Positions 1 to 64,000 of a stretch of 64,000 bases of DNA are shown piece by piece (position 1 is the stretch's first letter; every line of letters starts with the position of its first letter). The DNA lies in the NCBI GenBank assembly GCA_002205965.3, contig NADL03000492.1, positions 434,001 to 498,000 of the forward strand, read 5' to 3'. The position numbers and the translations under genes were made by a program. This DNA is from Kappaphycus alvarezii (taxonomy: Eukaryota > Rhodophyta > Florideophyceae > Gigartinales > Solieriaceae). A model generated the notes under the pieces. The model did no database searches and had not been told where the DNA came from. It saw only the letters and a program-made list of their open reading frames with translations.

Positions 1-59
1 GATCTGAAGATCCTTTGCCATCGGAGCAAGTGCCTGCTTCTCGGAAAAGTCCCAGGACA

Positions 60-1483
60 TCAGGTTTGGAACTTTACCGTGTCCGGCAGGGCGTGCGTCT
101 CCATTCCATGAGCCGTCACGGCCACGACATTCAACCGACGAGAGACTTCGGGGTGACTTGTCATGGACGCCTGAGTCACTGTGACAATCTTGGAAACCAG
201 ACGCTTCAACTTCTTCCTTGCTTCATCCGCGTTTCCCCGGAGAAGCTGCCCGAAATTCATTCCCGACGAGACCGAAGCCATTTCCACGACCACATTATAC
301 TTCCTTACCTGGCCGTGGAGGGCTCCAGATGCTTTCTTGGTCTTCCTTTTCTTAGTTTTCTTCATCCTTGGCTCCAACACGACCATCTGTGGGCGAACGA
401 GAGGGGCGTTATTCATCAGCGCGTCTATGTCAATAAAATTGTCCCTACGTTGCTTCGAAAGGGCTTGGCCGTCGGCTTTCCTCTTTGCCGCGGCCAACAC
501 ATCGCCCTTGTGAGCCTCCTGGACGACGAAAACGGGCTCACGTCATTCTTTTCCCCCAGTTTAAGTTCTTCTCTCGACTCCGACCTTGCTTTGGCAATTA
601 ATACACGACGGTCTCCATCTTGCTGTCCCTTGGACCAGCACGTTGCCTCTGAGTGACCTCTCTTTCCACAGAAAGAACACCAAGTGTGGCTGTGAGAGTT
701 CCGCTGGCATTGCGTGGCTCTATGGCCCCTTTGCCCACAGAAACTGCACTTAAAGTCATCATTGACTATGGCGACAGGTCCTCCCTTCTCACACTGATTC
801 TTCACGAAGAGGTAAAATTCCGAAAACTGTCCCGCTAGCTGGTCTACCTTTTCCTCCAGCTGTTTTGGCTTGACAGCGTGATCGTTAGGCCTCTGAAGAA
901 TCCTCCTCGGAGCGACCAAAGGCGCTTGAGCCGTCTTCTTGTTGGCAAAAAACGCTTTGTCTCCTAACTGAAAGTCTTTTATTCTGAAGTTCCTTGTAGT
1001 CCAACAGCGCTTGATACATGACAAATTGAGCCAACTCCGGGTGTTCCGCCACTGCCTTCCGAAGTAAACCGAAGGAAGCCGTCTCGTTGATGCCTTTTCT
1101 CTTGTAGAGGCCATCCATTCGCGTCAAAGACCCTCCTATGTCTCTAGTGTCCAGTCGTGCTTCAATTGCTTCGTGGACTTTCTCTTCCGGCTTATCCTTC
1201 TTGGCAAACTCGGTAAGGAGCTTCTTCTTGACGATATCATACTTCTCGTATTCTTCAGTGAGGGACCCATCCTGCGCAAACGACTCATAGTAAATTCGAA
1301 ATCTGCCCCCTCCAGATGGCACATAATCTGGAGGGCCTTCTCGTTGTCCGTCTTTACGCGCATAACGACGTTCTCGAAAGCAAAAAGGAAACGGGAAATA
1401 TCGGAGGAGGGGAATCCATCAAAGGAGAGGTGAGGGGCGTTGGAGTCTGTCGTAGCGTCGTCGAACCTTTGATGCGGTACCAT
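60..1483 (-). pseudogene. Ty3/gypsy-type gag, frameshifted, runs toward left edge
   Basis: The minus strand reads a gag-like protein in at least three frames: N-terminus from 1483, central helical part 1322-885, zinc-knuckle part 1114-425 and a lysine-rich tail to about 60. The knuckle part carries two CCHC boxes, CSFCGQRGHRATQC and CSFCGKRGHSEATC, at about 638-748, as expected for nucleic-acid-binding nucleocapsid. The central block (…YYESFAQDGSLTEEYEKYD…) also occurs in the gag at 57.8 kb (…FYYDTFSKDCSLTEESKNYE…), so the two are one gypsy family. The tail block 'FGQLLRGNADEARKK' resembles the gag-protease linker of fungal and algal gypsy elements. Frame changes near 1320 and 1000 make it a pseudogene. 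Protease and polymerase would lie left of the window. The family call is strong; the exact boundaries are inferred. Confidence 0.8.
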
Positions 1484-1575
1484 GAAATGCTTGAAAGTTC
1501 CATTATTCCTTCCTGCCTACCTAGGCCAAGCGTAACCTATCCTTATCCCTCCTTTCCGAGCAACGTCGACACAGT

Positions 1576-1593
1576 ACAGTATATATATACTGT
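1576..1593. repeat. Perfect 18-bp palindrome with TATA core
   Basis: ACAGTATATATATACTGT reads the same on both strands. It lies about 100 bp upstream of the family A reading frame that starts at 1693 and could double as a TATA element. The motif ACAGTA/TACTGT is unusually common throughout the window. Function is not known. Confidence 0.55.
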
Positions 1594-1692
1594 TTCGAAG
1601 ATATCTCCCTATTTAAATTTCGAAATCGACGTCCTTGAAGAAAACCCCCTGCCATCAACTACTCCATCGGGTGACCCCTTTTTGCCCGCAAC

Positions 1693-2309
1693 ATGACCAA
1701 CTTTCTGCCGTTCCTCACCATCACCAAGTCATCCCGAGGCTGCCGTCTTCTCAACGCGCTGGCCCTGATGGCCAGTGGACCAACGGATTATGGCGACTAC
1801 TGTAGGAGAACAGACCAGGAACGCGTTCGGGAGTGGGTCCGCCGGCATTGCTTCGAAGAGGCGGAAGAGACGGAAGAGACAGAAGAGGCAGAGAAAGGTT
1901 GGGTAGAAGAGGTATAGCAAGAGTAGGATGAAGAGAAGGACTGGGTGGACCCGTGGGATCCACTAGTGTACAACGTTGGGGGAGCTGCGGTGGAGAACGA
2001 AGTGGAATCACAGAGAGTAATCGTTATCTTTGACTCTTTTGACAAGGATGAAGAGGAGGATGAAGAGGAGGATGACGGGAAGGAGACATGGAAAGTGTTG
2101 GAATGCGGGGTAGGGGGCTGGGAAATATGGACCAGGTGGTTCCGATTCTGGAACCGGATGAGGGCATCTTCAGTGGTTTAGATATTTCCCAGGAGGAAAG
2201 AAAAAATTGTAAGCTGTTCGCGGATATTTCCGGGGGCTGCTTGGGTCGCATGGATATTTCGGAAGCTTTTTTGGCTCTGATCTGGAGGACTAGAATACTA
2301 AGGAAATAA
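1693..2309 (+). pseudogene. Family A ORF1 (acidic protein), copy 1
   Basis: This is a small Glu/Asp-rich protein of unknown function, seen in five copies in this window. It starts MTNFLPFL at 1693 in context CAACATGAC. An early block 'SGPTDYGDYCRR' is followed by 'WVRRHCFEEAEE', a long acidic tract, and a conserved C-terminus (NMDQVVPILEPDEGIF, LDISQEE, FADISGG). Compare 'SGPTDRNDYQRR' and 'FVRRFFVEDEAEE' in copy 5. An in-frame stop at 1915-1917 and a frame change near 2090 break it. I recognise no known domain. It precedes the non-LTR reverse transcriptase at 2795 on the same strand and may be ORF1 of that element. Confidence 0.6.
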
Positions 2310-2742
2310 TCTAGATATTTATCCTGATAGTATCTGCTGTTAGTCTTTCTCGTTCACAAGATTCCATTTGATGCATTTTATGGTTATCAGTATGTGTGTT
2401 TGAGAATTTAGGCGTAGCAAAAAGTCTATGTAAGCCGAGTAAACTGCTTCCTCTTGTGGAGGTCAAGCAAGTTGGCAGACAACTTAAAGTCAAGTCGTGA
2501 CAAGTAGGAAGTTGAGAGTCAACTTCAGACCCAAGAAACATTTTCCTTACGCTGGTCACAGAGCATCAGTGGTAGACCCTTCCCCACCCATACTTGCTTG
2601 AAGCCCCCTCAACTGTCTTCTATATCCACTCCATTTTGTTCGCTCAACTATACTACGGTAGCACTTCTGTCGCTTGGAACACCTCCTTCTCGGGGTACTC
2701 GGATCTAAGTATTTCTTATTCCTACGATTTACCCCTATCACA
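2310..2742 (+). repeat. Family A 3' segment, copy 1
   Basis: About 430 bp shared with 12.78-13.22, 15.39-15.81, 24.85-25.27 and (reversed) 28.23-28.67 kb. It contains the TATA-like box (here degraded to TCTATGTAAG near 2425), the block AACTGCTTCCTCTTG, the block GAGAGTCAACTTCAGACCCA, and a fixed end GATTTACCCCTATCAC. It separates ORF1 from the RT reading frame, so it may act as a promoter or leader for the RT. That role is inferred. Confidence 0.8.
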
Positions 2743-2794
2743 CTCATCAGATTCCTGCTCCAGTGAATACCGATGACACTCTATTACGGACAAA

Positions 2795-3846
2795 ATGAGG
2801 GAAAGAATAGATTTATGGAACGCGGGGAACTTCAGAACACTATTAGCGTACGCACTCGACCAGACCAAAAACCGCACGGCACCAGCTCGTTCCACTTCGG
2901 GCCAGCAACAGGTCAATATAAAAAGGGCTACAAAGCTGGACAAAGATGGTGCGTACGGAAAGGCTGCACAAGCTTTGCGCTCGCTGGGCGTGCTATAGCT
3001 ACCAGTGATGTAATCGATGCCCTCATCGATAAACATCCCTAGCAGGCTCCTGATGAAACAACTCTAGGCAGTGGAACATTTTATACCAACTACAGTTTCC
3101 GATAGATTACTGAAGACGAAGTACTTGGCGCTATCGGGGCATTTACACCAGGATCTTCTCCCGGAGGCTCAGGTCTAAAGCCTTGCCACCTGGTAGAATT
3201 GCTAAGATATCCATCCTCATCGGGGAATTCCGGCTTTTTGGCAGCTCTTACAAGACTTGTTCATGTTTTAGCAACTGGGAAAGCACCAGCCATTCTCGCT
3301 CCTTGGATCGCTGGTGCTCCACTAACCCCGTTGGCGAAGAAGGGCATGTCGCCTAGGCCAATCGCCGTTGGGGAGGTGCTGCGCAGAATGGTCGGTAGCT
3401 GCTTGATGAAGCGAATGTTCCAGAAGGCGGCAGACTACATCCAACATCTCCAAGTGGGTATCCGCACAAAGTCGGGTACCGACACAGTGTTGCATGGAAT
3501 CCGAAGAGTCGTTCATGAGTTCAGCTGTGACCCAGCATATGGGCTATTGACGGTCGATCTCAAGAACGCTTTTAATATGAGCAGCAGATCCGCTTTTCTG
3601 ACCGAGATGGGACAGCTATTCCCAGAGTTAGAGCCTTGGGTCTCATATTGCTATGCAAACGAGCCCGCATTCCTGTTGATAGGTAGTCACACCATAAGAA
3701 GCGTCTGCGGGACCCAACAGGGAGACAAACTTGGATGCCTCCTCTTCGACCTGGTGCTGCACCCTTTTATCCTCAAATACAACAACTCTTCGGTTCAGAG
3801 GAAGGGGAGAACAGAGATTTGGCAAAGATGTTACTTCAACTGTGGT
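2795..3846 (+). pseudogene. Non-LTR reverse transcriptase, 5' part (split by copia element)
   Basis: It starts MRERIDLWNAGNF and shows the family's repeated 'RATKLDKDGAYGKAAQAL' block. It then shifts frame near 2990 and continues through stops at 3040-3042 and 3103-3105. From 3160 it gives SGLKPCHLVELL, RPIAVGEVLRRMVG, the palm motif TVDLKNAFNMSS (catalytic Asp) and CGTQQGDKLG, all typical of the 'RPIAVGE' group of non-LTR reverse transcriptases. The frame is cut at 3846, exactly where the copia LTR begins, just before the YxDD motif. The remainder resumes at 9392. Homologous pieces lie at 13.2, 14.6, 16.0 and 26.1 kb. Confidence 0.85.
3842..3846. repeat. 5-bp target-site duplication, left
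   Basis: GTGGT directly precedes the left LTR and is repeated at 9392-9396 directly after the right LTR. A 5-bp duplication is normal for Ty1/copia integration and fixes both element ends. Confidence 0.9.
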
Positions 3847-4401
3847 TGCAAAGTAATTGGGATAGGTAGATCAAAATAATAATAAATAGTTCCAACTTGA
3901 ATAAATAAATAAATAAATGCCACAATCGGACTTAGAATGAATAATGAATAGAAAACCAAATTTAATAATATCTGATCGAGGGGAATATTTCGATAGCCCG
4001 AGGATGTAAAAAATATTTCTAACAACCTAGACTACTTATACTCTACACCAGGGTGAACCTGCTACAAAAATCAGGTGAGCCGTTCAATAATTTTGGTAGA
4101 CATAATTTAGGCTCAGCAATAATTATTGCAGTATTTTCCAGGTAAGCAATCATCCAGATAATAATTTGTTGGTAGCATAAATGTAGTAATTATAGCCTGT
4201 ATAATAAAAACCCAACTGTAGGACATAAAAATTATTTCACACTGAATTCAGCATAAAATAGTGCCAGTGTAAAATAGAGAAAATTATTCCTTGCTGATTC
4301 ATAATAAATATAAATTCTGGGCCTCAATAAAAATATTGCTCCACAATTCAGCATCACTGTAGGACACCGGGATAGAGATTAATATTTGGTCAATTTTCAC
4401 A
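3847..4401 (-). repeat. 3' LTR of GalEa-like copia
   Basis: Plus strand runs TGCAAAGTAATTGGG to ATTTTCACA. It matches 8844-9391 almost throughout. An ATAAATAAATAAATAAATGCC microsatellite near the left end is one unit longer here than in the other LTR. Confidence 0.93.
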
Positions 4402-4414
4402 CTACTGCCCCTTT
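4402..4414 (-). other. Putative polypurine tract
   Basis: The minus strand reads AAAGGGGCAGTAG immediately before the 3' LTR, the expected place for the plus-strand primer of an LTR element. Confidence 0.55.
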
Positions 4415-4431
4415 GAAATATTGAACTAAAT

Positions 4432-5196
4432 TTATCCTGTTGACTGAGATGAATCTCGAGATAAAATATTACTCATATCCATATGTATAGATCCATCAAA
4501 TAAAAGGAGATTGAGCATGTCAGATACAGGACTGTCCTTTTTTGTGAGCCGGGTCGGAGGATTAATTGAACCAGGTATCCATAGCATTTTCTTGATTTTG
4601 TTCGTTTCGAAATTATATCGAATTAATTGAACATCCGCTCTAATAGATTTATCTCCAGGCACACGACAAGTAGATAGAGAGCTGAATAGATCTTTTGAAT
4701 CAACAGCAACATGAAGAGGAATATTGATATTTAGAAGTGTACTGTATGCTGCTGCAATAATTTTTCCTTCCTCGATAGCTTCACCAGCAGCCAATATTTC
4801 ACCAGATGCAATAGATTTAACAGGACGCCGAGATAGATGTGAATGCCAATAAATTGTATGAAATATTGAATTACAATTTAAGGAGCCAATTAGCAACCCA
4901 CCAATACATCCAAGTTGCGCATTTGTCGATCCGGCTGGTTTTCCTGCATCAGAAAAAACAACAACTGATAAATTGAAATTTCCAGAAACTTCCGGGCGCC
5001 GATACGTGCTTGTAGAACCAAAAGATTTTAAATTCCGAAGCATAGAAGATTGGATAGATAAATCACGAACCAATGGATTTGACCTTTTCTGTTGTAAATA
5101 ACTTGCTGTAAAGGCAGACACTGGAGATGCAACCATACCCAAATAGACAATTGATCCGTTTAACGAATTAAAAGCAAAGTTTTCAAATGAGTTCAT
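4432..5196 (-). pseudogene. GalEa-like copia RNase H domain
   Basis: A 254-aa open frame forming the C-terminal end of pol. Residues near 93-98 read VVFSDAGKP (first catalytic Asp), followed by GGLLIGS, YWHSHLSRRP, the block SIASGEILAAGEAIEEGK with the catalytic Glu, and VAVDSKDLFSSL with the next Asp. RNase H removes the RNA template during cDNA synthesis. The frame is open, but it is offset from the upstream RT frame (stop near 5204), so it would need a frameshift to be made as part of pol. Confidence 0.85.
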
Positions 5197-5203
5197 TTCT
5201 TCA

Positions 5204-6085
5204 TCAGGTTGTTTTCGACGATTTCTTGATATTGAATGGGGTTCCAGTCCATTTAGCTTTCATCAGCTGAGACATTAATTTTATAGTCATCAAACTGCAT
5301 GATTTTAACTCCATTGAAATAAAAAGATCCAGGACTATGTACGATTGTACCAAGCTTATATACTTTCCCAAGATCTTGGATAAATTGCTTCTTAATTTTT
5401 TTTGTCCAGTAATAAGTATATCATCGACCAATTTAACAACAAGCAGAATTAATGATCCTTTTAAACTCATGAAAAATAATTGGGGTATATAAACGACTGA
5501 TTTCAATCCGAGGTCAAAGAAAGTATTATCAGAGTGTATTTGCCATTTTGCATTCGCGTTGACTAACCCATATGAAGCAGACAGTAATAACCAATAGAAG
5601 GATTTTTCGGAGCATTCCCGAGGAGGTCTCACATAAACATCTCGTAATGCTGATCCAGATTGTAAAAATGCAGACTTCACATCAACCTTTGATAAATTCC
5701 ATTTAAAAATTGTAGCAATTGATAAGAGAATTCTAATTGCCATCGGAGAACAAGATTCCGAATCAGTTCTCAAATTATTTTTCTCCTTGTCCTCATTTCC
5801 ATGCGGAGCAATTCGAGCCTTGCAATAATATTTTCCATCATCCAAAATTTTTATTTTGTATAAAACGTGACTGGATATTACATTCGAGTCGGGAGGAATT
5901 TTTGAAACATGAATTTTTGAACAGGTAGTGAGAAAATTATTTTCTTCCGTATTGTACGCATTTGAAATAATATGAGATGGAAGTCCAGATGCTTGATGAA
6001 GTAAAAATTCTTTAGATCCAAACCTTTTATGATAAAAACTCAGATCTTTTTGTTCAGATGATTTCAATTCCGTTCCAGGTAACAA
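5204..6085 (-). pseudogene. GalEa-like copia reverse transcriptase
   Basis: A 293-aa frame. Recognisable blocks: YYCKARIAPHGNED, LSKVDVKSAFLQSG (palm Asp), DVYVRPPREC and VVKLVDDILITGQ, the equivalent of the YVDD box with leucine in place of tyrosine. It lies between integrase and RNase H in normal copia order. The last part is degraded (long runs of Leu/Ser after the VDD box), suggesting frame damage near 5300. Confidence 0.87.
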
Positions 6086-6135
6086 CTCAATTTCATGCGC
6101 ATCAATTCCATCGTTTTCATCAATAGGGATATGAA

Positions 6136-7304
6136 TTAAATTTTCAGGGTGCAGGGAACTAAGTTCAGATTCAATCGGAACATGTTCGAGAGATAATATG
6201 TTTTTAGATTCTGATAAATTTCCATCATTTCTGATTCATTATATTTTTCGACATCAGTATTCATATTTGTTAAAATTACCATCATCAGAATGATCGTCAA
6301 AATTGTTTTCGCCCACATTCTTCACTTCGGTAATATTTGTTTCATCAGAAATATCTTCCACAGAATATTCAATAGACTGATTCAATAAATCATTTGCCTT
6401 TTGAATTTGGTATGCTAGTTCATTAGATGAAACGGAATGTCGGACATCTTCAATTGCAGCATGTATAAATTTTCCATTGGATCCAGGTACTGTGACGATA
6501 AGAGATTTTTTGTCGAATTTCAATACTGGTTTGGGCGATGACCAAGATCCTTTTTCTGATTTGGTAGATGAATAAAAATTTCCACAATATCGCCAACATT
6601 AATTGGAATATCGGTCACAGACTTTGATTTTAGAATAAGATTTAATTTCCTCTTGGCTATTAGCTCATTATGAGCTTCTCTTAAATCATTTGGTAGACTT
6701 CGAGGACCAGAATTATCGATGGGTCGAGTGTGACCAGTGGCAAGCTCGTATGAAGAAACAACATCATTTCCATATAAATCATTCGATATTTGAAACATTC
6801 GAGCAATACGAACCGTATTACTTGCAGAAGAATCGGATATTTTTAAACGGATATAAATGTCTCTCAATATTTTATGTTTTGACTCAATATAATTTTTGTT
6901 ATGGCGGCGGGAACCAATAGGACAAAACGAAATTCCTCTTTCCTCAAGATAGCTTCTAAAATTATCATTGTCAAACGCCTGATCTCCCATTAAATGTTAG
7001 GGTCCCAAAATGGTGTTAACCAGAGAGTCTCAATACAATCAATGCAATTTTCCATCCTTAAAGAGGGCACTATTGAACCAGTTGAATACCTGGTAACCGA
7101 GTCCATAATGTGAAAAATATCCAAGTTTTCCACAAAAAAATGATCCACACAAACCAATTCATTAAATCCGCGAGATATAGAGCTTAAAGATACTGCACGA
7201 GGATGAGATGGTTTTTTTGTGACATCACAAAATTTGCAGGAGTCAATTATGCTTGATAAATATTTTTTGCATTCATCGTCCCATATAAAATTTCTTTGTA
7301 ACAA
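6136..7304 (-). pseudogene. GalEa-like copia integrase, three frames
   Basis: Residues from 7304 downward hold the zinc-binding end (CKFCDVTKKPSHPRA), then VCVDHFFVENLDIFHIMDS with the first catalytic Asp. After a frameshift near 6990 the frame GDQAFDNDNFRSYLEERGI carries the second Asp region, and IESKHKILRDIYIRLK follows with the likely catalytic Glu. The block YGNDVVSSYELATGHTRP and NVGDIVEIFI is the C-terminal part typical of this branch. Acidic linker sequence extends to 6136. The integrase would insert the cDNA; the frameshifts make it non-functional as read. Confidence 0.85.
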
Positions 7305-7353
7305 TAGTTTTATATCATAATTTGAGTGACCACATACATGTTTGTGAACCTTA

Positions 7354-8840
7354 TTAATTATTTCTTCTTTTCAGCCCAAGATATATTTTTGATGTATTGA
7401 TATTGTTGGAACAAATTGCTGATAGAAATGAGTTTTCAATAGGTTCGGATGATTGTATAAATATATTTCCGGGTACATAACAATGATGACCATGATCCAC
7501 CAATGTTATAGAATCGATTGAATTATTTGCGGACTCGAACTCGATGCGATTGTCCGTCATATGAATAATATTTGATTTTCTTGTGATATTTCTTCCAATA
7601 ACCCATTGAGATGATCCACTGATTATTAGATGCCTTATTTTAACCTGATTTCCATTGTCTGAAATAGCTGATAAAAATATTGAACCGATCATTTTTCTTT
7701 TTTCGCTTGAGTGGTCGCCATTTCCGTATTGCCAGAAGGGCGTGTCCTTGATACATTCAGGAAGTTCATCAAGAATTCCATTCCATTTCGGTAAAATAAA
7801 TTTCGAAAGTGCTCGTAATTCAACAATACCCATTCCACTATACGGTGCTCCATCATCAAGTAACGGACCTGGGTATAACGTATTTGACGGAGAATCAAGC
7901 ACCGTTTTTACCATATGAAATGTTACAGAACCAGAATCATTTTTGTCTTTGATATTTTCTGCATTTCCCATTCTAGATGATGAACCTTTATGATAATTTT
8001 TAGCACTCTTGCATTTATCTTTTTCATAGGCCCAATGGCCAATTTCTCCACATCGGTCACAAGTTGATTTTGCCTTGAGCGCAGCAAAGTCTTCAGGAGA
8101 TAATCTTTGCTTATTATTTTTCTTGAAATTTTTCTTTTCTCCGTATGAAATATTTGATTGACTTGAAGAGATATATTTTTGAGCATTTCCATATATTTGA
8201 TTTGTATTTTTTGGTTTATCACATGCACGAATAATAGATGATATTTCTGAATATTTGATTAATTCTAGGATTTTTCCTTTTTCCAAATCGGCTTCTTCAT
8301 GCTTCGGAGAAGCAGCAGCCAAAATAGATACTCGCTGGTTTGAATCAATTTTGGAATTAGCCAGGAGCAAAAATGATACCAGTGCTTCAGGTAATTTCGA
8401 AGTACCAGTAGATGAATGAAATCGGGCAATTTGAGCATCAAACCGTGATTCAAAATTTTTGAAAGACTCACTATCACCACGAGTAGTGTGCAATAGATCT
8501 AAGAATTTTTGAAATGTATCTGATATAGATGATAGAGGATCCACCTTATGAATAGCGTTAGCAATCGCTAATGCACCATTTTCAGACTGAATTTCTGTGT
8601 CTGGAATTTTCTTACAAATATCAAGAGCTCGTCCAAATAATTGTGATTGTAAGACAAGACCTTGTACTGCCTTAGGAACCTTATTAGAATTTGATGCTGG
8701 TAATAAATCATGAACAGATTTCCATTTTGAACAGCATCAAAATATTTTTCTTGAGGTCCTTTACCATCCGTCCAAGGAGCCGTGCGAAGATCCCATGAAA
8801 ATTTCGGCCTTGAAGGAATTTCGGGGCGATCTGGGCCCAT
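7354..8840 (-). pseudogene. GalEa-like copia gag-protease
   Basis: Reading starts at the ATG inside the primer site (8840-8838) as MGPDRPEIPSRPKF. It shifts frame near 8715 and then stays open over 396 codons to 7354. The zinc knuckle is C-D-R-C-G-E-I-G-H followed seven residues later by Cys (residues 162-178 of the open part), a longer spacing than the standard CX2CX4HX4C. The protease site reads LLDDGAPYSGMG at residues 228-239. One base change apart, gag would be intact. The choice of start rests on position and on the same arrangement in the 41-46 kb element. Confidence 0.85.
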
Positions 8841-8843
8841 AAC
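8831..8843 (-). other. Primer-binding site for half initiator tRNA-Met
   Basis: The minus strand reads GTTATGGGCCCAG directly inside the 5' LTR. It is complementary to CTGGGCCCATAAC, the anticodon arm of eukaryotic initiator tRNA-Met, as in Drosophila copia, which primes from a cleaved tRNA half. The ATG in this site also opens the gag frame. Confidence 0.85.
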
Positions 8844-9391
8844 TGCAAAATAATTGGGATAGGTAGATCCAAATAATATAAATAGTTCCAACTTGAATAA
8901 ATAAATAAATGCCACAATCGGACTTAGAATGAATAATGAATAGAAAACCAAATTTAATATATCTGATCGAGGGGAATATTTCGATAGCCCGAGGATGTAA
9001 AAATATTTCTAACAACCTAGACTACTTATACTCTACACCAGGGTGAACCTGCTACAAAAATCAGGTGAGCCGTTCAATAATTTTGGTAGACATAATTTAG
9101 GCTCAGCAATAATTATTGCAGTATTTTCCAGGTAAGCAATCATCCAGATAATAATTTGTTGGTAGCATAAATGTAGTAATTATAGCCTGTATAAAAAACC
9201 AAACTGTAGGACATAAAAATTATTTCACACTGAATTCAGCATAAAATAGTGCCAGTGTAAAATAGAGAAAATTATTCCTTGATGATTCATAATAAATATA
9301 AATTCTGGGCCTCAATAAAAATATTGCTCCACAATTCAGCATCACTGTAGGACACCGGGATAGAGATTAAAATATTTGGTCCATTTTCACA
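8844..9391 (-). repeat. 5' LTR of GalEa-like copia
   Basis: Plus strand runs TGCAAAATAATTGGG to CCATTTTCACA. It is collinear with 3847-4401 with only small indels and a few substitutions. Confidence 0.93.
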
Positions 9392-9396
9392 GTGGT
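9392..9396. repeat. 5-bp target-site duplication, right
   Basis: GTGGT repeats the five bases before the left LTR. Confidence 0.9.
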
Positions 9397-10125
9397 ACCA
9401 CGATGGCAGGTACATTATCGGGCGCCACGACCAACTCGTCAAAGCCATCGGATTACTTCGCTCTGTGGATGCTGAAAGCCGAGTAATGCACTTGTCGCTG
9501 CCGAAGTACACCGTCTGATGGCCTACAGCCCCCTCCAGGGTCAGTACAGAGTCTCTACCCAGACAGGATTAAGCAAGAGTACAGCGAGGGTACTTCCGTC
9601 CTGAACGCCCCCGTCGGTACTAAGATATGCACCACAAGGTCCTTTACGAACCATGTATTCTCTCTCAGACCATTCCTCGAGACCATTGCTGACCTTGAGA
9701 ATAGGCAAGTAGCGTTCCAGCTACTGCGTAACTGTTTTGGCGTTTGCAAAGTAAGCTATTGTTGCGCGTAGTGCCACCCGCCTTGCACCGGAGAAGGAGC
9801 GGAAGAGTTCAAAAGGATGATGGAGGACTGTGTTCGAAAAATGGCAGGGGGAGTACTGGAGTCGGAAGTACTCAGAGAACTCCAGCTGCCGGTCAAACCC
9901 AAGGACAAGAAATATCCATCTCTTGGGATCGGACTCACCTCCGTGAAGGACATCGCGGCTGCGGCATTCTTAGCTTCTAGCTTATCATCTAGCAAGTTTT
10001 CAAAGACCTTGCTCCCTACTCCTATTAAGGAGATGAGAATATACGAAGCAGCTGCAGACGCCCATCGGAGTTTGTCGACCTCTTTCCTGAATTGTCGATT
10101 ATTCTTCTATAGTACTGTTATCGCC
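9392..10125 (+). pseudogene. Non-LTR reverse transcriptase, 3' part of the split gene
   Basis: Reading across the copia insertion, the frame resumes as YHDGRYIIGRHDQLVKA, the place of the Y-x-D-D-G motif, with catalytic DD reduced to HDG. Further blocks follow in shifting frames: SVLNAPVGTKICTT, RQVAFQLLRNCFGVCK and, from 9817, the MMEDCVRKMAGG…DIAAAAFLASSLSS block that belongs to the thumb/connection region of this RT family. Stops and at least two frameshifts are present. The C-terminal endonuclease is missing from this copy; sequence after about 10125 is unrelated. Confidence 0.8.
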
Positions 10126-10901
10126 TTTTGGAAGCCTAATTATATGTTTTTATACCGTCGGCATTGACAAACCTAACATGTTCGTGGGTAAGCCGACAGT
10201 GTTGGCACCATAAACTATATGTCACTGTTGGTCATTCAGCCACGTACAAATTACTATGGAAAAACGTTTGGGTGTTTTACCGTTGGAAGATATTTCCGAC
10301 CTATCCCGTGGTTTTCCAGACAACCGCAATCGACTCAAAAAGTGTATACCTACAGCGTAATTTACTATTGCATTCATGTTTCTCTGAATGCAAGCATATC
10401 ATCACAGACAGCTGACTTGTATATCAGAGTATCCTCGGATAGGCAACTTAGCGTAATGTCCAATGAATACATCATGAGAAACAAAATACTTTTATTTTCA
10501 CGTGCAACCTCTTTTGTTTGTTTCTTTACCGTCCGCAGCCCACATCTTGATCTCCATCTTCGCCTTCCTCCTTCCCCATCCCGCTCCGGCCCGCGCTCGC
10601 CCCCCGTCGAGGAGCAGCCTTGCCGCATTCTCGCAGCTCTCGCCTGCCCGGCAGACCTCCACCCTCATTTCCCTCCCCCCACTCTCAGTTTTCCCCATTT
10701 TCCTTTGCTGTTAATTTTTCCGCTGTTGATTTTTTTCTTCACGGTTGATTTTTTTCCCTTCCAGCCCACGCCGGTGGCCAATTATCCTCTATTGATCTCG
10801 ATTACCGTACCAGCTCGATCCAATCAGGGCCTTCCGCCGCCACACCTCCGCACTCCCACCCTCACGTACGCGCCTACCGCAACTCCCTGATCCCCCCAAC
10901 C
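10126..10901. other. Gene-free stretch with pyrimidine-rich leader
   Basis: I see no recognisable protein. From about 10500 the plus strand is strongly C/T-rich and ends CCCCCCAACC directly before the ATG at 10902, as in a promoter or leader. The first 350 bp hold nothing I can identify. Confidence 0.4.
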
Positions 10902-11198
10902 ATGCCGTCCGCCAAAGCAGCTGCTTCCAGCTATTCTGCTCTGGTCTCCCTCATGCACGCCCCCTTCGACTTTTTGGTCAAGTTCTCCTCCCTTCTGGAT
11001 GGCAGCGTCGACGTCTGCGACAGCAGATCAGCCCAACGCTTCCTCTCGCAACTTGACGACTCCTGTGCGGCTCAAGCCCTCATCCATTCCTTTCGCAACA
11101 AACCCCGCTTTCGCTATGTCATCGCCATCCTCGCTTCCCTAGGTGAGCTGCAATTAGCCGCCCCCCCTGCAGCACACGGCCAGAGATCAAGGATATAG
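10902..11198 (+). CDS. Small orphan protein, 98 aa
   Basis: The start ATG sits in a good eukaryotic context (CCCAACCATGCCG) behind a long C/T-rich leader. The product begins MPSAKAAASSYSALVSLM, is helical and has no motif I know. It ends RSRI after an alanine/proline stretch that may be read-through of a damaged frame; protein-like sequence continues in another frame to about 11290 (LRYILFRRYICQST). It could be a truncated host gene or the first ORF of a degraded element. Function unknown. Confidence 0.4.
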   Translation: MPSAKAAASSYSALVSLMHAPFDFLVKFSSLLDGSVDVCDSRSAQRFLSQLDDSCAAQALIHSFRNKPRFRYVIAILASLGELQLAAPPAAHGQRSRI

Positions 11199-11699
11199 GG
11201 AGCACCTGAGGTACATACTTTTCCGACGTTACATTTGTCAATCCACTTGCTCCCTCCAATACAAGGGCCCGTTGCTTCAACCCCTTTACATCTCTGAAGG
11301 CCGCGAAATCGTCAAAGTTTAGAAGGTATCAAGACTTCACCACCACGTCTGTTAGATCCCGACTCATCCCAGTGATGATATCCACTCTCAGCTGGTGGCA
11401 TCCGGACGCATTCGCGGTGCTCACAGACGTGGCTTGGCACGTAACCATACGAGCCATAGAGACCTTCGGGCGGGTACGATCTGTCCTATACAAAGACACG
11501 CTGCGGTGGCTGTTTCGTCCAACGCAGCATCCCTTACAGCTGGCCCCACACTAGCCCTGTGAGGTAGCACCTCATGACTTGGCCTCATTTCCAGAATCTC
11601 AAATACATAGACCTGAACCCTCTACAGTAGCCTTCGGAAAATAGCTGTCCTGCATCCCTAATCAGTAAAACACCCTAATTCCTCCCCCCTCTCGTCAGG
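11199..11699. other. Decayed coding remnant
   Basis: A 60-codon frame at 11372-11554 (MMISTLSWWHPDAFAVLTD…RWLFRPTQ) has the look of coding sequence but no identifiable domain, and it is not continuous with the ORF before it. The rest is non-coding. Confidence 0.3.
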
Positions 11700-13221
11700 C
11701 TCGCGCGAATCGAAATTGAAAGTTTTGTTTGTTGTCCTCATCTACCGACTTCTGATTTACTGCAGTACCTTCTCTTGTCGAAAATTTCTTTTAGTTCTGG
11801 TACTTCCTCGCCCTCCCTCAGTTAAGCAACTTCCTGGGAGAATACGCCTCCTTCCCTATCCTTCTTTATCCTTTCTGTGGTCCTCTCCAAAATTCACTCC
11901 AATTTCATCTATATATTCTAATACTATACCCACCCCTCTGAATCCATGCCCAATCAAGTTCTTTTTCCCTTCAGCCCACCTCCTTCTCAAAATTCATTTT
12001 TTGGGAAAAAGGCGCATATGTACTACTACAAACTCCCTTTTAGATTTATTTTATCTATTTCAAATCTATATAATGTGCCCTCTGGAGCCTTTTTTACCCT
12101 TTATTCCAAGTTTCGAACTTCCTCGATCATTCTACGATCATTCTAGATCATCTTACAGACTAGCCCTCTACCCTTACTCATTCGAAACACCCCCGATTAC
12201 CTGCCAATCCTTCAATTACACCAAAATGAACAACCTAGGCCCCTCCAGCGTCATTTCCAAAACTCGCCACCCTCCCCCCCTAAGCGCCACCCCCTATTCT
12301 CTTTCGGCTCCATTGACCACGATGAATCTCTCCGCTGGCAAACGAAGAAGAAGGTGATCAATTTAACTCATCGCTTGTTCATCGAGGATGAGGCGGCAGA
12401 GGTAAGTGACAGGCAGGAAAAGAAGGGCGAGGGTGGAGCCGGGGAGACTTTTGAGGAATGAGCGGCCGGAATTGTTTTACGAGAATGAGGAGGAGGACGG
12501 AAAGGATAAGGAGGAGGATAGGGAGGATGAAGAGGAGGACGGGAAGCATGAGGGGGAGGGAGAAATGGAAAGTATTGGAATGGTGGGACGGGGGCTGTAA
12601 AGTATGGACGAGGTAGTCCCGACGCTGGAACCGCATGGGGGCATCCCCCGTGCTTTAGATGTCTCCAAGGAGGAAATAGAGAATTGTAAGCCGTTCGCAG
12701 ATATTTGTGGTTACTGCTTGGGTAGCATAGGTATTTTGGGGGAGTTGTTTGGTTTTGATCTAGGGGATGGGAAATGAGAAGTCTGGATCGATTTTTCGTT
12801 TCTCAAGTATCATTTGCGTAGAGTATATCATCCACATAAATTGTTTTTATGCATTTTCTGGTATTTTTAATCGTTTTGTTCGGAATTTAGGGGCAATAAA
12901 AAGTCTATATAACCTGATTAAACTGCTTCCTCTTGGATAGGTCAAGAAATTTGGCAGAAAACCTCAAGCCAAGTCCCGAGTAGTAGGAAGTTGAGAGTCA
13001 ACTTCAGACCCAAAAATCATTCTTCTTTCGCTGGTCACAGAGCATCAGTGGTAGAACCTTCCCCTTCTATACTTGCTTGTAACCCTCCCAACTGTCGTCC
13101 TTACCCACCTCTTTCTGGTTGCTCAACTATTCCACGATAGCACTTTTTTCGCTTGCAACACCTCTTTCTTGGAGTAATTGGTTCTGAGTATCTCTTCTCC
13201 CAATGATTTATCCCTATCAAC
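11700..13221 (+). mobile_element. Family A unit, copy 2 (near full length)
   Basis: This is the longest plus-strand copy. The 5' region, from TTTTGTTTGTTGTCCTCATC, matches the 5' end of copy 5 for over 500 bp, including CTACAAACTCCCTT and TTTATTCCAAGTTT. Then come ORF1, the 3' segment with TATA box (TCTATATAACC near 12905) and the fixed end CTATCAAC. RT sequence begins immediately after the end. No LTRs and no terminal inverted repeats were found. The 5' boundary is approximate. Confidence 0.72.
12226..12777 (+). pseudogene. Family A ORF1, copy 2
   Basis: It starts MNNLGPSSVISKTR in context CAAAATGA. The same N-terminus in copy 5 reads MDNLCPSEVISTNR. The body QTKKKVINLTHRLFIEDEAAE is in another frame. 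The acidic tract is mostly GAG/GAC codons. The C-terminus (MDEVVPTLEPHGG, FADICGYCLG, ELFGFDLGDGK stop) is in the family frame. Frameshifts near 12290 and stops near 12460 and 12600 break it. Function unknown. Confidence 0.6.
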
Positions 13222-13830
13222 TCTAACAAGAATTCCTTCAACTCCATCGAACCTCGCATCACTCTCGCCAGAATAATCAAATGGCTGCCCAAGGACTTCC
13301 GCTGCGTGCAAGTTCTTTACGGAGCTGACTTGTGACTCACGTTTGGCCGCCAAATCATGCACAACCGCACTGGAACCTAACGAGGGGACCCCTTAGGTAT
13401 GCTCCTGTTCGTCCTCGCGCTGCAACAGCTGCTCTTCGAACTCCGCAATACCTTTCCCCACCTGCCCCTTATCGGCTGGTAAGCAGATGATGGAAAACTC
13501 ATCGTGCCACTGGAATACGCTCGCTGTATACTCTGGTTTTTCTCCGACAGTGGACCGGCCTCCGGGTTCAACATCAACTTTCCCGTCACAAGACTCCCGC
13601 ATGGTGGCCAAACGCCCCGTACCAGGACCCACTTCCCCGCTGCAATCCCGTGCGACTTCAAGACTGCGAAGGCCATTACTACGCTCGATATCCCGTTTGA
13701 CGGTCGCGCAGGATGCCTCCACCTCCTTGACGATAACCTCAACACCATCAGATCGTTCAGGGTATCTTTTATCATGTGTAACGACCAACTAAAAAAGCTG
13801 CGGGCGGAGGCTGAGAGAAAGGGCTAGTTC
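13222..13830 (+). pseudogene. Non-LTR reverse transcriptase palm fragment
   Basis: Directly after family A copy 2 comes NSFNSIEPRIT (the DLKNAFNS motif), then RGDPLGMLLFVLALQQLL and, at 13480-13490, the catalytic loop stop-A-D-D-G: the tyrosine of YADDG is replaced by TAA. The block VPLEYARCILWFFSDSG and IRSFRVSFIMCNDQL close the fragment at 13827. Upstream RT motifs (RPIAVGE) are missing, so the 5' part has been deleted relative to 2795-3846. An in-frame stop near 13332 also occurs. Confidence 0.82.
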
Positions 13831-14599
13831 GAGCGGGAGAAGAGACTTCGCGGCCTGAATGGCTGCTGTGAGGCGATAGCTGTTGTGAGCAAGTGGCCTT
13901 GTTGGTTTTTTGCAATTTTGTTGGTTCATTTACTTTCAGAGGCTGCTGTAAGAGCTTAAATAGTACCGCAAAGCTATAAAATAAGGTAGCACAGTACGAG
14001 ATAGAAATTAAGGAGGGAGCAGGAGAGTAAATAAATATTAGTAATTCTTTCAACAGCAGAATGCTTGTCTCCACATGACAGGCAATAGGCAATGGTCATC
14101 TGTTATAGAGTTAGCTAATACGCAATTGATGAAGGATAGATTACCAAATGCGGGGAGCGAATGATTGCCATGTAAAAAAGTTGCCATGCAAACTTATTTG
14201 CCACATAATTAGGCGATTGCTTATAGCTTAGACATCCACAGTTTTCAGATTCCTCGCTGTTGGTCATCCTCTAGTCGGCTTATGTAGCTTTTTTGCAGTA
14301 CCCCGCCGCATTTCACCGCTTCCCTTGGCAAGTACTTTGACGAGGGGACTCGAAGAGAATTCGAAAGAATATATATCACCGCCAAATAGACACAGGGAGG
14401 ACCCAAGTCACACTTCTATTCCGCTCGGGTGGCTTCGGCTAATGTAAACCCAACGAGTTCACACCAGCACCTACACGCTATCTCTCCTCACGAGCCCAGC
14501 TCTGTTAAAACAGGATCTTGGCCCTACCCCACCCCGCAATGTCCGCCTCCTCACTCCATCTTATGACCCTCTCGTACTCTTCATCAACCTCCTTCCTGA
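13831..14599. other. Gene-free stretch
   Basis: No recognisable coding sequence. It lies between the palm fragment and the endonuclease fragment of the same family and should hold the connection domain, but I could not see it; it is AT-rich and may be an insertion. Confidence 0.35.
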
Positions 14600-15140
14600 C
14601 ATCCAACTGGAGAACTTGGTCTCTAGGACGTCCCGACTGGAAGAAATAACCGCACACCTTCACACTGACAGCTTATATCGCCTGCAACACCAAACACCCG
14701 CATCATCTTCCCATCACCGTGACCGCCTGACTGCCGCTGCTTCGACCGCCGCATCCGCTCCATTCTATACCTTTCCGCTTTTCAGCAAGGTCCATTACAT
14801 CGGGGCCGAAGTCTGGCGCACTATTGTTGTCAGGCTCGGTAACAATATACTCGACGGCTCTCATCTCTGACGGACAAGCCCCGCGCAGCACCTCCCCATA
14901 CTTGCCGCACCCGGTCACCACGCCTCCGTGTGTAATAGCGCGGTAGGGTCCGTGAGGCGGCACAATCGGGTACGAGACACTCTATTCCGCCACCTTATCA
15001 ACGATGCTATTGGCCTGTCTGTCTCACGAGAACGATCCCTGGCGGCTGATCTCCACCAAACCCCAGCATAACAACGAACAAAACTGGACCTCGCCATCGA
15101 TGACCCGCTTGATGTGCACTACGCTTGCACGCAAAAAAAT
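14600..15140 (+). pseudogene. Non-LTR element C-terminal region with R2-like endonuclease core
   Basis: The plus strand gives FPLFSKVHYIGAEVWRTIVVRLG, then a zinc-finger-like stretch ending PGHHASVC and the strictly ordered RRHNRVRDTLF, then TKLDLAIDDPLD. A Cys/His cluster followed by RHN and a later Asp-containing strand is the layout of the restriction-like endonuclease of R2-type non-LTR elements. Stops interrupt it near 14868 and 15068. It probably belongs to the same gene as 13222-13830. Confidence 0.72.
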
Positions 15141-15384
15141 CTAGAATAAGACAAAATTCGAATACAGTAGCGGAATTTGCAAGATAATTTTTAACTTAGG
15201 GGACTGTGGTAAATTCATTGGTCGATTTTTAAATTTAAAGACACGCTGTCATTAATAGATGTTAGTGTACGTTTAGTTTCTGGGTGATACTAGGAGTGAC
15301 TATGAAAGGTCCATATAATGACCACATAAATTCCCACCCCTGGCCGATGGGTGGCGGGCATGGGTATGGCACCTAGATACTTAC

Positions 15385-15805
15385 TTCGAGGAAATATCTT
15401 CTGTTAGTCTCTCTCGTGCATCCGATTCGCTTTAATGCATTTTGTGGTACTTGGTTTGTTTGTTTGGGACTTTAGAGTTGCCAGAAAGTCTATATAGCCT
15501 GATTAAACTGCTTCCTATTGGATAGGTAAAGAGAGTTGGCAGACAACTTCAAGCCAAGTCCCGAGTAGTAGGAAGCTGAGAGTCAACTTCAGACCCAAAA
15601 ACCATTCTTCTTTCGCTGGTCACAGAGCATCAGTGATAGAACCTTCCCCTTCTATACTTGCTTGTAACCCTCCCAACTGTCGTCCTTACCCACCTCTTTT
15701 TGTTCGCTGAACTATACCAAGGTAGCACTTTTGTCGCTCGCAACACCTCCTTCTTGGAGTAATTGGTTCTTAGTGTCTCTTCTTCTGAGGATTTACCGCT
15801 ATCAC
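15385..15805 (+). repeat. Family A 3' segment, copy 3 (5'-truncated)
   Basis: Only the 3' segment is present: TCTATATAGCC near 15490, CAACTTCAGACCCA near 15590 and the fixed end TTTACCGCTATCAC. ORF1 is absent. Truncation at the 5' side with a constant 3' end is typical of target-primed retrotransposition. Confidence 0.8.
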
Positions 15806-15959
15806 CCCTCTTCGCTCCCTCCTCGCAAGGAATTAACGTTAATATCGTTCGCCTTTACTCTCATCCCTACCGAGACCTTGCCGATGGCGGGATATCCGCG
15901 CTCGAATGTGCCACCCTGAAGAAGCTCATCTACTACGGCACCAAATGCCGTCTGAAGGC

Positions 15960-16436
15960 ATTGAACTGAACCCTCTGGAAATTGACGTTAGTGGGCAGAT
16001 TGACATATCCGATCTGCAGCTCCTCCAGGATACCGCAAATTAGACCGTCGCGATGCGGGGAAAATCTGTCGTCAAGGAGTTTTGCGCGCTCCAAACAAAG
16101 CCGTCAGCTTCCGTGCAACGTTATACTGCCGGTCACTACATCTCGCCAAGTACGGTTACCGCAGGCGCTGCCGCGACACTCGCTGAGCGCGACAAACGTC
16201 ATCATTACGGAGATTACTGCGACTAAAACGATATCCTCCTCCCCCTTGTCGGGATTGATATCTATGGCGCCTTGGGGGAAGACGGCCAGGGTTTTTTCGC
16301 CGCCTTGCTTCCTTCAGTGCTTCCCGTCGCTGTTCCCCCCCCTCAACAGGAGCTTCGCGACTTCGTTACCCGCTTTGCTTTTAGTCTCCAAGTGATGCAG
16401 GCGCGACAGGGTTCCTCCCGCCGCCTGCATTCATAG
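15960..16436 (+). pseudogene. Non-LTR element C-terminal tail
   Basis: A 159-codon frame with two stops (near 16047 and 16226). It contains TAGAAATLAERDKRHHYGDYC and IDIYGALGEDGQGFFAALL, then a helical end VTRFAFSLQVMQAR. The AExxKxxxY block followed by a P-x-x-x-x-x-x-G-A/T-x-G block is the end of the family's endonuclease domain. The same block occurs at 26.1 kb (AGAATTLAERERHSHYGDYC). Confidence 0.7.
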
Positions 16437-16658
16437 CAATTTATGAATACCCTCCGCACTCTTCGTGATATACTGCACCACTCGTAAAGATTTGTACCAC
16501 AGTACTGCCGTTATGATCAACCAGCGCAAACTCAGCGCTGTTGAGTCCCACTAGGTCCAGCAGGGGCCGTATGGTCTCATACTGCATTTGAATAAAAGGT
16601 GATCTCTTCCCTGTTTGTAAGCATTTAGTCTCCAAATAATGCAGGCGCGACAGGTTTC
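16377..16658. repeat. Short direct duplication, about 35 bp
   Basis: TTTAGTCTCCAA followed by ATGCAGGCGCGACAGG occurs at about 16378-16412 and again at about 16624-16655. It suggests a local tandem duplication with later divergence between the copies. The rest of 16437-17010 has no visible gene. Confidence 0.5.
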
Positions 16659-17009
16659 TACAGTCCTAATGGGAATCGGGCAGGGTGAAGTACTTTGCTG
16701 GACGGATGAAGTTGCGGGCTTGGCTACCCAGAATTTACTCGGAACTCTAAAATCCTGACCTTAAGTACAACCTACAACTACTTTCTAACTCACTGCGTAC
16801 ATTAACAGAATCCAACAAACTGAGCCATTTAAGCGGATTTCAAGATATTGGCCCGGTGATAACAGTCATTAGGGGCAATTTTGGAACTGCTTCAAAAGTT
16901 GACAAATTTGTGTAAATAGGTTGGCCCAATGCACGCATCAATACAGTACATTATTTTACAGACTTGACGGAACCGAATTCCCTCGTGCCAAAATAACGGA
17001 CTCAATCCG

Positions 17010-17310
17010 TCATACGTATAATAGAATCACATAACTGATTTTGGATGCAGTCGGTCCAATCTTCATCATAATTACGAACCTCATACATATGATGGAATCA
17101 CATAACTGATTTTTGGATGCAGTTGTACAAACCAATCATAACTAGAAACCACATACGTATGATGGAATCACATAACTGATTTTTGGATGCAGCTGGAAAC
17201 CGTAATCATAACTAGAAACCTCATACGTATGATGAATCACATAACTGATTTTTGGATGCAGCTGGATAAAACCCTAATCATAACTAGAATCCTCATACAT
17301 AATATAAAAT
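17010..17310. repeat. 70-bp tandem repeat, four units plus remnant
   Basis: Units begin near 17021, 17091, 17161 and 17231; each carries GAATCACATAACTGATTTTT, GGATGCAG and ATCATAACTAGAA…CTCATACGTAT. A degraded fifth start is visible near 17297. It abuts the copia LTR region and has no coding potential. Confidence 0.85.
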
Positions 17311-17312
17311 CA

Positions 17313-17816
17313 AATACCTCTTTCTAGCAGTCATGACAGTATTGCCATAATTGATTCCTACTGTACAAACTCAATAAGTAGAGTACAGTACTTGGTATAT
17401 TACGATGTACAGTGCGAAGTACAGTTCCTCATTTGGCACTAGTACAGTACGTGTACAACACTGCACAAAAAGGTTTCTTCTCTTAGCTGTACCACGTGTA
17501 CATCACATACACAACTGCCACCACGTACACGTGTACATAGCTTTCCTCAGCATATCTCTCATACAGTATACTCATCATCCACTTATAGTACCCTACCCTA
17601 CGTAAAATCACCCCATAAACAACATTTTGCCCTCTAAATCGCTGATCTCTCAAAATCGTACTTTCGTCCCTGGGAACTTTGGATTTCTTCCGGAATGCCT
17701 TAGCGCCACCCTTCATTCGACACGTGTGCATGTGTACACGTGGAACATGCCTCATGCCTCTTATGAGGTTTGGCACCGATGTGGGGTCATGTGATCGTCT
17801 TGCCAAATCAACAACA
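17313..17816 (-). repeat. Candidate 3' LTR with four CACGTG boxes
   Basis: Minus-strand start TGTTGTTGATTTGG follows the polypurine tract. CACGTG occurs at 17493, 17528, 17721 and 17737, the last two forming a larger inverted repeat. ACAGTA motifs are dense at 17370-17450. CACGTG is a binding core for bHLH and bZIP factors; use here is inferred. No second LTR was found to prove the boundaries. Confidence 0.45.
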
Positions 17817-17835
17817 CCCCCCTCGATTACATGAC

Positions 17836-18324
17836 CTAAGCATCGTGCAGCTCTCCGAGGCCTAGAGATTTTATGCATTGTATGAATTGAATGCGACCAA
17901 GAGGCTTGGTGAGTATATCTGCTGGCATATCTGTAGAAGGTACGTGAAACAGTGAAACAATCTTTCGAGTCACAGCATCTCGGACAAAATGATATGATAT
18001 GTCAATGTGCTTATTTCGCCTGTTCACTCCTTCGTTACCCGCAAACGCTATTGTACCAGCATTATCACACCCGATTGTAACTGTGCTGTCTTTCGACTTT
18101 CCCAATGCGTCTGCAAGAAGGCACCTGAGCCAAGCTGCCTCTTTGCAAGCCTCACACAGTGCAATATACTCCGCTTCGCATGTGGATTTCGCAACGACCG
18201 TTTGTCTCCTAGATGACCAACTAATAGCTCCCCCACACAGTTTGAACACATATCCACTGGTGGACTTTCTCGAGTCCAAGCAACCACCCCAGTCTGCATC
18301 GCTGAAGCCCTCTAGAGTTTGCAC
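17836..18324 (-). pseudogene. Copia RNase H domain
   Basis: A 162-aa frame with FSDADWGGCLDSRKSTSGY (catalytic Asp), STCEAEYIALCEACKEAAW (catalytic Glu), IGCDNAGTIAFAGN (Asp) and the copia end block MPADILTKPLGR. All active residues are kept. It is separated from the RT frame by one indel near 18330. Confidence 0.92.
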
Positions 18325-18338
18325 TGGGAGATTTCCAT

Positions 18339-19991
18339 CTAGAATACACCTAGTGAGAGCGTTCCTTTGATATATCTCAGAACTCGTTTGGCTGCTTGCC
18401 AGTGGTCCTCGCGAGGGTTCTCACAGTGTTGGGACAGTTTTCCCACCACATATGCAAGATCTGGACGTGACCCTACCATAAGAAACATTAAGCAGCCAAT
18501 GATCTGTCGATATGGTACATCGCAATACGGGCTAGTTGACATCTCAGGGTGTAATCCTTGTTCCATCGGAGTCCTCACGGGATTGCAACTGGCCATACCA
18601 AAACGTTTCAAAATGGACTTGGCATACTCTGTCTGCGAGATATAGATCCGTCTAGGGACCCTTTTTCTACTTATTTCAAGCCCAATGCACTTTTTGGCCT
18701 CGCCTAAATCTTTCATCTCAAATCTCTTGTTCAGTTCACCTTTCATCCAGGTCACGGCTTTCAGGTCACTTCCCGCAAGAAGCAAGTCATCCACATATAG
18801 GGCAATCAGCATAACGCCTTTTTCTGATATGTTTGTATATAGACAGGCGTCACTTCTCGTAGTCTTGAAGCCAAGCGTGTGAATAAGGAAATCGTCAATC
18901 TTTTTGTGCCATTGTCGACTCGCTTGCTTAAGACCATAGATAGCCTTGAGAAGTTTGCAAACATGATTGGGCCTGGAAGAGTCAACGATACCTTCAGGCT
19001 GCTCCATATAAATATCCTCTTCTAAGTCACCGTTCAGAAAGGCCGTGACCACGTCCATTTGATGAAGCTCTAAATCGAAGTGGGCTACAATCGCCAACAA
19101 CAATCGAATCGTTGTAAATTTGATCACCGGCGCAAAAGTCTCTGAGTAATCAATCCCCTCAATTTGTTGAAAGCCCCGCACAACCAGGCGACCTTTTCCC
19201 TTTTGAGTCAACGTGCCGTTATCGTCCGGCATGTCCTTTACAGTAAATACCCAGCGAGAAGTTAGAATATTGGCACCTTCCGATCGTGGAACTAGTGCCC
19301 AGGTTTTGTTTTTGCGTTGGGACTCTAGCTCCTTATCAATCGCTTTCTGCCAGAACTGTGGTTGTGGTCCACCCATCGCCTCTTTAAAGGAGTTCGGTAT
19401 GTTGATGTCGCCACAGGAAGGTGTGAGTAAGCTGGTTCCCACCAGGCCTGTCCACCACTGTCGGGGTGGGCGTCGTGAACGAGTGGAGCGGCGAGGTTCC
19501 ACATCGCCGGGACCAGCATCTTGCTCACCACTCACTTCTTCTGGTTGCAAAGTCTCATTAGTTGAGTCGGGCTCAATACCTTGACTTTGAAAGTTCTCAA
19601 CCTCCGCCGGTGACCCTGTTTCAATGCCATGTTCATTATCACCATTAGATGTTTCAGACTCAATTTCGTCAGTATCGGTCGCCTCCACTGGGTCAACGTC
19701 CACGTCATTATCATCGGAAAAATGTTCATCGTAAGAGCAAGCCCCTGGTCTCGACTCATCGAACTGCACATCCCTGGAAATAACAATGCGATGTAAATTG
19801 TCATCCCAAATTTTGTAGGCCTTAGTTCCCGGCGGATACCCAACAAACATTCCCGTTGTTGCGCGGTCGTCAAGTTTACGCACCTCATTACCAGGCACCT
19901 TGTACCAGCATTGACATCCAAACACACGTAGGTGAGATACATCGGGCTTTTTCTTCATCCATAGGTGAAATGGAGTAACGAGACCACCCAA
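18339..19991 (-). pseudogene. Copia reverse transcriptase with integrase C-terminus
   Basis: A 550-aa open frame. It begins with the end of integrase (HLRVFGCQCWYKVP) and a proline/acidic linker. The RT follows: KGRLVVRGFQQIEGIDY, HQMDVVTAFLNGDLEEDIY (palm Asp), KAIYGLKQASRQWH, IALYVDDLLLAG (YVDD) and QIIGCLMFLMVGSRPDLAY. All catalytic residues are present. The frame is offset by one base from the integrase frame upstream (near 20030) and from RNase H downstream. Confidence 0.93.
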
Positions 19992-20806
19992 AGCTCTTGT
20001 CGTGACACGATTGCGAACGTAAACTGCGTTATCAGAGCTTCAGCCCAGAAAGCTTTCGGAACCTTCATATGGGACAGCATAGACCTGACGAGATCAATCA
20101 GGGTACGATTGAGCCGTTCTGCCACACCATTCTGTTCAGGTGTGTATGCAGCGGTCGTTTGATGAACAGTTCCTTGTGACGATAGAAAGGATTGGAACTC
20201 TGAAGAAAGATACTCTCCTCCACGATCAGATCGAAGCACTTTCACGCGTTGACCAGTGTGTGTGAAGGCATATTGGGCAAACTTCTGATAAAAATGGAAC
20301 GTTTCATCTTTACTCTTCATCGGATAGACAACACTCCAGTTTGAGTGGTCATCGATAAAAGTGACAAAGTATCTAGCACCACCTACTGACTGTACTTGGA
20401 GTGGGCCGCAGACGTCCGAATGGACCAAGTCTAGCAAATGTTTGGCCCTGCCTCCAGAGCGCTGTTTAGGAATCACAGCACGAGTTGCTTTTCCTAACAC
20501 ACACGCATCACATGTCACAGATTCACAGTCAGAAGATGAGCTAGCGTCTCTTGTTATATCTGAAGAGGAGATATGAAGTCCACTTACCACGTTCTTACGA
20601 GCCATGGACAATATTCCTTGAGTGTGAACGTGGGCCAATCTTTCATGCCATGTCTTCAAAGAGGCTTTGTGCGCCGAATGAACCTCGTTACATGTGTCAA
20701 GCACATACAGCTCTCCTCGACTTGTGGCAGTAGCCACGATGCAGTCACTCCTCTTCACAGTGCACTTGTCACGAACGAACTCAACGTCAAATCCATTATC
20801 GACCAT
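19955..20806 (-). pseudogene. Copia integrase
   Basis: A 283-aa frame with gag-pre-integrase ELYVLDT, the HHCC zinc finger (TWHERLAHVHTQG…CDACVLGK), LVHSDVCGPL (Asp), VLRSDRGGEYLS (Asp) and YTPEQNGVAERLNRTL (Glu). The frame is lost near 20030 within the ALITQFTF stretch, where the sequence continues in the next frame. Confidence 0.92.
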
Positions 20807-20818
20807 CTTACGTACAGA

Positions 20819-21901
20819 TTAGGGAAAAAGCAAAGCTTGGAACGTGCAGCACATTGGTGAGCTTGCATGACTTTTGAACTCCGTCACTAAAAGCGTAATG
20901 GGGACGGTCCCGACTCCAGCTACTACTGCACACGCTTTTGTTCCCATTTCTACGCGGCTGTTTGAGACCTCCCTGTAGTCGGAGAACAGTCTCTTGTCAA
21001 ATGTCATGTGTGCGGAGCATCCAGAGTCGATAAGCCAAGTGTTTGAGGTTATGTTGATACCAGAGTTATCTACCTTGTTCATCAGACATATGTACTCGAC
21101 TTCATTAATTTCCAGATCTTCTTGCTCTTGAGCAATCATCGCAGTAGGCTTCTGTGACTGTCTACGTAGGAACCGGTCAGGTGGCGGTGGTCGCCTTCCG
21201 TTGATGTCCTTTCCCCAGCAGCGGGCAGCGGAGTGTCCATTGTGACCACAGTTGGTGCATGTCAAAGTCGAAACACGCCTTGCCTCAGGGATGTGCCCAA
21301 TAAGAGCAGAACTTGGCGGATTCTGCCTTCTAGTAAGCTTCATCGATGCACGTTGCTCCTCTTGGAGCAGGCGACTTTTTACATATTCTACTCCGAACGT
21401 GTTATCTTCGGATCCAAGAGCGTCAAGCGCTACAATGAGATTTTGAAACCTCTGCGGAAGACCATTGAGAACTGCCATAGCCATTTCCTTGTCATCAATG
21501 ATGACTCCCATTGACTTTAAGCGAGCTGCTAGGTGTCGCACACGTCCTATGTATGGCAAAACTTTCTCATTGTCTAGCATGGTGACCGTGTAGAAGTCTC
21601 TCCGGGCCGCCAGCTTATTTAGTAATGTGTGGCGCTCAAAAACTTCCAAGATGGCGTCCCACATTTCTTTGGCTGTGACAGCATCTCTCACATGATCCAG
21701 GTGATCATCGGACAGCGACAGGCCGATGATGGCCCGGGCCTTTCGATCCCCTTGCTTCCATGCCTTGTAAGTGGAAGATTGTTCATCTTCAGGAACGGTG
21801 CCATCAGTAATATACTGTTCCACATCGCGAAGGGCCAACAGGAGCTGAATCTTCTGTTTCCACACGTAGAAATTGGTATCCGTGAGCTTTTCGATCTTCA
21901 T
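20819..21901 (-). CDS. Copia gag-protease
   Basis: A 360-aa frame from MKIEKLTDTNFYVWKQK. The gag part has the LTR-retroelement capsid pattern (WKQGDRKARAIIGLSL, DAVTAKEMWDAILEVF, AVLNGLPQRFQNLI), then CTNCGHNGHSAARC (CCHC knuckle, residues about 216-229) and the protease site NTWLIDSGCSAHMTF. The last ~25 codons are out of frame (true reading VLHVPSFAFSLI) because of two compensating indels. It is in frame with integrase apart from one stop at 20819-20821. Nucleocapsid coats the RNA; protease matures the polyprotein. Confidence 0.9.
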   Translation of the reverse strand: MKIEKLTDTNFYVWKQKIQLLLALRDVEQYITDGTVPEDEQSSTYKAWKQGDRKARAIIGLSLSDDHLDHVRDAVTAKEMWDAILEVFERHTLLNKLAARRDFYTVTMLDNEKVLPYIGRVRHLAARLKSMGVIIDDKEMAMAVLNGLPQRFQNLIVALDALGSEDNTFGVEYVKSRLLQEEQRASMKLTRRQNPPSSALIGHIPEARRVSTLTCTNCGHNGHSAARCWGKDINGRRPPPPDRFLRRQSQKPTAMIAQEQEDLEINEVEYICLMNKVDNSGINITSNTWLIDSGCSAHMTFDKRLFSDYREVSNSRVEMGTKACAVVAGVGTVPITLLVTEFKSHASSPMCCTFQALLFP

Positions 21902-22078
21902 CGATCCTCCTCCTTGATCTTCTTACTTTCTATTCTATGCTAATCTAATGTTCTGTCGATCCCGCCGGGCCGATATTCCCTTGTAGTGGCAAGCCCACCT
22001 CTATAAGAACACAGCACACGAAACTCTAGACTAAAGCAAAGGCCAAAGACGTCGCTTCAAACAAACAAATGGATCTCT

Positions 22079-22590
22079 TTAAATTCTCTGGGACAAAACT
22101 ACTTTCAAGTGTTCCTTCCCGTTCTCGTGACGCTTGAGAACCTCGTGGGAATCGAACACTCTATCACAAGCAGTACACCTAGGGGTCTTTTTCTTGTTTT
22201 TCCTCTAGTCCTATGACCCTTAGAATTGATGTGATCGTAGAATGTCTGTGCGCTATTGCAGCTAATATCACAGAGCTTGCAGTACCTCTTGTTCCTCGGC
22301 GGAACTCTTCGTTTAGCCTTTAGTTCCTTCTTGGCAACTCGATCGGCGAGGGCTTTAGCTTTCTTTGCCGAGAGGCGTTGAACTTTCTTTATTGGCTTAT
22401 CCAGAGGTACTGACTTACGAGGGATCCTATACCTTTCCCTAGACGAGGGAAGCGCGAGCGTCTTCGGCGGCGGTCCTTCTGGCTCGAGTACTTCGATCGA
22501 TTCCACAACTGTCCTCCCCACAGATGGCAAAGTCCTAACTGTCGCAGCCCTGGGCACTCGGGGCACCAGGGCCAATTCCGAGTCTAGCAC
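22079..22590 (-). pseudogene. Tandem U1-type C2H2 zinc-finger ORF, one frameshift
   Basis: A basic protein starting MLDSELALVPRVP. Finger 1 is C104-x2-C107-x12-H120-x5-H126 (YCKLCDISCNSAQTFYDH). After one frame change near 22200 the second finger reads CTACDRVFDSHEVLKRH with a final His in ENGKEHLKV, ending at 22079. Long inter-histidine spacing is the U1-C/matrin type that often binds RNA. It lies between a copia element and a primer-site/LTR-like block on the same strand, so it may be the first ORF of a retroelement cut by that copia. A host zinc-finger gene is the alternative. Confidence 0.65.
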
Positions 22591-22824
22591 AACCCCGCAA
22601 AAGCAGGCACAAAAGTGGAAGTGATCGTCAGTAACAGCTTTTAGGATTATGAGTCTTTAGACTAACCAAAAGGTGCAAAGAGAATCACTTCGATGTGCAA
22701 AGAAATGGAATTATTCAAATAGCTTACCGGAACGAGTAGACATAGTCAAGAGAATGAGACAGACAAAAAACAATGCAGCAATACACGGCGGCTTACGGGA
22801 TTCAGAAAAAGAGACGGCGTTGAA

Positions 22825-22839
22825 CTGAGGCCCATAACC
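22825..22839 (-). other. Possible half initiator tRNA-Met primer site
   Basis: The minus strand reads GGTTATGGGCCTCAG, matching the primer sites at 8831 and 46135 apart from one inserted base. It sits at the inner edge of the LTR-like block 22840-23130 and upstream of the zinc-finger ORF. Its ATG opens a 29-codon frame. Confidence 0.55.
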
Positions 22840-23130
22840 TAATAAAGATTTACCACCACGTTTGTAAGGGGGAAAACTTGTAAGGTTAATTTGATCATGA
22901 CTGGAATTCATTGGTTTTCCCTGCCATTCATTTAATCAAGAAATAATTAAATGGTATTTCCGCTAACCAGGTACGGACGTTACCTTCTGCGGTTTCCGAT
23001 CTCTCTCAAGGCTGAATTGATGTCCCCCAACTTTCCACACCGGAAGTCACGAGTTGTAACTTCCGACTTATAACAGCACTGCCCCTGAGCTCGTTAAATG
23101 TATTGGTGTTAAATCTTTATGGGTTGTACA
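22840..23130 (-). repeat. LTR-like block with inverted ends
   Basis: About 290 bp. The left end TAATAAAGATTTACCACCA and the right end TGGTGTTAAATCTTTAT are near-perfect inverted copies. The right edge GTTGTACA gives TG on the minus strand. Position beside a primer site suggests a 5' LTR; the inverted ends could instead mean a small non-autonomous DNA element. No second copy exists in the window. Confidence 0.45.
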
Positions 23131-23268
23131 ATGTCGCACAGAAGCGTGCGGAGGGTATTCATAAATTAAATGTAGAGACACTTACCCCTCGTACATGTGT
23201 TCCAAGAAACCACTTGACGGATAATCGATAGTATCTTCCAACCCCGTGCTTACGGTACTGTACTACAA

Positions 23269-24273
23269 TTACCTTGTACAAGGATAATGATTCCGAGAGC
23301 TATTGGCCGCCCTTGATTTCGCGATCGGTAGGGACTTATTCCTCTCCCCTTGATGCCCGCTACAGGAAGCTGCCGAGGCCGACCTTGACCTCGTCAACCG
23401 GGCATGCACTTCACTGTCCTCTACAGGCTTACCACAAGTGGAGACAAGCTTGGCCGCCCTCGACCTAGTTACTCGAACAGATCCTTGCCCCTCCCCGGCT
23501 TGGCCTGCGGTTAGTTCACGTCGAGTTCTTTTAGAACGCACGCTACGTATACAGCGCAAGTTATCCCGCTCCCATGCCAAAACCTTTTTCTTCATCTTCC
23601 TCTCTGCGAAGGCCATCTCCAGTCCACTATCCCTAAAGAGTAACCTTCGTCCCTTCAAAACCCTCCACACCGTGCCAAACATCATAAACTTGTCATGTTC
23701 GGCTTGAACCGTCATCGAGTTGTCCAGCCCATCTGTCAAGACTTGCTCATAACAACAGAGCAGTTGATACAGACGGCGATGAACCTCATCGACGCGGAAC
23801 TTGTCTGCCCGTGCTTTGTTAACAGCATTTATCATGGATGTGGCGATGGCCTCGAAGTGTAAGCAAAGAAACTGCTGGTAACTTTCCATTCCCTCTGATA
23901 CAACGGCGATTAACCTCAAATCATCCTCCAAGCTGAACCGGGTGTTATTCCTTGGCTCCGCCTCCTTACCAGCCCACAGAATCCTTTGGAAAACGAGTGG
24001 GGCCGCATTCATTACATCATCTGGAACCCTTAAGGTCAATGATACCGGAGCGTTCCCATTGGAACTTTCACAACCTGGTATGGTGGCGTTGAAAAAGTAC
24101 ACACATGAGGAATCTGGTGAGTGTGGGATCGGATTGCAGAAGAGGGGTAGGGCCGGTATACGTTTTCCGAACCAATTATACACAATGTGAAAAGCGGCGA
24201 AACCTTCGTCATCGAGTGAGATATGATTGGTGGAACAGGAGGTGAGGATCACTTTGCGATGTTGATCAAGCAA
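23269..24273 (-). CDS. Hypothetical protein, best host-gene candidate, 334 codons or more
   Basis: The longest intact frame not tied to a known transposon. It starts here with a TTG-initiated reading (LLDQHRKVILTSC); the frame stays open upstream to about 24510 without an ATG, while an ATG in another frame at about 24455 (MPNNIYNF) could be the true start with a frameshift or short intron between. The middle part (FSLEDDLRLIAVVSEGME, EVHRRLYQLLCCYEQVL) looks globular and helical. The C-terminal 90 residues are basic, with three copies of a (V)TRSR(A/S) motif, suggesting nuclear or RNA/DNA contact. No known domain is recognised. Confidence 0.55.
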   Translation of the reverse strand: MLDQHRKVILTSCSTNHISLDDEGFAAFHIVYNWFGKRIPALPLFCNPIPHSPDSSCVYFFNATIPGCESSNGNAPVSLTLRVPDDVMNAAPLVFQRILWAGKEAEPRNNTRFSLEDDLRLIAVVSEGMESYQQFLCLHFEAIATSMINAVNKARADKFRVDEVHRRLYQLLCCYEQVLTDGLDNSMTVQAEHDKFMMFGTVWRVLKGRRLLFRDSGLEMAFAERKMKKKVLAWERDNLRCIRSVRSKRTRRELTAGQAGEGQGSVRVTRSRAAKLVSTCGKPVEDSEVHARLTRSRSASAASCSGHQGERNKSLPIAKSRAANSSRNHYPCTR

Positions 24274-24448
24274 AGTTTGAAGACGGAGGCGAATCTGGGC
24301 GAGAGGATACGACGAGGCCGGAGCATGCTGTAGGCAGTTGTATCGGGAGTGAAGAATTTGACAAACGGCACGGAGAAAAGATTGAGTAGGGTAATTGAGG
24401 CTGGTGATGAAAATTGATATAATGAAAGTTGTAGATATTATTTGGCAT

Positions 24449-24515
24449 TCTGTGCTGGCTGCGCTGGCACTCTGCGCCGGCTGCGCTGGTATGCTGCGCT
24501 GGCTGCGCTGTCACT
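24449..24515. repeat. GC-rich 22-bp minisatellite
   Basis: About three imperfect units of CTGCGCTGGCACTCTGCGCCGG type upstream of the gene at 23269-24273. It keeps the minus-strand frame open (AQSASAAS-like), so it could encode an Ala/Gln/Ser stretch. Confidence 0.6.
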
Positions 24516-24639
24516 GTAGTTACAGTTTTGTTCTCAATTATTTTTAGAGGGGGGCTTTGCGCCGTACTGTAGCGGTGCCAATAGGGCATATAGGTACTGT
24601 ATTGGTGCTACGGATTGTGAGGGTTGAAAACTTTATATA

Positions 24640-25272
24640 AGGGACCGGAAAATATGGACCAGGTGTTCCCGATTCTGGAACTGGCTGGGGGCGTCCTCAG
24701 TGGTTTAAATATTTCGCAGGAGGCAATGGAGAATTCTAAGCCGTTCGCGGATATTTATGTGGACTAACTGGGCGGAATGGATATTTTGGGGGAACTGTTC
24801 GGCTCTGATATAGAGGACTAAGATATTAAGGAAAAAATCTAGATATTTATCCTGTTAGTTTCTGCAGTTAGTCATTCTCGTTCACACGATTCCATTTGAT
24901 GCATTTTATGGTTCTTAGTATGTTTCTTTGAGACTTTAGGGATACCCAAAAAGTCTATATAGGCTGAGTAAACTGCTTCCTCTTGTGGAGTTCAAGCAAG
25001 TTGGCAGACAACTTCAAGCCAAGTCCTGAGTAGTAGGGAGTTGAGAGTCAACTTCAGACCCAAGAAACCTTTTTCCTATGCTGCTCACAGAGCATCAGTG
25101 GTAGACCCTGCCCCTTCCATACTTGCTTGTAGAACTCTCAACTCTCTTCCGTATACACTCCTTTTTATTCGTTTAACCATACCACGGCAGCACTTTTGTC
25201 GCTTGCAACACCTCCTTCTTGGGGTAGTTTGTTCTGAATATCTCTTCTCCCGACGATTTACCCCTATCAACA
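24640..25272 (+). mobile_element. Family A unit, copy 4 (5'-truncated in ORF1)
   Basis: It begins inside ORF1 (NMDQVFPILELAGG, LNISQEAMENSKPFADI, ELFGSDIED stop), then the full 3' segment with TCTATATAGGC near 24950 and the end CCCCTATCAAC. A stop (TAA, near 24767) interrupts ORF1. The 5' truncation point differs from those of the other copies. Confidence 0.75.
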
Positions 25273-25289
25273 ATGTTGTGGAATTGATG

Positions 25290-25694
25290 ATCTAAGTTGG
25301 CGTCATGGGGAGGGGTGAAAACGGTATCCGAAACTTGTTCTGTGAATCCCGTATGAAGATAGGGGACGTTGTAGCTGGTTAGTTTGTTGGGATTTGTGGG
25401 ATGTGCAGAGAGGGTTAGATTGAATTCAGTCAACATGGTGGATCGTTTGGAGAGGTGACTGGTGACTGGAGGGGGTGTTGTGTTGGAGTGAAGGATTAGA
25501 TCGATATGGAAGGTCAGTAATGAGTGCACGGTGGAGGAGGGGGAGGAACGATCTAAAATGGAAGTGTTGGCAATGATTCGACGCCGGCGTCGATGATATG
25601 GAGCTGGATTGTTCTTGACGTGTATCCGAGTGAACTTGCCTTGACGGCTAGCGATCGCCGTACGAGACTGAGGCGTGGAAACTTTCAACTGCAT
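25290..25694 (-). pseudogene. Hypothetical gene truncated by family A copy 4
   Basis: A frame starting MQLKVSTPQSRTAIAS with a basic stretch HRRRRRII, then a Ser/Thr/Leu-rich part. The 3' end is replaced by the family A unit at 25272. Upstream (25.70-25.92 kb on this strand) lies a leader rich in ACAGTA motifs and a T-run resembling the start of family A copy 5. Weakly similar in pattern to 40.8-41.2 and 46.4-46.9 kb. Function unknown. Confidence 0.35.
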
Positions 25695-26097
25695 CTCGTG
25701 AGGATTTGTGTGTGGAGTACCTTACTGCGTACAGACGCTAGTGGTACAATATGCGTACAGGCGCCAGTGATACAATATGGTACAGTACAGTAGCCCTTAC
25801 TGTACTATACTCTAATTGAAATTCTCGTTGGGGGCACTGAATTTGCAGTAACAGTAACAGTAACCATAAAGTAAAGTAACCAGACGGGCAAAAAAATCGT
25901 TTTGATCCAGACTTTCCCTCGTACTGAATGTCTCTTTTCATCCCCCTTCTCATGTTAGTTTCTCTGTCATCCCCCTCAGCATGTTCTCCGACATGCTTTT
26001 TCCACATCCTGTAAAGATTCCAGACACACACACTGAATGTCCCCTGCGTACAGCACAACATTGCACAGTGCTTACATATTACAGTATCATTGCCTAT

Positions 26098-26405
26098 CCT
26101 TCTGCTCGCCGCCACATCTCGACAAGCACAGATATCGCAGGCGCTGCCACGACACTCGCCGAGCGCGAGAGACATAGTCATTACGGCGATTACTGCCACT
26201 AGCACGATATACTTCTTTCCCCCATCGAGTTAGTATCTATAGCGCCTTGGGTGACGAGGGCCAGAGGTTTTTCTGATGCCTCGCTTCCTTCGCTACTTCC
26301 CGTAGTTCCTATCCTCAGCCAGAACTTGGCGACTTTGTTACTAGGTTTGCGTTTCGCCTCCAAGTGATGTAGGCGCGAATGTTTGCCACCTGCCGCCTAC
26401 CTGCG
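26098..26405 (+). pseudogene. Non-LTR element C-terminal tail, second copy
   Basis: It gives HISTSTDIAGAATTLAERE and RHSHYGDYC, then a stop in the same place as at 16226, then LLSPIELVSIAPW and LRFASK stop. DNA identity to 16.1-16.4 kb is obvious (GCGATTACTGCCACTA versus GAGATTACTGCGACTA). The shared stop suggests a common defective ancestor. Confidence 0.7.
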
Positions 26406-26814
26406 CAGTTGATCTATTTATACTCTCCGCATACTTCTATGCCTTAGAACTCGAAAAGATTTTACGCCCACACAGTGCTGCACAGTACGGTATTACAGAA
26501 TAGGCAAAACGAGTAGATATGTTTGTAATCAATACGGGATTTGGAGAAAGAATATAGGAAAATATGCAGAGGGGAGTAACAGAGAAACTAATCAGAAAAA
26601 AGTCTGGTAAGAACCTGACGCTCTTGCAACCTGTGCAAGCAGAAACTAAAGCGCGAACTGAGGAGTTGTAGCTCCTAATGAGAGTGGCGTCGCGACGGGA
26701 GGCAGCGAACGTAAAAAACGGCAGGGAAAAGTGGCAACCTCGGCTCCCAGGGTGCCGAAAACATTAATACCATCAGAAAGAAGTCGAATATCAGTTACCC
26801 GGCAGACTGGACTG
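26406..26814. other. Gene-free stretch
   Basis: No coding sequence recognised. It continues the similarity to the 16.4 kb region for about 100 bp, then becomes unique. Confidence 0.3.
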
Positions 26815-27334
26815 TCGCGAAAACTCAAGGGGTAAAAATCAGACAGGCGGCGTTAGCTGCGAGCCAGAAAAAAACCGCCAACGTTTTTGCTTAGGGTAGA
26901 CAAGTTGAGTAGCTTCAAATAAAATTGTTGATGTTGGTTTCACTTCAGTGCTCAAGACGGCTTGTTCTTTTACAGGTGTAGAAAGTAATTATCGTCCGGA
27001 GTGGAGCGCAAAGCATCATCGAGAAAACCGTGATTCACGACGTGCATTGATGCAGCTATAGATTGAAAGTACTATAAGCAATTTGTTCCACGTCTTTGCG
27101 TTCTAGTCGTACTGCACGTCGAAGATATACAAACATCTTAGACAGAAAAGCAAAATTTTGTCTGAGAACAGAGGTATTAATTGATACCTGCGGACGAAGT
27201 TAAAACAACCAGGAGGGCAGAAACCCGAGGTACATCCAGCTTTACGTAATTTCAGCAGGCTATAGGGCCTCTATACGCTTCGGCGCCACGAAATATGACG
27301 CTTTTACGTTCCTATTTCGTTTATATCTCCACCA

Positions 27335-28224
27335 TTGGAGATTGCGATGTTGAACAATCTATTCTTAGGTGCTCTTCTTCGCATTCCACTGCTTAACGCA
27401 GACAATTATTTTATGTGGTCCCACAAAATGGAACTCATCCCTCGCTCAAAAGGCGTCTGGGTTATCGTGAGTGGAGAAGTGTTGAGGCCAGATAATGAAG
27501 TGGAAAGCAGAACATACGCCCTCCGATGTGACACAGCAATAACCTGTGTCTTGCTTTCCGTCCACAAATCTTGTGCGGCTAGAGTGATGAAGACGAGAGA
27601 TTTATAGGAAGGATAGAGCAAGCTAAAAGAAAATTTCGAAATGGCGTCAGAAGGCATAATAGACGCTCTCTTGGAACGTTATTAGGAAATTAGGATGGAC
27701 GCAACTGAGAGTGCTCTAGATCACTTAACAGATTAGCAGTTCTCGACATGAAACTTGGTGTTATTGGGCACCCTGTGTCCGATGCAGACAACGTGAGGGT
27801 GATACGTAGAGGTCCCACAAAGGAATTTGAAATGACGGCTGTGAGTTTATAGAGAGGGGTAGTTAGCAAATGAAGAAAGAAACCCTACCTTCGTAGGGGG
27901 AAATACTACAGTTCTTTAGGTGCAAAAAAATTAACCATTCGTGCCCGAAATGTTTTCTCGGAACAGGAAAGGTCATATGAAAAAAAATGTTGGGACAATC
28001 CTCAAAGCAGAAAGTAAAAGGGCATGAAGAGGAATCGTGAGAAAAAGAAGGTGCACGATCACAGAGAGGAATCTCATGGCGTAGCAGGCCTTCATATGCT
28101 ACACATTGGCGAAGATAGTCATTCAACAATTGATGTGATTGAACTCACGTATGCTAGAGTACAAAGCTGTGCGCACGAGAACCTTCACGAAGTTGCATTT
28201 TTTGCTAACCAAAACTTTCGAACA
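27335..28224 (+). pseudogene. Copia gag, decayed
   Basis: The first 90 codons read MEIAMLNNLFLGALLRIPLL then DNYFMWSHKMELIPRSKGVW, the copia gag start in which a short strand and a W anchor precede the capsid helices. Later pieces in other frames give ALLERYYEIRMDATESALDHL and a Cys/His stretch near 27930. Stops at 27605 and beyond. It is cut at 28224 by family A copy 5. Confidence 0.7.
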
Positions 28225-28670
28225 GGTTGATAGGGGTAAATCATCGGGAGAAGGGATACTCAGAACCAATTACCCCATGTAGGATGTGTTTCAAGCGACA
28301 AAAAGTGCTACCGTGGTATAGTTGAACGAGCAAAAAGGAGCGGATTAGGAAGAAAGTTGAGAGGGCTACAAGCAAGTATAAAAGGAGCAGGGTCTACAAC
28401 TGATGCTCTGCGACCAGCGTAGGAAAAATTTTTCTTGGGTCTGAAGTTGACTCTAAACTTCCTACTACTCCATACTTGACTTGGAATTGTCTGCCAACTT
28501 TCTTCACCTCTCCATGAGGAAGCATTTTACTCAGCTTATATAGACTTTTAGCTACCCCTAAAGTCCGAGAAAAACTACAGAAGATACCAGGAAATGCATA
28601 AAAACACTTTTTGTGGATGATGTATTTTAAACAAAAGATACTTAAGAAACCAACAATCGATCTGGTCCTC

Positions 28671-29318
28671 TTATTTCCCATTCTCTAGATCAGACCCAAA
28701 CAACTCCTCCAAAATATCCATGGTGCCCAAGCAGTCCCCACAAATATCTGCGAACGGGTCATAACTCTCTATTTCCTCCTGGGAGATATCTAAACACTAA
28801 AGAAGCCATCATCTGGATCCAGCGTCGGGACCACTTGGTCCATACCGTTCAGCCCCGGCCCCACCAATCCAACACTTCCCATGTCTCCCTCCCCCTCATC
28901 CTCCTCGTCATCTTCTTCGTCCTCCTCTTAATCATCATCCTCGTCAACCTCATCGTCCTCCTCTTCATCATCCTCCTTGTCAACCTCGTCGTCCTCCTCT
29001 TCATCCTCCTCCTCGTCAACCTCGTCGTCCTCCTCTTCATCATCCTCCTCGTCAACCTCGTAGACCAATTCCGGGGCTACCCACTCCTCGAAAGTCTCCC
29101 CGGCTCCCTCCTCGACTTCCCACTCCTGCCCCTCACCTACCTCCTCCGCCTCATCCTCGACGAAAAAGCGGCGCACGAATTAGATCACCTTCTTTTTGGT
29201 TTGTCGGCGTTGGTAGTCATTACGGTCAGTAGGTCCGGAAGGGAGTAGGGGAATGGGGTTTGCAGGGCGGGGGTTGCGATTTGTGGAAATGACCTCGGAG
29301 GGGCAAAGGTTGTCCATT
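28671..29318 (-). pseudogene. Family A ORF1, copy 5
   Basis: The best-preserved copy. It starts MDNLCPSEVISTNRNPRP in context CAAAATGG; a stop at about 29195 separates this from FVRRFFVEDEAEEVGEGQEW. The acidic centre is built from four 12-residue repeats of the DEEDDEEEDDEV type. The end (MDQVVPTLDPDDG, FADICGDCLGTMDILEELF, GSDLENGK stop) follows after frame changes. Predicted product about 215 residues, very acidic, with no known domain. Confidence 0.62.
28930..29062. repeat. 36-bp tandem repeat coding the acidic tract
   Basis: About four units of the CTCGTCGTCCTCCTCTTCAT type on the plus strand, each 36 bp and thus frame-preserving (12 residues of Asp/Glu/Val on the minus strand). Confidence 0.8.
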
Positions 29319-29789
29319 TTGGTCTGCTTTGGGGAGTGGTAGGCAATTGATTGTGTTTTCAGTGGGTAGGGGGAGAGTAGTGGTGACTACAATGATCGGG
29401 GACGTTTAAAACTTGGAATAAAGAGGTTTAAATAGGCTCCCGAGGGCGCATTCTATAGATTTGGAATAGGTAAAATAAATCTACAAGGGAGTTTGTAGTA
29501 GTGAATTTGCGCCCTTTTCTCAAAAAATGAATTTGGAGGAGGAGGTAAGCGAAAAGGAAAAAAAATTGATTCGGGATCGATATAGAGAGGTAGATACAGC
29601 ATAAAAATATCTAGATAAAATGGCAGTGATTTTGGGGAGGACCGCGGTAAGAATAAGCAAAGGTCAGGGAGGGCGAGGAAGGACCAGAACTAAAAGAATT
29701 TCGGACAAGGAGAGGTAGTACAGTAAATTAAAAGTCGGTAGATGATGGCGACAAAAAAATCCGTTCCGATCCGCACGCGCTTAACACAG

Positions 29790-31197
29790 GTCAAGAGAAC
29801 AATTGGTATTTAAATTCAGGTGCATTTAAGCACATGAACAATGAAAAAGAGTACTTTATTGGTGCAATTATTTCGTCTATGACGAGTATTATATCCGTAG
29901 GTGCCGATATGAAGATCTCTGTCACAGGTGAGGGCTGAGTGCAATTCTGGGTACGTGGTGAAGACGAAAGGCGTACAAATGCACATGCATAATTTACTAT
30001 GGGTTCTATGCATTATGTGCAACCTCATATCAGTCAGTGCAGTTCAAAAGAGGGGAATCATGGCATTATTCATGTCAGTCGACGATCGAGATGTAATACC
30101 TCTTATTTTGACACAGGACTCTATGCAAATACCCAAAGTTGGCCAAGAACTCTCTGAAGGACTCTATGAAGCGGAAGTCTACCGTACTGCTCACAATATT
30201 CAGGCAATGCTGATGGCTCGCGGTAATGAGGAGCTGATCAGACTCTGGCACCGAAGACTTGATCATACTAGCCTTGATTACCAACGGAAGACACTGAAGC
30301 GAATCGTTCATGAAGTTCCAAAGATTTATTTGACAATCATCGGCCACTGTGAGCCATGTGCAGAAGGAAAAGAAACACGGGAACCTCTATTACCAATCAC
30401 AAAGTCAAACATAACTAAAATTATAGAGCTGGTCCATTCTGATGTCTTTGGACCAATGAATCTGGAAGGTATGTCTCGGTCAAGAAATTTTGTATCACTC
30501 TATGGTGAAAAGGGATGAATTTTGGCCATCAGGTTTTTCAGAGACAGGACTCAAGTGGGAGAGAGCTTGGAAGAGATGCTCGCTCTCTTCGCAAACCAGA
30601 CCGCATGCAAGCTAAATAGGACTGGATTTGATAACATAGTAGAATACATTCGTGAAGAGTACACAGAATGGCTCAAACAGAGAATTATTTGTATCAATCT
30701 CACTCTTAGCTACAGTCCGGAGTCGAGTGGAAACTCTGAGAGACTAGACAGGACTCTTAACGAGAAAGTACGTACATTGTTCAGGACAATCCAAGGCACC
30801 TCATACAGCAGGCAGTTATGGGCAGAGGCAGTAAACACTGCGAACTAAATCGGGAATAGAGCTTTTTTTCGAAGAGATAGCGAACCAGAAGTGACTCTTT
30901 TTGAAGTGTATACGGGCATGAATCGGTAAATATCACATCTATGTGCATTTGGATGAAAATGTTACGTCTATATTACTACAGAGCACCGCAAGCAGAGCGC
31001 AAAGTACAAAAATCGCACTGCGAAAGGAATTTTTCGTGGATACGACCGAGGCAAGTTTTACAAGAACTTCGTTCCCCATCAAAAGAAGATGATTGATTCA
31101 AAGTACGTGACATTAAACGAATCTGTGACTGGATGGGAACCACCAATCACATCACAAGATGCAGGACAGGTGGACTTATCGGAGATTTCCAATGCTT
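29790..31197 (+). pseudogene. Copia protease and integrase, decayed
   Basis: Protease: NNWYLNSGAFKHMNN, where the catalytic Asp of the WxxDSGA site is Asn. Integrase from about 30190: ELIRLWHRRLDHTSLDYQ…CEPCAEGKETRE (zinc finger), ELVHSDVFGPMN (Asp), then after a stop at 30516-30518 the frame RDRTQVGESL and YSPESSGNSERLDRTL (Glu block). The tail reaches KGIFRGYDRGKFYK near 31060. Several stops; inactive. Confidence 0.82.
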
Positions 31198-31539
31198 AAG
31201 ATGTCGAAGAAGCACAGAAGAAAGAAGCACAGAAGAAAGAAGATTTGGAAATGGATCTTAATACAGGAACAGTGAAGAATGAAGATGTTGAAGTCGGTAT
31301 CAATCCTGGTGAAGATGATGAAGACATTTTGGATACTTATCTGAATACGCAGACGATCTATAGCTTGTAACCCACTATACCCCAGAGCCTATAAGGTCAA
31401 CAAGAAATATTACAGCAACCCAAAGGTTCTCACCTGGTGCTATTCTCTCCACGGTCATCTGAGATGTTGAATACGTCGTCGTTAGGGTGACTGAGTATGT
31501 ACTACGTCGTCCAGCGCCTTTCTAGGTCAATTTTATAGA

Positions 31540-32085
31540 ATTAGCGAATAAATTCTTGGGCATTGATATCGAGCGCAGCGCTGACGGCAGAACTCTTCAA
31601 GTTCATAATGAACCTATGACTCTCCGCCTTTCAAAACAGTTTGGATTTAAACAAGCCGGCCGTGTTTCTACTCCTCTTCAGAACACAATGCTACAGGGCC
31701 CTACATAGAAAGTATAATAATACCCTGCGCACATTTTTTTTCGCGTACTTTTAGTACAGTATCCCTCATGCAACACTATGGTAGTCGACACTGGCTGTTT
31801 GCAACGAAAAATCTCAAATACCTACACAGTACAAGGAATACATGTATAATTTATCACTTCGATGATGCTGTGTTTCTTGAAGGAACTTCTAATAATGATT
31901 TTGCGATAGATCGCGAAGATAGACAGGGTGCAAGCGGATTTGTGTCTACTTACGCTGGCGATGCCATATCGTGGCACAGTATGAAACAGACTGCAGTTGC
32001 TCAATCAACTCTAGAAGCGGTATATGTTGCTATATCGTTCGCAATTCGAGAGGTAATATGGCTCAGGCGACTTTCAGACGACTAA
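31540..32085 (+). pseudogene. Copia RT thumb and RNase H, decayed
   Basis: FLGIDIERSADGRTLQVHNE and LRLSKQFGFKQAG are the block after the YVDD domain. After damage near 31700 comes RHWLFATKNLKYLHSTRN, then GASGFVSTYAGDAISWHS and QSTLEAVYVAISFAIREVIW, where the RNase H Glu is kept (STLEA) but the following Glu is Val. The RT fingers and palm are missing between 31200 and 31540. Confidence 0.8.
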
Positions 32086-32099
32086 TTTATGTTCTTTCA

Positions 32100-32330
32100 A
32101 CAATAGGCAGCAGATGCCGTTGAATATCTCTACCAACTAACGACTAGCTAAAATCCCTTTCGGATAGTCCTGCGGCCGATTCTAATGAAAATTACCGTGC
32201 AACGGTTCTAACAGGCATCGCTAAAGAATAATGGGATAGATAGAATATTGACGACGTAGGATGAAAATAGTAGTAAGGGCAACATAGCTACTCTACAGGA
32301 CTTTGAGTAATACATGGGTAAGTTTTGTGT
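32100..32330 (+). repeat. 3' end block of decayed copia
   Basis: Shared with 38330-38560 (GGATAGTCCTGCGGCC, CAGGCATCGCTAAA, GACGACGTAGGAT, AATAGTAGTA). It may include the last codons and 3' LTR of the element. Confidence 0.6.
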
Positions 32331-32402
32331 ATATCTTTAACCTTAAAACTCCTTTTATTTACCCTGAACTATTTTTTCTCCATCTTTAGTAACGAATTAT
32401 AC

Positions 32403-32418
32403 TTACCTGAACAGGTAA
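32403..32418. repeat. Perfect hairpin at element edge
   Basis: TTACCTGAACAGGTAA is a 7-bp stem with a 2-base loop, close to the inferred 3' end of the 32.4-37 kb element. No function assigned. Confidence 0.45.
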
Positions 32419-32529
32419 TTCGCGTTTACTTGTTTTGAATATTTATTTCAGTGCATCACAATTTGCGATCTTCGTGGAGGCTTCCGCGGGGTTGTCCGCA
32501 GTCTGTGCAAATCCAAGTTTTGGTATTTC

Positions 32530-32830
32530 CCCATTTGCGCATACATTTCTTACAGAACTAATATCAATCATGAGGCATTCTTTTCAAAGTATAGGAACAC
32601 CTGGTGATAACATCGAATAAACTTTTGGACTCTATGAGCATTGAAAAGGAAATTTTTGATTCCAGGCAAGGATTCAAGGTCGTGCTAAATAATTTAGCCA
32701 ATATCGAAAGCACCAGCGAAAGCGGAAACTTCGGAGCCTACTACATATCTAGTTACTCTGCGACATTTTTGACTGGAGCAACTCAGCACATTGCAACTCC
32801 AGCTTTTGTCTGTGAAAGAACAACCTATGC
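32530..32830 (-). pseudogene. RNase H fragment of the 32-37 kb element
   Basis: The minus strand gives AKLFSTTLNPCLESKISFSM then LIESKSLFDVITRCSYTLK. This is the D-SKSLFDxIT block of copia-type RNase H, with the catalytic Asp changed to Glu. Stops lie on both sides. Confidence 0.7.
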
Positions 32831-33206
32831 AAGTTGGGGAGTATTATAGTCTTCGTTTGAAAATGAGGAGTCAGAATACATTTTCAGCCTAGTAGATATA
32901 TTTTGTCCATTTTGTAAAAATTAAGCGAAGAAATAGGGCTATTCTGCACATGCTATATACCTTGATTCAACTGCTTTATAATTTCCACTGAGAATTTGGT
33001 TTCATTCATTTGCGTGGCCATATTCACGTCACAGCATATTTCAGGCTATTTATGTGCTAAGCAAGCCAATCTATGCCTAAAAGATCTTAATTGGGAAAAA
33101 GAGGAGTCTATCAGCAGAATTCGTAGCTTCCTAATATATTTTTCCTGACTCAACTCAAATCCACGATCAGTTCTATTTATTACGGTATCTGCAAATACAG
33201 TTTCAT

Positions 33207-33482
33207 CTAACTTCCTCTCCCTCGATTCAAATTTATCAAGAATTTTTTGGGAAAACTTAAAGAATTCAATACTGCCACAAAGTAGAGAATCTTACACACA
33301 TTTTTAACTAATCTCTGAAGTAATTCATCTGTTTGCTTTGAGAGGAGTGCCAGATCTCCATCGTTTGGTGTAATACCAATATCTTCCTTCATGTGTGAGT
33401 TCATAGTGCGATTCCAATAGTCTCCAGGATCGGATAATCCGCAAAAAGGTTTCATTATCTCTAGTAAGTGGTTCTCAAGCAA
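33207..33482 (-). pseudogene. Reverse transcriptase fragment of the 32-37 kb element
   Basis: LLEIMKPFCGLSDPGDYWNRT then EDIGITPNDGDLALL. The 'K-P-x-x-G-L-x-D-x-G-D-Y-W' block lies just before the YVDD loop in this group. The frame decays immediately after, where YVDD should be. Confidence 0.7.
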
Positions 33483-34211
33483 TATAAAGCTTTTTTTGGT
33501 TTAAGGTAAGCTTTGCACGTCAGAATTTGAGCTGACTGTAAATACGCCTGCTTAACATCTTGAGACTAAACCCTGAAATCGTGTATTACAGAAATAGAAC
33601 CAACAAGCGTGTGGAATGTGGGCGTATAGTCTTGGTTTCATTTACGGGAAAGTTCTGCTCTTTGTCCCTATTACCTTGTACTACAAACTGTGTTTTGTAA
33701 ATCTGTTTGCCATGGTTCATATTTTTTTTATTTACGGAACGAATCTTCCAGACAGGATATTAGAATTCTTTGATATGTCTTCTCTAACAACTATTTTACA
33801 GGTATTCGTCTCATGGAGTCCTTCTCTTTGTTTCTGTTCAGCATTTAGAAATTCAGCTGAATTGGATCTGGGATCTCATGGGTGTAAAAACTCATTGAGA
33901 TTGACGTCAAGTAATTGAAGATTTTTAGAGTATACCCTTTTAATTAATGAATGAAAAGCTTCGAATGGTGTTTAAACTTGATCATGGAAATATGGCTTTA
34001 TTTGAGGACCTTAGTGTTGCACTTATTCGCCATTTATGTCAAAAAATACTTGTCCATTAATAATTTTCGTGATTTTGTAGGGTTTTGGGCAATTAGATTT
34101 GGAATTTTGACGATAGAATGGAGCATTTATTCCAATGTTAATTTCATGGTGAGCTGTATTTGTAAGCTGATAATTCAGAGCGGTTCTGAGTCTGCCTTCT
34201 AAAGTGATATT
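33483..34211. other. Unreadable interior of the 32-37 kb element
   Basis: Should contain the integrase C-terminus and RT fingers. I see only AT-rich sequence with short frames on both strands and no motif. Confidence 0.3.
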
Positions 34212-34604
34212 TTACTTCTCAGCTCTTGCCCCCTGGAGCGATCTCATTCGGGTCACTTGATTCAAAAGTTCGCTATTCATGGCCAGAAACCTCGTCAAAA
34301 ACCCAAAGACGAGTAGTGATGTAACCAGTCTTTCTAGGTTCATAGTATCGTTCATAGCCTTAACAGCGAGACGTAGAGCGACTTCTATTTCAACAGCAGG
34401 CTCCAAACGGCAAATATAGTTATAAATACGGCGTAGCGGATCATGGTAAAGTTCACCGGATCCAATAAATTTATGGCTTTCAACTGCAAATAGGCTGAAT
34501 TTGATTCCATTTGATTTAATCAAATCTTCACACATGTTGAAAACGAATTGATTACACTGTTCCACTTTCATTCTATCAGAAAATCTGGTGTAAATTGTAG
34601 CCAA
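34212..34604 (-). pseudogene. Integrase C-terminal half of the 32-37 kb element
   Basis: A 130-aa open frame: SNGIKFSLFAVESHKFIG then SGELYHDPLRRIYNYICR, then EVALRLAVKAMNDTMN, SLLVFGFLTRFLA and NQVTRMRSLQGARAEK. The 'ESH…G.GE.YH.PLRRIY' block contains the catalytic Glu region and the rest is the conserved C-terminal half of this integrase group. The catalytic Asp part upstream is lost. Confidence 0.85.
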
Positions 34605-34960
34605 GCACTTACGAAATGGGTTCCAAATTGATACCGTACTTTGGCTGCTAAAGAAAAAAGCATTACCGAAATGGGTTTACGTATCCAAGATATGAATTAC
34701 AGGATTTTTGTCAAGAACCATATTATCAAGACCTAAAACTTGATTAAGCTAGCTTTTGATTGAATATGATTTTATTTTGTGTAATAACCTGGAATTATCT
34801 GGGTTTCGGTTCCAAGTAATGATATGTGCGGCATTTTTTGGATATTCGCCGAAATCAAATCTCTCGTCTCGGGAGTTGCTTCCTCTCATCTAGCTCTGCT
34901 AATCATATTTTATTGCTTTGAGGCAAATGGATGGAAAAGTTCAAATTGAGGGGCCTTTAC

Positions 34961-35434
34961 TTAGAATTTGTGAAAAATTTCAGGAAAATCCCACACGACG
35001 TCAAGATGATTGTATTTGAGTGTGTTTGGTATAGTCCATCCATGTGTTTTGGACATAAGTAGGTTTTCAATGTTGTCGGCAACAAATCTAAATTTATCTA
35101 AAACTTCTGGCAGATTCAAAAAAGGAATAATGGAATCAACTGCATCGACGTATAGCGGGATAAAAGCACCATCAGGTGATGGAACACGAAATGGAATCAG
35201 TGAAATATTTGGAAAGATTACAACAGCAAACTTGTAAGCGATTATCACGTGCTTAAGTTTTATCTTAATCCTAGCTAGGTCAAAATATGCCTTTGCTTGT
35301 GATTTTCCAATCACTGTTTTTTTAGCACCAGTGCCGATACGCACTTTCTCGAATTTCTCTGAATTGGATTGTTTTATCAATTTTCTTCTTTTGACAGTTA
35401 AAATTTCATGTATATCTACGCTTTCATTCTCCAT
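34961..35434 (-). pseudogene. Protease/linker of the 32-37 kb element
   Basis: A 157-aa frame. GTGAKKTVIGKSQAKAYFDLA is the protease active site; the usual DTGA or DSGA reads GTGA, so the catalytic Asp is missing. IPFRVPSPDGAFIPLYVDAV and IPFLNLPEVLDKFRFVADN follow, then GWTIPNTLKYNHLDVVWDFP, as in the linker before integrase. Confidence 0.8.
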
Positions 35435-35718
35435 TTTTCTTTCCTTCAGTGGAAAAAAGACGAGTTTTACGTTATAAACGGGAAGCTTGTCGGGTTCCCT
35501 TACATTTTGCCTTTGGCTAGGAGTACTTCGGCTTGTTTGAGTACCCCTAGTTATAGATCCTCTTCATCCAAAAAATATTGTTCCTTAACTGTATTTTGAG
35601 AGAATAACTGTTTAGGGACATACATTAGATCATCGTCTTCTATTCTTTTATTTTCAGATTCCTCTATGTCATCGCCACTGTTGACGTCTCCGAAGAAATC
35701 ATAACCAGGCAGTATTTC

Positions 35719-35934
35719 TTAATCTACTGATTGATCATCATGATCCAGTTCCTGACAGAGCTCAAAATGTACACGGTTCTTGGCCTTAACCAGATCTCTA
35801 AATGATGTTATCTGATGGTACTGGACCTTCCTAGCAACATTTTCATACATTGACTGACTACATTGAGAAAGAATGCGGCCCTTTTTTCCATAACCCCAAC
35901 AAGCTCTATCATCATGAGGTTTGTTTTTCCTCAT
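35719..35934 (-). pseudogene. Gag zinc-knuckle fragment
   Basis: CWGYGKKGRILSQC is a CCHC knuckle with the second Cys changed to Tyr and the His to Arg, followed by a C-terminal gag tail (ARKVQYHQITSFRD). It is in the expected position between gag and protease. Confidence 0.65.
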
Positions 35935-36378
35935 GCTGTAAGCATCTTCGCTTCTAGAGTTACCTCGTCACTATTGAATTTTGTAGAAAGCGGGTCACGG
36001 CCGTATTGAGGTTGTACAGTACACATTGTGTCAGCAAGGCGGCTACATAGTGTAGTGTCTGCATCTGAGATTGATATCATACTTGGGTTCCTCTGATCCC
36101 TCATTCTTCTAACTTTCTCCTCTTGCTCGAATTGAGAGACAGAAATGAGCCAGCTATAAAATAATTGAAAACTTAAGTCATCAGAGATTGCTTTGTTTTA
36201 AGGATCACGAGCCCGAGAGAATCCAATAACGGCGGACTGAAGATACTCAGTCTTATGCCTTTCTGAACAGCAATAGAGGTGGTGCTCGGGGAGTTAACTT
36301 GGATATTTCCACGTGAACTTTCTTGATAGCATCATTTACAGTACAAATGGGAGAAATATATTGACTGACACTAATGTT

Positions 36379-36972
36379 TCAAAGATACGTGGCAATTATG
36401 TTTTGCCTCGAGACTGAGTTACAGTTACTTTGCAGTGCCTTTAGAGCTTGAAAATACTGCTCATACACGCCTTCCACATTCGTTATGTAGAACCTTTTGG
36501 CATTTAATGTAAGGAGATGATGGATATGCTTGACCTTTTGTTCGTCATTGAGCATATAATCCCGGCAGGCATACTTGTATTCAGCTAATAACTCATTCCA
36601 ACATTCAGCTAGGCTACCAGGAAATTTCCTACTTTCTCCCCTGAATCGCATGGACATGTAGTGTGAGACCTTGTCTTCTGATGGCGCCGGAGGTTGGTTG
36701 GACACTGGAGCGGAACGTATGGGGTTTGCGGGGGGTCTAATCGACGATCCAATTGGTGACGCAAGAGAGTTGAAATATACATCCATTTGGTTTAACGCTT
36801 TGCTGAGGTCACAATTGCGGAGAGTAGTTGACGCAAACGTCTTTGAAAGGACAGCAGATTTATGGCTGACAGTTGGCATATTGCGTTCTGCGAGAAATAC
36901 AATCAACTTGCGAATAATCGAGGGACTGATCAGAGTCTGCCCCAAAAAGAATATATCTAGGAAATTCCTCAA
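36379..36972 (-). pseudogene. Gag of the 32-37 kb element
   Basis: A 197-aa open frame. The capsid block reads SMRFRGESRKFPGSLAECWN, LLAEYKYACRDYMLNDEQK then VKHIHHLLTLNAKRFYITN. The same order (FSGDLGEYKIHFLDQYS, KCVHNIFSKYAKRFC) occurs at 52.5 kb on the plus strand. The N-terminal 70 residues are Ser/Pro-rich and unassigned. Confidence 0.78.
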
Positions 36973-37378
36973 TCAATCGAACCCTAAATTCATTAACAGA
37001 GATTTAACTATTTTCAATATAACTTTTGCCGCAATCTACTAGAGACTGTTGCAATTCTGTGGTCTGTCTACTATCTTGACCAAAAACTATATTAATACAA
37101 CCTTTTGCAAGTGCAAATTAAAGATGGTTTACTGCTTTGAAATAACGCAAATTTTTGTGGTTTTATTCGTACTAGTGCACGTTTATCTTTTTGTGGGTGG
37201 CCTCTAATATTTTTGCTATAATTTTTTCGATCCCTGTGTAAACTCTTTTTCGATTTGTTACGATTTCTTTTTTAATTCAATTTTGTTCAATTTTCAAGCA
37301 AGAATCACAACTAATTTGATCGTTCAGTTTACACAGAACAAGATCGAATATCCAGACTGTATTTAACTATATTTTATT

Positions 37379-38030
37379 TTAAATTAAATTAAACTTAAAT
37401 GATTTTTTCCAGCCTTGGAATTGTGAATGGCTCTCGAAGCTGTGTTTGCACTCCTGACAGTACAGCAGTTTTTTTGTTTTTAGAGCAGTTCTTGTATTTG
37501 GAACTCTGTAAATGGCCAAAATAGATTCGGACAAATTGCAAGTTGCCTTGTAGAGCCAACTGGACATCTTCCTTACATCCACACCTGTAGAAGAAGTCTT
37601 AGCAACCCCAGCGCGATCAGCCAATCGACGGACAGATTTGCAGCGTGAGCGTAGCGGAGCCTTAGAAGTAGGTCTGCAAACAGTGTCACCCGTAGGAGAA
37701 TCTGCAAAATAAATTACTGAAAGTTGACGATGTGTGCATACGCGGAATATCTGAAATTTGACCTCTGCCTGAACCTAAATTAACACGTGTAGTATTTGAA
37801 ACTGAACCCGAAATTAAAGGTACACTTTTCGTTACTTTATTGTTCCATGAAGCGAAATTGGAGTGCCGCTCGTATTTGGGGTATTTGTAGTCGGATTTGG
37901 GGTGATGCTGACAGATGAATAAATCTTACACAAAGTAGATCGGGATACCGATCTTGTTCTGTATTCTGTCGGGCTAAGTGGGCTACGTGGCATCACGGTG
38001 GAATCGTTGCCCTTATTGGTCACCGGATAG
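37379..38030 (-). pseudogene. C2H2-finger ORF upstream of gag
   Basis: Two frames: MPRSPLSPTEYRTRSVSR from about 37990, then ADRAGVAKTSSTGVDVRK to KLLYCQECKHSFESHSQF. The last part looks like a U1-type finger (C-x2-C-x4-F-x-S-H) whose final histidines are lost (FQGWKKSFK). The arrangement (Ser/Thr/Pro-rich N-terminus, finger at the end) resembles the ORFs at 22.1-22.6 and 48.9-49.5 kb. Confidence 0.45.
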
Positions 38031-38189
38031 TGTTCAAAAAGAATTAGAAAATAAAGGAATTTGTCAGTATACACGTGGCTTGAGACAATTCGGAAATGTG
38101 ATAAATAGGTATATGATCACTATCGAATTGCGAATAGACTTACTTCTCAAAATCCCCCAAAACGGCAAATATGGATTGCGTTTAAAATT

Positions 38190-38560
38190 CAAGGGATAAA
38201 AAGCAGACAGGCGGCGTTAGCGACAGGATTAAAAAGATATATACGTTTTGCATAGGGTAGAAAAATTGAGTAGGCTGAAATAAAAATGTTGATTTTTTTA
38301 CTTCAGTGTCCAATGCGGCTAGGTATTTTATAGGCAGTAGATTCCGTTGACTATTTCTGCCATATCTACAAAAAAAAACAAAAATCCCTGGGGAATAGTC
38401 CTGCGGCTGGTCCTAGTGACACTTATAATACATCGGCCCTAGCAGGCATCGCTAAAAGTACAATATGCTAGATAAAATATAAACGACGTAGGATAGAAAT
38501 AGTAGTATGGGCAAAATAGCTACAAAGCAGGACTGTAAATAATTCTTAAATGAATTTTTT
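38190..38560 (+). repeat. Deletion derivative of the 26.8-32.3 kb copia
   Basis: The left half (AGCAGACAGGCGGCGTTAGC, GCATAGGGTAGA, CTTCAGTGTCCAA) matches 26.82-26.98 kb; the right half (GGAATAGTCCTGCGGC, CAGGCATCGCTAAAAG, ACGACGTAGGAT) matches 32.10-32.33 kb. The 5 kb of coding sequence between is absent. Confidence 0.8.
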
Positions 38561-39226
38561 GTATCCCTGTAACTTTAACATGGACCGCAATGCGTTTGTT
38601 TTAAAATTAAAAGTTAGCCGCGTGTATGAATGCATTTGTCACCCTCGCTGAAATTTCTAAATTAATAATGAAACTTTTTTTTGGAAATAAGTTACAGGCA
38701 TGTAACTGGATAAGAAGTATGGAGTGCCCGAGTCATTTTAAAATCCTCAATTCAAACTGTTTCTGTGCGTTATTGGCATTATTGCAACATGAAGAACCGA
38801 TTGGTTTCACCATTTGCAAAAAATACCTTAACTAATCACCTTTCTATTATTTATACTGTACAATTAATATTCTAGGATGGAAGAATCGATTCATTGAACA
38901 GAAGAGCGGGTGGTAGAGTGCTGTGAGACTAATATAGATTGGAGCCTTCTCGCCTGTTCACTTACGAGGAGAAATTCATCCTTACACAATGCAGAAGAGA
39001 GAGGTAAGGTTGTTAAAATATTGCTCAAACGAGGGGGGGTTGATGCGGTAGTTTATCTTGTCGTCTGAAACTTTTAGAGGGGCTGTACCGCTGGTTGTAT
39101 CCGCGAGATATAATTTCGCAATGTACTGGAGAGTGGGTTTTCAGTTGGAATAATTAGTATTTTAGATACATTTGTATGATTTGAAATTAATTTTTACTGT
39201 ACTAATTTCTACCCGTCATAGCGCGG
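38561..39226. other. Gene-free stretch
   Basis: A 69-codon frame at 38626-38835 has no recognisable feature. Otherwise AT-rich non-coding DNA. Confidence 0.3.
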
Positions 39227-39650
39227 TCCTCATAAGAGGCACACTATGCCCTCATATGCGGACAATATCATACAAAAAGGTACAGTGAATAAAAGTATTT
39301 GGGTGCGTAGATATTTACTAAAAATATACTCTGAACGTATGATTACGGTAGAAAAGTGATCAACTGCTTCAACTTTACACCACTTTGGCTAAATTACTCA
39401 CCTGCAGGACAAAATATGGCAAAATGATACAGGAATCGAAGGTTATCAAGTGAAATAATGTGTTTCGTACCTTGACTAGCGCTAAAAAACCGAAAAGCTT
39501 GTTTTGGTCGAGCATCCCTGCTGTTTAAAGTATAGGCTACCAAAAAAGACAAAAAATATTTTGCCTTAAAAAATATCCCAAAGCCTTTTCCTCATAGAGT
39601 ATGATCTGAAGTGCCAAGTTTCTCATATAAGGACAATGGTCGTACAGACA
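39227..39650. repeat. Repeat P, copy 1, with CCTCATATG palindromes
   Basis: It begins GAGGCACACTATGCCCTC followed by ATATGCGGACA and ends TCTCATATAAGGACAATGG followed by CAGACACTAG. Internal AAGCTTGTTTTGGTCG is also shared with copy 2 (57.19-57.60 kb). Non-coding; the interior is more diverged than the ends. Confidence 0.6.
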
Positions 39651-40115
39651 CTAGTAAACGCTTATCGCCCTCCAGCAGCTGGCCGCCGGGCGAGATTCGA
39701 AACAAACATCCCAAGAACGTAAACTTGCCAACCGACGCGTCACTCTCGCTTTACTTCTGCTTTCCTACCTCGCGCCGCGACTACACCAGTCCTGAACCCT
39801 GCTGAAGCTGCTACTCTTGAGAGCCTCGACTGCGAGTCCCTTTCAGCCCCCCAACAGGGGGAATCTAAACGGAGTTTTGATAGAATTAAAGGGGAAAACA
39901 GAAGCGGGTCTGCGCCTCCGCGACCCTGTGACTACAGCGACTGGTTATAGCAGTGAGAATAACTAGAGAAAAGGATTATACGTATTTCTAGACAAGAAGT
40001 TTATGAGCCCCTTTATGAGTATCACTAGCAACAATTACGCAGTGCCAATCCTCTCAACCAATAATCATGCCTCGCAGTAGAGTCTCTGGCTACACCATCC
40101 CTAAGACAGCCACTG
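39651..40115. other. Gene-free stretch
   Basis: Short GC-rich piece near 39650-39850 followed by non-coding sequence; nothing identified. Confidence 0.3.
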
Positions 40116-40526
40116 CTAAACTTGCATGGCAATTTCGATTTTTGCCAACAGTACGCCACTTCGCCAACACATGCAGGCTAAAAGTGCCTCTTTCGTAATA
40201 AAACACTGTTCAACTTTAGTTGCACCACAATCATAAGCGTACTCGTTCTCAGAAGCGTAGGATATCTTTGATGGACATCCCATTTCACATATGTGCATTT
40301 AGCGGTATGAACTGTCTGAGTTACTTGTTCTTTCATAACAAAGACCTTTTCGAGGCCATATGAACGATAAGGTGGTCAGCACTGTGGAGTCACACGCCAA
40401 GAAACAGATATTGCACGGATCCAGAATTAAGTCGCTGAGTTTTTTATTTATTCTACAATTTCCAAAACACTTTCCCATTTTCACTACTATGTCTATTCTT
40501 TTTTCCTGCACTTGCTGAGTCCGCAC
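40116..40526 (-). pseudogene. Unidentified cysteine-containing ORF with one stop
   Basis: Two same-frame segments (MRTQQVQEKRIDIVVKMG… and MHICEMGCPSKISYASE…) are separated by a single stop at 40299-40301, together about 136 codons. Scattered Cys residues (CNICFLACD, CGATKVEQC). No family recognised. Confidence 0.3.
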
Positions 40527-40764
40527 TGAAATCTATAGATCCAGAACTGACCTTCTCTGATGTTTTTCAATTAGAATTGACCCAACCTAAACTTCGAGTA
40601 CTTCCACGGCCTCTGAAGTTTTTATCTCTCCTTTTTCCTGTAAGAAGTCTTCTCTAGCATTTACTATTTGCTAAAAACTTTCTTCCATCTCTCTAACTTC
40701 CGCTCAAACGCAACTCATTACCCTTTGCTTTTTTCGGCCTTTTCTTACTTATTTTAGAAGCCCA

Positions 40765-41184
40765 TCAAGATGAAGGTAGTGGGGAGGTCCAAGGTAGTGG
40801 CCTCTGGCGATGAGAATATAGTGCCGTGATGGCATCACGTAACTGTAAGTGCTGTCTATCGGTCAGGGAGTTGTTCCGGAGATGTTGAATGGTCCGGATA
40901 GGAGCTAAATGGGGCGTACTTGTAGGCACTGGGTGATGTGGAAACCAATGCAAAAAACCAGAGAAGTGCAAGGCAATGCGGGTGACCCCTGAGGACGATG
41001 GAAGTGATGAAGACAGAAAAGATCCAATTTGTGTCATGTCAGATGCAGGATTGGGTGTGAGGTGGCGTTGGAGGAGAAATGAGGGGCTATTAAGAATGTT
41101 ACAGACAGAAAAGTGAAGTTGCGATGAGTTCGCCGAGTATGGGGTGGCAAGAGTGTTGTGGAGTACCAATTTTGATCCGTACAT
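40765..41184 (-). pseudogene. Hypothetical gene fragment, Ser/His/Pro-rich
   Basis: A 139-aa frame MYGSKLVLHNTLATPYSA with NSSQLHFSVCNILNSPSFLL and FSGFLHWFPHHPVPTSTPHL. Just upstream on the same strand (41.19-41.40 kb) lies another piece, LTRLKAIFRIPDLTSLLQQK, which resembles the end of a LINE-type reverse transcriptase. The fragment shows pattern similarity to 46.4-46.9 kb, on the other side of the copia element. Function unknown. Confidence 0.35.
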
Positions 41185-41488
41185 TGTGATTAAGTGTAAT
41201 TTGCGGGCTGCCGTGGTCCTCTAGTTACCTTCCCCTGCCCGGGTGGTGGCCTGGAGCTTCGAGAGGAAATCTGAAGCTTTTTGTTGCAGCAGACTTGTGA
41301 GGTCAGGGATTCGGAAGATGGCTTTTAGGCGAGTTAAGGGGTTGGTGTTGAATATACATCTCGAGTGCAGATAGGATACACAGAGTCGCCCCAAGATGAA
41401 GAAGTCGGCGCGTCGCAGGTCGTCGATTGAACATTTCTTGGTTGTATTTCAGACTGCCTCTGTTAGTGTGTTAAACTCTGATTCAAAT

Positions 41489-41746
41489 TTACAGGCGGTA
41501 TGGTTTTGTTGTAATGCAGTAGTCTGTTGTGTTTACTTTGATCTGGTGATTCTGGTAGTTAAATACTGTAGTAAATGCAGAGTGTACTCTCTCCCCTTCA
41601 TAATTCTAATTGTACTCTCCAAATTAAATAAGCTCTCTTGATTATGGGGCAGTTAATCAGTAAATTATCTGACTCACTTTGATGATTAAGTATTAGGGAA
41701 AGTATTACCTGTCAAACCTTAATGCAAAATTATCTGACATGTCACA
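41489..41746 (-). repeat. 3' LTR of 41-46 kb copia
   Basis: Minus strand TGTGACATGTCAGATAATTT to the end CTGTAA. It matches 46149-46406 at equal length with scattered substitutions (ATTAAATAAGCTCTCTTGAT is identical). Confidence 0.92.
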
Positions 41747-42100
41747 TCCTGAAACGCCCCCTCGTGTTGATATTCACAACCTTGAGTAGATCTCGATGGT
41801 GGCTAACCAACTCGGATGGTAGAGCTTTTGTCACGGAATCGGCCTTGTTGTGCTCAGGCGCAACGTACAGAACTTCAAATTCGTTAGAATGAACTGATTG
41901 ACGAACATGATAGTACTTAATAGCAATTTGCTGGACATGGCAAAGGTCCGGAACTTTCTTCGTCCATTTCATCGCTCCTAGGTTGTCTTGAAAGACCTTT
42001 GTGAGCATGTCATCCCCGAATCCTAGATCCTTGAGAACGCCACGTGTCCAGGATACATCTCAGACATATGAAGACAGTGCTGTAACCTCAGATTCTGGAG
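41747..42100 (-). pseudogene. Copia RNase H C-terminal part
   Basis: KVFQDNLGAMKWTKKVPDL (the catalytic D-N of RNase H), HVQQIAIKYYHVRQSVHS and EVLYVAPEHNKADSVTKAL, the copia end block. A polypurine-like GAGGGGGCGTTTCAGGA follows at 41747-41763. Confidence 0.78.
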
Positions 42101-42199
42101 TAGAGAGAGCGACGCTAGTTTGTTTCTTACATGTCCAAATTATCGGAGACCCATTCAAAGTGACTACCATTCCTGATCGTGATCTTCGCTGTTCTCATC

Positions 42200-43310
42200 A
42201 CGTGCCCAGTCAGCATCGGAGTAAACTTCCATGAGAACCTTTCAAGATCCCTTCTCAATCACAATGCCAAATTGCTTTGATCCTATCAAGTAGCGAATAA
42301 GATACTCCACGCATTCTAATGGCTAGGACCAGGTGACAAATTGAAATTTTCCAAGTAGTGATAAGGCAGTCGCTATATCTGGTCTGGTCCTCGTGGCCAA
42401 GTACAATAGAGATCCAAAGATTTCCCTGCAGGGAGTTCGTTCCATTGCATATTTTTCCTTTTCGAGGAGAGGCCTACGGGGCTCATACTACACATGTCCC
42501 ATGGAGAGTGGCGACGTTTTCGTTTTAGCTGTCGTCAACCCGGCAAGTTCGATGACACATTTAACGTAGACGCATTGTGATAGTGATAGAAACGAGCCGT
42601 GATCTTGAATGATTACCCCAAGAAAGAACGATAGCGCTCTGAGGTCAGTTACTTCAAATGATTTAGCCAACTCGGTATTCACATACGTATTGATCGAATA
42701 ATCGCCAAATAATGCCATATCATGAACATAACATTACAGAATGACAATTTGTGCGCTTTTTCAAAGAATGAAAACACATTTATGTATTTGGAGTTCTATA
42801 AATGCAATTTATTTTAGACAACTCCTGAGTTTCTTATACCAAAGTTTAGGGGCTTTTTGTAGCCTGTAAATACTCTTGAGCAAGCGGACTTCCATCCTCT
42901 CCCTTAGTATCTGCAATGTTTGGGATTCTGATCCTCACTGGGGTGTCTTCTGGGAGATCTGCATAGTGGAAAGTTCCTTTAACATCTAGTTGTTGACGGG
43001 ACCACCCAAACGCTGCAGAGAGAACAAGAAGCAGCCGAACCATTTCCATACAAAAAAAAATGCATAAAATGCTGATGATCCAGTTCCATTTGTTCGCTGC
43101 AAGCTTCGTCTTGCATCTAGTCTTGTTTTGAATCGTGCCGGTATCCCTTTCGAGTTCTTTTTTACTCGGAGAATAAGCGAAGAGGGTAATGACTTCTCAC
43201 CGGGTGGTGGATTCTCAGGAGTGGTCAACCAGGTGTTGCTGCTTTCCAGGAGCTCAAGCTCCTCCATGATTGACCTTTTCCAGAAATCACTCTCTTCGCT
43301 TGAGAGAGCT
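42200..43310 (-). pseudogene. Copia reverse transcriptase, decayed
   Basis: SNTWLTTPENPPPGEKSLPS, then RFKTRLDARRSLQ, QLDVKGTFHYADLPEDTPVR (palm Asp in DVKG). At 42719-42730 the YVDD box reads Y-V-H-D, with a stop just before it. KSFEVTDLRALSFFLGVII follows. Several frame changes. Confidence 0.75.
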
Positions 43311-43824
43311 TCCTTAACCTTTGGGTCGTCTACTGTGGTTATTGATTTTGGGATGGCAGAGGCTTTGCCACGAGCTACCATCTCCCCCCCTTCGGTGCCA
43401 GAGCTGTGGCCTGAGCTCACACGAATGTGTTCCAAACTGTCGTGAAATTATTCCAAGGGAAGGGAGAATTCTGCTCAAAATTAAACTTTTTTTCATCATT
43501 TGAATAATCAATTTCGACAATATTCCATTGTTCCTTGTCTAGGAGGGGTTTATCGGGAGTGGTATCCTCAGTTGTTAGCTCCTCAAGCTCCGGAAAATCA
43601 TCTTCATAAAAGTTAACATGCTTCGTTCTGATTATTTTTGTTGGCCCTACTATGAATTATACGCCGCCTTTGTCATGCCCGATATTGATGCCGGTAGAGG
43701 TTAGTGCTGCAAACTCGTTTGATTTGACTTTCTTACCAAGATCGTGTAGGCAGCCTATTTTGCACCCAAAAACATGAACATGCTTGAAAGCTGGAGGCTT
43801 TGTTCCGAATAAAGCTTCGTATGG

Positions 43825-44436
43825 TTAAACCCCCGTTTTGCTGTGCGGAGTTGCATTCTTATAGTCCACAGCATGTTTAACCGCATATGACCTGTACTGT
43901 AATGGTACGTCCGAGGCCGAAAGAGATGCACTTGACGCGTTGCTATTGACACCTTGAGTTCTGTCCACTAGTCCTTTTGATGGAGGAGTATAGCTAGAGG
44001 TTAGATCTATTTCAATACTACATATTTTTAACTCGTTTTGCCCCTTGGCAAACTCCTTACCACCGTCTGAGTGAAGAGAGTTAACATTGCACTCTACTTG
44101 GCGCTCGAACCACTTTGTAAATTCCAGTAGGATTGGAGATGCATCAGACTTGCGAATAGTAGGCTTTGCAAAGATGTATCGTGTCGCTTCATAAACGATT
44201 CTGACGAGATATTTCTCGTCGTGTGGTGAAACTTGCTTGATTTTTCCGACAACATCTATGTGTATATGGCCTGTTTTATCAGCCTTTGTAATGCTCCCTG
44301 TGTGGGACTTCCGGAACTTACCAGATACACAAGGTTTGCACAAAGGACGACTTGACGCTCTCAGCAACTCCCCGTTCTTGAGCATTTTCCGGATTAAGTC
44401 TACAGAACCTTGATGACTAAAGCGGCGATGCCACAC
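43825..44436 (-). pseudogene. Copia integrase
   Basis: MWHRRFSHQGSVDLIRKM with CKPCVSGKFRKSHTG (HHCC finger), GHIHIDVVGKI (Asp), NSLHSDGGKEFAKGQ (Asp), SSYTPPSKGLVDRTQG where the catalytic Glu of 'NGxxER' is Asp, and YAVKHAVDYKNATPHSKTG. A 203-aa open frame, the best kept part of this element. Confidence 0.85.
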
Positions 44437-44793
44437 TTCACATTGCTTGAATCTAGCCTCGATGTGGACAGCAGAGGCACTTCACATGCACTCTTACTGG
44501 ACAGGCTGTCAGAGGCAGTATCTTCCCCGTTCACTGTTGACGTTTCACTTTCAGAGTCTGATTTGTGTCTAGAACCAGCCTCATGTTTCGATAAATCAAT
44601 GCCTTCCTCGTTTTCAGATGAATGATTGAAGTAGTCATCGGTTCTATAAAATCTGGAAGATGAAGTCAGCAGCCTCCAACATATCTGATTCAGTTGAACT
44701 TAACTCGTGTGTCTCTATTGATTTGATTACAGCTCTCAGTTCAAACTGCTCATCATTTGTTGTATAACCCATTGGGTCTTGTGATTTTTCCAT

Positions 44794-45225
44794 TTAGTGT
44801 AGTCCATCAGTATTGATACTCGCCCCTCTCAGTGGCTTGTAGTTTTTTATCATATCCAATAAAAGCGCACGCTCAGGTAAAAACACAGTGCAAACTCGAG
44901 CAGGAGCAAGTGCTTGTATAGATAGCAAGTCCATAGCCAAGTCTTTCGAGAAAAGCGCATTGCTTAACGACACGTCGGTTTCAGTACTCTGAGTAGACCA
45001 CGTAACCACACGTGTTCCAGTATGTGTCTCCTCAATCTCCGAGTTGTCTCCCAGAGCGATTTTAACGTCACATTTTTTCCTTTCTGAAAGCTTTTCAAGC
45101 TCGTTGACCATGTGAGTTGTAGTACCAGAGTCGAACATCATGCTCAAGTGCTGCTCCATCGACGCGTTGTTTGCAAGTGCAGTGTAAGCCCGTTGCTCTT
45201 TGTCCTTCTGGGCCCATTTCTCCAT
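44794..45225 (-). pseudogene. Copia protease
   Basis: LSMMFDSGTTTHMVNEL carries the D-S-G active site, followed by VKIALGDNSEIEETHTGT and SNALFSKDLAMDLLSIQAL. It is preceded by a CCHC knuckle in another frame (CEICKKKGHSIFKC, near 45350). Confidence 0.75.
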
Positions 45226-45418
45226 TTTATCACTGGAACGGTCATCATCGTCACGCTCATCATCTTCCTTTGATTGGTGCTTTTTCTTATCAAATCTGAG
45301 ATGTAGCTTATTGTCCGGGTTGTTCGCATTCCGGAAGCACTTGAATATAGAATGTCCCTTCTTCTTGCATATTTCACAGTTAAAGGAAATTCTACCTGCA
45401 TTTGCCGCAGCTGCAATC

Positions 45419-46144
45419 TCACGATTTCGGAGCTTCTAGTTTTATGTCTCTGTACTCTTCTAACAGGTAGCTTAAGACAACCTCCCAATCAGCCTTGTCA
45501 TCCGCCAAGGTCTTGATTGCTGCAATGACTGCTTGCAGTTCGGGTGCCTCGATTGAGGGGAGAAAAAGCATGATCCTCACTTCTTTAGGAAGAAAAGTTT
45601 CCACGTTTGCAAGATCATCTATCCGTCTTGCTATTTTATCGATATACAGGCCAATATCCTCATTGACAGAAGTAAAATTAGTTAACACAAGGTCTGACAT
45701 TGTTGTAATTTTTGTGGCGGTCGATCTTGAATTATACCGCTCGTCCAACTCACCAACAGTCTTGAATGGATTTCCAAAGCATGGAAGCACAATTCTCAGT
45801 ACCCTTTTTGTCAGTGACCTTAAAATTAGGTTGGAAGCATTCTTGCAATTCAGTTGAAACTTCTTGTACTCAGCAATTACTTCCTCGTGAGGGTTGTTCT
45901 CTTCCATAATGGCTTGAGCGATTTCTTTCGCATCCCAGAAAGCATCAATCCGAACTCTCCACAACTTTTAGTCCCAATTCTCATCCAACGGAGGTAAGCT
46001 GTTTTTTCGTCGTCCCTGCGCATTTCGATTTGTTGCACGGGAAAAATGAGAATGATTTTGTTGATCAATTAAGGAGATGAGCACGCAGGAGTAAAGCAAA
46101 TCTTTTTTGGAGAAGAGGCAGGGCTCGCAATACTCTGGGCCCAT
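45419..46144 (-). pseudogene. Copia gag starting in the primer site
   Basis: The ATG at 46144-46142 lies inside the primer-binding site and opens MGPEYCEPCLFSKKDLLYS. The same frame continues to the capsid part (RVRIDAFWDAKEIAQAIM, LTKRVLRIVLPCFGN, YIDKIARRIDDLANVETFL) with only one in-frame stop, near 45965. This shared frame supports initiation in the primer site. Confidence 0.7.
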
Positions 46145-46148
46145 AACC
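46135..46148 (-). other. Primer-binding site for half initiator tRNA-Met
   Basis: The minus strand reads GGTTATGGGCCCAG, perfectly complementary to the anticodon arm of initiator tRNA-Met and identical to the site of Drosophila copia as I recall it. It directly follows the 5' LTR. Confidence 0.88.
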
Positions 46149-46406
46149 TTACAGGAGGTATAGTTTTGTGGTCATGCAGTAGTCTGTTGTGTTTGCTTTG
46201 ATCTGGTGGTTCTGGTAGATAAGTACTGTAGCAAATGCAGAATGTACTCTCCTTCCTTCATAATTCTAATTGTACTCTCCAAATTAAATAAGCTCTCTTG
46301 ATTATGGTGCAGATAATCAGTAAATTATTTGACTCACTTTGATGATTAAGTATTAGGGAAAGGATTTCCTGTCAAACCTTAATGCAAAATTATCTTACAT
46401 GTCACA
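46149..46406 (-). repeat. 5' LTR of 41-46 kb copia
   Basis: 258 bp, collinear with 41489-41746. Confidence 0.92.
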
Positions 46407-46913
46407 TCCCGACACAAATGCGGATAATGCCGAAGAGATCTACCGTGTTGACATCGGTGGAAAGCAATGGCTCAGCACGGTGTAAAGCCTCAAATTTAGA
46501 TCTTATTTGGTGGCGAAAGTGGCCTTGGCTGTGTAGAAATAGATCTAGAATCGATTGTTGATGGCTAAGGTCGAGTGTGGCCCCAGTTACGAGCAGCTGA
46601 GCCGAGAGTGGTACTTTGCAGTGTGAGGTACTAAATGAAACTGCGAAGCTGTTCTGTTGATTCTGAAGTGCATTTACGGTGCGTGGTGAACTGCTAGGAA
46701 AATTGATGAGAACTCGGGTATAAAATTAAAGCGATTTTCTTTGTCGAAGGGCGTTCGGTTGGTGGTAGATCGATATGCTTGTCTCCAAACCAGGGATTGT
46801 GTCGGAATTTGGTACTGGTCATCTTCCAAACTGAAGTGACCCTGGACGATATGGTGGTAGATGTGAAGATGACTAGAGCCGGGACCCAAATTTTTGCCCG
46901 CTTGTCGTGTCAA
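46407..46913 (-). pseudogene. Hypothetical gene fragment flanking copia
   Basis: MTRQAGKNLGPGSSHLHIYH leads a 79-codon frame; beyond a stop near 46674 the reading continues (ASQFHLVPHTAKYHSRL, LRLYTVLSHCFPPMSTR) with further stops. The pattern resembles 40.8-41.2 kb. Function unknown. Confidence 0.3.
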
Positions 46914-47154
46914 CCAAAATATTGGTAGTGATTGATTTTTAGTAGCCTAAAAGTTGCGTTGACGGCAGTGCAATTGACTTCAACTGTTTCTGCAGCCTGG
47001 TAGAGTCGCAATGCACCTCAGCTGCCATTTTCGTGCTCGTAGAACTCCTCAAAAATTCCCTGTTCCGGCGACATACAGCGCGACCCACGGGAAAGTAGGT
47101 CTGTAGATAGTCTTTCTCAGCGAACAGACATAGTAACGACCATAATCAGTAATT

Positions 47155-47480
47155 TTGGTACTTTTACCCCCCTGTCCTTTACTGCCTTTACTGCTGCATT
47201 TCCGCGCCCAATCCCAAGCACCAAGATCGCCACAGGCGTCCCCTTTCTCATTTCATTTCAATTCGCCTCCGCTGTCCACCCACCCCCGATCGACCACATT
47301 CGCGCGCCCCTCCTCTCCACCAAAACACCTGCCCTTCAATTCTTATCACTAGCCAGAAATCAATCTCCCACGACCCATACCCCGTCAACACCCAACCTAC
47401 CCCTTCTAATACAACACACTTCTCCTCCCCCTCAAGGAACCAATAATATCCCCCCCTTCAACACTCAAGCCCTATGTTTC
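47155..47480 (+). other. C/T-rich leader-like sequence
   Basis: A strongly pyrimidine-rich stretch with a 65-codon Pro/Ser frame (MVLLPPCPLLPLLLHFRAQ…). It looks more like a promoter/leader than a protein. It ends at the minus-strand integrase of the 47.5-49.5 kb element. Confidence 0.35.
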
Positions 47481-47499
47481 ACTCACGGCTCACAGCTTT

Positions 47500-48257
47500 T
47501 TTGGAAATCTCTAGAAGTAGCCCCTTTCTGATATGGAGGTACATTCGATGAACCTTTCGATAGATACGCCGTAGCGGAGCATGAATTCGTTCCCCTATAC
47601 CGAGAGAGTTATGGGCTTTAACACCGGACATTCTAAGTTTGATTCCACATCCATTCAAGATGTCTTTCCATCTGAGAGAGCTAAATACTGATCCTGCGTC
47701 GGTCCGAATCTTATTAGGGAATCCAGAGTACTTTAGACACCAGGCCTCAAGAAAAGCAAGCCAGATTCCTTCAACACTCTGATTTTATCCTGAGCTCGCG
47801 GTCTAAGAAAACGGCGCTTGGAAAATGAGTGGCTGTGTCGATAACATGAAGCACTGGATGATTGTTGATAAACATTAAATCTAGAGATAGTTCGTCACCA
47901 AAAACCAGTTCATCTGTATCTTGAATGGATACCTTGAAGCGAATGGGAGTAGGACAGACGTTGACATGTATCGCAATGTCGCGAAATTTTCGAGGATTTG
48001 TTTCGTATTAGCATCACACTCTTCCGGTCGGGCCTTTTGAGAAGATTCAATAATTTTTCAGTGGAAGGGTGATGGAAACCTCGATGAAGTTTAGTCAGCT
48101 CGCTATGGGTAAAGTTGATGACACTTTGGTTCCATAGAAGGTAAGCATGACCATTTTTGCGAACAACAGGCATCTTCCATTGCAGGACTGGATTACACAT
48201 AGTTTTCCACGTTGTTGAAATAACCTGTATCCTGTCAAGTGTGTCAAGTCCAAGCAA
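47500..48257 (-). pseudogene. Integrase of the 47.5-49.5 kb element
   Basis: LTKLHRGFHHPSTEKLLNLL and SRHCDTCQRLSYS (HHCC finger), then in the next frame ELSLDLMFINNHPVLHVIDT (Asp), and near 47600 SGVKAHNSLGIGERIHAPLR with the Glu region, closely matching the 34.2 kb integrase block. Breaks at about 47790 and 47950. Confidence 0.78.
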
Positions 48258-48337
48258 GAATGGTATATCTGAATTGACGACATCAAACTGGAAAGATATA
48301 GGAGATGTGCCCAGATGAATAAGAATACCAATCGAGC

Positions 48338-48691
48338 CTATAGCACGCTGAACGTTTTGTCCAAACCTGTAAGGTTTCTGCTTTTCTTCATCTTGAATTT
48401 ATTGCCCATGAATCTACAATAGGCACGGGCTTGCTGAAGAACAATGACTGTTCTCTGTGCACCAGAGTCAATACATGCCCCTTGCCATTCCGTTTGCCCT
48501 TTCAGGCTCAATTTTCTGTGGAAGGCAACCGTTTCTGCATCGGTCAAGAAAAAATCATGAGGCAGTAAGTGTTTTTGATGAAATTGGATACGTCGACTGA
48601 ATGTTGAACTTACATCTGCTCTAGATGGAGTGCTTCTCGTCTGGAGAGCAGTACTGAATGAAAATTTCTGGATATACTCCAGAGTGATCAT
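48338..48691 (-). pseudogene. Protease of the 47.5-49.5 kb element
   Basis: A 117-aa frame. TEWQGACIDSGAQRTVIVLQ is the protease active site (DSGA) and QARAYCRFMGNKFKMKKS the following strand, matching GAKKTVIGKSQAKAY at 35.3 kb. Catalytic Asp is present. A frameshift at about 48335 leads into the linker before integrase. Confidence 0.8.
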
Positions 48692-48882
48692 CTTGAGGCA
48701 CCCCTTTCAAAGGTTCCGGCTGATAGAAAAACGGAGTCTATAGGATGTAAAGGGGGGTTTCGGAACAAATTCAAGAAGTTCTAAGCGGAGTCGCTCGTTC
48801 TTGACGTGCTTCTTGGTGAATATATGGCGATCGGCGTCAGGCTTGTTGTGGATGCTGATATTGCACAATTCGCAGTGGAAAA

Positions 48883-49500
48883 TCATCGGGTTTTCAAGTT
48901 TCTAGACCTTGTAAATGTGGTCCTTACCTTTCTTGTGGACGCTGAGCTGCAGGTGAGATGAAAAATTGCGGTCGCGATGCTCGCAATGGGCTTGAGACTT
49001 GTTTTGCCCTTCTTCTTCTTCCTGATTCGGTCGTTCGCTACGCGGTAGATGAGGTGCGAAAGCCCTTCTTCTATCAGCTTCAGCTGACGAGAGCTAGAAG
49101 CACGGGAGCGCGGAGCTGCGGGCGTCGCGGCAGGGACGAGGAGCCTTGGGACTCGGAACGGTTGGCGTGGGGGAGGAGGAGGAGAGGCAGTGGAGCAAGG
49201 CGGTTGGGGGGGAAGCGGAGTAGAAGAAGAGGAAGCCACGGGGACAGGTCGACCGGAAGGGAGGGGGACAGTGTCGAAATTTATTACCGGTGTTGCTGGG
49301 GCGGAGAGGAGATTGTCACTGGGCGTTGCTGTAGGGGATAAAGAACGTTCTCCCAGTACTTCCTCCGCGGCGATCACTGCTTCGTGGTCGATGAGAGCAG
49401 GTGCAGCGTTCTGTTCCTCTTCAGAGTCAAGCTCTGAACCGAAGACGTCCTGCAGGTGTTTACGTAGCTTACGCAGCGTAAACAATATGTAGACACCCAA
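48883..49500 (-). pseudogene. C2H2-finger ORF adjoining retroelement protease
   Basis: MGVYILFTLRKLRKHLQDVF, an acidic part, then a Pro/Ser-rich middle and a basic stretch RIRKKKKGKT. In the next frame two U1-type fingers follow: HCEHRDRNFSSHLQLSVHKK (second Cys of the pair changed to Arg) and FHCELCNISIHNKPDADRH with KKH, reaching about 48800. A stop lies between them. Gag should be here; instead a finger protein adjoins the protease. It could be a gag replacement or an unrelated gene fused by deletion. Confidence 0.55.
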
Positions 49501-52439
49501 TGGTCAGTATGTTAGATACCTTTTGTTTATCTTCCATTAAAGCTAATGTTAATGCTAGGTGATCAAAGCAAGCTAGAGCTTAAAACAAAAAGTCACAAAG
49601 GAGTAAAGCAATGAAGCAACACAACCAGCGAGCCAAATAGATTGTACAATCCAGACCCAAGCACAGCCAGACACAGAATAGCCATAGCGAGTAGACGCGG
49701 GTAGGAGTAGAACCTCGATCAGGCGCAGTGCAAGTGCATACCCACAGAACCAGGCGACAACCGTGGAACCGGACCAACTTAGCAGACCAAAAACATCACT
49801 CCAGACAGTATAGAGGAAGCAGACATGCACTAATAATGGACAGACCAGAGACTAAGCTGCAGATACCAAGACCAAAAGCAGAAGCAAGACCAAAAAACGA
49901 TACTAGTACCAAGGCCAAAACTAAACTACACCAGTTACAACAGACCAACCCCCAACACCAAACAACAGAGAAGAAGCAAGAGTTTCCAAAACTGCAATAG
50001 GGAGGCAATAGGATTCGGAAGGTAATAGGATTCAAGGTAGCAGAGCGGGGAGGGCGAAAGTTTAATTCCGGAATGTGGTTTCGCCCCCTTTTCTTCAAGC
50101 AGGGGCGGGGGCGGATTGAGTACCGACTACAAGAGCTATACCGAGCTCTATTGATGAGAGGGCACGCTATCTACGTGCCTACGGTGATGATCATCAGCTT
50201 ACGGCTGATGTTGGGGATTTTCTGTTAGGTGTCTGAGTTTTGTTGTTGATGATGTTGGTGGTGGTGGTGGTGCAGAGGGAAAGTGCGGTACTGACACCTC
50301 TTTAAACTGTGGAGTTCTTGATCAAAGGTGCTCAGTTGATTTGTATACCGTGAACCCACTGACGGCACACAGTGTGCCAACTGACAGCATAGAGTACAAC
50401 AGAAATAACTAAATAACTAACAATTTGAGCTATGGCCGCATGATTCTTTGTCAACAGCTACCGCAACTACTGTAGAAAGCATAATATCTTTCACTTCCGG
50501 TCTGGGGAAGCTACTGTAACTCTACTGTACGTCTAGAATTCTAACAACTGCACGTGGTTGTTTCACTACGGTACTTTTTCTTTTGCCAGTTGGCTAATCT
50601 GTATGGTATTCAAACCGTTTATCACTTCTTCCGCTCGCGGTAGCTGATTACTGTTCTTTTTGTTGGTTCTTTTGGTCTGTGCCGTCGCTTTTTGGACGTG
50701 GGACCATGTGATCGTCACAGTATCGGTTTTATTAGGCGGCTGATATTTCACTGACTTCCTGACCAAGGCTTGCTTGGATCCTGGTGTTGCCTGGAGTTTA
50801 TTCTAGCTTTTTGGAGCAAAAGTCGACAACTGCTCGTAGTCTGTTGATATTAGAGGGTTGAAGCTCTTAAAGCCCGGCACAATAGGATGTATAATTATTC
50901 AGGGAGAAACCAAAGCGTCCTTTCTTGTGAACTGTTGCTTGTAATAAAGTCGAAAGAAAGAAGAAATTCACAAGACAACTGTTCTTTATGTCTAAGCCAC
51001 GGCCCATCAGACTTCTTCCTCAGGAGGAGACTGCACTTCGCTTCGCTGAAGTCATTAAAAAATAATAAGTTTACTGCCAATAGTAATACTTCGTGCGGCT
51101 CTGGGTGGCTTACTTCTTCTTTGGTCTATTACGGTTCTGAGTTTTGGGGCCATCCTTTTTTATCTCAAGGGAAGTTCGGTTACCGGATTGCATATATTTA
51201 TTGGGAATAATCGAACAAGATTATTCTTAGGCTTTCTTTTACGGTTTGTTTGGAGAGAATCGCGGCAAAACTCATGTAACATTAGTACAGGGTGGAGGCT
51301 TTGTAAGATAAGTCCGGTTTATATACTGAACAGATTGATATACACATTGCACTGGTCTCACGGTTTTTGTTCAAGTTGGCTGGCTGCTTTCTGCTTTACT
51401 CCATTTTCGCTTTGACCTGTCTTAAGTACAGGTTAGAACTGCAGGTTTACTTCTGACTGCTAACGCTACCTCAGCCATCCATATCCAGATTTTCATCTAT
51501 TCCTCTAAGTGTATCACACACCTGAGAATGGTGTTCGTCCATAATGTTTCGTACTTCATTGTAGGAAATCACGCTGTGAATAAAAATCGTGATTCAGAAA
51601 ATACGCCATGAAATGCAATCAGTTACTCAATCTCTGCTTACAATTGCCATTGACAAGTCTTGGTCAACCGGGCCTTCCACTATACAACAATCCACCACTG
51701 GGCCTATATAAAGTCAGACTGCTGAAAGGACTCCCTTTCGGGAGTGGTGACGATTACGCGCCAGAAGTCAGTATCCGAAATGTCCGTCAGTATGGCACTG
51801 ACCGTTCGGGTTCGGAGTACCCTTTTAAATTTTTTTCAGGACAAAGGATTTGATTTTCAGGTTGGGAGTTAAGGATTTAATTAAGGAATTGTGAATACAT
51901 CTCCGAACTTGGTAGAGGGTAGCGACTAAACCTCTGCCTTTGAGCTCGGTTCAAGCGAAGTTAAGATGTCTTTAAGACGACAATGGAGATCCATGACAGG
52001 CACTGAGTCTCCGCATAGCATGTGAGCCATCACTGAAAAAGAGTTTCATCCCTCAAGATTACTCAGAACTAAATGGTTTATTACATTCCTGAGTTCATTG
52101 AATGCTGATCTGGAACGTGTAAAACTCATGGAGACGATTGCGGAGTAGTTTGCTTCTGCAATTTTACTTTCCAGAGAGATCTACGATCTGCTATCCGTCT
52201 GGGTGTAACGCAGGAACTTTATCAAATCGAAAATTGCACATCTCCAACAGAACTCTTCTCGTCGTATAATTCCAATACCCGCTTACGATATATATGATGA
52301 TACTGAAGGCCGTAATTCTGTTGCTAAGAGTGCTCAACTCATTGATACGACAGGGCGCGCGTTGAGGTCTGATTTTCGGAACTAGGGAAAATTCGCGGTC
52401 GTGACATTTGATTCCGTGAGGAGTGGGACCAGCAATGGA
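49501..52439. other. Long stretch without recognisable genes
   Basis: 49.5-50.1 kb is purine-rich on the plus strand with short frames on both strands. A Lys/Thr-rich minus frame lies at 50566-50766 and short plus frames at 50.89-51.41 kb; none has a motif. A (GGT)n run lies near 50255-50272. 51.9-52.4 kb may hold the eroded 5' part of the element at 52.4-54.5 kb. Confidence 0.35.
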
Positions 52440-52725
52440 AGTATTGGAAGCACGCTGGCTCACGTCATAGGCATGAGGCTCAATAATTCTGGAACAAAGT
52501 TTTCTGGCGACCTTGGCGAGTACAAGATTCATTTTTTGGACCAATACTCCTAGCTGGTCAGGAATTATGGAAAAAGCACCCGATGGAATATTAAATGTGT
52601 ACACAACATATTTTCCAAATACGCAAAAAGATTCTGTCTTCTCAAGGTGGGGAAATTTTCACATACATTACAAAAGGCAGCGCATGTGATTAACGGCGGG
52701 TGCAACACAGTTATATGACAGACTT
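52440..52725 (+). pseudogene. Gag of a plus-strand relative of the 32-37 kb element
   Basis: NSGTKFSGDLGEYKIHFLDQ, stop, then NIKCVHNIFSKYAKRFCLLK. It aligns block by block with FPGSLAECWNELLAEYKYAC and KVKHIHHLLTLNAKRFYITN of the 36.4 kb gag. The in-frame stop at about 52551 and missing flanks mark it as dead. Confidence 0.72.
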
Positions 52726-53529
52726 GCGTTAAATTTTAGTAAAAACTATGCGCGTGTCTGACTATGTAAAGAAAGGACTGGAGTGTTCTCCAGAATTAGT
52801 GAAGTTGTACAGGTTGACTACGAAGCTTTCTCGGAAAGTTACCGCATCCCATCGCTGTGATTAAAACAGAACACAATTTCTTAGCAACGCCATATTCGGA
52901 TACCAATGGTGTCATGAGCCGTTAATTCCATCCGAAACTAATCAATTCACCTTTCAGATGTAGTAAGGCGAGCTTGAGGTTGTGCTGTAGCTAAAAAAGA
53001 GGAGACACTAGCTTTCGTTAGATAAAATGCCATTTGGCGTAGTACTCCGCCATTTTATGAGCATTTGGTTTTCTACTATGTTGGTCATGGTAACTACATG
53101 TACAAAATCAAATGTGTGAGGTCAATACGCCATTGTGCAACCCTATTACGTGGGAAGCCTCCCGCAACTGAAGTAAATTTCAATTTCATGCATGATCAAA
53201 GACTATAAGGAGCCACTGAATTCTTGCAGGGCCGCTGGCAAGAAGCTCATGTACTATACGGGAACTCTCTCGGATAAATACTCAGTACACATGTTTCTGG
53301 CGGAGCTCGGTGGGCAGCTCGATCACACTAGCGACGAAGACTCCAATGATGAGGACTATCCTCATGATTTCAATATCCGCAGTCCGCGCTACGAGCTCAA
53401 TATGACTTTGATAGTTCCAAGGCATCGTCTTTTGTCCTTCCAGAACTTCACACTGAAGTACATTAAGACCCCCATGAAACTTTCGTCCTGATATGTAATT
53501 GGAATAAACCAACAGAGCAGTATGTAGAG

Positions 53530-54500
53530 ATTTTATGTGTAGCCTCGGGGGCAAAGAAGACTATGAATTTTAACCTCAGGCCAGAGCGTACTGCAAGCTC
53601 CTCAATAATAATTGAATCATCGCGTTGAAGGCAAATAAATGGATATTTACTTTTGAGGAGTCTATACATATGTTAATTTTTCATGCATTCATCCGAATCT
53701 CAGTCTCCAATAATTTATTCTTTCCCTTCAACGACTTTGATATGGATTTTGAAGTATCGCTACTTCCGGGCTTTCATATCCTTACCCATAGTAGGCTTAT
53801 CTCTTACTTTGCATATGACTCTGTTTTTTTGAAAGCAGATGGATAGAATCTACCTCGAGTGAGTAGGCGAGGGAACTTCTACTTAGAATTATTCTTCAAT
53901 GCATACTCCACCTCCCTTCAGACTTGGAAGATACACAAAAACTTCTATCATCTACACAAAAACAAAAAGTACGTCATAATGCGCAAAGATGACTCCGAGT
54001 ATGCGCTTCTTGAGCTCATGGCGGACCCTGAATGCAAAAACGCCAATTTTTATGTATACCAAAAGGAGTGTGATACCTCGAACAATTCCAAGATTTCCCT
54101 TGCCAATGTAGAAATAGTTTTCAAATGAAAAGAATTCCTCGACTTGATGAAAATATAGAGGAACACAGTGCTGAATATGATCGACAAGGATACCAAATCA
54201 TGATCGGACTTTTTCCTTAAAATCAATCTCACTAATGGGACATGGGACCAGCTTTTCCGAGAACAGGTTTCCATATATGTCAGTTTCACAGACAATATTG
54301 CAGTATATAAAGTGCGAAAATTCTACTCGTTGGAATCGAAGAACCTCGTCCAAGGAGCTTCTATAAAGGAGCGACCTCTCAGGTCGAAATTAATAATACA
54401 CTCGGAGCATGTTAATGTCACAAATCATTCCGTTGCCGAGTCTGTAACAAGATTATCGCAGAATGCCCACTCATTGAACTCCTTTTCGCTCTGTAGCTAG
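53530..54500 (+). pseudogene. Protease and integrase of the plus-strand relative
   Basis: ASGAKKTMNFN near 53548 matches the protease site GTGAKKTVIG at 35.3 kb, with the catalytic Asp again lost. Further on, FEVSLLPGFHILTHSRLIS fits the linker, and the 89-codon frame at 53859-54128 (TWKIHKNFYHLHKNKKYVI) fits the integrase zinc finger with H-x3-H kept and the cysteines lost. The part to 54500 (GTWDQLFREQVSIYVSF) is a weak core match. Confidence 0.5.
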
Positions 54501-57185
54501 CGATAAAAGCCTTAAGTTATACCTCAGGGTCATCTGGACTCATGCCAGCTCTAGTAATACTTTGGTATCCTTCCGATCATTCTACTCATTCCAAAGGATT
54601 TACCAGACCAAACTAATTGGATGCGGCCACTGGGCGAAGTTGGAAGGGAAATGAAGAGAACTTCCAATAGTGGTCGTCTCAGTACAGCACTGGGAATCAA
54701 CTTTCTCGCGTCGGCCGTCGCTCCGATACCGAAAGATTGTACATTCTATGAATTTTTAAGGTACCGTATAATACTTTAATGACCGTTGAATACACAAGCC
54801 AAAATCTGCTGTATTATCAAAAGGGCTGCTCCAGTTACGGAAGCAACAATCTTGACGGAAAATTTCGTATAATTTGACAAAATCTTCAAGATCGCCAGCC
54901 AAGCACGGAGATTTATCAGGACTAGAGCGTCGTAGATTACGGTCGAGTACCTATTTATTCTGAAATATGTGCAACTTAAACCTTAGATTTAATTACTCTT
55001 GCAGCGATGAGTTAATGTGAAGCTGTTTAGGGTTGAACGTCAAACCTCATGAAATCATATGGTATGTGTACTTGTCACATAACATGATAATTTGTGGGCT
55101 GTAAGACAGGTACCATCGTGCTACCTGTGGTAAACCTTGAAGTGGGGTGTTATGTCCACGTTTCAAATATGATACTAAATCACGGGTCGTAGTACCAGCA
55201 TCAGCGTGTCACACGTCCAAATGAAAGTATCGTTGTTTATAAGCAGTAAGAAGCCTGTAAGCTGGAGACACTGCAAGTGGTTTTGCGCTAAATTTGCGTC
55301 TAAAAACTTTTCTAGCTCCTTTTTCGGTTCTCGTTTAAGTATCAATATTTTCATTTGTTCAATGCTTTTCAATTTGCGGCGGATGTGTTCTATTTCCTTT
55401 CAATTTTTTTTGGTGCGGGTGGCAACTGGACTTTACCCAGCATTGAAAATGCAGTAGCAATACTCTGAATTCTTCTTGTCAAAAGGAGGATAAGGGGCCA
55501 AGTACTAAGCGGGAACGTATAGATTACCTTTTTATGTTGTCGAATTTGTTTGAATCCCCTTCTTTTCGTACAGAATGTGTGAAATGGGAAAAAAGAGTAG
55601 GTACCGGTTTCGAATATGAGAGGCTAGAGAACTCTAGTGGCCTTTTGGCACAGTTTAGCAGAAATAGAATGACCCTTCCGTCCAATTTGTCCAAAGTGAG
55701 ACGAAGAGATCGTATACGTGGTTCCAGTGGGGTATTTAAATCTTTTTGGGATTAATTTTAATCCGTGCAGTGAGAAATATTTTCCCAGCTATAACTGTAT
55801 AATCAAAATAAAATTTTTTAGTTCCCTTTGACCTAGGGATGCAGCTGGAATTTTGTGCCTCCTTTAATTTCGCGAATTGATCGCACGGGTATCCATATCA
55901 AAGTTTAGGGGCGTTCTTGAGACCGCGGAGGAGCTTTCTTAATCTTGGCTGTTTCGTTGATGATTATCGCATACTTTTCAAGCTTGGTAATCGCAATACC
56001 ACTTTTTCAAATTAAGAAGGATCTATTGACAAAAATTATCTTTAATTTTATCTTAATATTATTGACAACAGATTTGGATGACGGTGAAGCTGAATATACA
56101 ACCTTTACAAGATTAAAGCAAGAAAAAAACGTCGTTCAAATTTCGGCTTACTTCGCATTTATTGCTTCCATCTTTCCCTATGTCATGAGGCGTCCTTGTA
56201 TGGTGCTTTAGTATGCCGCTAGAAGAATTTAAATCTCGTTAAGCTTCAGAATAATGAACCAACGTAACAATTTTATCCGGGCTTTTGTTCTCTGGAAACC
56301 TCTTAAACAATTTTCCCTGTGAAGTTCCCAAATTCCTGGTTGATTGCTTCTACCCATTTTTCCTTTTCCTCTCACCGAAGATCATTCCTTTTTGTGGCAT
56401 CATTTGGAGAGTCCAACAGGCACAGCTCAGGAAGTTTAGCCCCCAGTTTATCTTGGAAAAAGATCCTTTTTATTCTTTCGGATTGGTACTATCTTCTACC
56501 AATAGTGAGCCTTAACGTATGTTCATTACATCCGCTTGAGTTCTGTGCTTCCCTAAAAATTTTTTAAACCCATACTTAATCTCTTCATATTTTGACAGTA
56601 TTGAGGGGTTATGTTTCAAGCAAACTTCCATGTAGTGTTCGTTCTGTCCTCGAATACTGCTTTCTATATTCTTTCCCAACTTCGACTCTTTGCTTGGCGA
56701 GGAATCACTGAAGTTCTTCTCAAAACTACCCTCCAGATTGTCATCGATCTTTGGCTCCTTAGAGATTCCGAAACCTCGAAAACTAGTTTTAGACCGTACC
56801 AACGATTTTTACGCAATAAAAAAGATACTGTGCAGATTCTGTATATTTCCCCGCCTATGTGACCGAAATTCATTCTATGTTTAAGCCTGGGCACAAATAT
56901 TTGAAGAAGAGTTACAATCGGATGATATTATCAGTGGAATACAAATTTCTTGAGGTGGCGACGTCGTATTTATACATTTTGAAGACGCCCTTGTAAAGTA
57001 CGCGGCCAGCAGTAGAATTTTCAACTGCTTTACTGCACACTACTACGTATTTAAGTGCGAATTTACAGAACTTCGATTGCAGCTTTACCTCACTCAGAAC
57101 AGGTTGGGTCAAAGAAAACACGACACAATGTGTTCCCTCAACGTATTCATTGGAATATTGCCTATCCATCATAGCATTGTTATCA
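54501..57185. other. AT-rich stretch, no recognisable genes
   Basis: Frames of 60-98 codons occur on both strands (for example minus 56512-56802, Ser/Lys-rich, and minus 56912-57208), but none carries a motif I know. They may be eroded remains of the plus-strand element. Confidence 0.35.
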
Positions 57186-57605
57186 TATGAGGCACACTTT
57201 GTCCTCATATGCGGACAGTTTCCGTCACATTTTGGAAAGGTAAATTTTTTGGAAGCCCGAAATTTTTACTACAAAAAAGGTTTTTTATGTTAAGTTACAG
57301 TACAGTAATTATTACTGTACGTGTGCCCCCGTTTTTGAAACTCCTCACCATAATTCGAACTATATTTCCTTTCAAAATGAATTCGTTTTCACAACTTCTT
57401 GTGGGGAGCGGAAGTTGGTGAGGGAAAATTGCTTTAGCCTTAACCGAGGTCAACAATCTTGAAAAGTTTGTTTTGATCGGTCATCTACACTCATGAACTA
57501 TTGCGGAGGGAGAAGAAATGCGCTGAGGTAAAAAAAATTGTATTGAAAAAGAAGTGCTAAATGTAGTCCTCATATGGGGACAACGGTCCTATAGACACTA
57601 GGTAG
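57186..57605. repeat. Repeat P, copy 2, with CCTCATATG palindromes
   Basis: Left end GAGGCACACTTTGTCCTC followed by ATATGCGGACA; right end GTCCTCATATGGGGACAAC followed by TATAGACACTAG. TGTCCTCATATGCGGACA is an 18-bp near-palindrome. Same size and order as copy 1 at 39.2-39.65 kb. Confidence 0.6.
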
Positions 57606-57779
57606 TGTATGACGTATAGGGAGTTTTCCTCAAGCCCTAATTGTAGATGTAGTTTCTTGCTCGCTCGAATTCAATTCAACCATCTTTCAGTGGTGCCAGG
57701 ACCGGCCTAATTGCGAACTTTGATGCTTCCATCTCAGCGACAAATGGAGCGGAAGAAGTTGCAGGTTTTGTTCTACTAA

Positions 57780-58420
57780 AAATGCGGTTATGGTTGGTAA
57801 AGAAGAGGAGGAAAAGAAAATGAAATAGCTTGCACACTTGGATGATACTGCATTCGACTTTTACTATGACACATTTTCGAAGGACTGTTCGCTAACAGAG
57901 GAGTCAAAGAACTATGAATTAGTAAAACAAGGATCATTCCAAACTTTTCGGCTCCAGAGGAGCGATAAAATGTCACTCGACAAGCCCTAGAAGCATTTTT
58001 CGCTATTAATGATACCTCATGGTCACTGAAAACCAACGATAGGCTGTAGGAAAAGGCGGGCTTCGATTATTGAGCAAAGTTCGGGCTATTGAGGTCGGCC
58101 TCTTGTATCCAAAGCAAACCAGCACAGTTTCTCTCCTTTAAGTTTCTAAAAGACTACGCAGAGATAGTGCAGGCTCTAAAAAATTTCCGGTAAAATCACT
58201 TGTCTTCCATCGGTTCCACTTCCACTCGCCCGACCCAAATTCCACCCGTGGACTTCATGGTGCGCCTAGATGCCCGTGTCAGGAGTATCGAAGACAAAGT
58301 CGACGCCTTGGCCAAATATCTGTCAAGACTCACTTTGCTTATCAACAAGCAGAAAGACAAATTCTTGTCACCACGGGGGCCGCAGAGGGTCAACAGGAAT
58401 GAGAGCGTGTTTCTTTAATG
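57780..58420 (+). pseudogene. Ty3/gypsy gag, second copy
   Basis: LAHLDDTAFDFYYDTFSKDC and SLTEESKNYELVKQ match the gag at 0-1.5 kb; so does AKFGLLRSASC. The C-terminal coil from 58200 (RVRSIEDKVDALAKYLSRLT) corresponds to KQLEEKVDQLAGQFSEFYLF there. Stops and frameshifts throughout. Zinc knuckles are not visible. Confidence 0.75.
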
Positions 58421-59076
58421 AAGGGGGCCGGGGCATGGTGCGAGCCGTTGTCCGAAAACCCCTGAGAGAGATACCCTTTTCTATCTGTGCCACAAATAAT
58501 TCATTCGAAGGCCACATGCTGGACCAAGGAAAGAAAGGCAGTTGGATTTTCAGGCAACAAAAATGGAAATTAAGGCAGTCAGATTTTCAGACAAAAAAGA
58601 TGGAAAAATACAGGAGAAAAAAGTTACAGTAATAAATTAGGAAAGGCTCCTATTGGAGCTATGAACGCTGTAAAAAGGATAGCTGACGACAAGGGTAGGA
58701 AAACAAGCACGAAAAGAAGATCTTGCCGTAATTACCATCCCAATGCTTCTCAATAACCCTCCCTGTTATCCGAAATGATTAAAAAACCAAATCCAAACTT
58801 GGGACAAAAAAAAAAGTAAAAGTCGCCAGTCGGTGGAAAAGAGCTGCCATTCTCCAGCTGCAGGAGTATCTAAGCCGCTATTATTTTTCTACGGAAATTC
58901 CAAATCCTAGTTATGGACTTACTTTTGATCAACTCCTACGAGAAGATGCGGAAGAAACGAAGGAGGTCACTCCTCGTCTTCTTGGAAAACGTAAAGCCGC
59001 GAAAGTCTCCGTGATTACAGAAATGGAACATATATAGAGATAATAGAATCCGTACAAGCTCCTCCGTCTAGCCAAA

Positions 59077-59345
59077 TTACAGTACGCGTGTATGGCACGG
59101 AGGCTCTGGCCTTACTGGAGTCGAGAGCCTTCCCGGATGTAATGTCAAAAGAGATCTCAGGATTTGTCCGTCTTCAGACGGACAAATGTCCGTCTCCAGA
59201 AAAAAATAATGTTACCATGACTGTGGCCAATGGGGTCATCACTGGGTGTGTTGATTAACCGTCAAAGGTTCTGACGTCTTTTGAGGACCTCGCGGTACAA
59301 TTAAAGCTCCGAGTGGTTGAAAATACCACTACGGGGAATCAATTC
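59077..59345 (+). pseudogene. Ty3/gypsy protease fragment
   Basis: ITVRVYGTEALALLESRAFP then DVMSKEI, and MTVANGVITGCVD, stop, SFEDLAVQLKLRVVEN. This is the aspartic protease fold; the active site LLDSGA reads LLESRA, so both catalytic Asp and Gly are changed. No RT follows in the next 2 kb. Confidence 0.75.
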
Positions 59346-61697
59346 GGCCATATTTTTAGAATAATAACTTCTGGAATTATGTTTTTATAACTTTTGGTCA
59401 ATAATTGTAAATTATAATTATTGAAATTTTATTTTTAAAACTTTTCCATGTATGTTTTACAACTATGCGATGCATTAATCAAAGCTTCCGCCCTACGGTC
59501 AGCAACTACAATGGATAACTATGGAATTATGATTAGGGGAAGACTTGCCTTATGACTTCAGTAGTTACGAAAGTAGACTATCAATGAATGTGCAAAAAGT
59601 TAACATTAAACTTATATTGCAGAGCTTTTCAAAACCATATTGCCATGATTTTGTACAAGAATTCTTCATTAATCGTTCTGATGACAACAGGTACTTCTAC
59701 TATTTGTTCCCATACTAATCTGTATCCGCTCCCAGTTTTCCTAATTAACACTACAAAAATGAGAAAGATATGCATGCTGTTGACAGCTGTTCTACAGTTC
59801 CACCGCTCTAAATTAACTCGATCCCAATGATGTGATCACTTTGATTTGCTATCAATGAGCTATAGCGAAACGGCAGAATTCGATGCCAGCACCACAAACT
59901 GATATTATCGAGAACTTTATACTTCACACCATTTTCTGGCAGTTCACTTACGAAGTTAGTAAGGACATTATTTCAAAAGTGGCAACGTTTAGATGCTTTA
60001 TTATTGAAAGATGTAATGGCTCTTTCCCGAAGTTCCCGACGGGAAGAGACTTAGGCTTATATGCATATGGCTGCGGGTTGCTACCCGTTGGAAGACCGGG
60101 GTAATGCCAGCCGTCATTCAGTAAGCCCATGGTAAAGTTTTAACTGAATAATGCCATGCATGGTCCCAAGCAACATATTTCATCCAAGCTTCCGTATTTT
60201 TCGGAACCGTCATTCCCACAAAGGCATTATTCTGACATTTCCAGCAAAGGTGTGATTCTGACGTTTCGAGTGAACGCGAACTCCAATATGCTCATTTATC
60301 TATGGACCCTCACATCAGTTAAATATCATTTTCATAATCAGGCAGGGGTGCAGGCCTACTGATGTACGGTAGACATCGCGAAAAATGTTTATAGGTCATT
60401 TTGAGAGTCGGTTTTCGCCTCGCTTCGAGACAGCACCACGAACAGATGTCAGTTGCCCATAATTTTGATGCTGACTTCTGTGTATACCATGTGGAAATCA
60501 ATATGCTTATACATTTATCCTCATGTGATGGCCATAGGGGTATCATGTGATCATTAGATTGGTATTCAGCCCCTGGTGAAGATAAACCAGTACAATCTGT
60601 ATATGGCATGGTGATGACGGGTGCAGCATATGGGCAGCCATCATGGTGTGGAAACCACACCCTCAGCGATTTTCATCACATATGGACAACTTTCCCTGCC
60701 CGACTGTCATGGCAATCAGGGAGCTTAACGTGACATACTTGGAACATCCCTGGAGATTGACAAGTGCAGATTACTGATTCGATATGTACCTTATAATAAA
60801 TATGAATGGATATATTCCGTATGGCCTGGAAAAAGTTTCTTTTCTAGAGTCGACATGATATGGGCCACAGGGCTTACACTATTTGTATGATGAATTATTT
60901 TCCTTGGTGTGTGGTATGTCAATGTGCAATGTAACAAACATTACACGAAAACCAATACCTCCCTCGCAGGTTTTCCAAAGTTTACCAAGTTTCCAAGCAA
61001 CAGGAACTTTATACTGTCGAGAGATTTTCCTCCAGTATCCTAATTGATTTTAATGTGCCTTCAGCATCGCTTCATTCCTTGTGATAGTACGGTAAACGTT
61101 TCACCAATCGCATGGGAAATAAGGCCTACGGGGCGCATCCGATTGGTTTTGATAGCTTCCGATAGCGTCTGCAACAAGACTTACTATTCTTGATTACTAA
61201 TTGCGGCCCTGCAATAAATATTCAGAAATAAGATTTGCGTGGTTTCAGTATCCCACCCTCAAAATGACGTACCAACTAGCTATAAGTACCTGATACGGTA
61301 GTCCTGTACGGTACTGCCATGGACACCGTGGCACTATTGTAACACGTACCCGTCATGGTCGGGGTTTCCTGGTGACCCCGGGCATTTTGTTGGGGGTTTG
61401 TCAAACCCGACCGTGAATTCATATCTCGATGCAAATTCTCGCTATTGATAAACTCTGGCTGGAGTGTTGATAAAAATCATTTGCGCACTCATTAACATCC
61501 CAATGTTCCTAGTGCAGTCTGCCTTCGTACAATCCACTACCTACCTAGCGAACACACCCTTACCAACGGGTATCAGACACACAACCCCAAGCGCTCCTGC
61601 CGCTGACGGCCTCACGTAGGATCGGCCGGGGCAGTCCTAACAGTTCCCTTCCTTTCTCTCTGCGGATTCACCGCCTCCCTTTTATCCAGAAGGCATC
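59346..61697. other. Gene-free stretch
   Basis: No motif in any frame. A short imperfect duplication around 60215-60265 (GCATTATTCTGACATTTCC and GGTGTGATTCTGACGTTTCG) and the inverted repeat at 61357-61412 are the only structures seen. The last 200 bp are C/T-rich and lead to the ATG at 61698. Confidence 0.4.
61357..61412. repeat. Inverted repeat, 10-bp arms
   Basis: GGTCGGGGTTT and AAACCCGACC form the arms around a 35-bp spacer; inside lies GGGTTTGTCAAACCC, itself a hairpin. Could be the edge of a small element. Confidence 0.5.
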
Positions 61698-64000
61698 ATG
61701 TGTTCTGATCCGCAAAACGGCTCTGAGGAAGACGACCCCCCTTCTTCTGGGGGTCTACTTCAGCGTCCGGATACATCACTTCGTTGTCAATCTGGAAGCC
61801 GACTGAGTCCGAAGGGTTCGTATCTTTCGTCTTCAAGAAAATTTCAAGCTATGATTCGTCAGAAAATAAGAAAAATTCAAGCTATAATTCGTCAAACTAC
61901 CAATAAGGAAGACCGTGGGTGAATACTTCAATATCATGATTGGAATGATGTTGGAATTCGCGTAGGAGATTCAGTTGGTCCTGATGATGTGTCGGAACTT
62001 CTTCGGTTTTGACTAGGTCTTGGACGCCCGATTGGACTCTCCGGTAATAGTAGCAATAAAAAAAGGGTAGTGCGTTGCGGCATTAACAGTTTTAGTGCCA
62101 CAACCAATCTTGAATGGGAGGTTCTATCTCTTCGTGCCAAAGGAACGCCTCTTATTAGTGTCGTTGCAGCGCCTCATTCTCGTCTTCGCTCAAGCGACTT
62201 TGGCCAGGGTGACACTCCTCGCCACACTGGCACTCCTCGTCTTATTGACCTCCTGCACAGAAAGGTACTCCGCTTCGTACTGCACGCGAGACAATCATAG
62301 ATGCTTGCCGGAGAGGTAATCCTCTTCGCGCTCTAAGTATTTGTGAGTGTGTAGCACATCAGAAGTTTACAGGTGTCCATCAGAGAGGCACACCACGTAA
62401 TGAGCCTAGAACTCTTCGTCTTCATGTTGGCACTCCGCGCCAAACCGGCGGCCGTCATGGTGGTGGTACTCCGCTTCAAAAGAAGAGTTGCACTCCTCGT
62501 GAAAGTGGCACTCTCCATGAGATTGGCACTCCGCGTGATGACATTGGCAACCCTCTACAGATGTCTCCTGAGCAAGATAAATTCCTCCCACTACGGCTTA
62601 CTCCGTCCGTTTTCGATGGGCCTGATGGTAGTGCCGGACTTCATAACGATCTTTTTATTAACTTTATAGTATGCCGCGTATTGTGGAAGGATATATGTAA
62701 GAAGCAGTTGGTCGTGAGACATTTATTGTTCCCCGCACAGGTAGTGACGACAATAATGGTGATGAAAATAGTGTTCATTCGCAGCCTCCGCGTTCGAGTA
62801 GTGAACTAACCGTGCTAGATTATAATTATGAGGTTGATGGATAACAGAATAAACCTCGTCCATTATTGAGAGGATGTGGGAAGTATGGTGTTGCCACACT
62901 TGATAGAGGCGAGGTCGTCAGTGGCACTAGTAAGGGTCGTGGTGTTGGCCCACATCCGAAGATGACGACGATATCGCCATTGTTCACTCCGATAGTGACA
63001 ATAGCCACGAAGCTTATGCATATATTGTGGATTTCGAGGAGATGGCAGAGAAGCTCAACACTAATGACGATCATATAACTCCGGTGAAATATTTGATGGA
63101 ATGCATTCAGAACAAGGACTGCATCCTCAAGTATGATGATTCCGGGTCATTCAAGATCAATCTTCAAGGAACTTACAAACTTCTCAGAAACAAGGTGAGT
63201 GTCTTTATTTCGTCGGCGAATACGCAGGGTAAGAACTATGTTAAGATTGCATCCTTCCTATGTCAGGCAACAATAGATGATCCCGTTCTTGGTGAGGCTG
63301 TGAACAGGGTTATTTTAGATGCTTGGCGTAGAGACTCCCAACCGCTCGCACTTCTGATTTTTAAAAAGTAATTCTTATTCGCCGATCTTTTCACCCAGAT
63401 AGCTAACATTAGGGCAGTAGTTACTAAGGGGGCCTATCTTGGGGAGAACTTTTTGGTCGGGAAGGTCACAAAATTCAATCGTGTTGAGATCGTTTTTCTG
63501 TTCCGACATGTCAGTCGGACCGTGACGTACCTTACATCACTCAAGGAGATAAATTTGTTCCTGATAAAGTTCTGTATCAAGGGAAGTTTTTGTGAACGTC
63601 CACATATGGTATATCCTCCGCAGTATATATCAATTGCTGGTGATATTACGTTTATCTTTAGTAAGACCTTGTTCATGGACAGCAAACATTGTGCCAAGGA
63701 GTTGAAACTTCGGCTGTATGACGTAGAAAAATACATAAGAGTTCATATTGAACAAAAGCGTCAGTGTTTCCTTGTTGCAGTGAGGTACTCCTTTCAGAAT
63801 TAAAATGATGATGATGCTCTTCAGTCTGACACTAATCGTCAAGCAAGCCCATCAGGTAAGAAGAATCTGAGATTGCAGCTCACTGTAGGGGCTGGTGATA
63901 AGACATGGAATACCCGATGGACTACGAAGCTGGTGATTATGGTGATGGTACTTATGGTGCTTATGGTGCTCACGGTTCTCATGGTTCTCATGGTTCTCAT
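61698..64000 (+). pseudogene. Repeat-rich gene, frameshifted, continues past the window
   Basis: It starts MCSDPQNGSEEDDPPSSGG in context GGCATCATGTG. After frame changes (near 61920, 62300, 62640 and 63000) comes a region with repeated GTPR/GTPL units (GTPRNEPRTLRLHVGTPR, GTPLQKKSCTPRESGTLHE), an acidic part (EDDDDIAIVHSDSDNSHE) and a globular part (63027-63371: VKYLMECIQNKDCILKYDDS, VNRVILDAWRRDSQPLAL). A TAA at 63369-63371 is followed in the same frame by 140 more codons with similar character (FLVGKVTKFNRVEIVFLF). The end is Gly-Tyr/His repeats (YGAYGAHGSHGSH) from a 9-bp DNA repeat. No known domain; either a host gene with pseudogene damage or an unknown element's ORF. Confidence 0.5.
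63925..64000 (+). repeat. 9-bp coding microsatellite
   Basis: TATGGTGCT, CACGGTTCT and CATGGTTCT units run into the right edge and encode Gly-Ala-Tyr, then Gly-Ser-His repeats. Confidence 0.8.

Follow-up and report, generated by a model that had tools for sequence, protein, structure and literature searches.

A putative accessory gene inside the long terminal repeat of a high-copy Ty3/gypsy retrotransposon family in Kappaphycus alvarezii

Five related stretches of DNA in a 64,000-nucleotide region of the Kappaphycus alvarezii genome (herein referred to as the window) are solo long terminal repeats (LTRs) or LTR fragments, and the acidic open reading frame (ORF) carried by ORF-bearing LTRs of this family lies wholly within U3. 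The explanation that we favor for the whole, and hold to be likely, is that of a high-copy Ty3/gypsy LTR with an accessory gene in U3 that has been under selection and that would be expressed from an mRNA of its own to give a nuclear factor acting in trans. The ORF is in our reading an accessory gene of the LTR with the layout of sag from mouse mammary tumor virus (MMTV), and its function we infer from the character of the predicted protein.

The repeated unit and the element to which it belongs

Comparison of the window with itself (blastn) confirmed five homologous copies near the places given in an initial annotation of this DNA, with matched stretches at 2045-2745, 11724-13223, 15373-15807 and 24638-25271 on the plus strand and at 28225-29759 on the minus strand. 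The features assigned to these copies are as follows (L numbers are loci fetched from the genome; sub1 and sub2 are LTR subfamilies described below).

1587..2740, plus: copy 1, sub1-like LTR of the ORF type, 5' end lost, ending CTATCA; no matching 5-bp flanks
1610..1617, plus: TATTTAAA box upstream of the copy 1 ORF, candidate promoter P1 (from sequence)
1693..2293, plus: LTR-encoded acidic ORF of copy 1, degenerate (stops and a frame shift)
2426..2435, plus: main-promoter TATA-like box of copy 1, CTATGTAAGC (CTATATAAGC in L016 and copy 5)
11693..13219, plus: copy 2, LTR of sub2 type, probably solo and full-length; flanks CCTCT / ACTCT, four of five bases alike
12226..12777, plus: acidic ORF of copy 2, degenerate, C-terminal block readable
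15110..15804, plus: copy 3, ORF-less LTR form, looks full-length; flanks CCGCT / CCCCT, four of five bases alike
24639..25269, plus: copy 4, 3' part of a sub1-type LTR, 5' end lost; 91% identical to L029
28228..29786, minus: copy 5, full-length sub2-type solo LTR, TGTTAAGC...CCCCTATCA, with a perfect target-site duplication (TSD), ACCTG, on both sides
28671..29317, minus: acidic ORF of copy 5, degenerate
29427..29434, minus: TATTTAAA box upstream of the copy 5 ORF
28534..28543, minus: main-promoter TATA box of copy 5, CTATATAAGC
29787..29791, second copy at 28223-28227: 5-bp TSD of copy 5

Copy 1 is 81% identical to positions 204-1374 of the L029 3' LTR, a comparison that extends it to 1587, and its start lies near an AT palindrome (CAGTATATATATACTG); the start of copy 2 was placed by eye at CGTCAGGC. 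Copy 3 matches the 720-bp LTR of L056, also ORF-less, at 83% identity from L056 position 91 to the end. All five copies end in CTATCA, four of them within the longer form ATTTACC[CG]CTATCA and copy 2 as TTTATCCCTATCA; the AC that had been counted as part of a fixed 3' end follows only in copies 2, 4 and 5 (copies 1 and 3 are without it) and is taken to be target-site sequence. Copies 1, 2 and 5 show blocks like those quoted for a shared acidic ORF; copy 4 retains the C-terminal part of that ORF, and copy 3 is ORF-less. The N-terminus given as MDNL is that of copy 5 and reads MTNF in copy 1 and MNNL in copy 2. Stops or frame shifts interrupt the ORF in all three of these copies, and intact ORFs are found elsewhere in the genome. 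The TATA-like box proposed for the 430-bp segment is present. A 430-bp LTR within copy 1 (TGATAG...CTATCA) was considered and rejected, as homology between copies continues past the inner TGATAG. Copy 5 does sit inside a copia-type gene, as first described: a GAG-pre-integrase domain adjoins it (Pfam, 8.9e-07, 29.1 bits against a cut-off of 28.4), and when the copy is removed in silico and its flanks are joined, the frame is open across the joint.

Other features were observed in the window. A non-LTR-type reverse transcriptase fragment, read by eye from its translation, lies just downstream of copy 1 (3106-3879, plus). Near-identical direct repeats at 3904-4385 and 8896-9373 (200 bp at 100%, 180 bp at 98%, and others) flank minus-strand frames at 4432-9008 that are of copia type by eye, and the whole is probably a young copia element. 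Long open copia-type frames of up to 566 aa occupy 17483-21922 on the minus strand (gag, integrase, reverse transcriptase and RNase H by eye), and relatives of the gag region of distant Ty3/gypsy elements occur at 115-1465 (minus) and 57936-59004 (plus), in tblastx pieces of 30-62% identity. A reading of the family A unit as an opposite-strand LTR of the minus-strand gag at 115-1465 is ruled out, since these LTRs have a gag of their own, on the same strand and downstream of them. Scans of the window with Rfam (gathering threshold) and for tRNAs were empty.

What had been described as a five-copy family exists in thousands of copies. The genome searched comprises 336,021,096 bases in 884 contigs, in which the window is C488:434001-498000. 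A DNA search with copy 1 yielded 5,790 first-look candidates, which makes the five copies of the window a small sample of a large family; 40 of these candidates were scored. Of the 44 matches obtained, the majority cover almost the full length of copy 1 at 77-84% identity, and the window itself matches at 100%. Copies elsewhere keep the fixed 3' end: its 16 bases have 5,801 genomic matches at no more than one mismatch, against 22 for the reversed control, and the junction of LTR and primer site has 2,158 at no more than three mismatches, against none for its control.

Boundaries were set from 20 genomic copies with flanks, compared all against all. Most pairs begin to align ~209 bp upstream of the position equivalent to 1587 in the window and stop at a common 3' end; L009, L015 and L027 have another upstream part in common, of ~355 bp. 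The common unit starts TGATGTGCGCAAAATTTGC and ends ATTTACCCCTATCA. For 14 of the 20 loci both LTR ends could be located. Among these, five have a perfect 5-bp TSD directly around one unit (L014, CTGGT; L019, ACTAC; L022, ACTTA; L023, AACCC; L025, GACAG), five are ends of larger elements (L013, L016 and L021 as 5' LTRs, L018 and L024 as 3' LTRs) and four are without a perfect duplication (L011, L017, L020, L026). The genomic units are hence of two kinds, solo LTRs and the LTRs of elements. Two elements were paired at both ends.

L013+L029: LTRs of 1371 and 1374 bp, 16 differences in 1364 positions (98.8%), TSD CTCTG, interior 6.0 kb
L021+L031: LTRs of 1370 and 1368 bp, 12 differences in 1366 positions (99.1%), TSD ATATC, interior 5.3 kb

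In both, the LTRs are direct repeats with a primer site, TTTGGTACTCTTGTGG, after the 5' LTR and a purine tract, GAGCGGGAGGGCG, before the 3' LTR. The first measures 8.8 kb as a whole, and the L031 interior is ~0.74 kb shorter than that of L029. Domains for aspartyl protease, reverse transcriptase, RNase H and integrase (zinc-binding and rve) are found by Pfam in sequence taken from L029, L033 and L030; a gag with two zinc-knuckle-like motifs can be read from the interior sequence, and pol is partly broken into several frames in the loci read. The L033 piece has its best PDB matches in Ty3 Gag-Pol (1e-89, over residues 64-628 of 667) and in Ty3 reverse transcriptase(-RNase H) (1.5e-83). By these sequence matches the family is a Ty3/gypsy (Metaviridae) retrotransposon, like Ty3 in its best matches for RT-RNase H and the integrase zinc-binding domain, in the order protease, reverse transcriptase, RNase H, integrase, in its TG...CA LTRs and in its 5-bp TSD. 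The LTRs of Ty3 are short and not known to carry a gene; the present family differs from it in the U3-encoded ORF and in an extra frame after integrase. The initial annotation was thus right in treating the unit as mobile DNA, which spreads by reverse transcription, and its impression of a unit without the usual enzymes gives way to that of an LTR, two of which enclose gag, protease, RT-RNase H and integrase.

The extra frame, between integrase and the purine tract, was seen at L029:5000-6130, L033:475-1332 (minus) and L056:300-1290. By eye it holds a ~115-aa domain twice in tandem (..ICLCFRTLNGPLLPEEDF.. / ..ICLCFRALHGPHLSYEDS..); a 286-aa piece of it has no Pfam match at E 0.01, and L056 has a similar-looking protein where its DNA can no longer be aligned with that of L029. 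Four LTR ends stand in a row at 7.1 kb spacing at C6:283342-304720, and five ORF signatures at 12.76 kb spacing at C3:31672-82739; each series may represent tandem elements or assembly repeats.

A non-autonomous retroposon, SINE-like or derived from a processed gene, with a constant 3' end and 5' truncation, would account for the shared 3' end and for the varied 5' points at which homology between copies stops. It is extremely improbable in view of the fixed TG 5' end, where a non-LTR retroposon or SINE would have none, together with the 5-bp TSDs, the pairs of units flanking gag-pol, the primer site and the purine tract. Helitron, SINE and processed-gene readings fall on the same grounds of fixed 5' ends, TSDs and paired LTRs. 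Ragged 5' ends had been reported for the window copies, and copies 1 and 4 do look truncated; copy 5 is full-length, however, and copies 2 and 3 look full-length, the apparent raggedness arising mainly from the comparison of LTR forms with unlike U3 starts. Copy 3 in particular is a natural ORF-less form of the LTR rather than a 5'-truncated copy.

LTR forms with and without the ORF

Three forms of the LTR can be distinguished, which share the end CTATCA. The sub1 LTR starts TGATGTG and measures about 1.34-1.39 kb; the sub2 LTR starts TGTAATAC or TGTTAAGC and measures about 1.49-1.56 kb. The U3 starts of these two do not align, whereas their 3' parts do. The third form, sub3 (L056, L057), has an LTR of 720 bp in L056, whose two ends correspond to sub1 sequence (85-86%), as far as LTR position 186 on one side and from 943 onward on the other, with ~101 bp of other sequence in place of the TATTTAAA box and the whole ORF of sub1; its last 338 bp are 91% like sub2. 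In the element formed by L016 and L030 (C14), the 5' LTR is sub1 and the 3' LTR sub2, without matching flanks, which indicates that elements recombine between LTR subfamilies.

Both the ORF-bearing and the ORF-less kinds are abundant. A signature for the C-terminal end of the ORF has 3,452 genomic matches and one for sub3 has 2,461, with no match for either control. Among the first 100 places listed in each case, many ORF signatures are paired ~7.5 kb apart and many sub3 signatures ~6.7 kb apart, spacings that complete elements of the two kinds would give, and the L056 interior shares the family interior (94% over the 494 bp compared). The ORF-less form has therefore spread as whole elements, and the accessory gene is not needed in cis for transposition.

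The ORF has the orientation of gag-pol and ends upstream of the main TATA box. In the L016 LTR the TATTTAAA box is at 231, the ATG at 316, the stop at 917, the main TATATAAG at 1053 and the LTR end at 1363, the frame being taken from intact relatives since that of L016 is broken; L016 also has private indels. It is this accessory gene of ~190-215 codons in U3 that makes the ORF-bearing LTR long (about 1.34-1.56 kb).

Conservation of the U3 ORF and its protein

How often the frame is intact depends on how copies are chosen. A protein search with the 189-aa L024 frame gave 192 matches, many without a stop (150 candidates scored), and a frame of 187-202 aa runs from ATG to stop in all 12 of the places fetched, which were picked as stop-free in that search; nine of these 12 finish with the usual ELFGSD[VIL]E[DE] or a near variant, and L034, L043 and L045 do not. 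A search with L054 showed 28 stop-free frames among the first 50 matches listed, by an eye count and in a ranking that favors intact frames. Ten sub2 loci were fetched regardless of frame (10 of 43 matches, picked by DNA similarity to copy 5), and two are intact, L054 with 211 aa and L055 with 214 aa. Among the 26 units first translated, which were not picked for open frames and of which 23 are sub1-like, none keeps the whole frame to the usual end. By the last two counts most sampled copies are dead.

That so many copies are broken invites the reading that the ORF is not a gene at all, and that a structured RNA or DNA element stays open by chance; the low-complexity acidic tract and the weak or absent signal of selection inside sub1 point the same way. 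Among the 14 sub1 ORFs the pooled pN/pS of 0.54 (bootstrap 0.43-0.70) speaks for coding. The C-terminal block alone gives a dN/dS of 0.83 within sub1, with no third-position excess, and recent sub1 copies show little sign of constraint.

Divergence between the subfamilies is of another character. In 172 ungapped codons compared between nine intact sub1 ORFs (of the 14, those with the usual C-terminus) and the two intact ORFs among the ten sub2 loci, differences at codon positions 1, 2 and 3 number 52.7, 47.4 and 95.8; pS is 0.75, which is saturated, pN is 0.285 and pN/pS is 0.38, at 54% amino-acid identity. The bootstrap range of this ratio, taken with L054 only and three sub1 ORFs per round, is 0.30-0.49, and removal of acidic columns leaves 120 codons with a pN/pS of 0.49 (0.38-0.64) and 48% identity. 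Since the first alignment had been guided by protein, it was redone on DNA alone: differences at the three codon positions are then 34, 33 and 52%, and per pair 543 bases align in phase against 29 out of phase. Stops per sequence number 0 in the ORF frame and 2.8-16.5 in the five other frames. Identity between subfamilies in other frames is 33-38%, except for one antisense frame that, at 51% (with 2.8 stops per sequence), is nearly as alike as the ORF frame at 54%.

Comparison of C-terminal blocks with seven of the 14 sub1 ORFs gave a dN/dS of 0.15 for L030, against 0.71 and 1.57 in shifted frames, and of 0.47 for W2, which is close to one of its shifted-frame controls (0.50 and 1.27); the distance analysis used 16 units. 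An ungapped comparison of N-terminal blocks between subfamilies was misaligned by gaps and was excluded, and L010, L028 and four sub1b units were left out of the conservation line on L016.

A frame kept over 211-214 codons, and 54% identity retained in the face of saturated synonymous change, argue for a protein gene under selection, and with the third-position excess on the DNA-only alignment and the absence of stops from the ORF frame only, they make chance openness improbable. On this sequence evidence the ORF is a protein gene that was kept by selection while the subfamilies diverged, and copies decay freely after insertion.

The predicted protein is strongly acidic, with 27-33% Asp+Glu and a net charge of -28 to -44 in the 14 sub1 frames. 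All 14 contain [VL]IV[IST] followed by Ser and acidic residues, typically VIVISDSSDEDEE, a stretch that we take to resemble a SUMO-interacting motif (SIM); the motif is absent from both intact sub2 ORFs (L054, L055). The C-terminus is a conserved acidic-hydrophobic block. An AlphaFold prediction made with 12 sequences (mean pLDDT 52) has one helix spanning residues 33-59 and further short ones at the C-terminus, and with low confidence suggests a protein that is mostly disordered with one N-terminal helix. The ORF had been described as having no known relatives, and indeed neither single ORFs nor the set of 12 gave a Pfam match above cut-off or a significant PDB match. The best Pfam match is BUD22, for sub2 only (L054, 4.2e-05, 23.5 bits; L055, 3.8e-05, 23.6 bits; cut-off 37), over residues 39 to 136 or 139, with Nop14 and DNA_pol_phi weaker; these matches we assume to reflect acidic composition.

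Proposed expression and function, and known systems

Two transcripts may be envisaged from an ORF-bearing LTR. The main TATA box, which is observed in sequence, should start the genomic RNA, and a short mRNA would start at the TATTTAAA box of U3 and end at the poly(A) site of the same LTR. This box precedes the ATG by 85 bp in L016, 115 bp in L030 and about 117 bp in copy 5, and is also found in copy 1. The same gene could instead be expressed in the manner of sag, as the final cistron, located in the 3' LTR, of a spliced RNA with its start further upstream. Any full-length genomic RNA includes the U3 of its 3' LTR, and copy 2 is without an exact TATTTAAA box, both of which favor this alternative. 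MMTV itself makes Sag from spliced transcripts, according to the available text of PMC3026287. Set against this are the presence of the box before the ATG in L016, L030 and copies 1 and 5, despite differing surrounding U3 sequence, and its loss together with the ORF in the ORF-less form. We regard spliced expression as a real possibility, though less likely than not, and a separate U3 mRNA as the preferred account.

The product of the U3 mRNA would be a nuclear factor acting in trans to aid transcription from LTRs, as an accessory transactivator of the Tax/Tas type would, or to oppose silencing. The acidity of the protein, its predicted disorder, the SIM-like motif of sub1 and the C-terminal acidic-hydrophobic block hint at such a role. 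A protein that is very acidic, apparently disordered and provided with one helix might equally be a partner of Gag or integrase that serves particle assembly or integration rather than transcription, since the sequence is silent on the step served; as ORF-less elements share the interior (L056) and have spread as LTR pairs, the protein is not needed in cis for assembly, and we judge this alternative unlikely, if well short of negligible. A nuclear role in promoting LTR transcription or resisting silencing is put forward here as a suggestion only.

The organisation resembles that of MMTV, in that the gene lies wholly in the LTR, on the sense strand, and is selected between subfamilies; the likeness drawn here is one of layout. 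The available text of PMC3026287 describes MMTV as 9 kb long with LTRs of ~1.3 kb that carry the Sag gene, so that the two share an element length of ~9 kb (here 8.8 kb, L013+L029) and an LTR lengthened by an accessory gene besides its promoter sites. They differ in that MMTV is a betaretrovirus encoding a superantigen, whereas the present family is Ty3/gypsy and encodes an acidic protein, and in that Sag comes from spliced RNAs, by the same text, whereas a TATA-like box here directly precedes the ORF.

Additional ORFs are known from other LTR retrotransposons. In the portions of the papers available, those of plants (aORFs) are for the most part located after pol and before the 3' LTR (PMC7264820), an orchid gypsy ORF of the 2-ODD type lies in internal sequence (PMC9289625) and ORF0 of Retrosat2 lies upstream of the gag-pol ORF (PMC3485330). 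Like the ORF described here, these are extra, poorly conserved frames beside gag-pol, mostly without known domains and in some cases reported to be nuclear; none is placed inside an LTR in those portions, which for ORF0 do not say so outright. The term "LTR-encoded" in PMC13195028 and PMC5408686 was rejected as a precedent, as in the text available it denotes proteins of the whole element. In the open-access literature searched, much of it available in part, no LTR-encoded ORF was recognised in a non-viral Ty3/gypsy element. A gene-bearing end-repeat is known from the mouse tumor virus and is unexpected in an element of this kind, and we know of no established LTR-internal gene outside vertebrate retroviruses.

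A gene in the LTR is copied to both ends of every insertion and survives reduction to a solo LTR by recombination, and the accessory protein can hence outlive the rest of the element. Taken further, each ORF-bearing LTR, even a solo one, may be a self-contained gene with promoter, ORF and poly(A) site, the intact ones making a nuclear, SUMO-binding acidic activator in trans, such that ORF-bearing LTRs would be producers and ORF-less elements would use the protein supplied. We offer this extended scheme tentatively and think it rather unlikely in full; if true, it would amount to a division of labor inside one retrotransposon family, with the producers among the ~3,450 copies that carry the ORF signature. 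The natural ORF-less form, with its closely related interior, provides a built-in comparison for the role of the protein. For annotation of this genome, the finding means that thousands of short acidic frames are parts of LTRs and not host genes.
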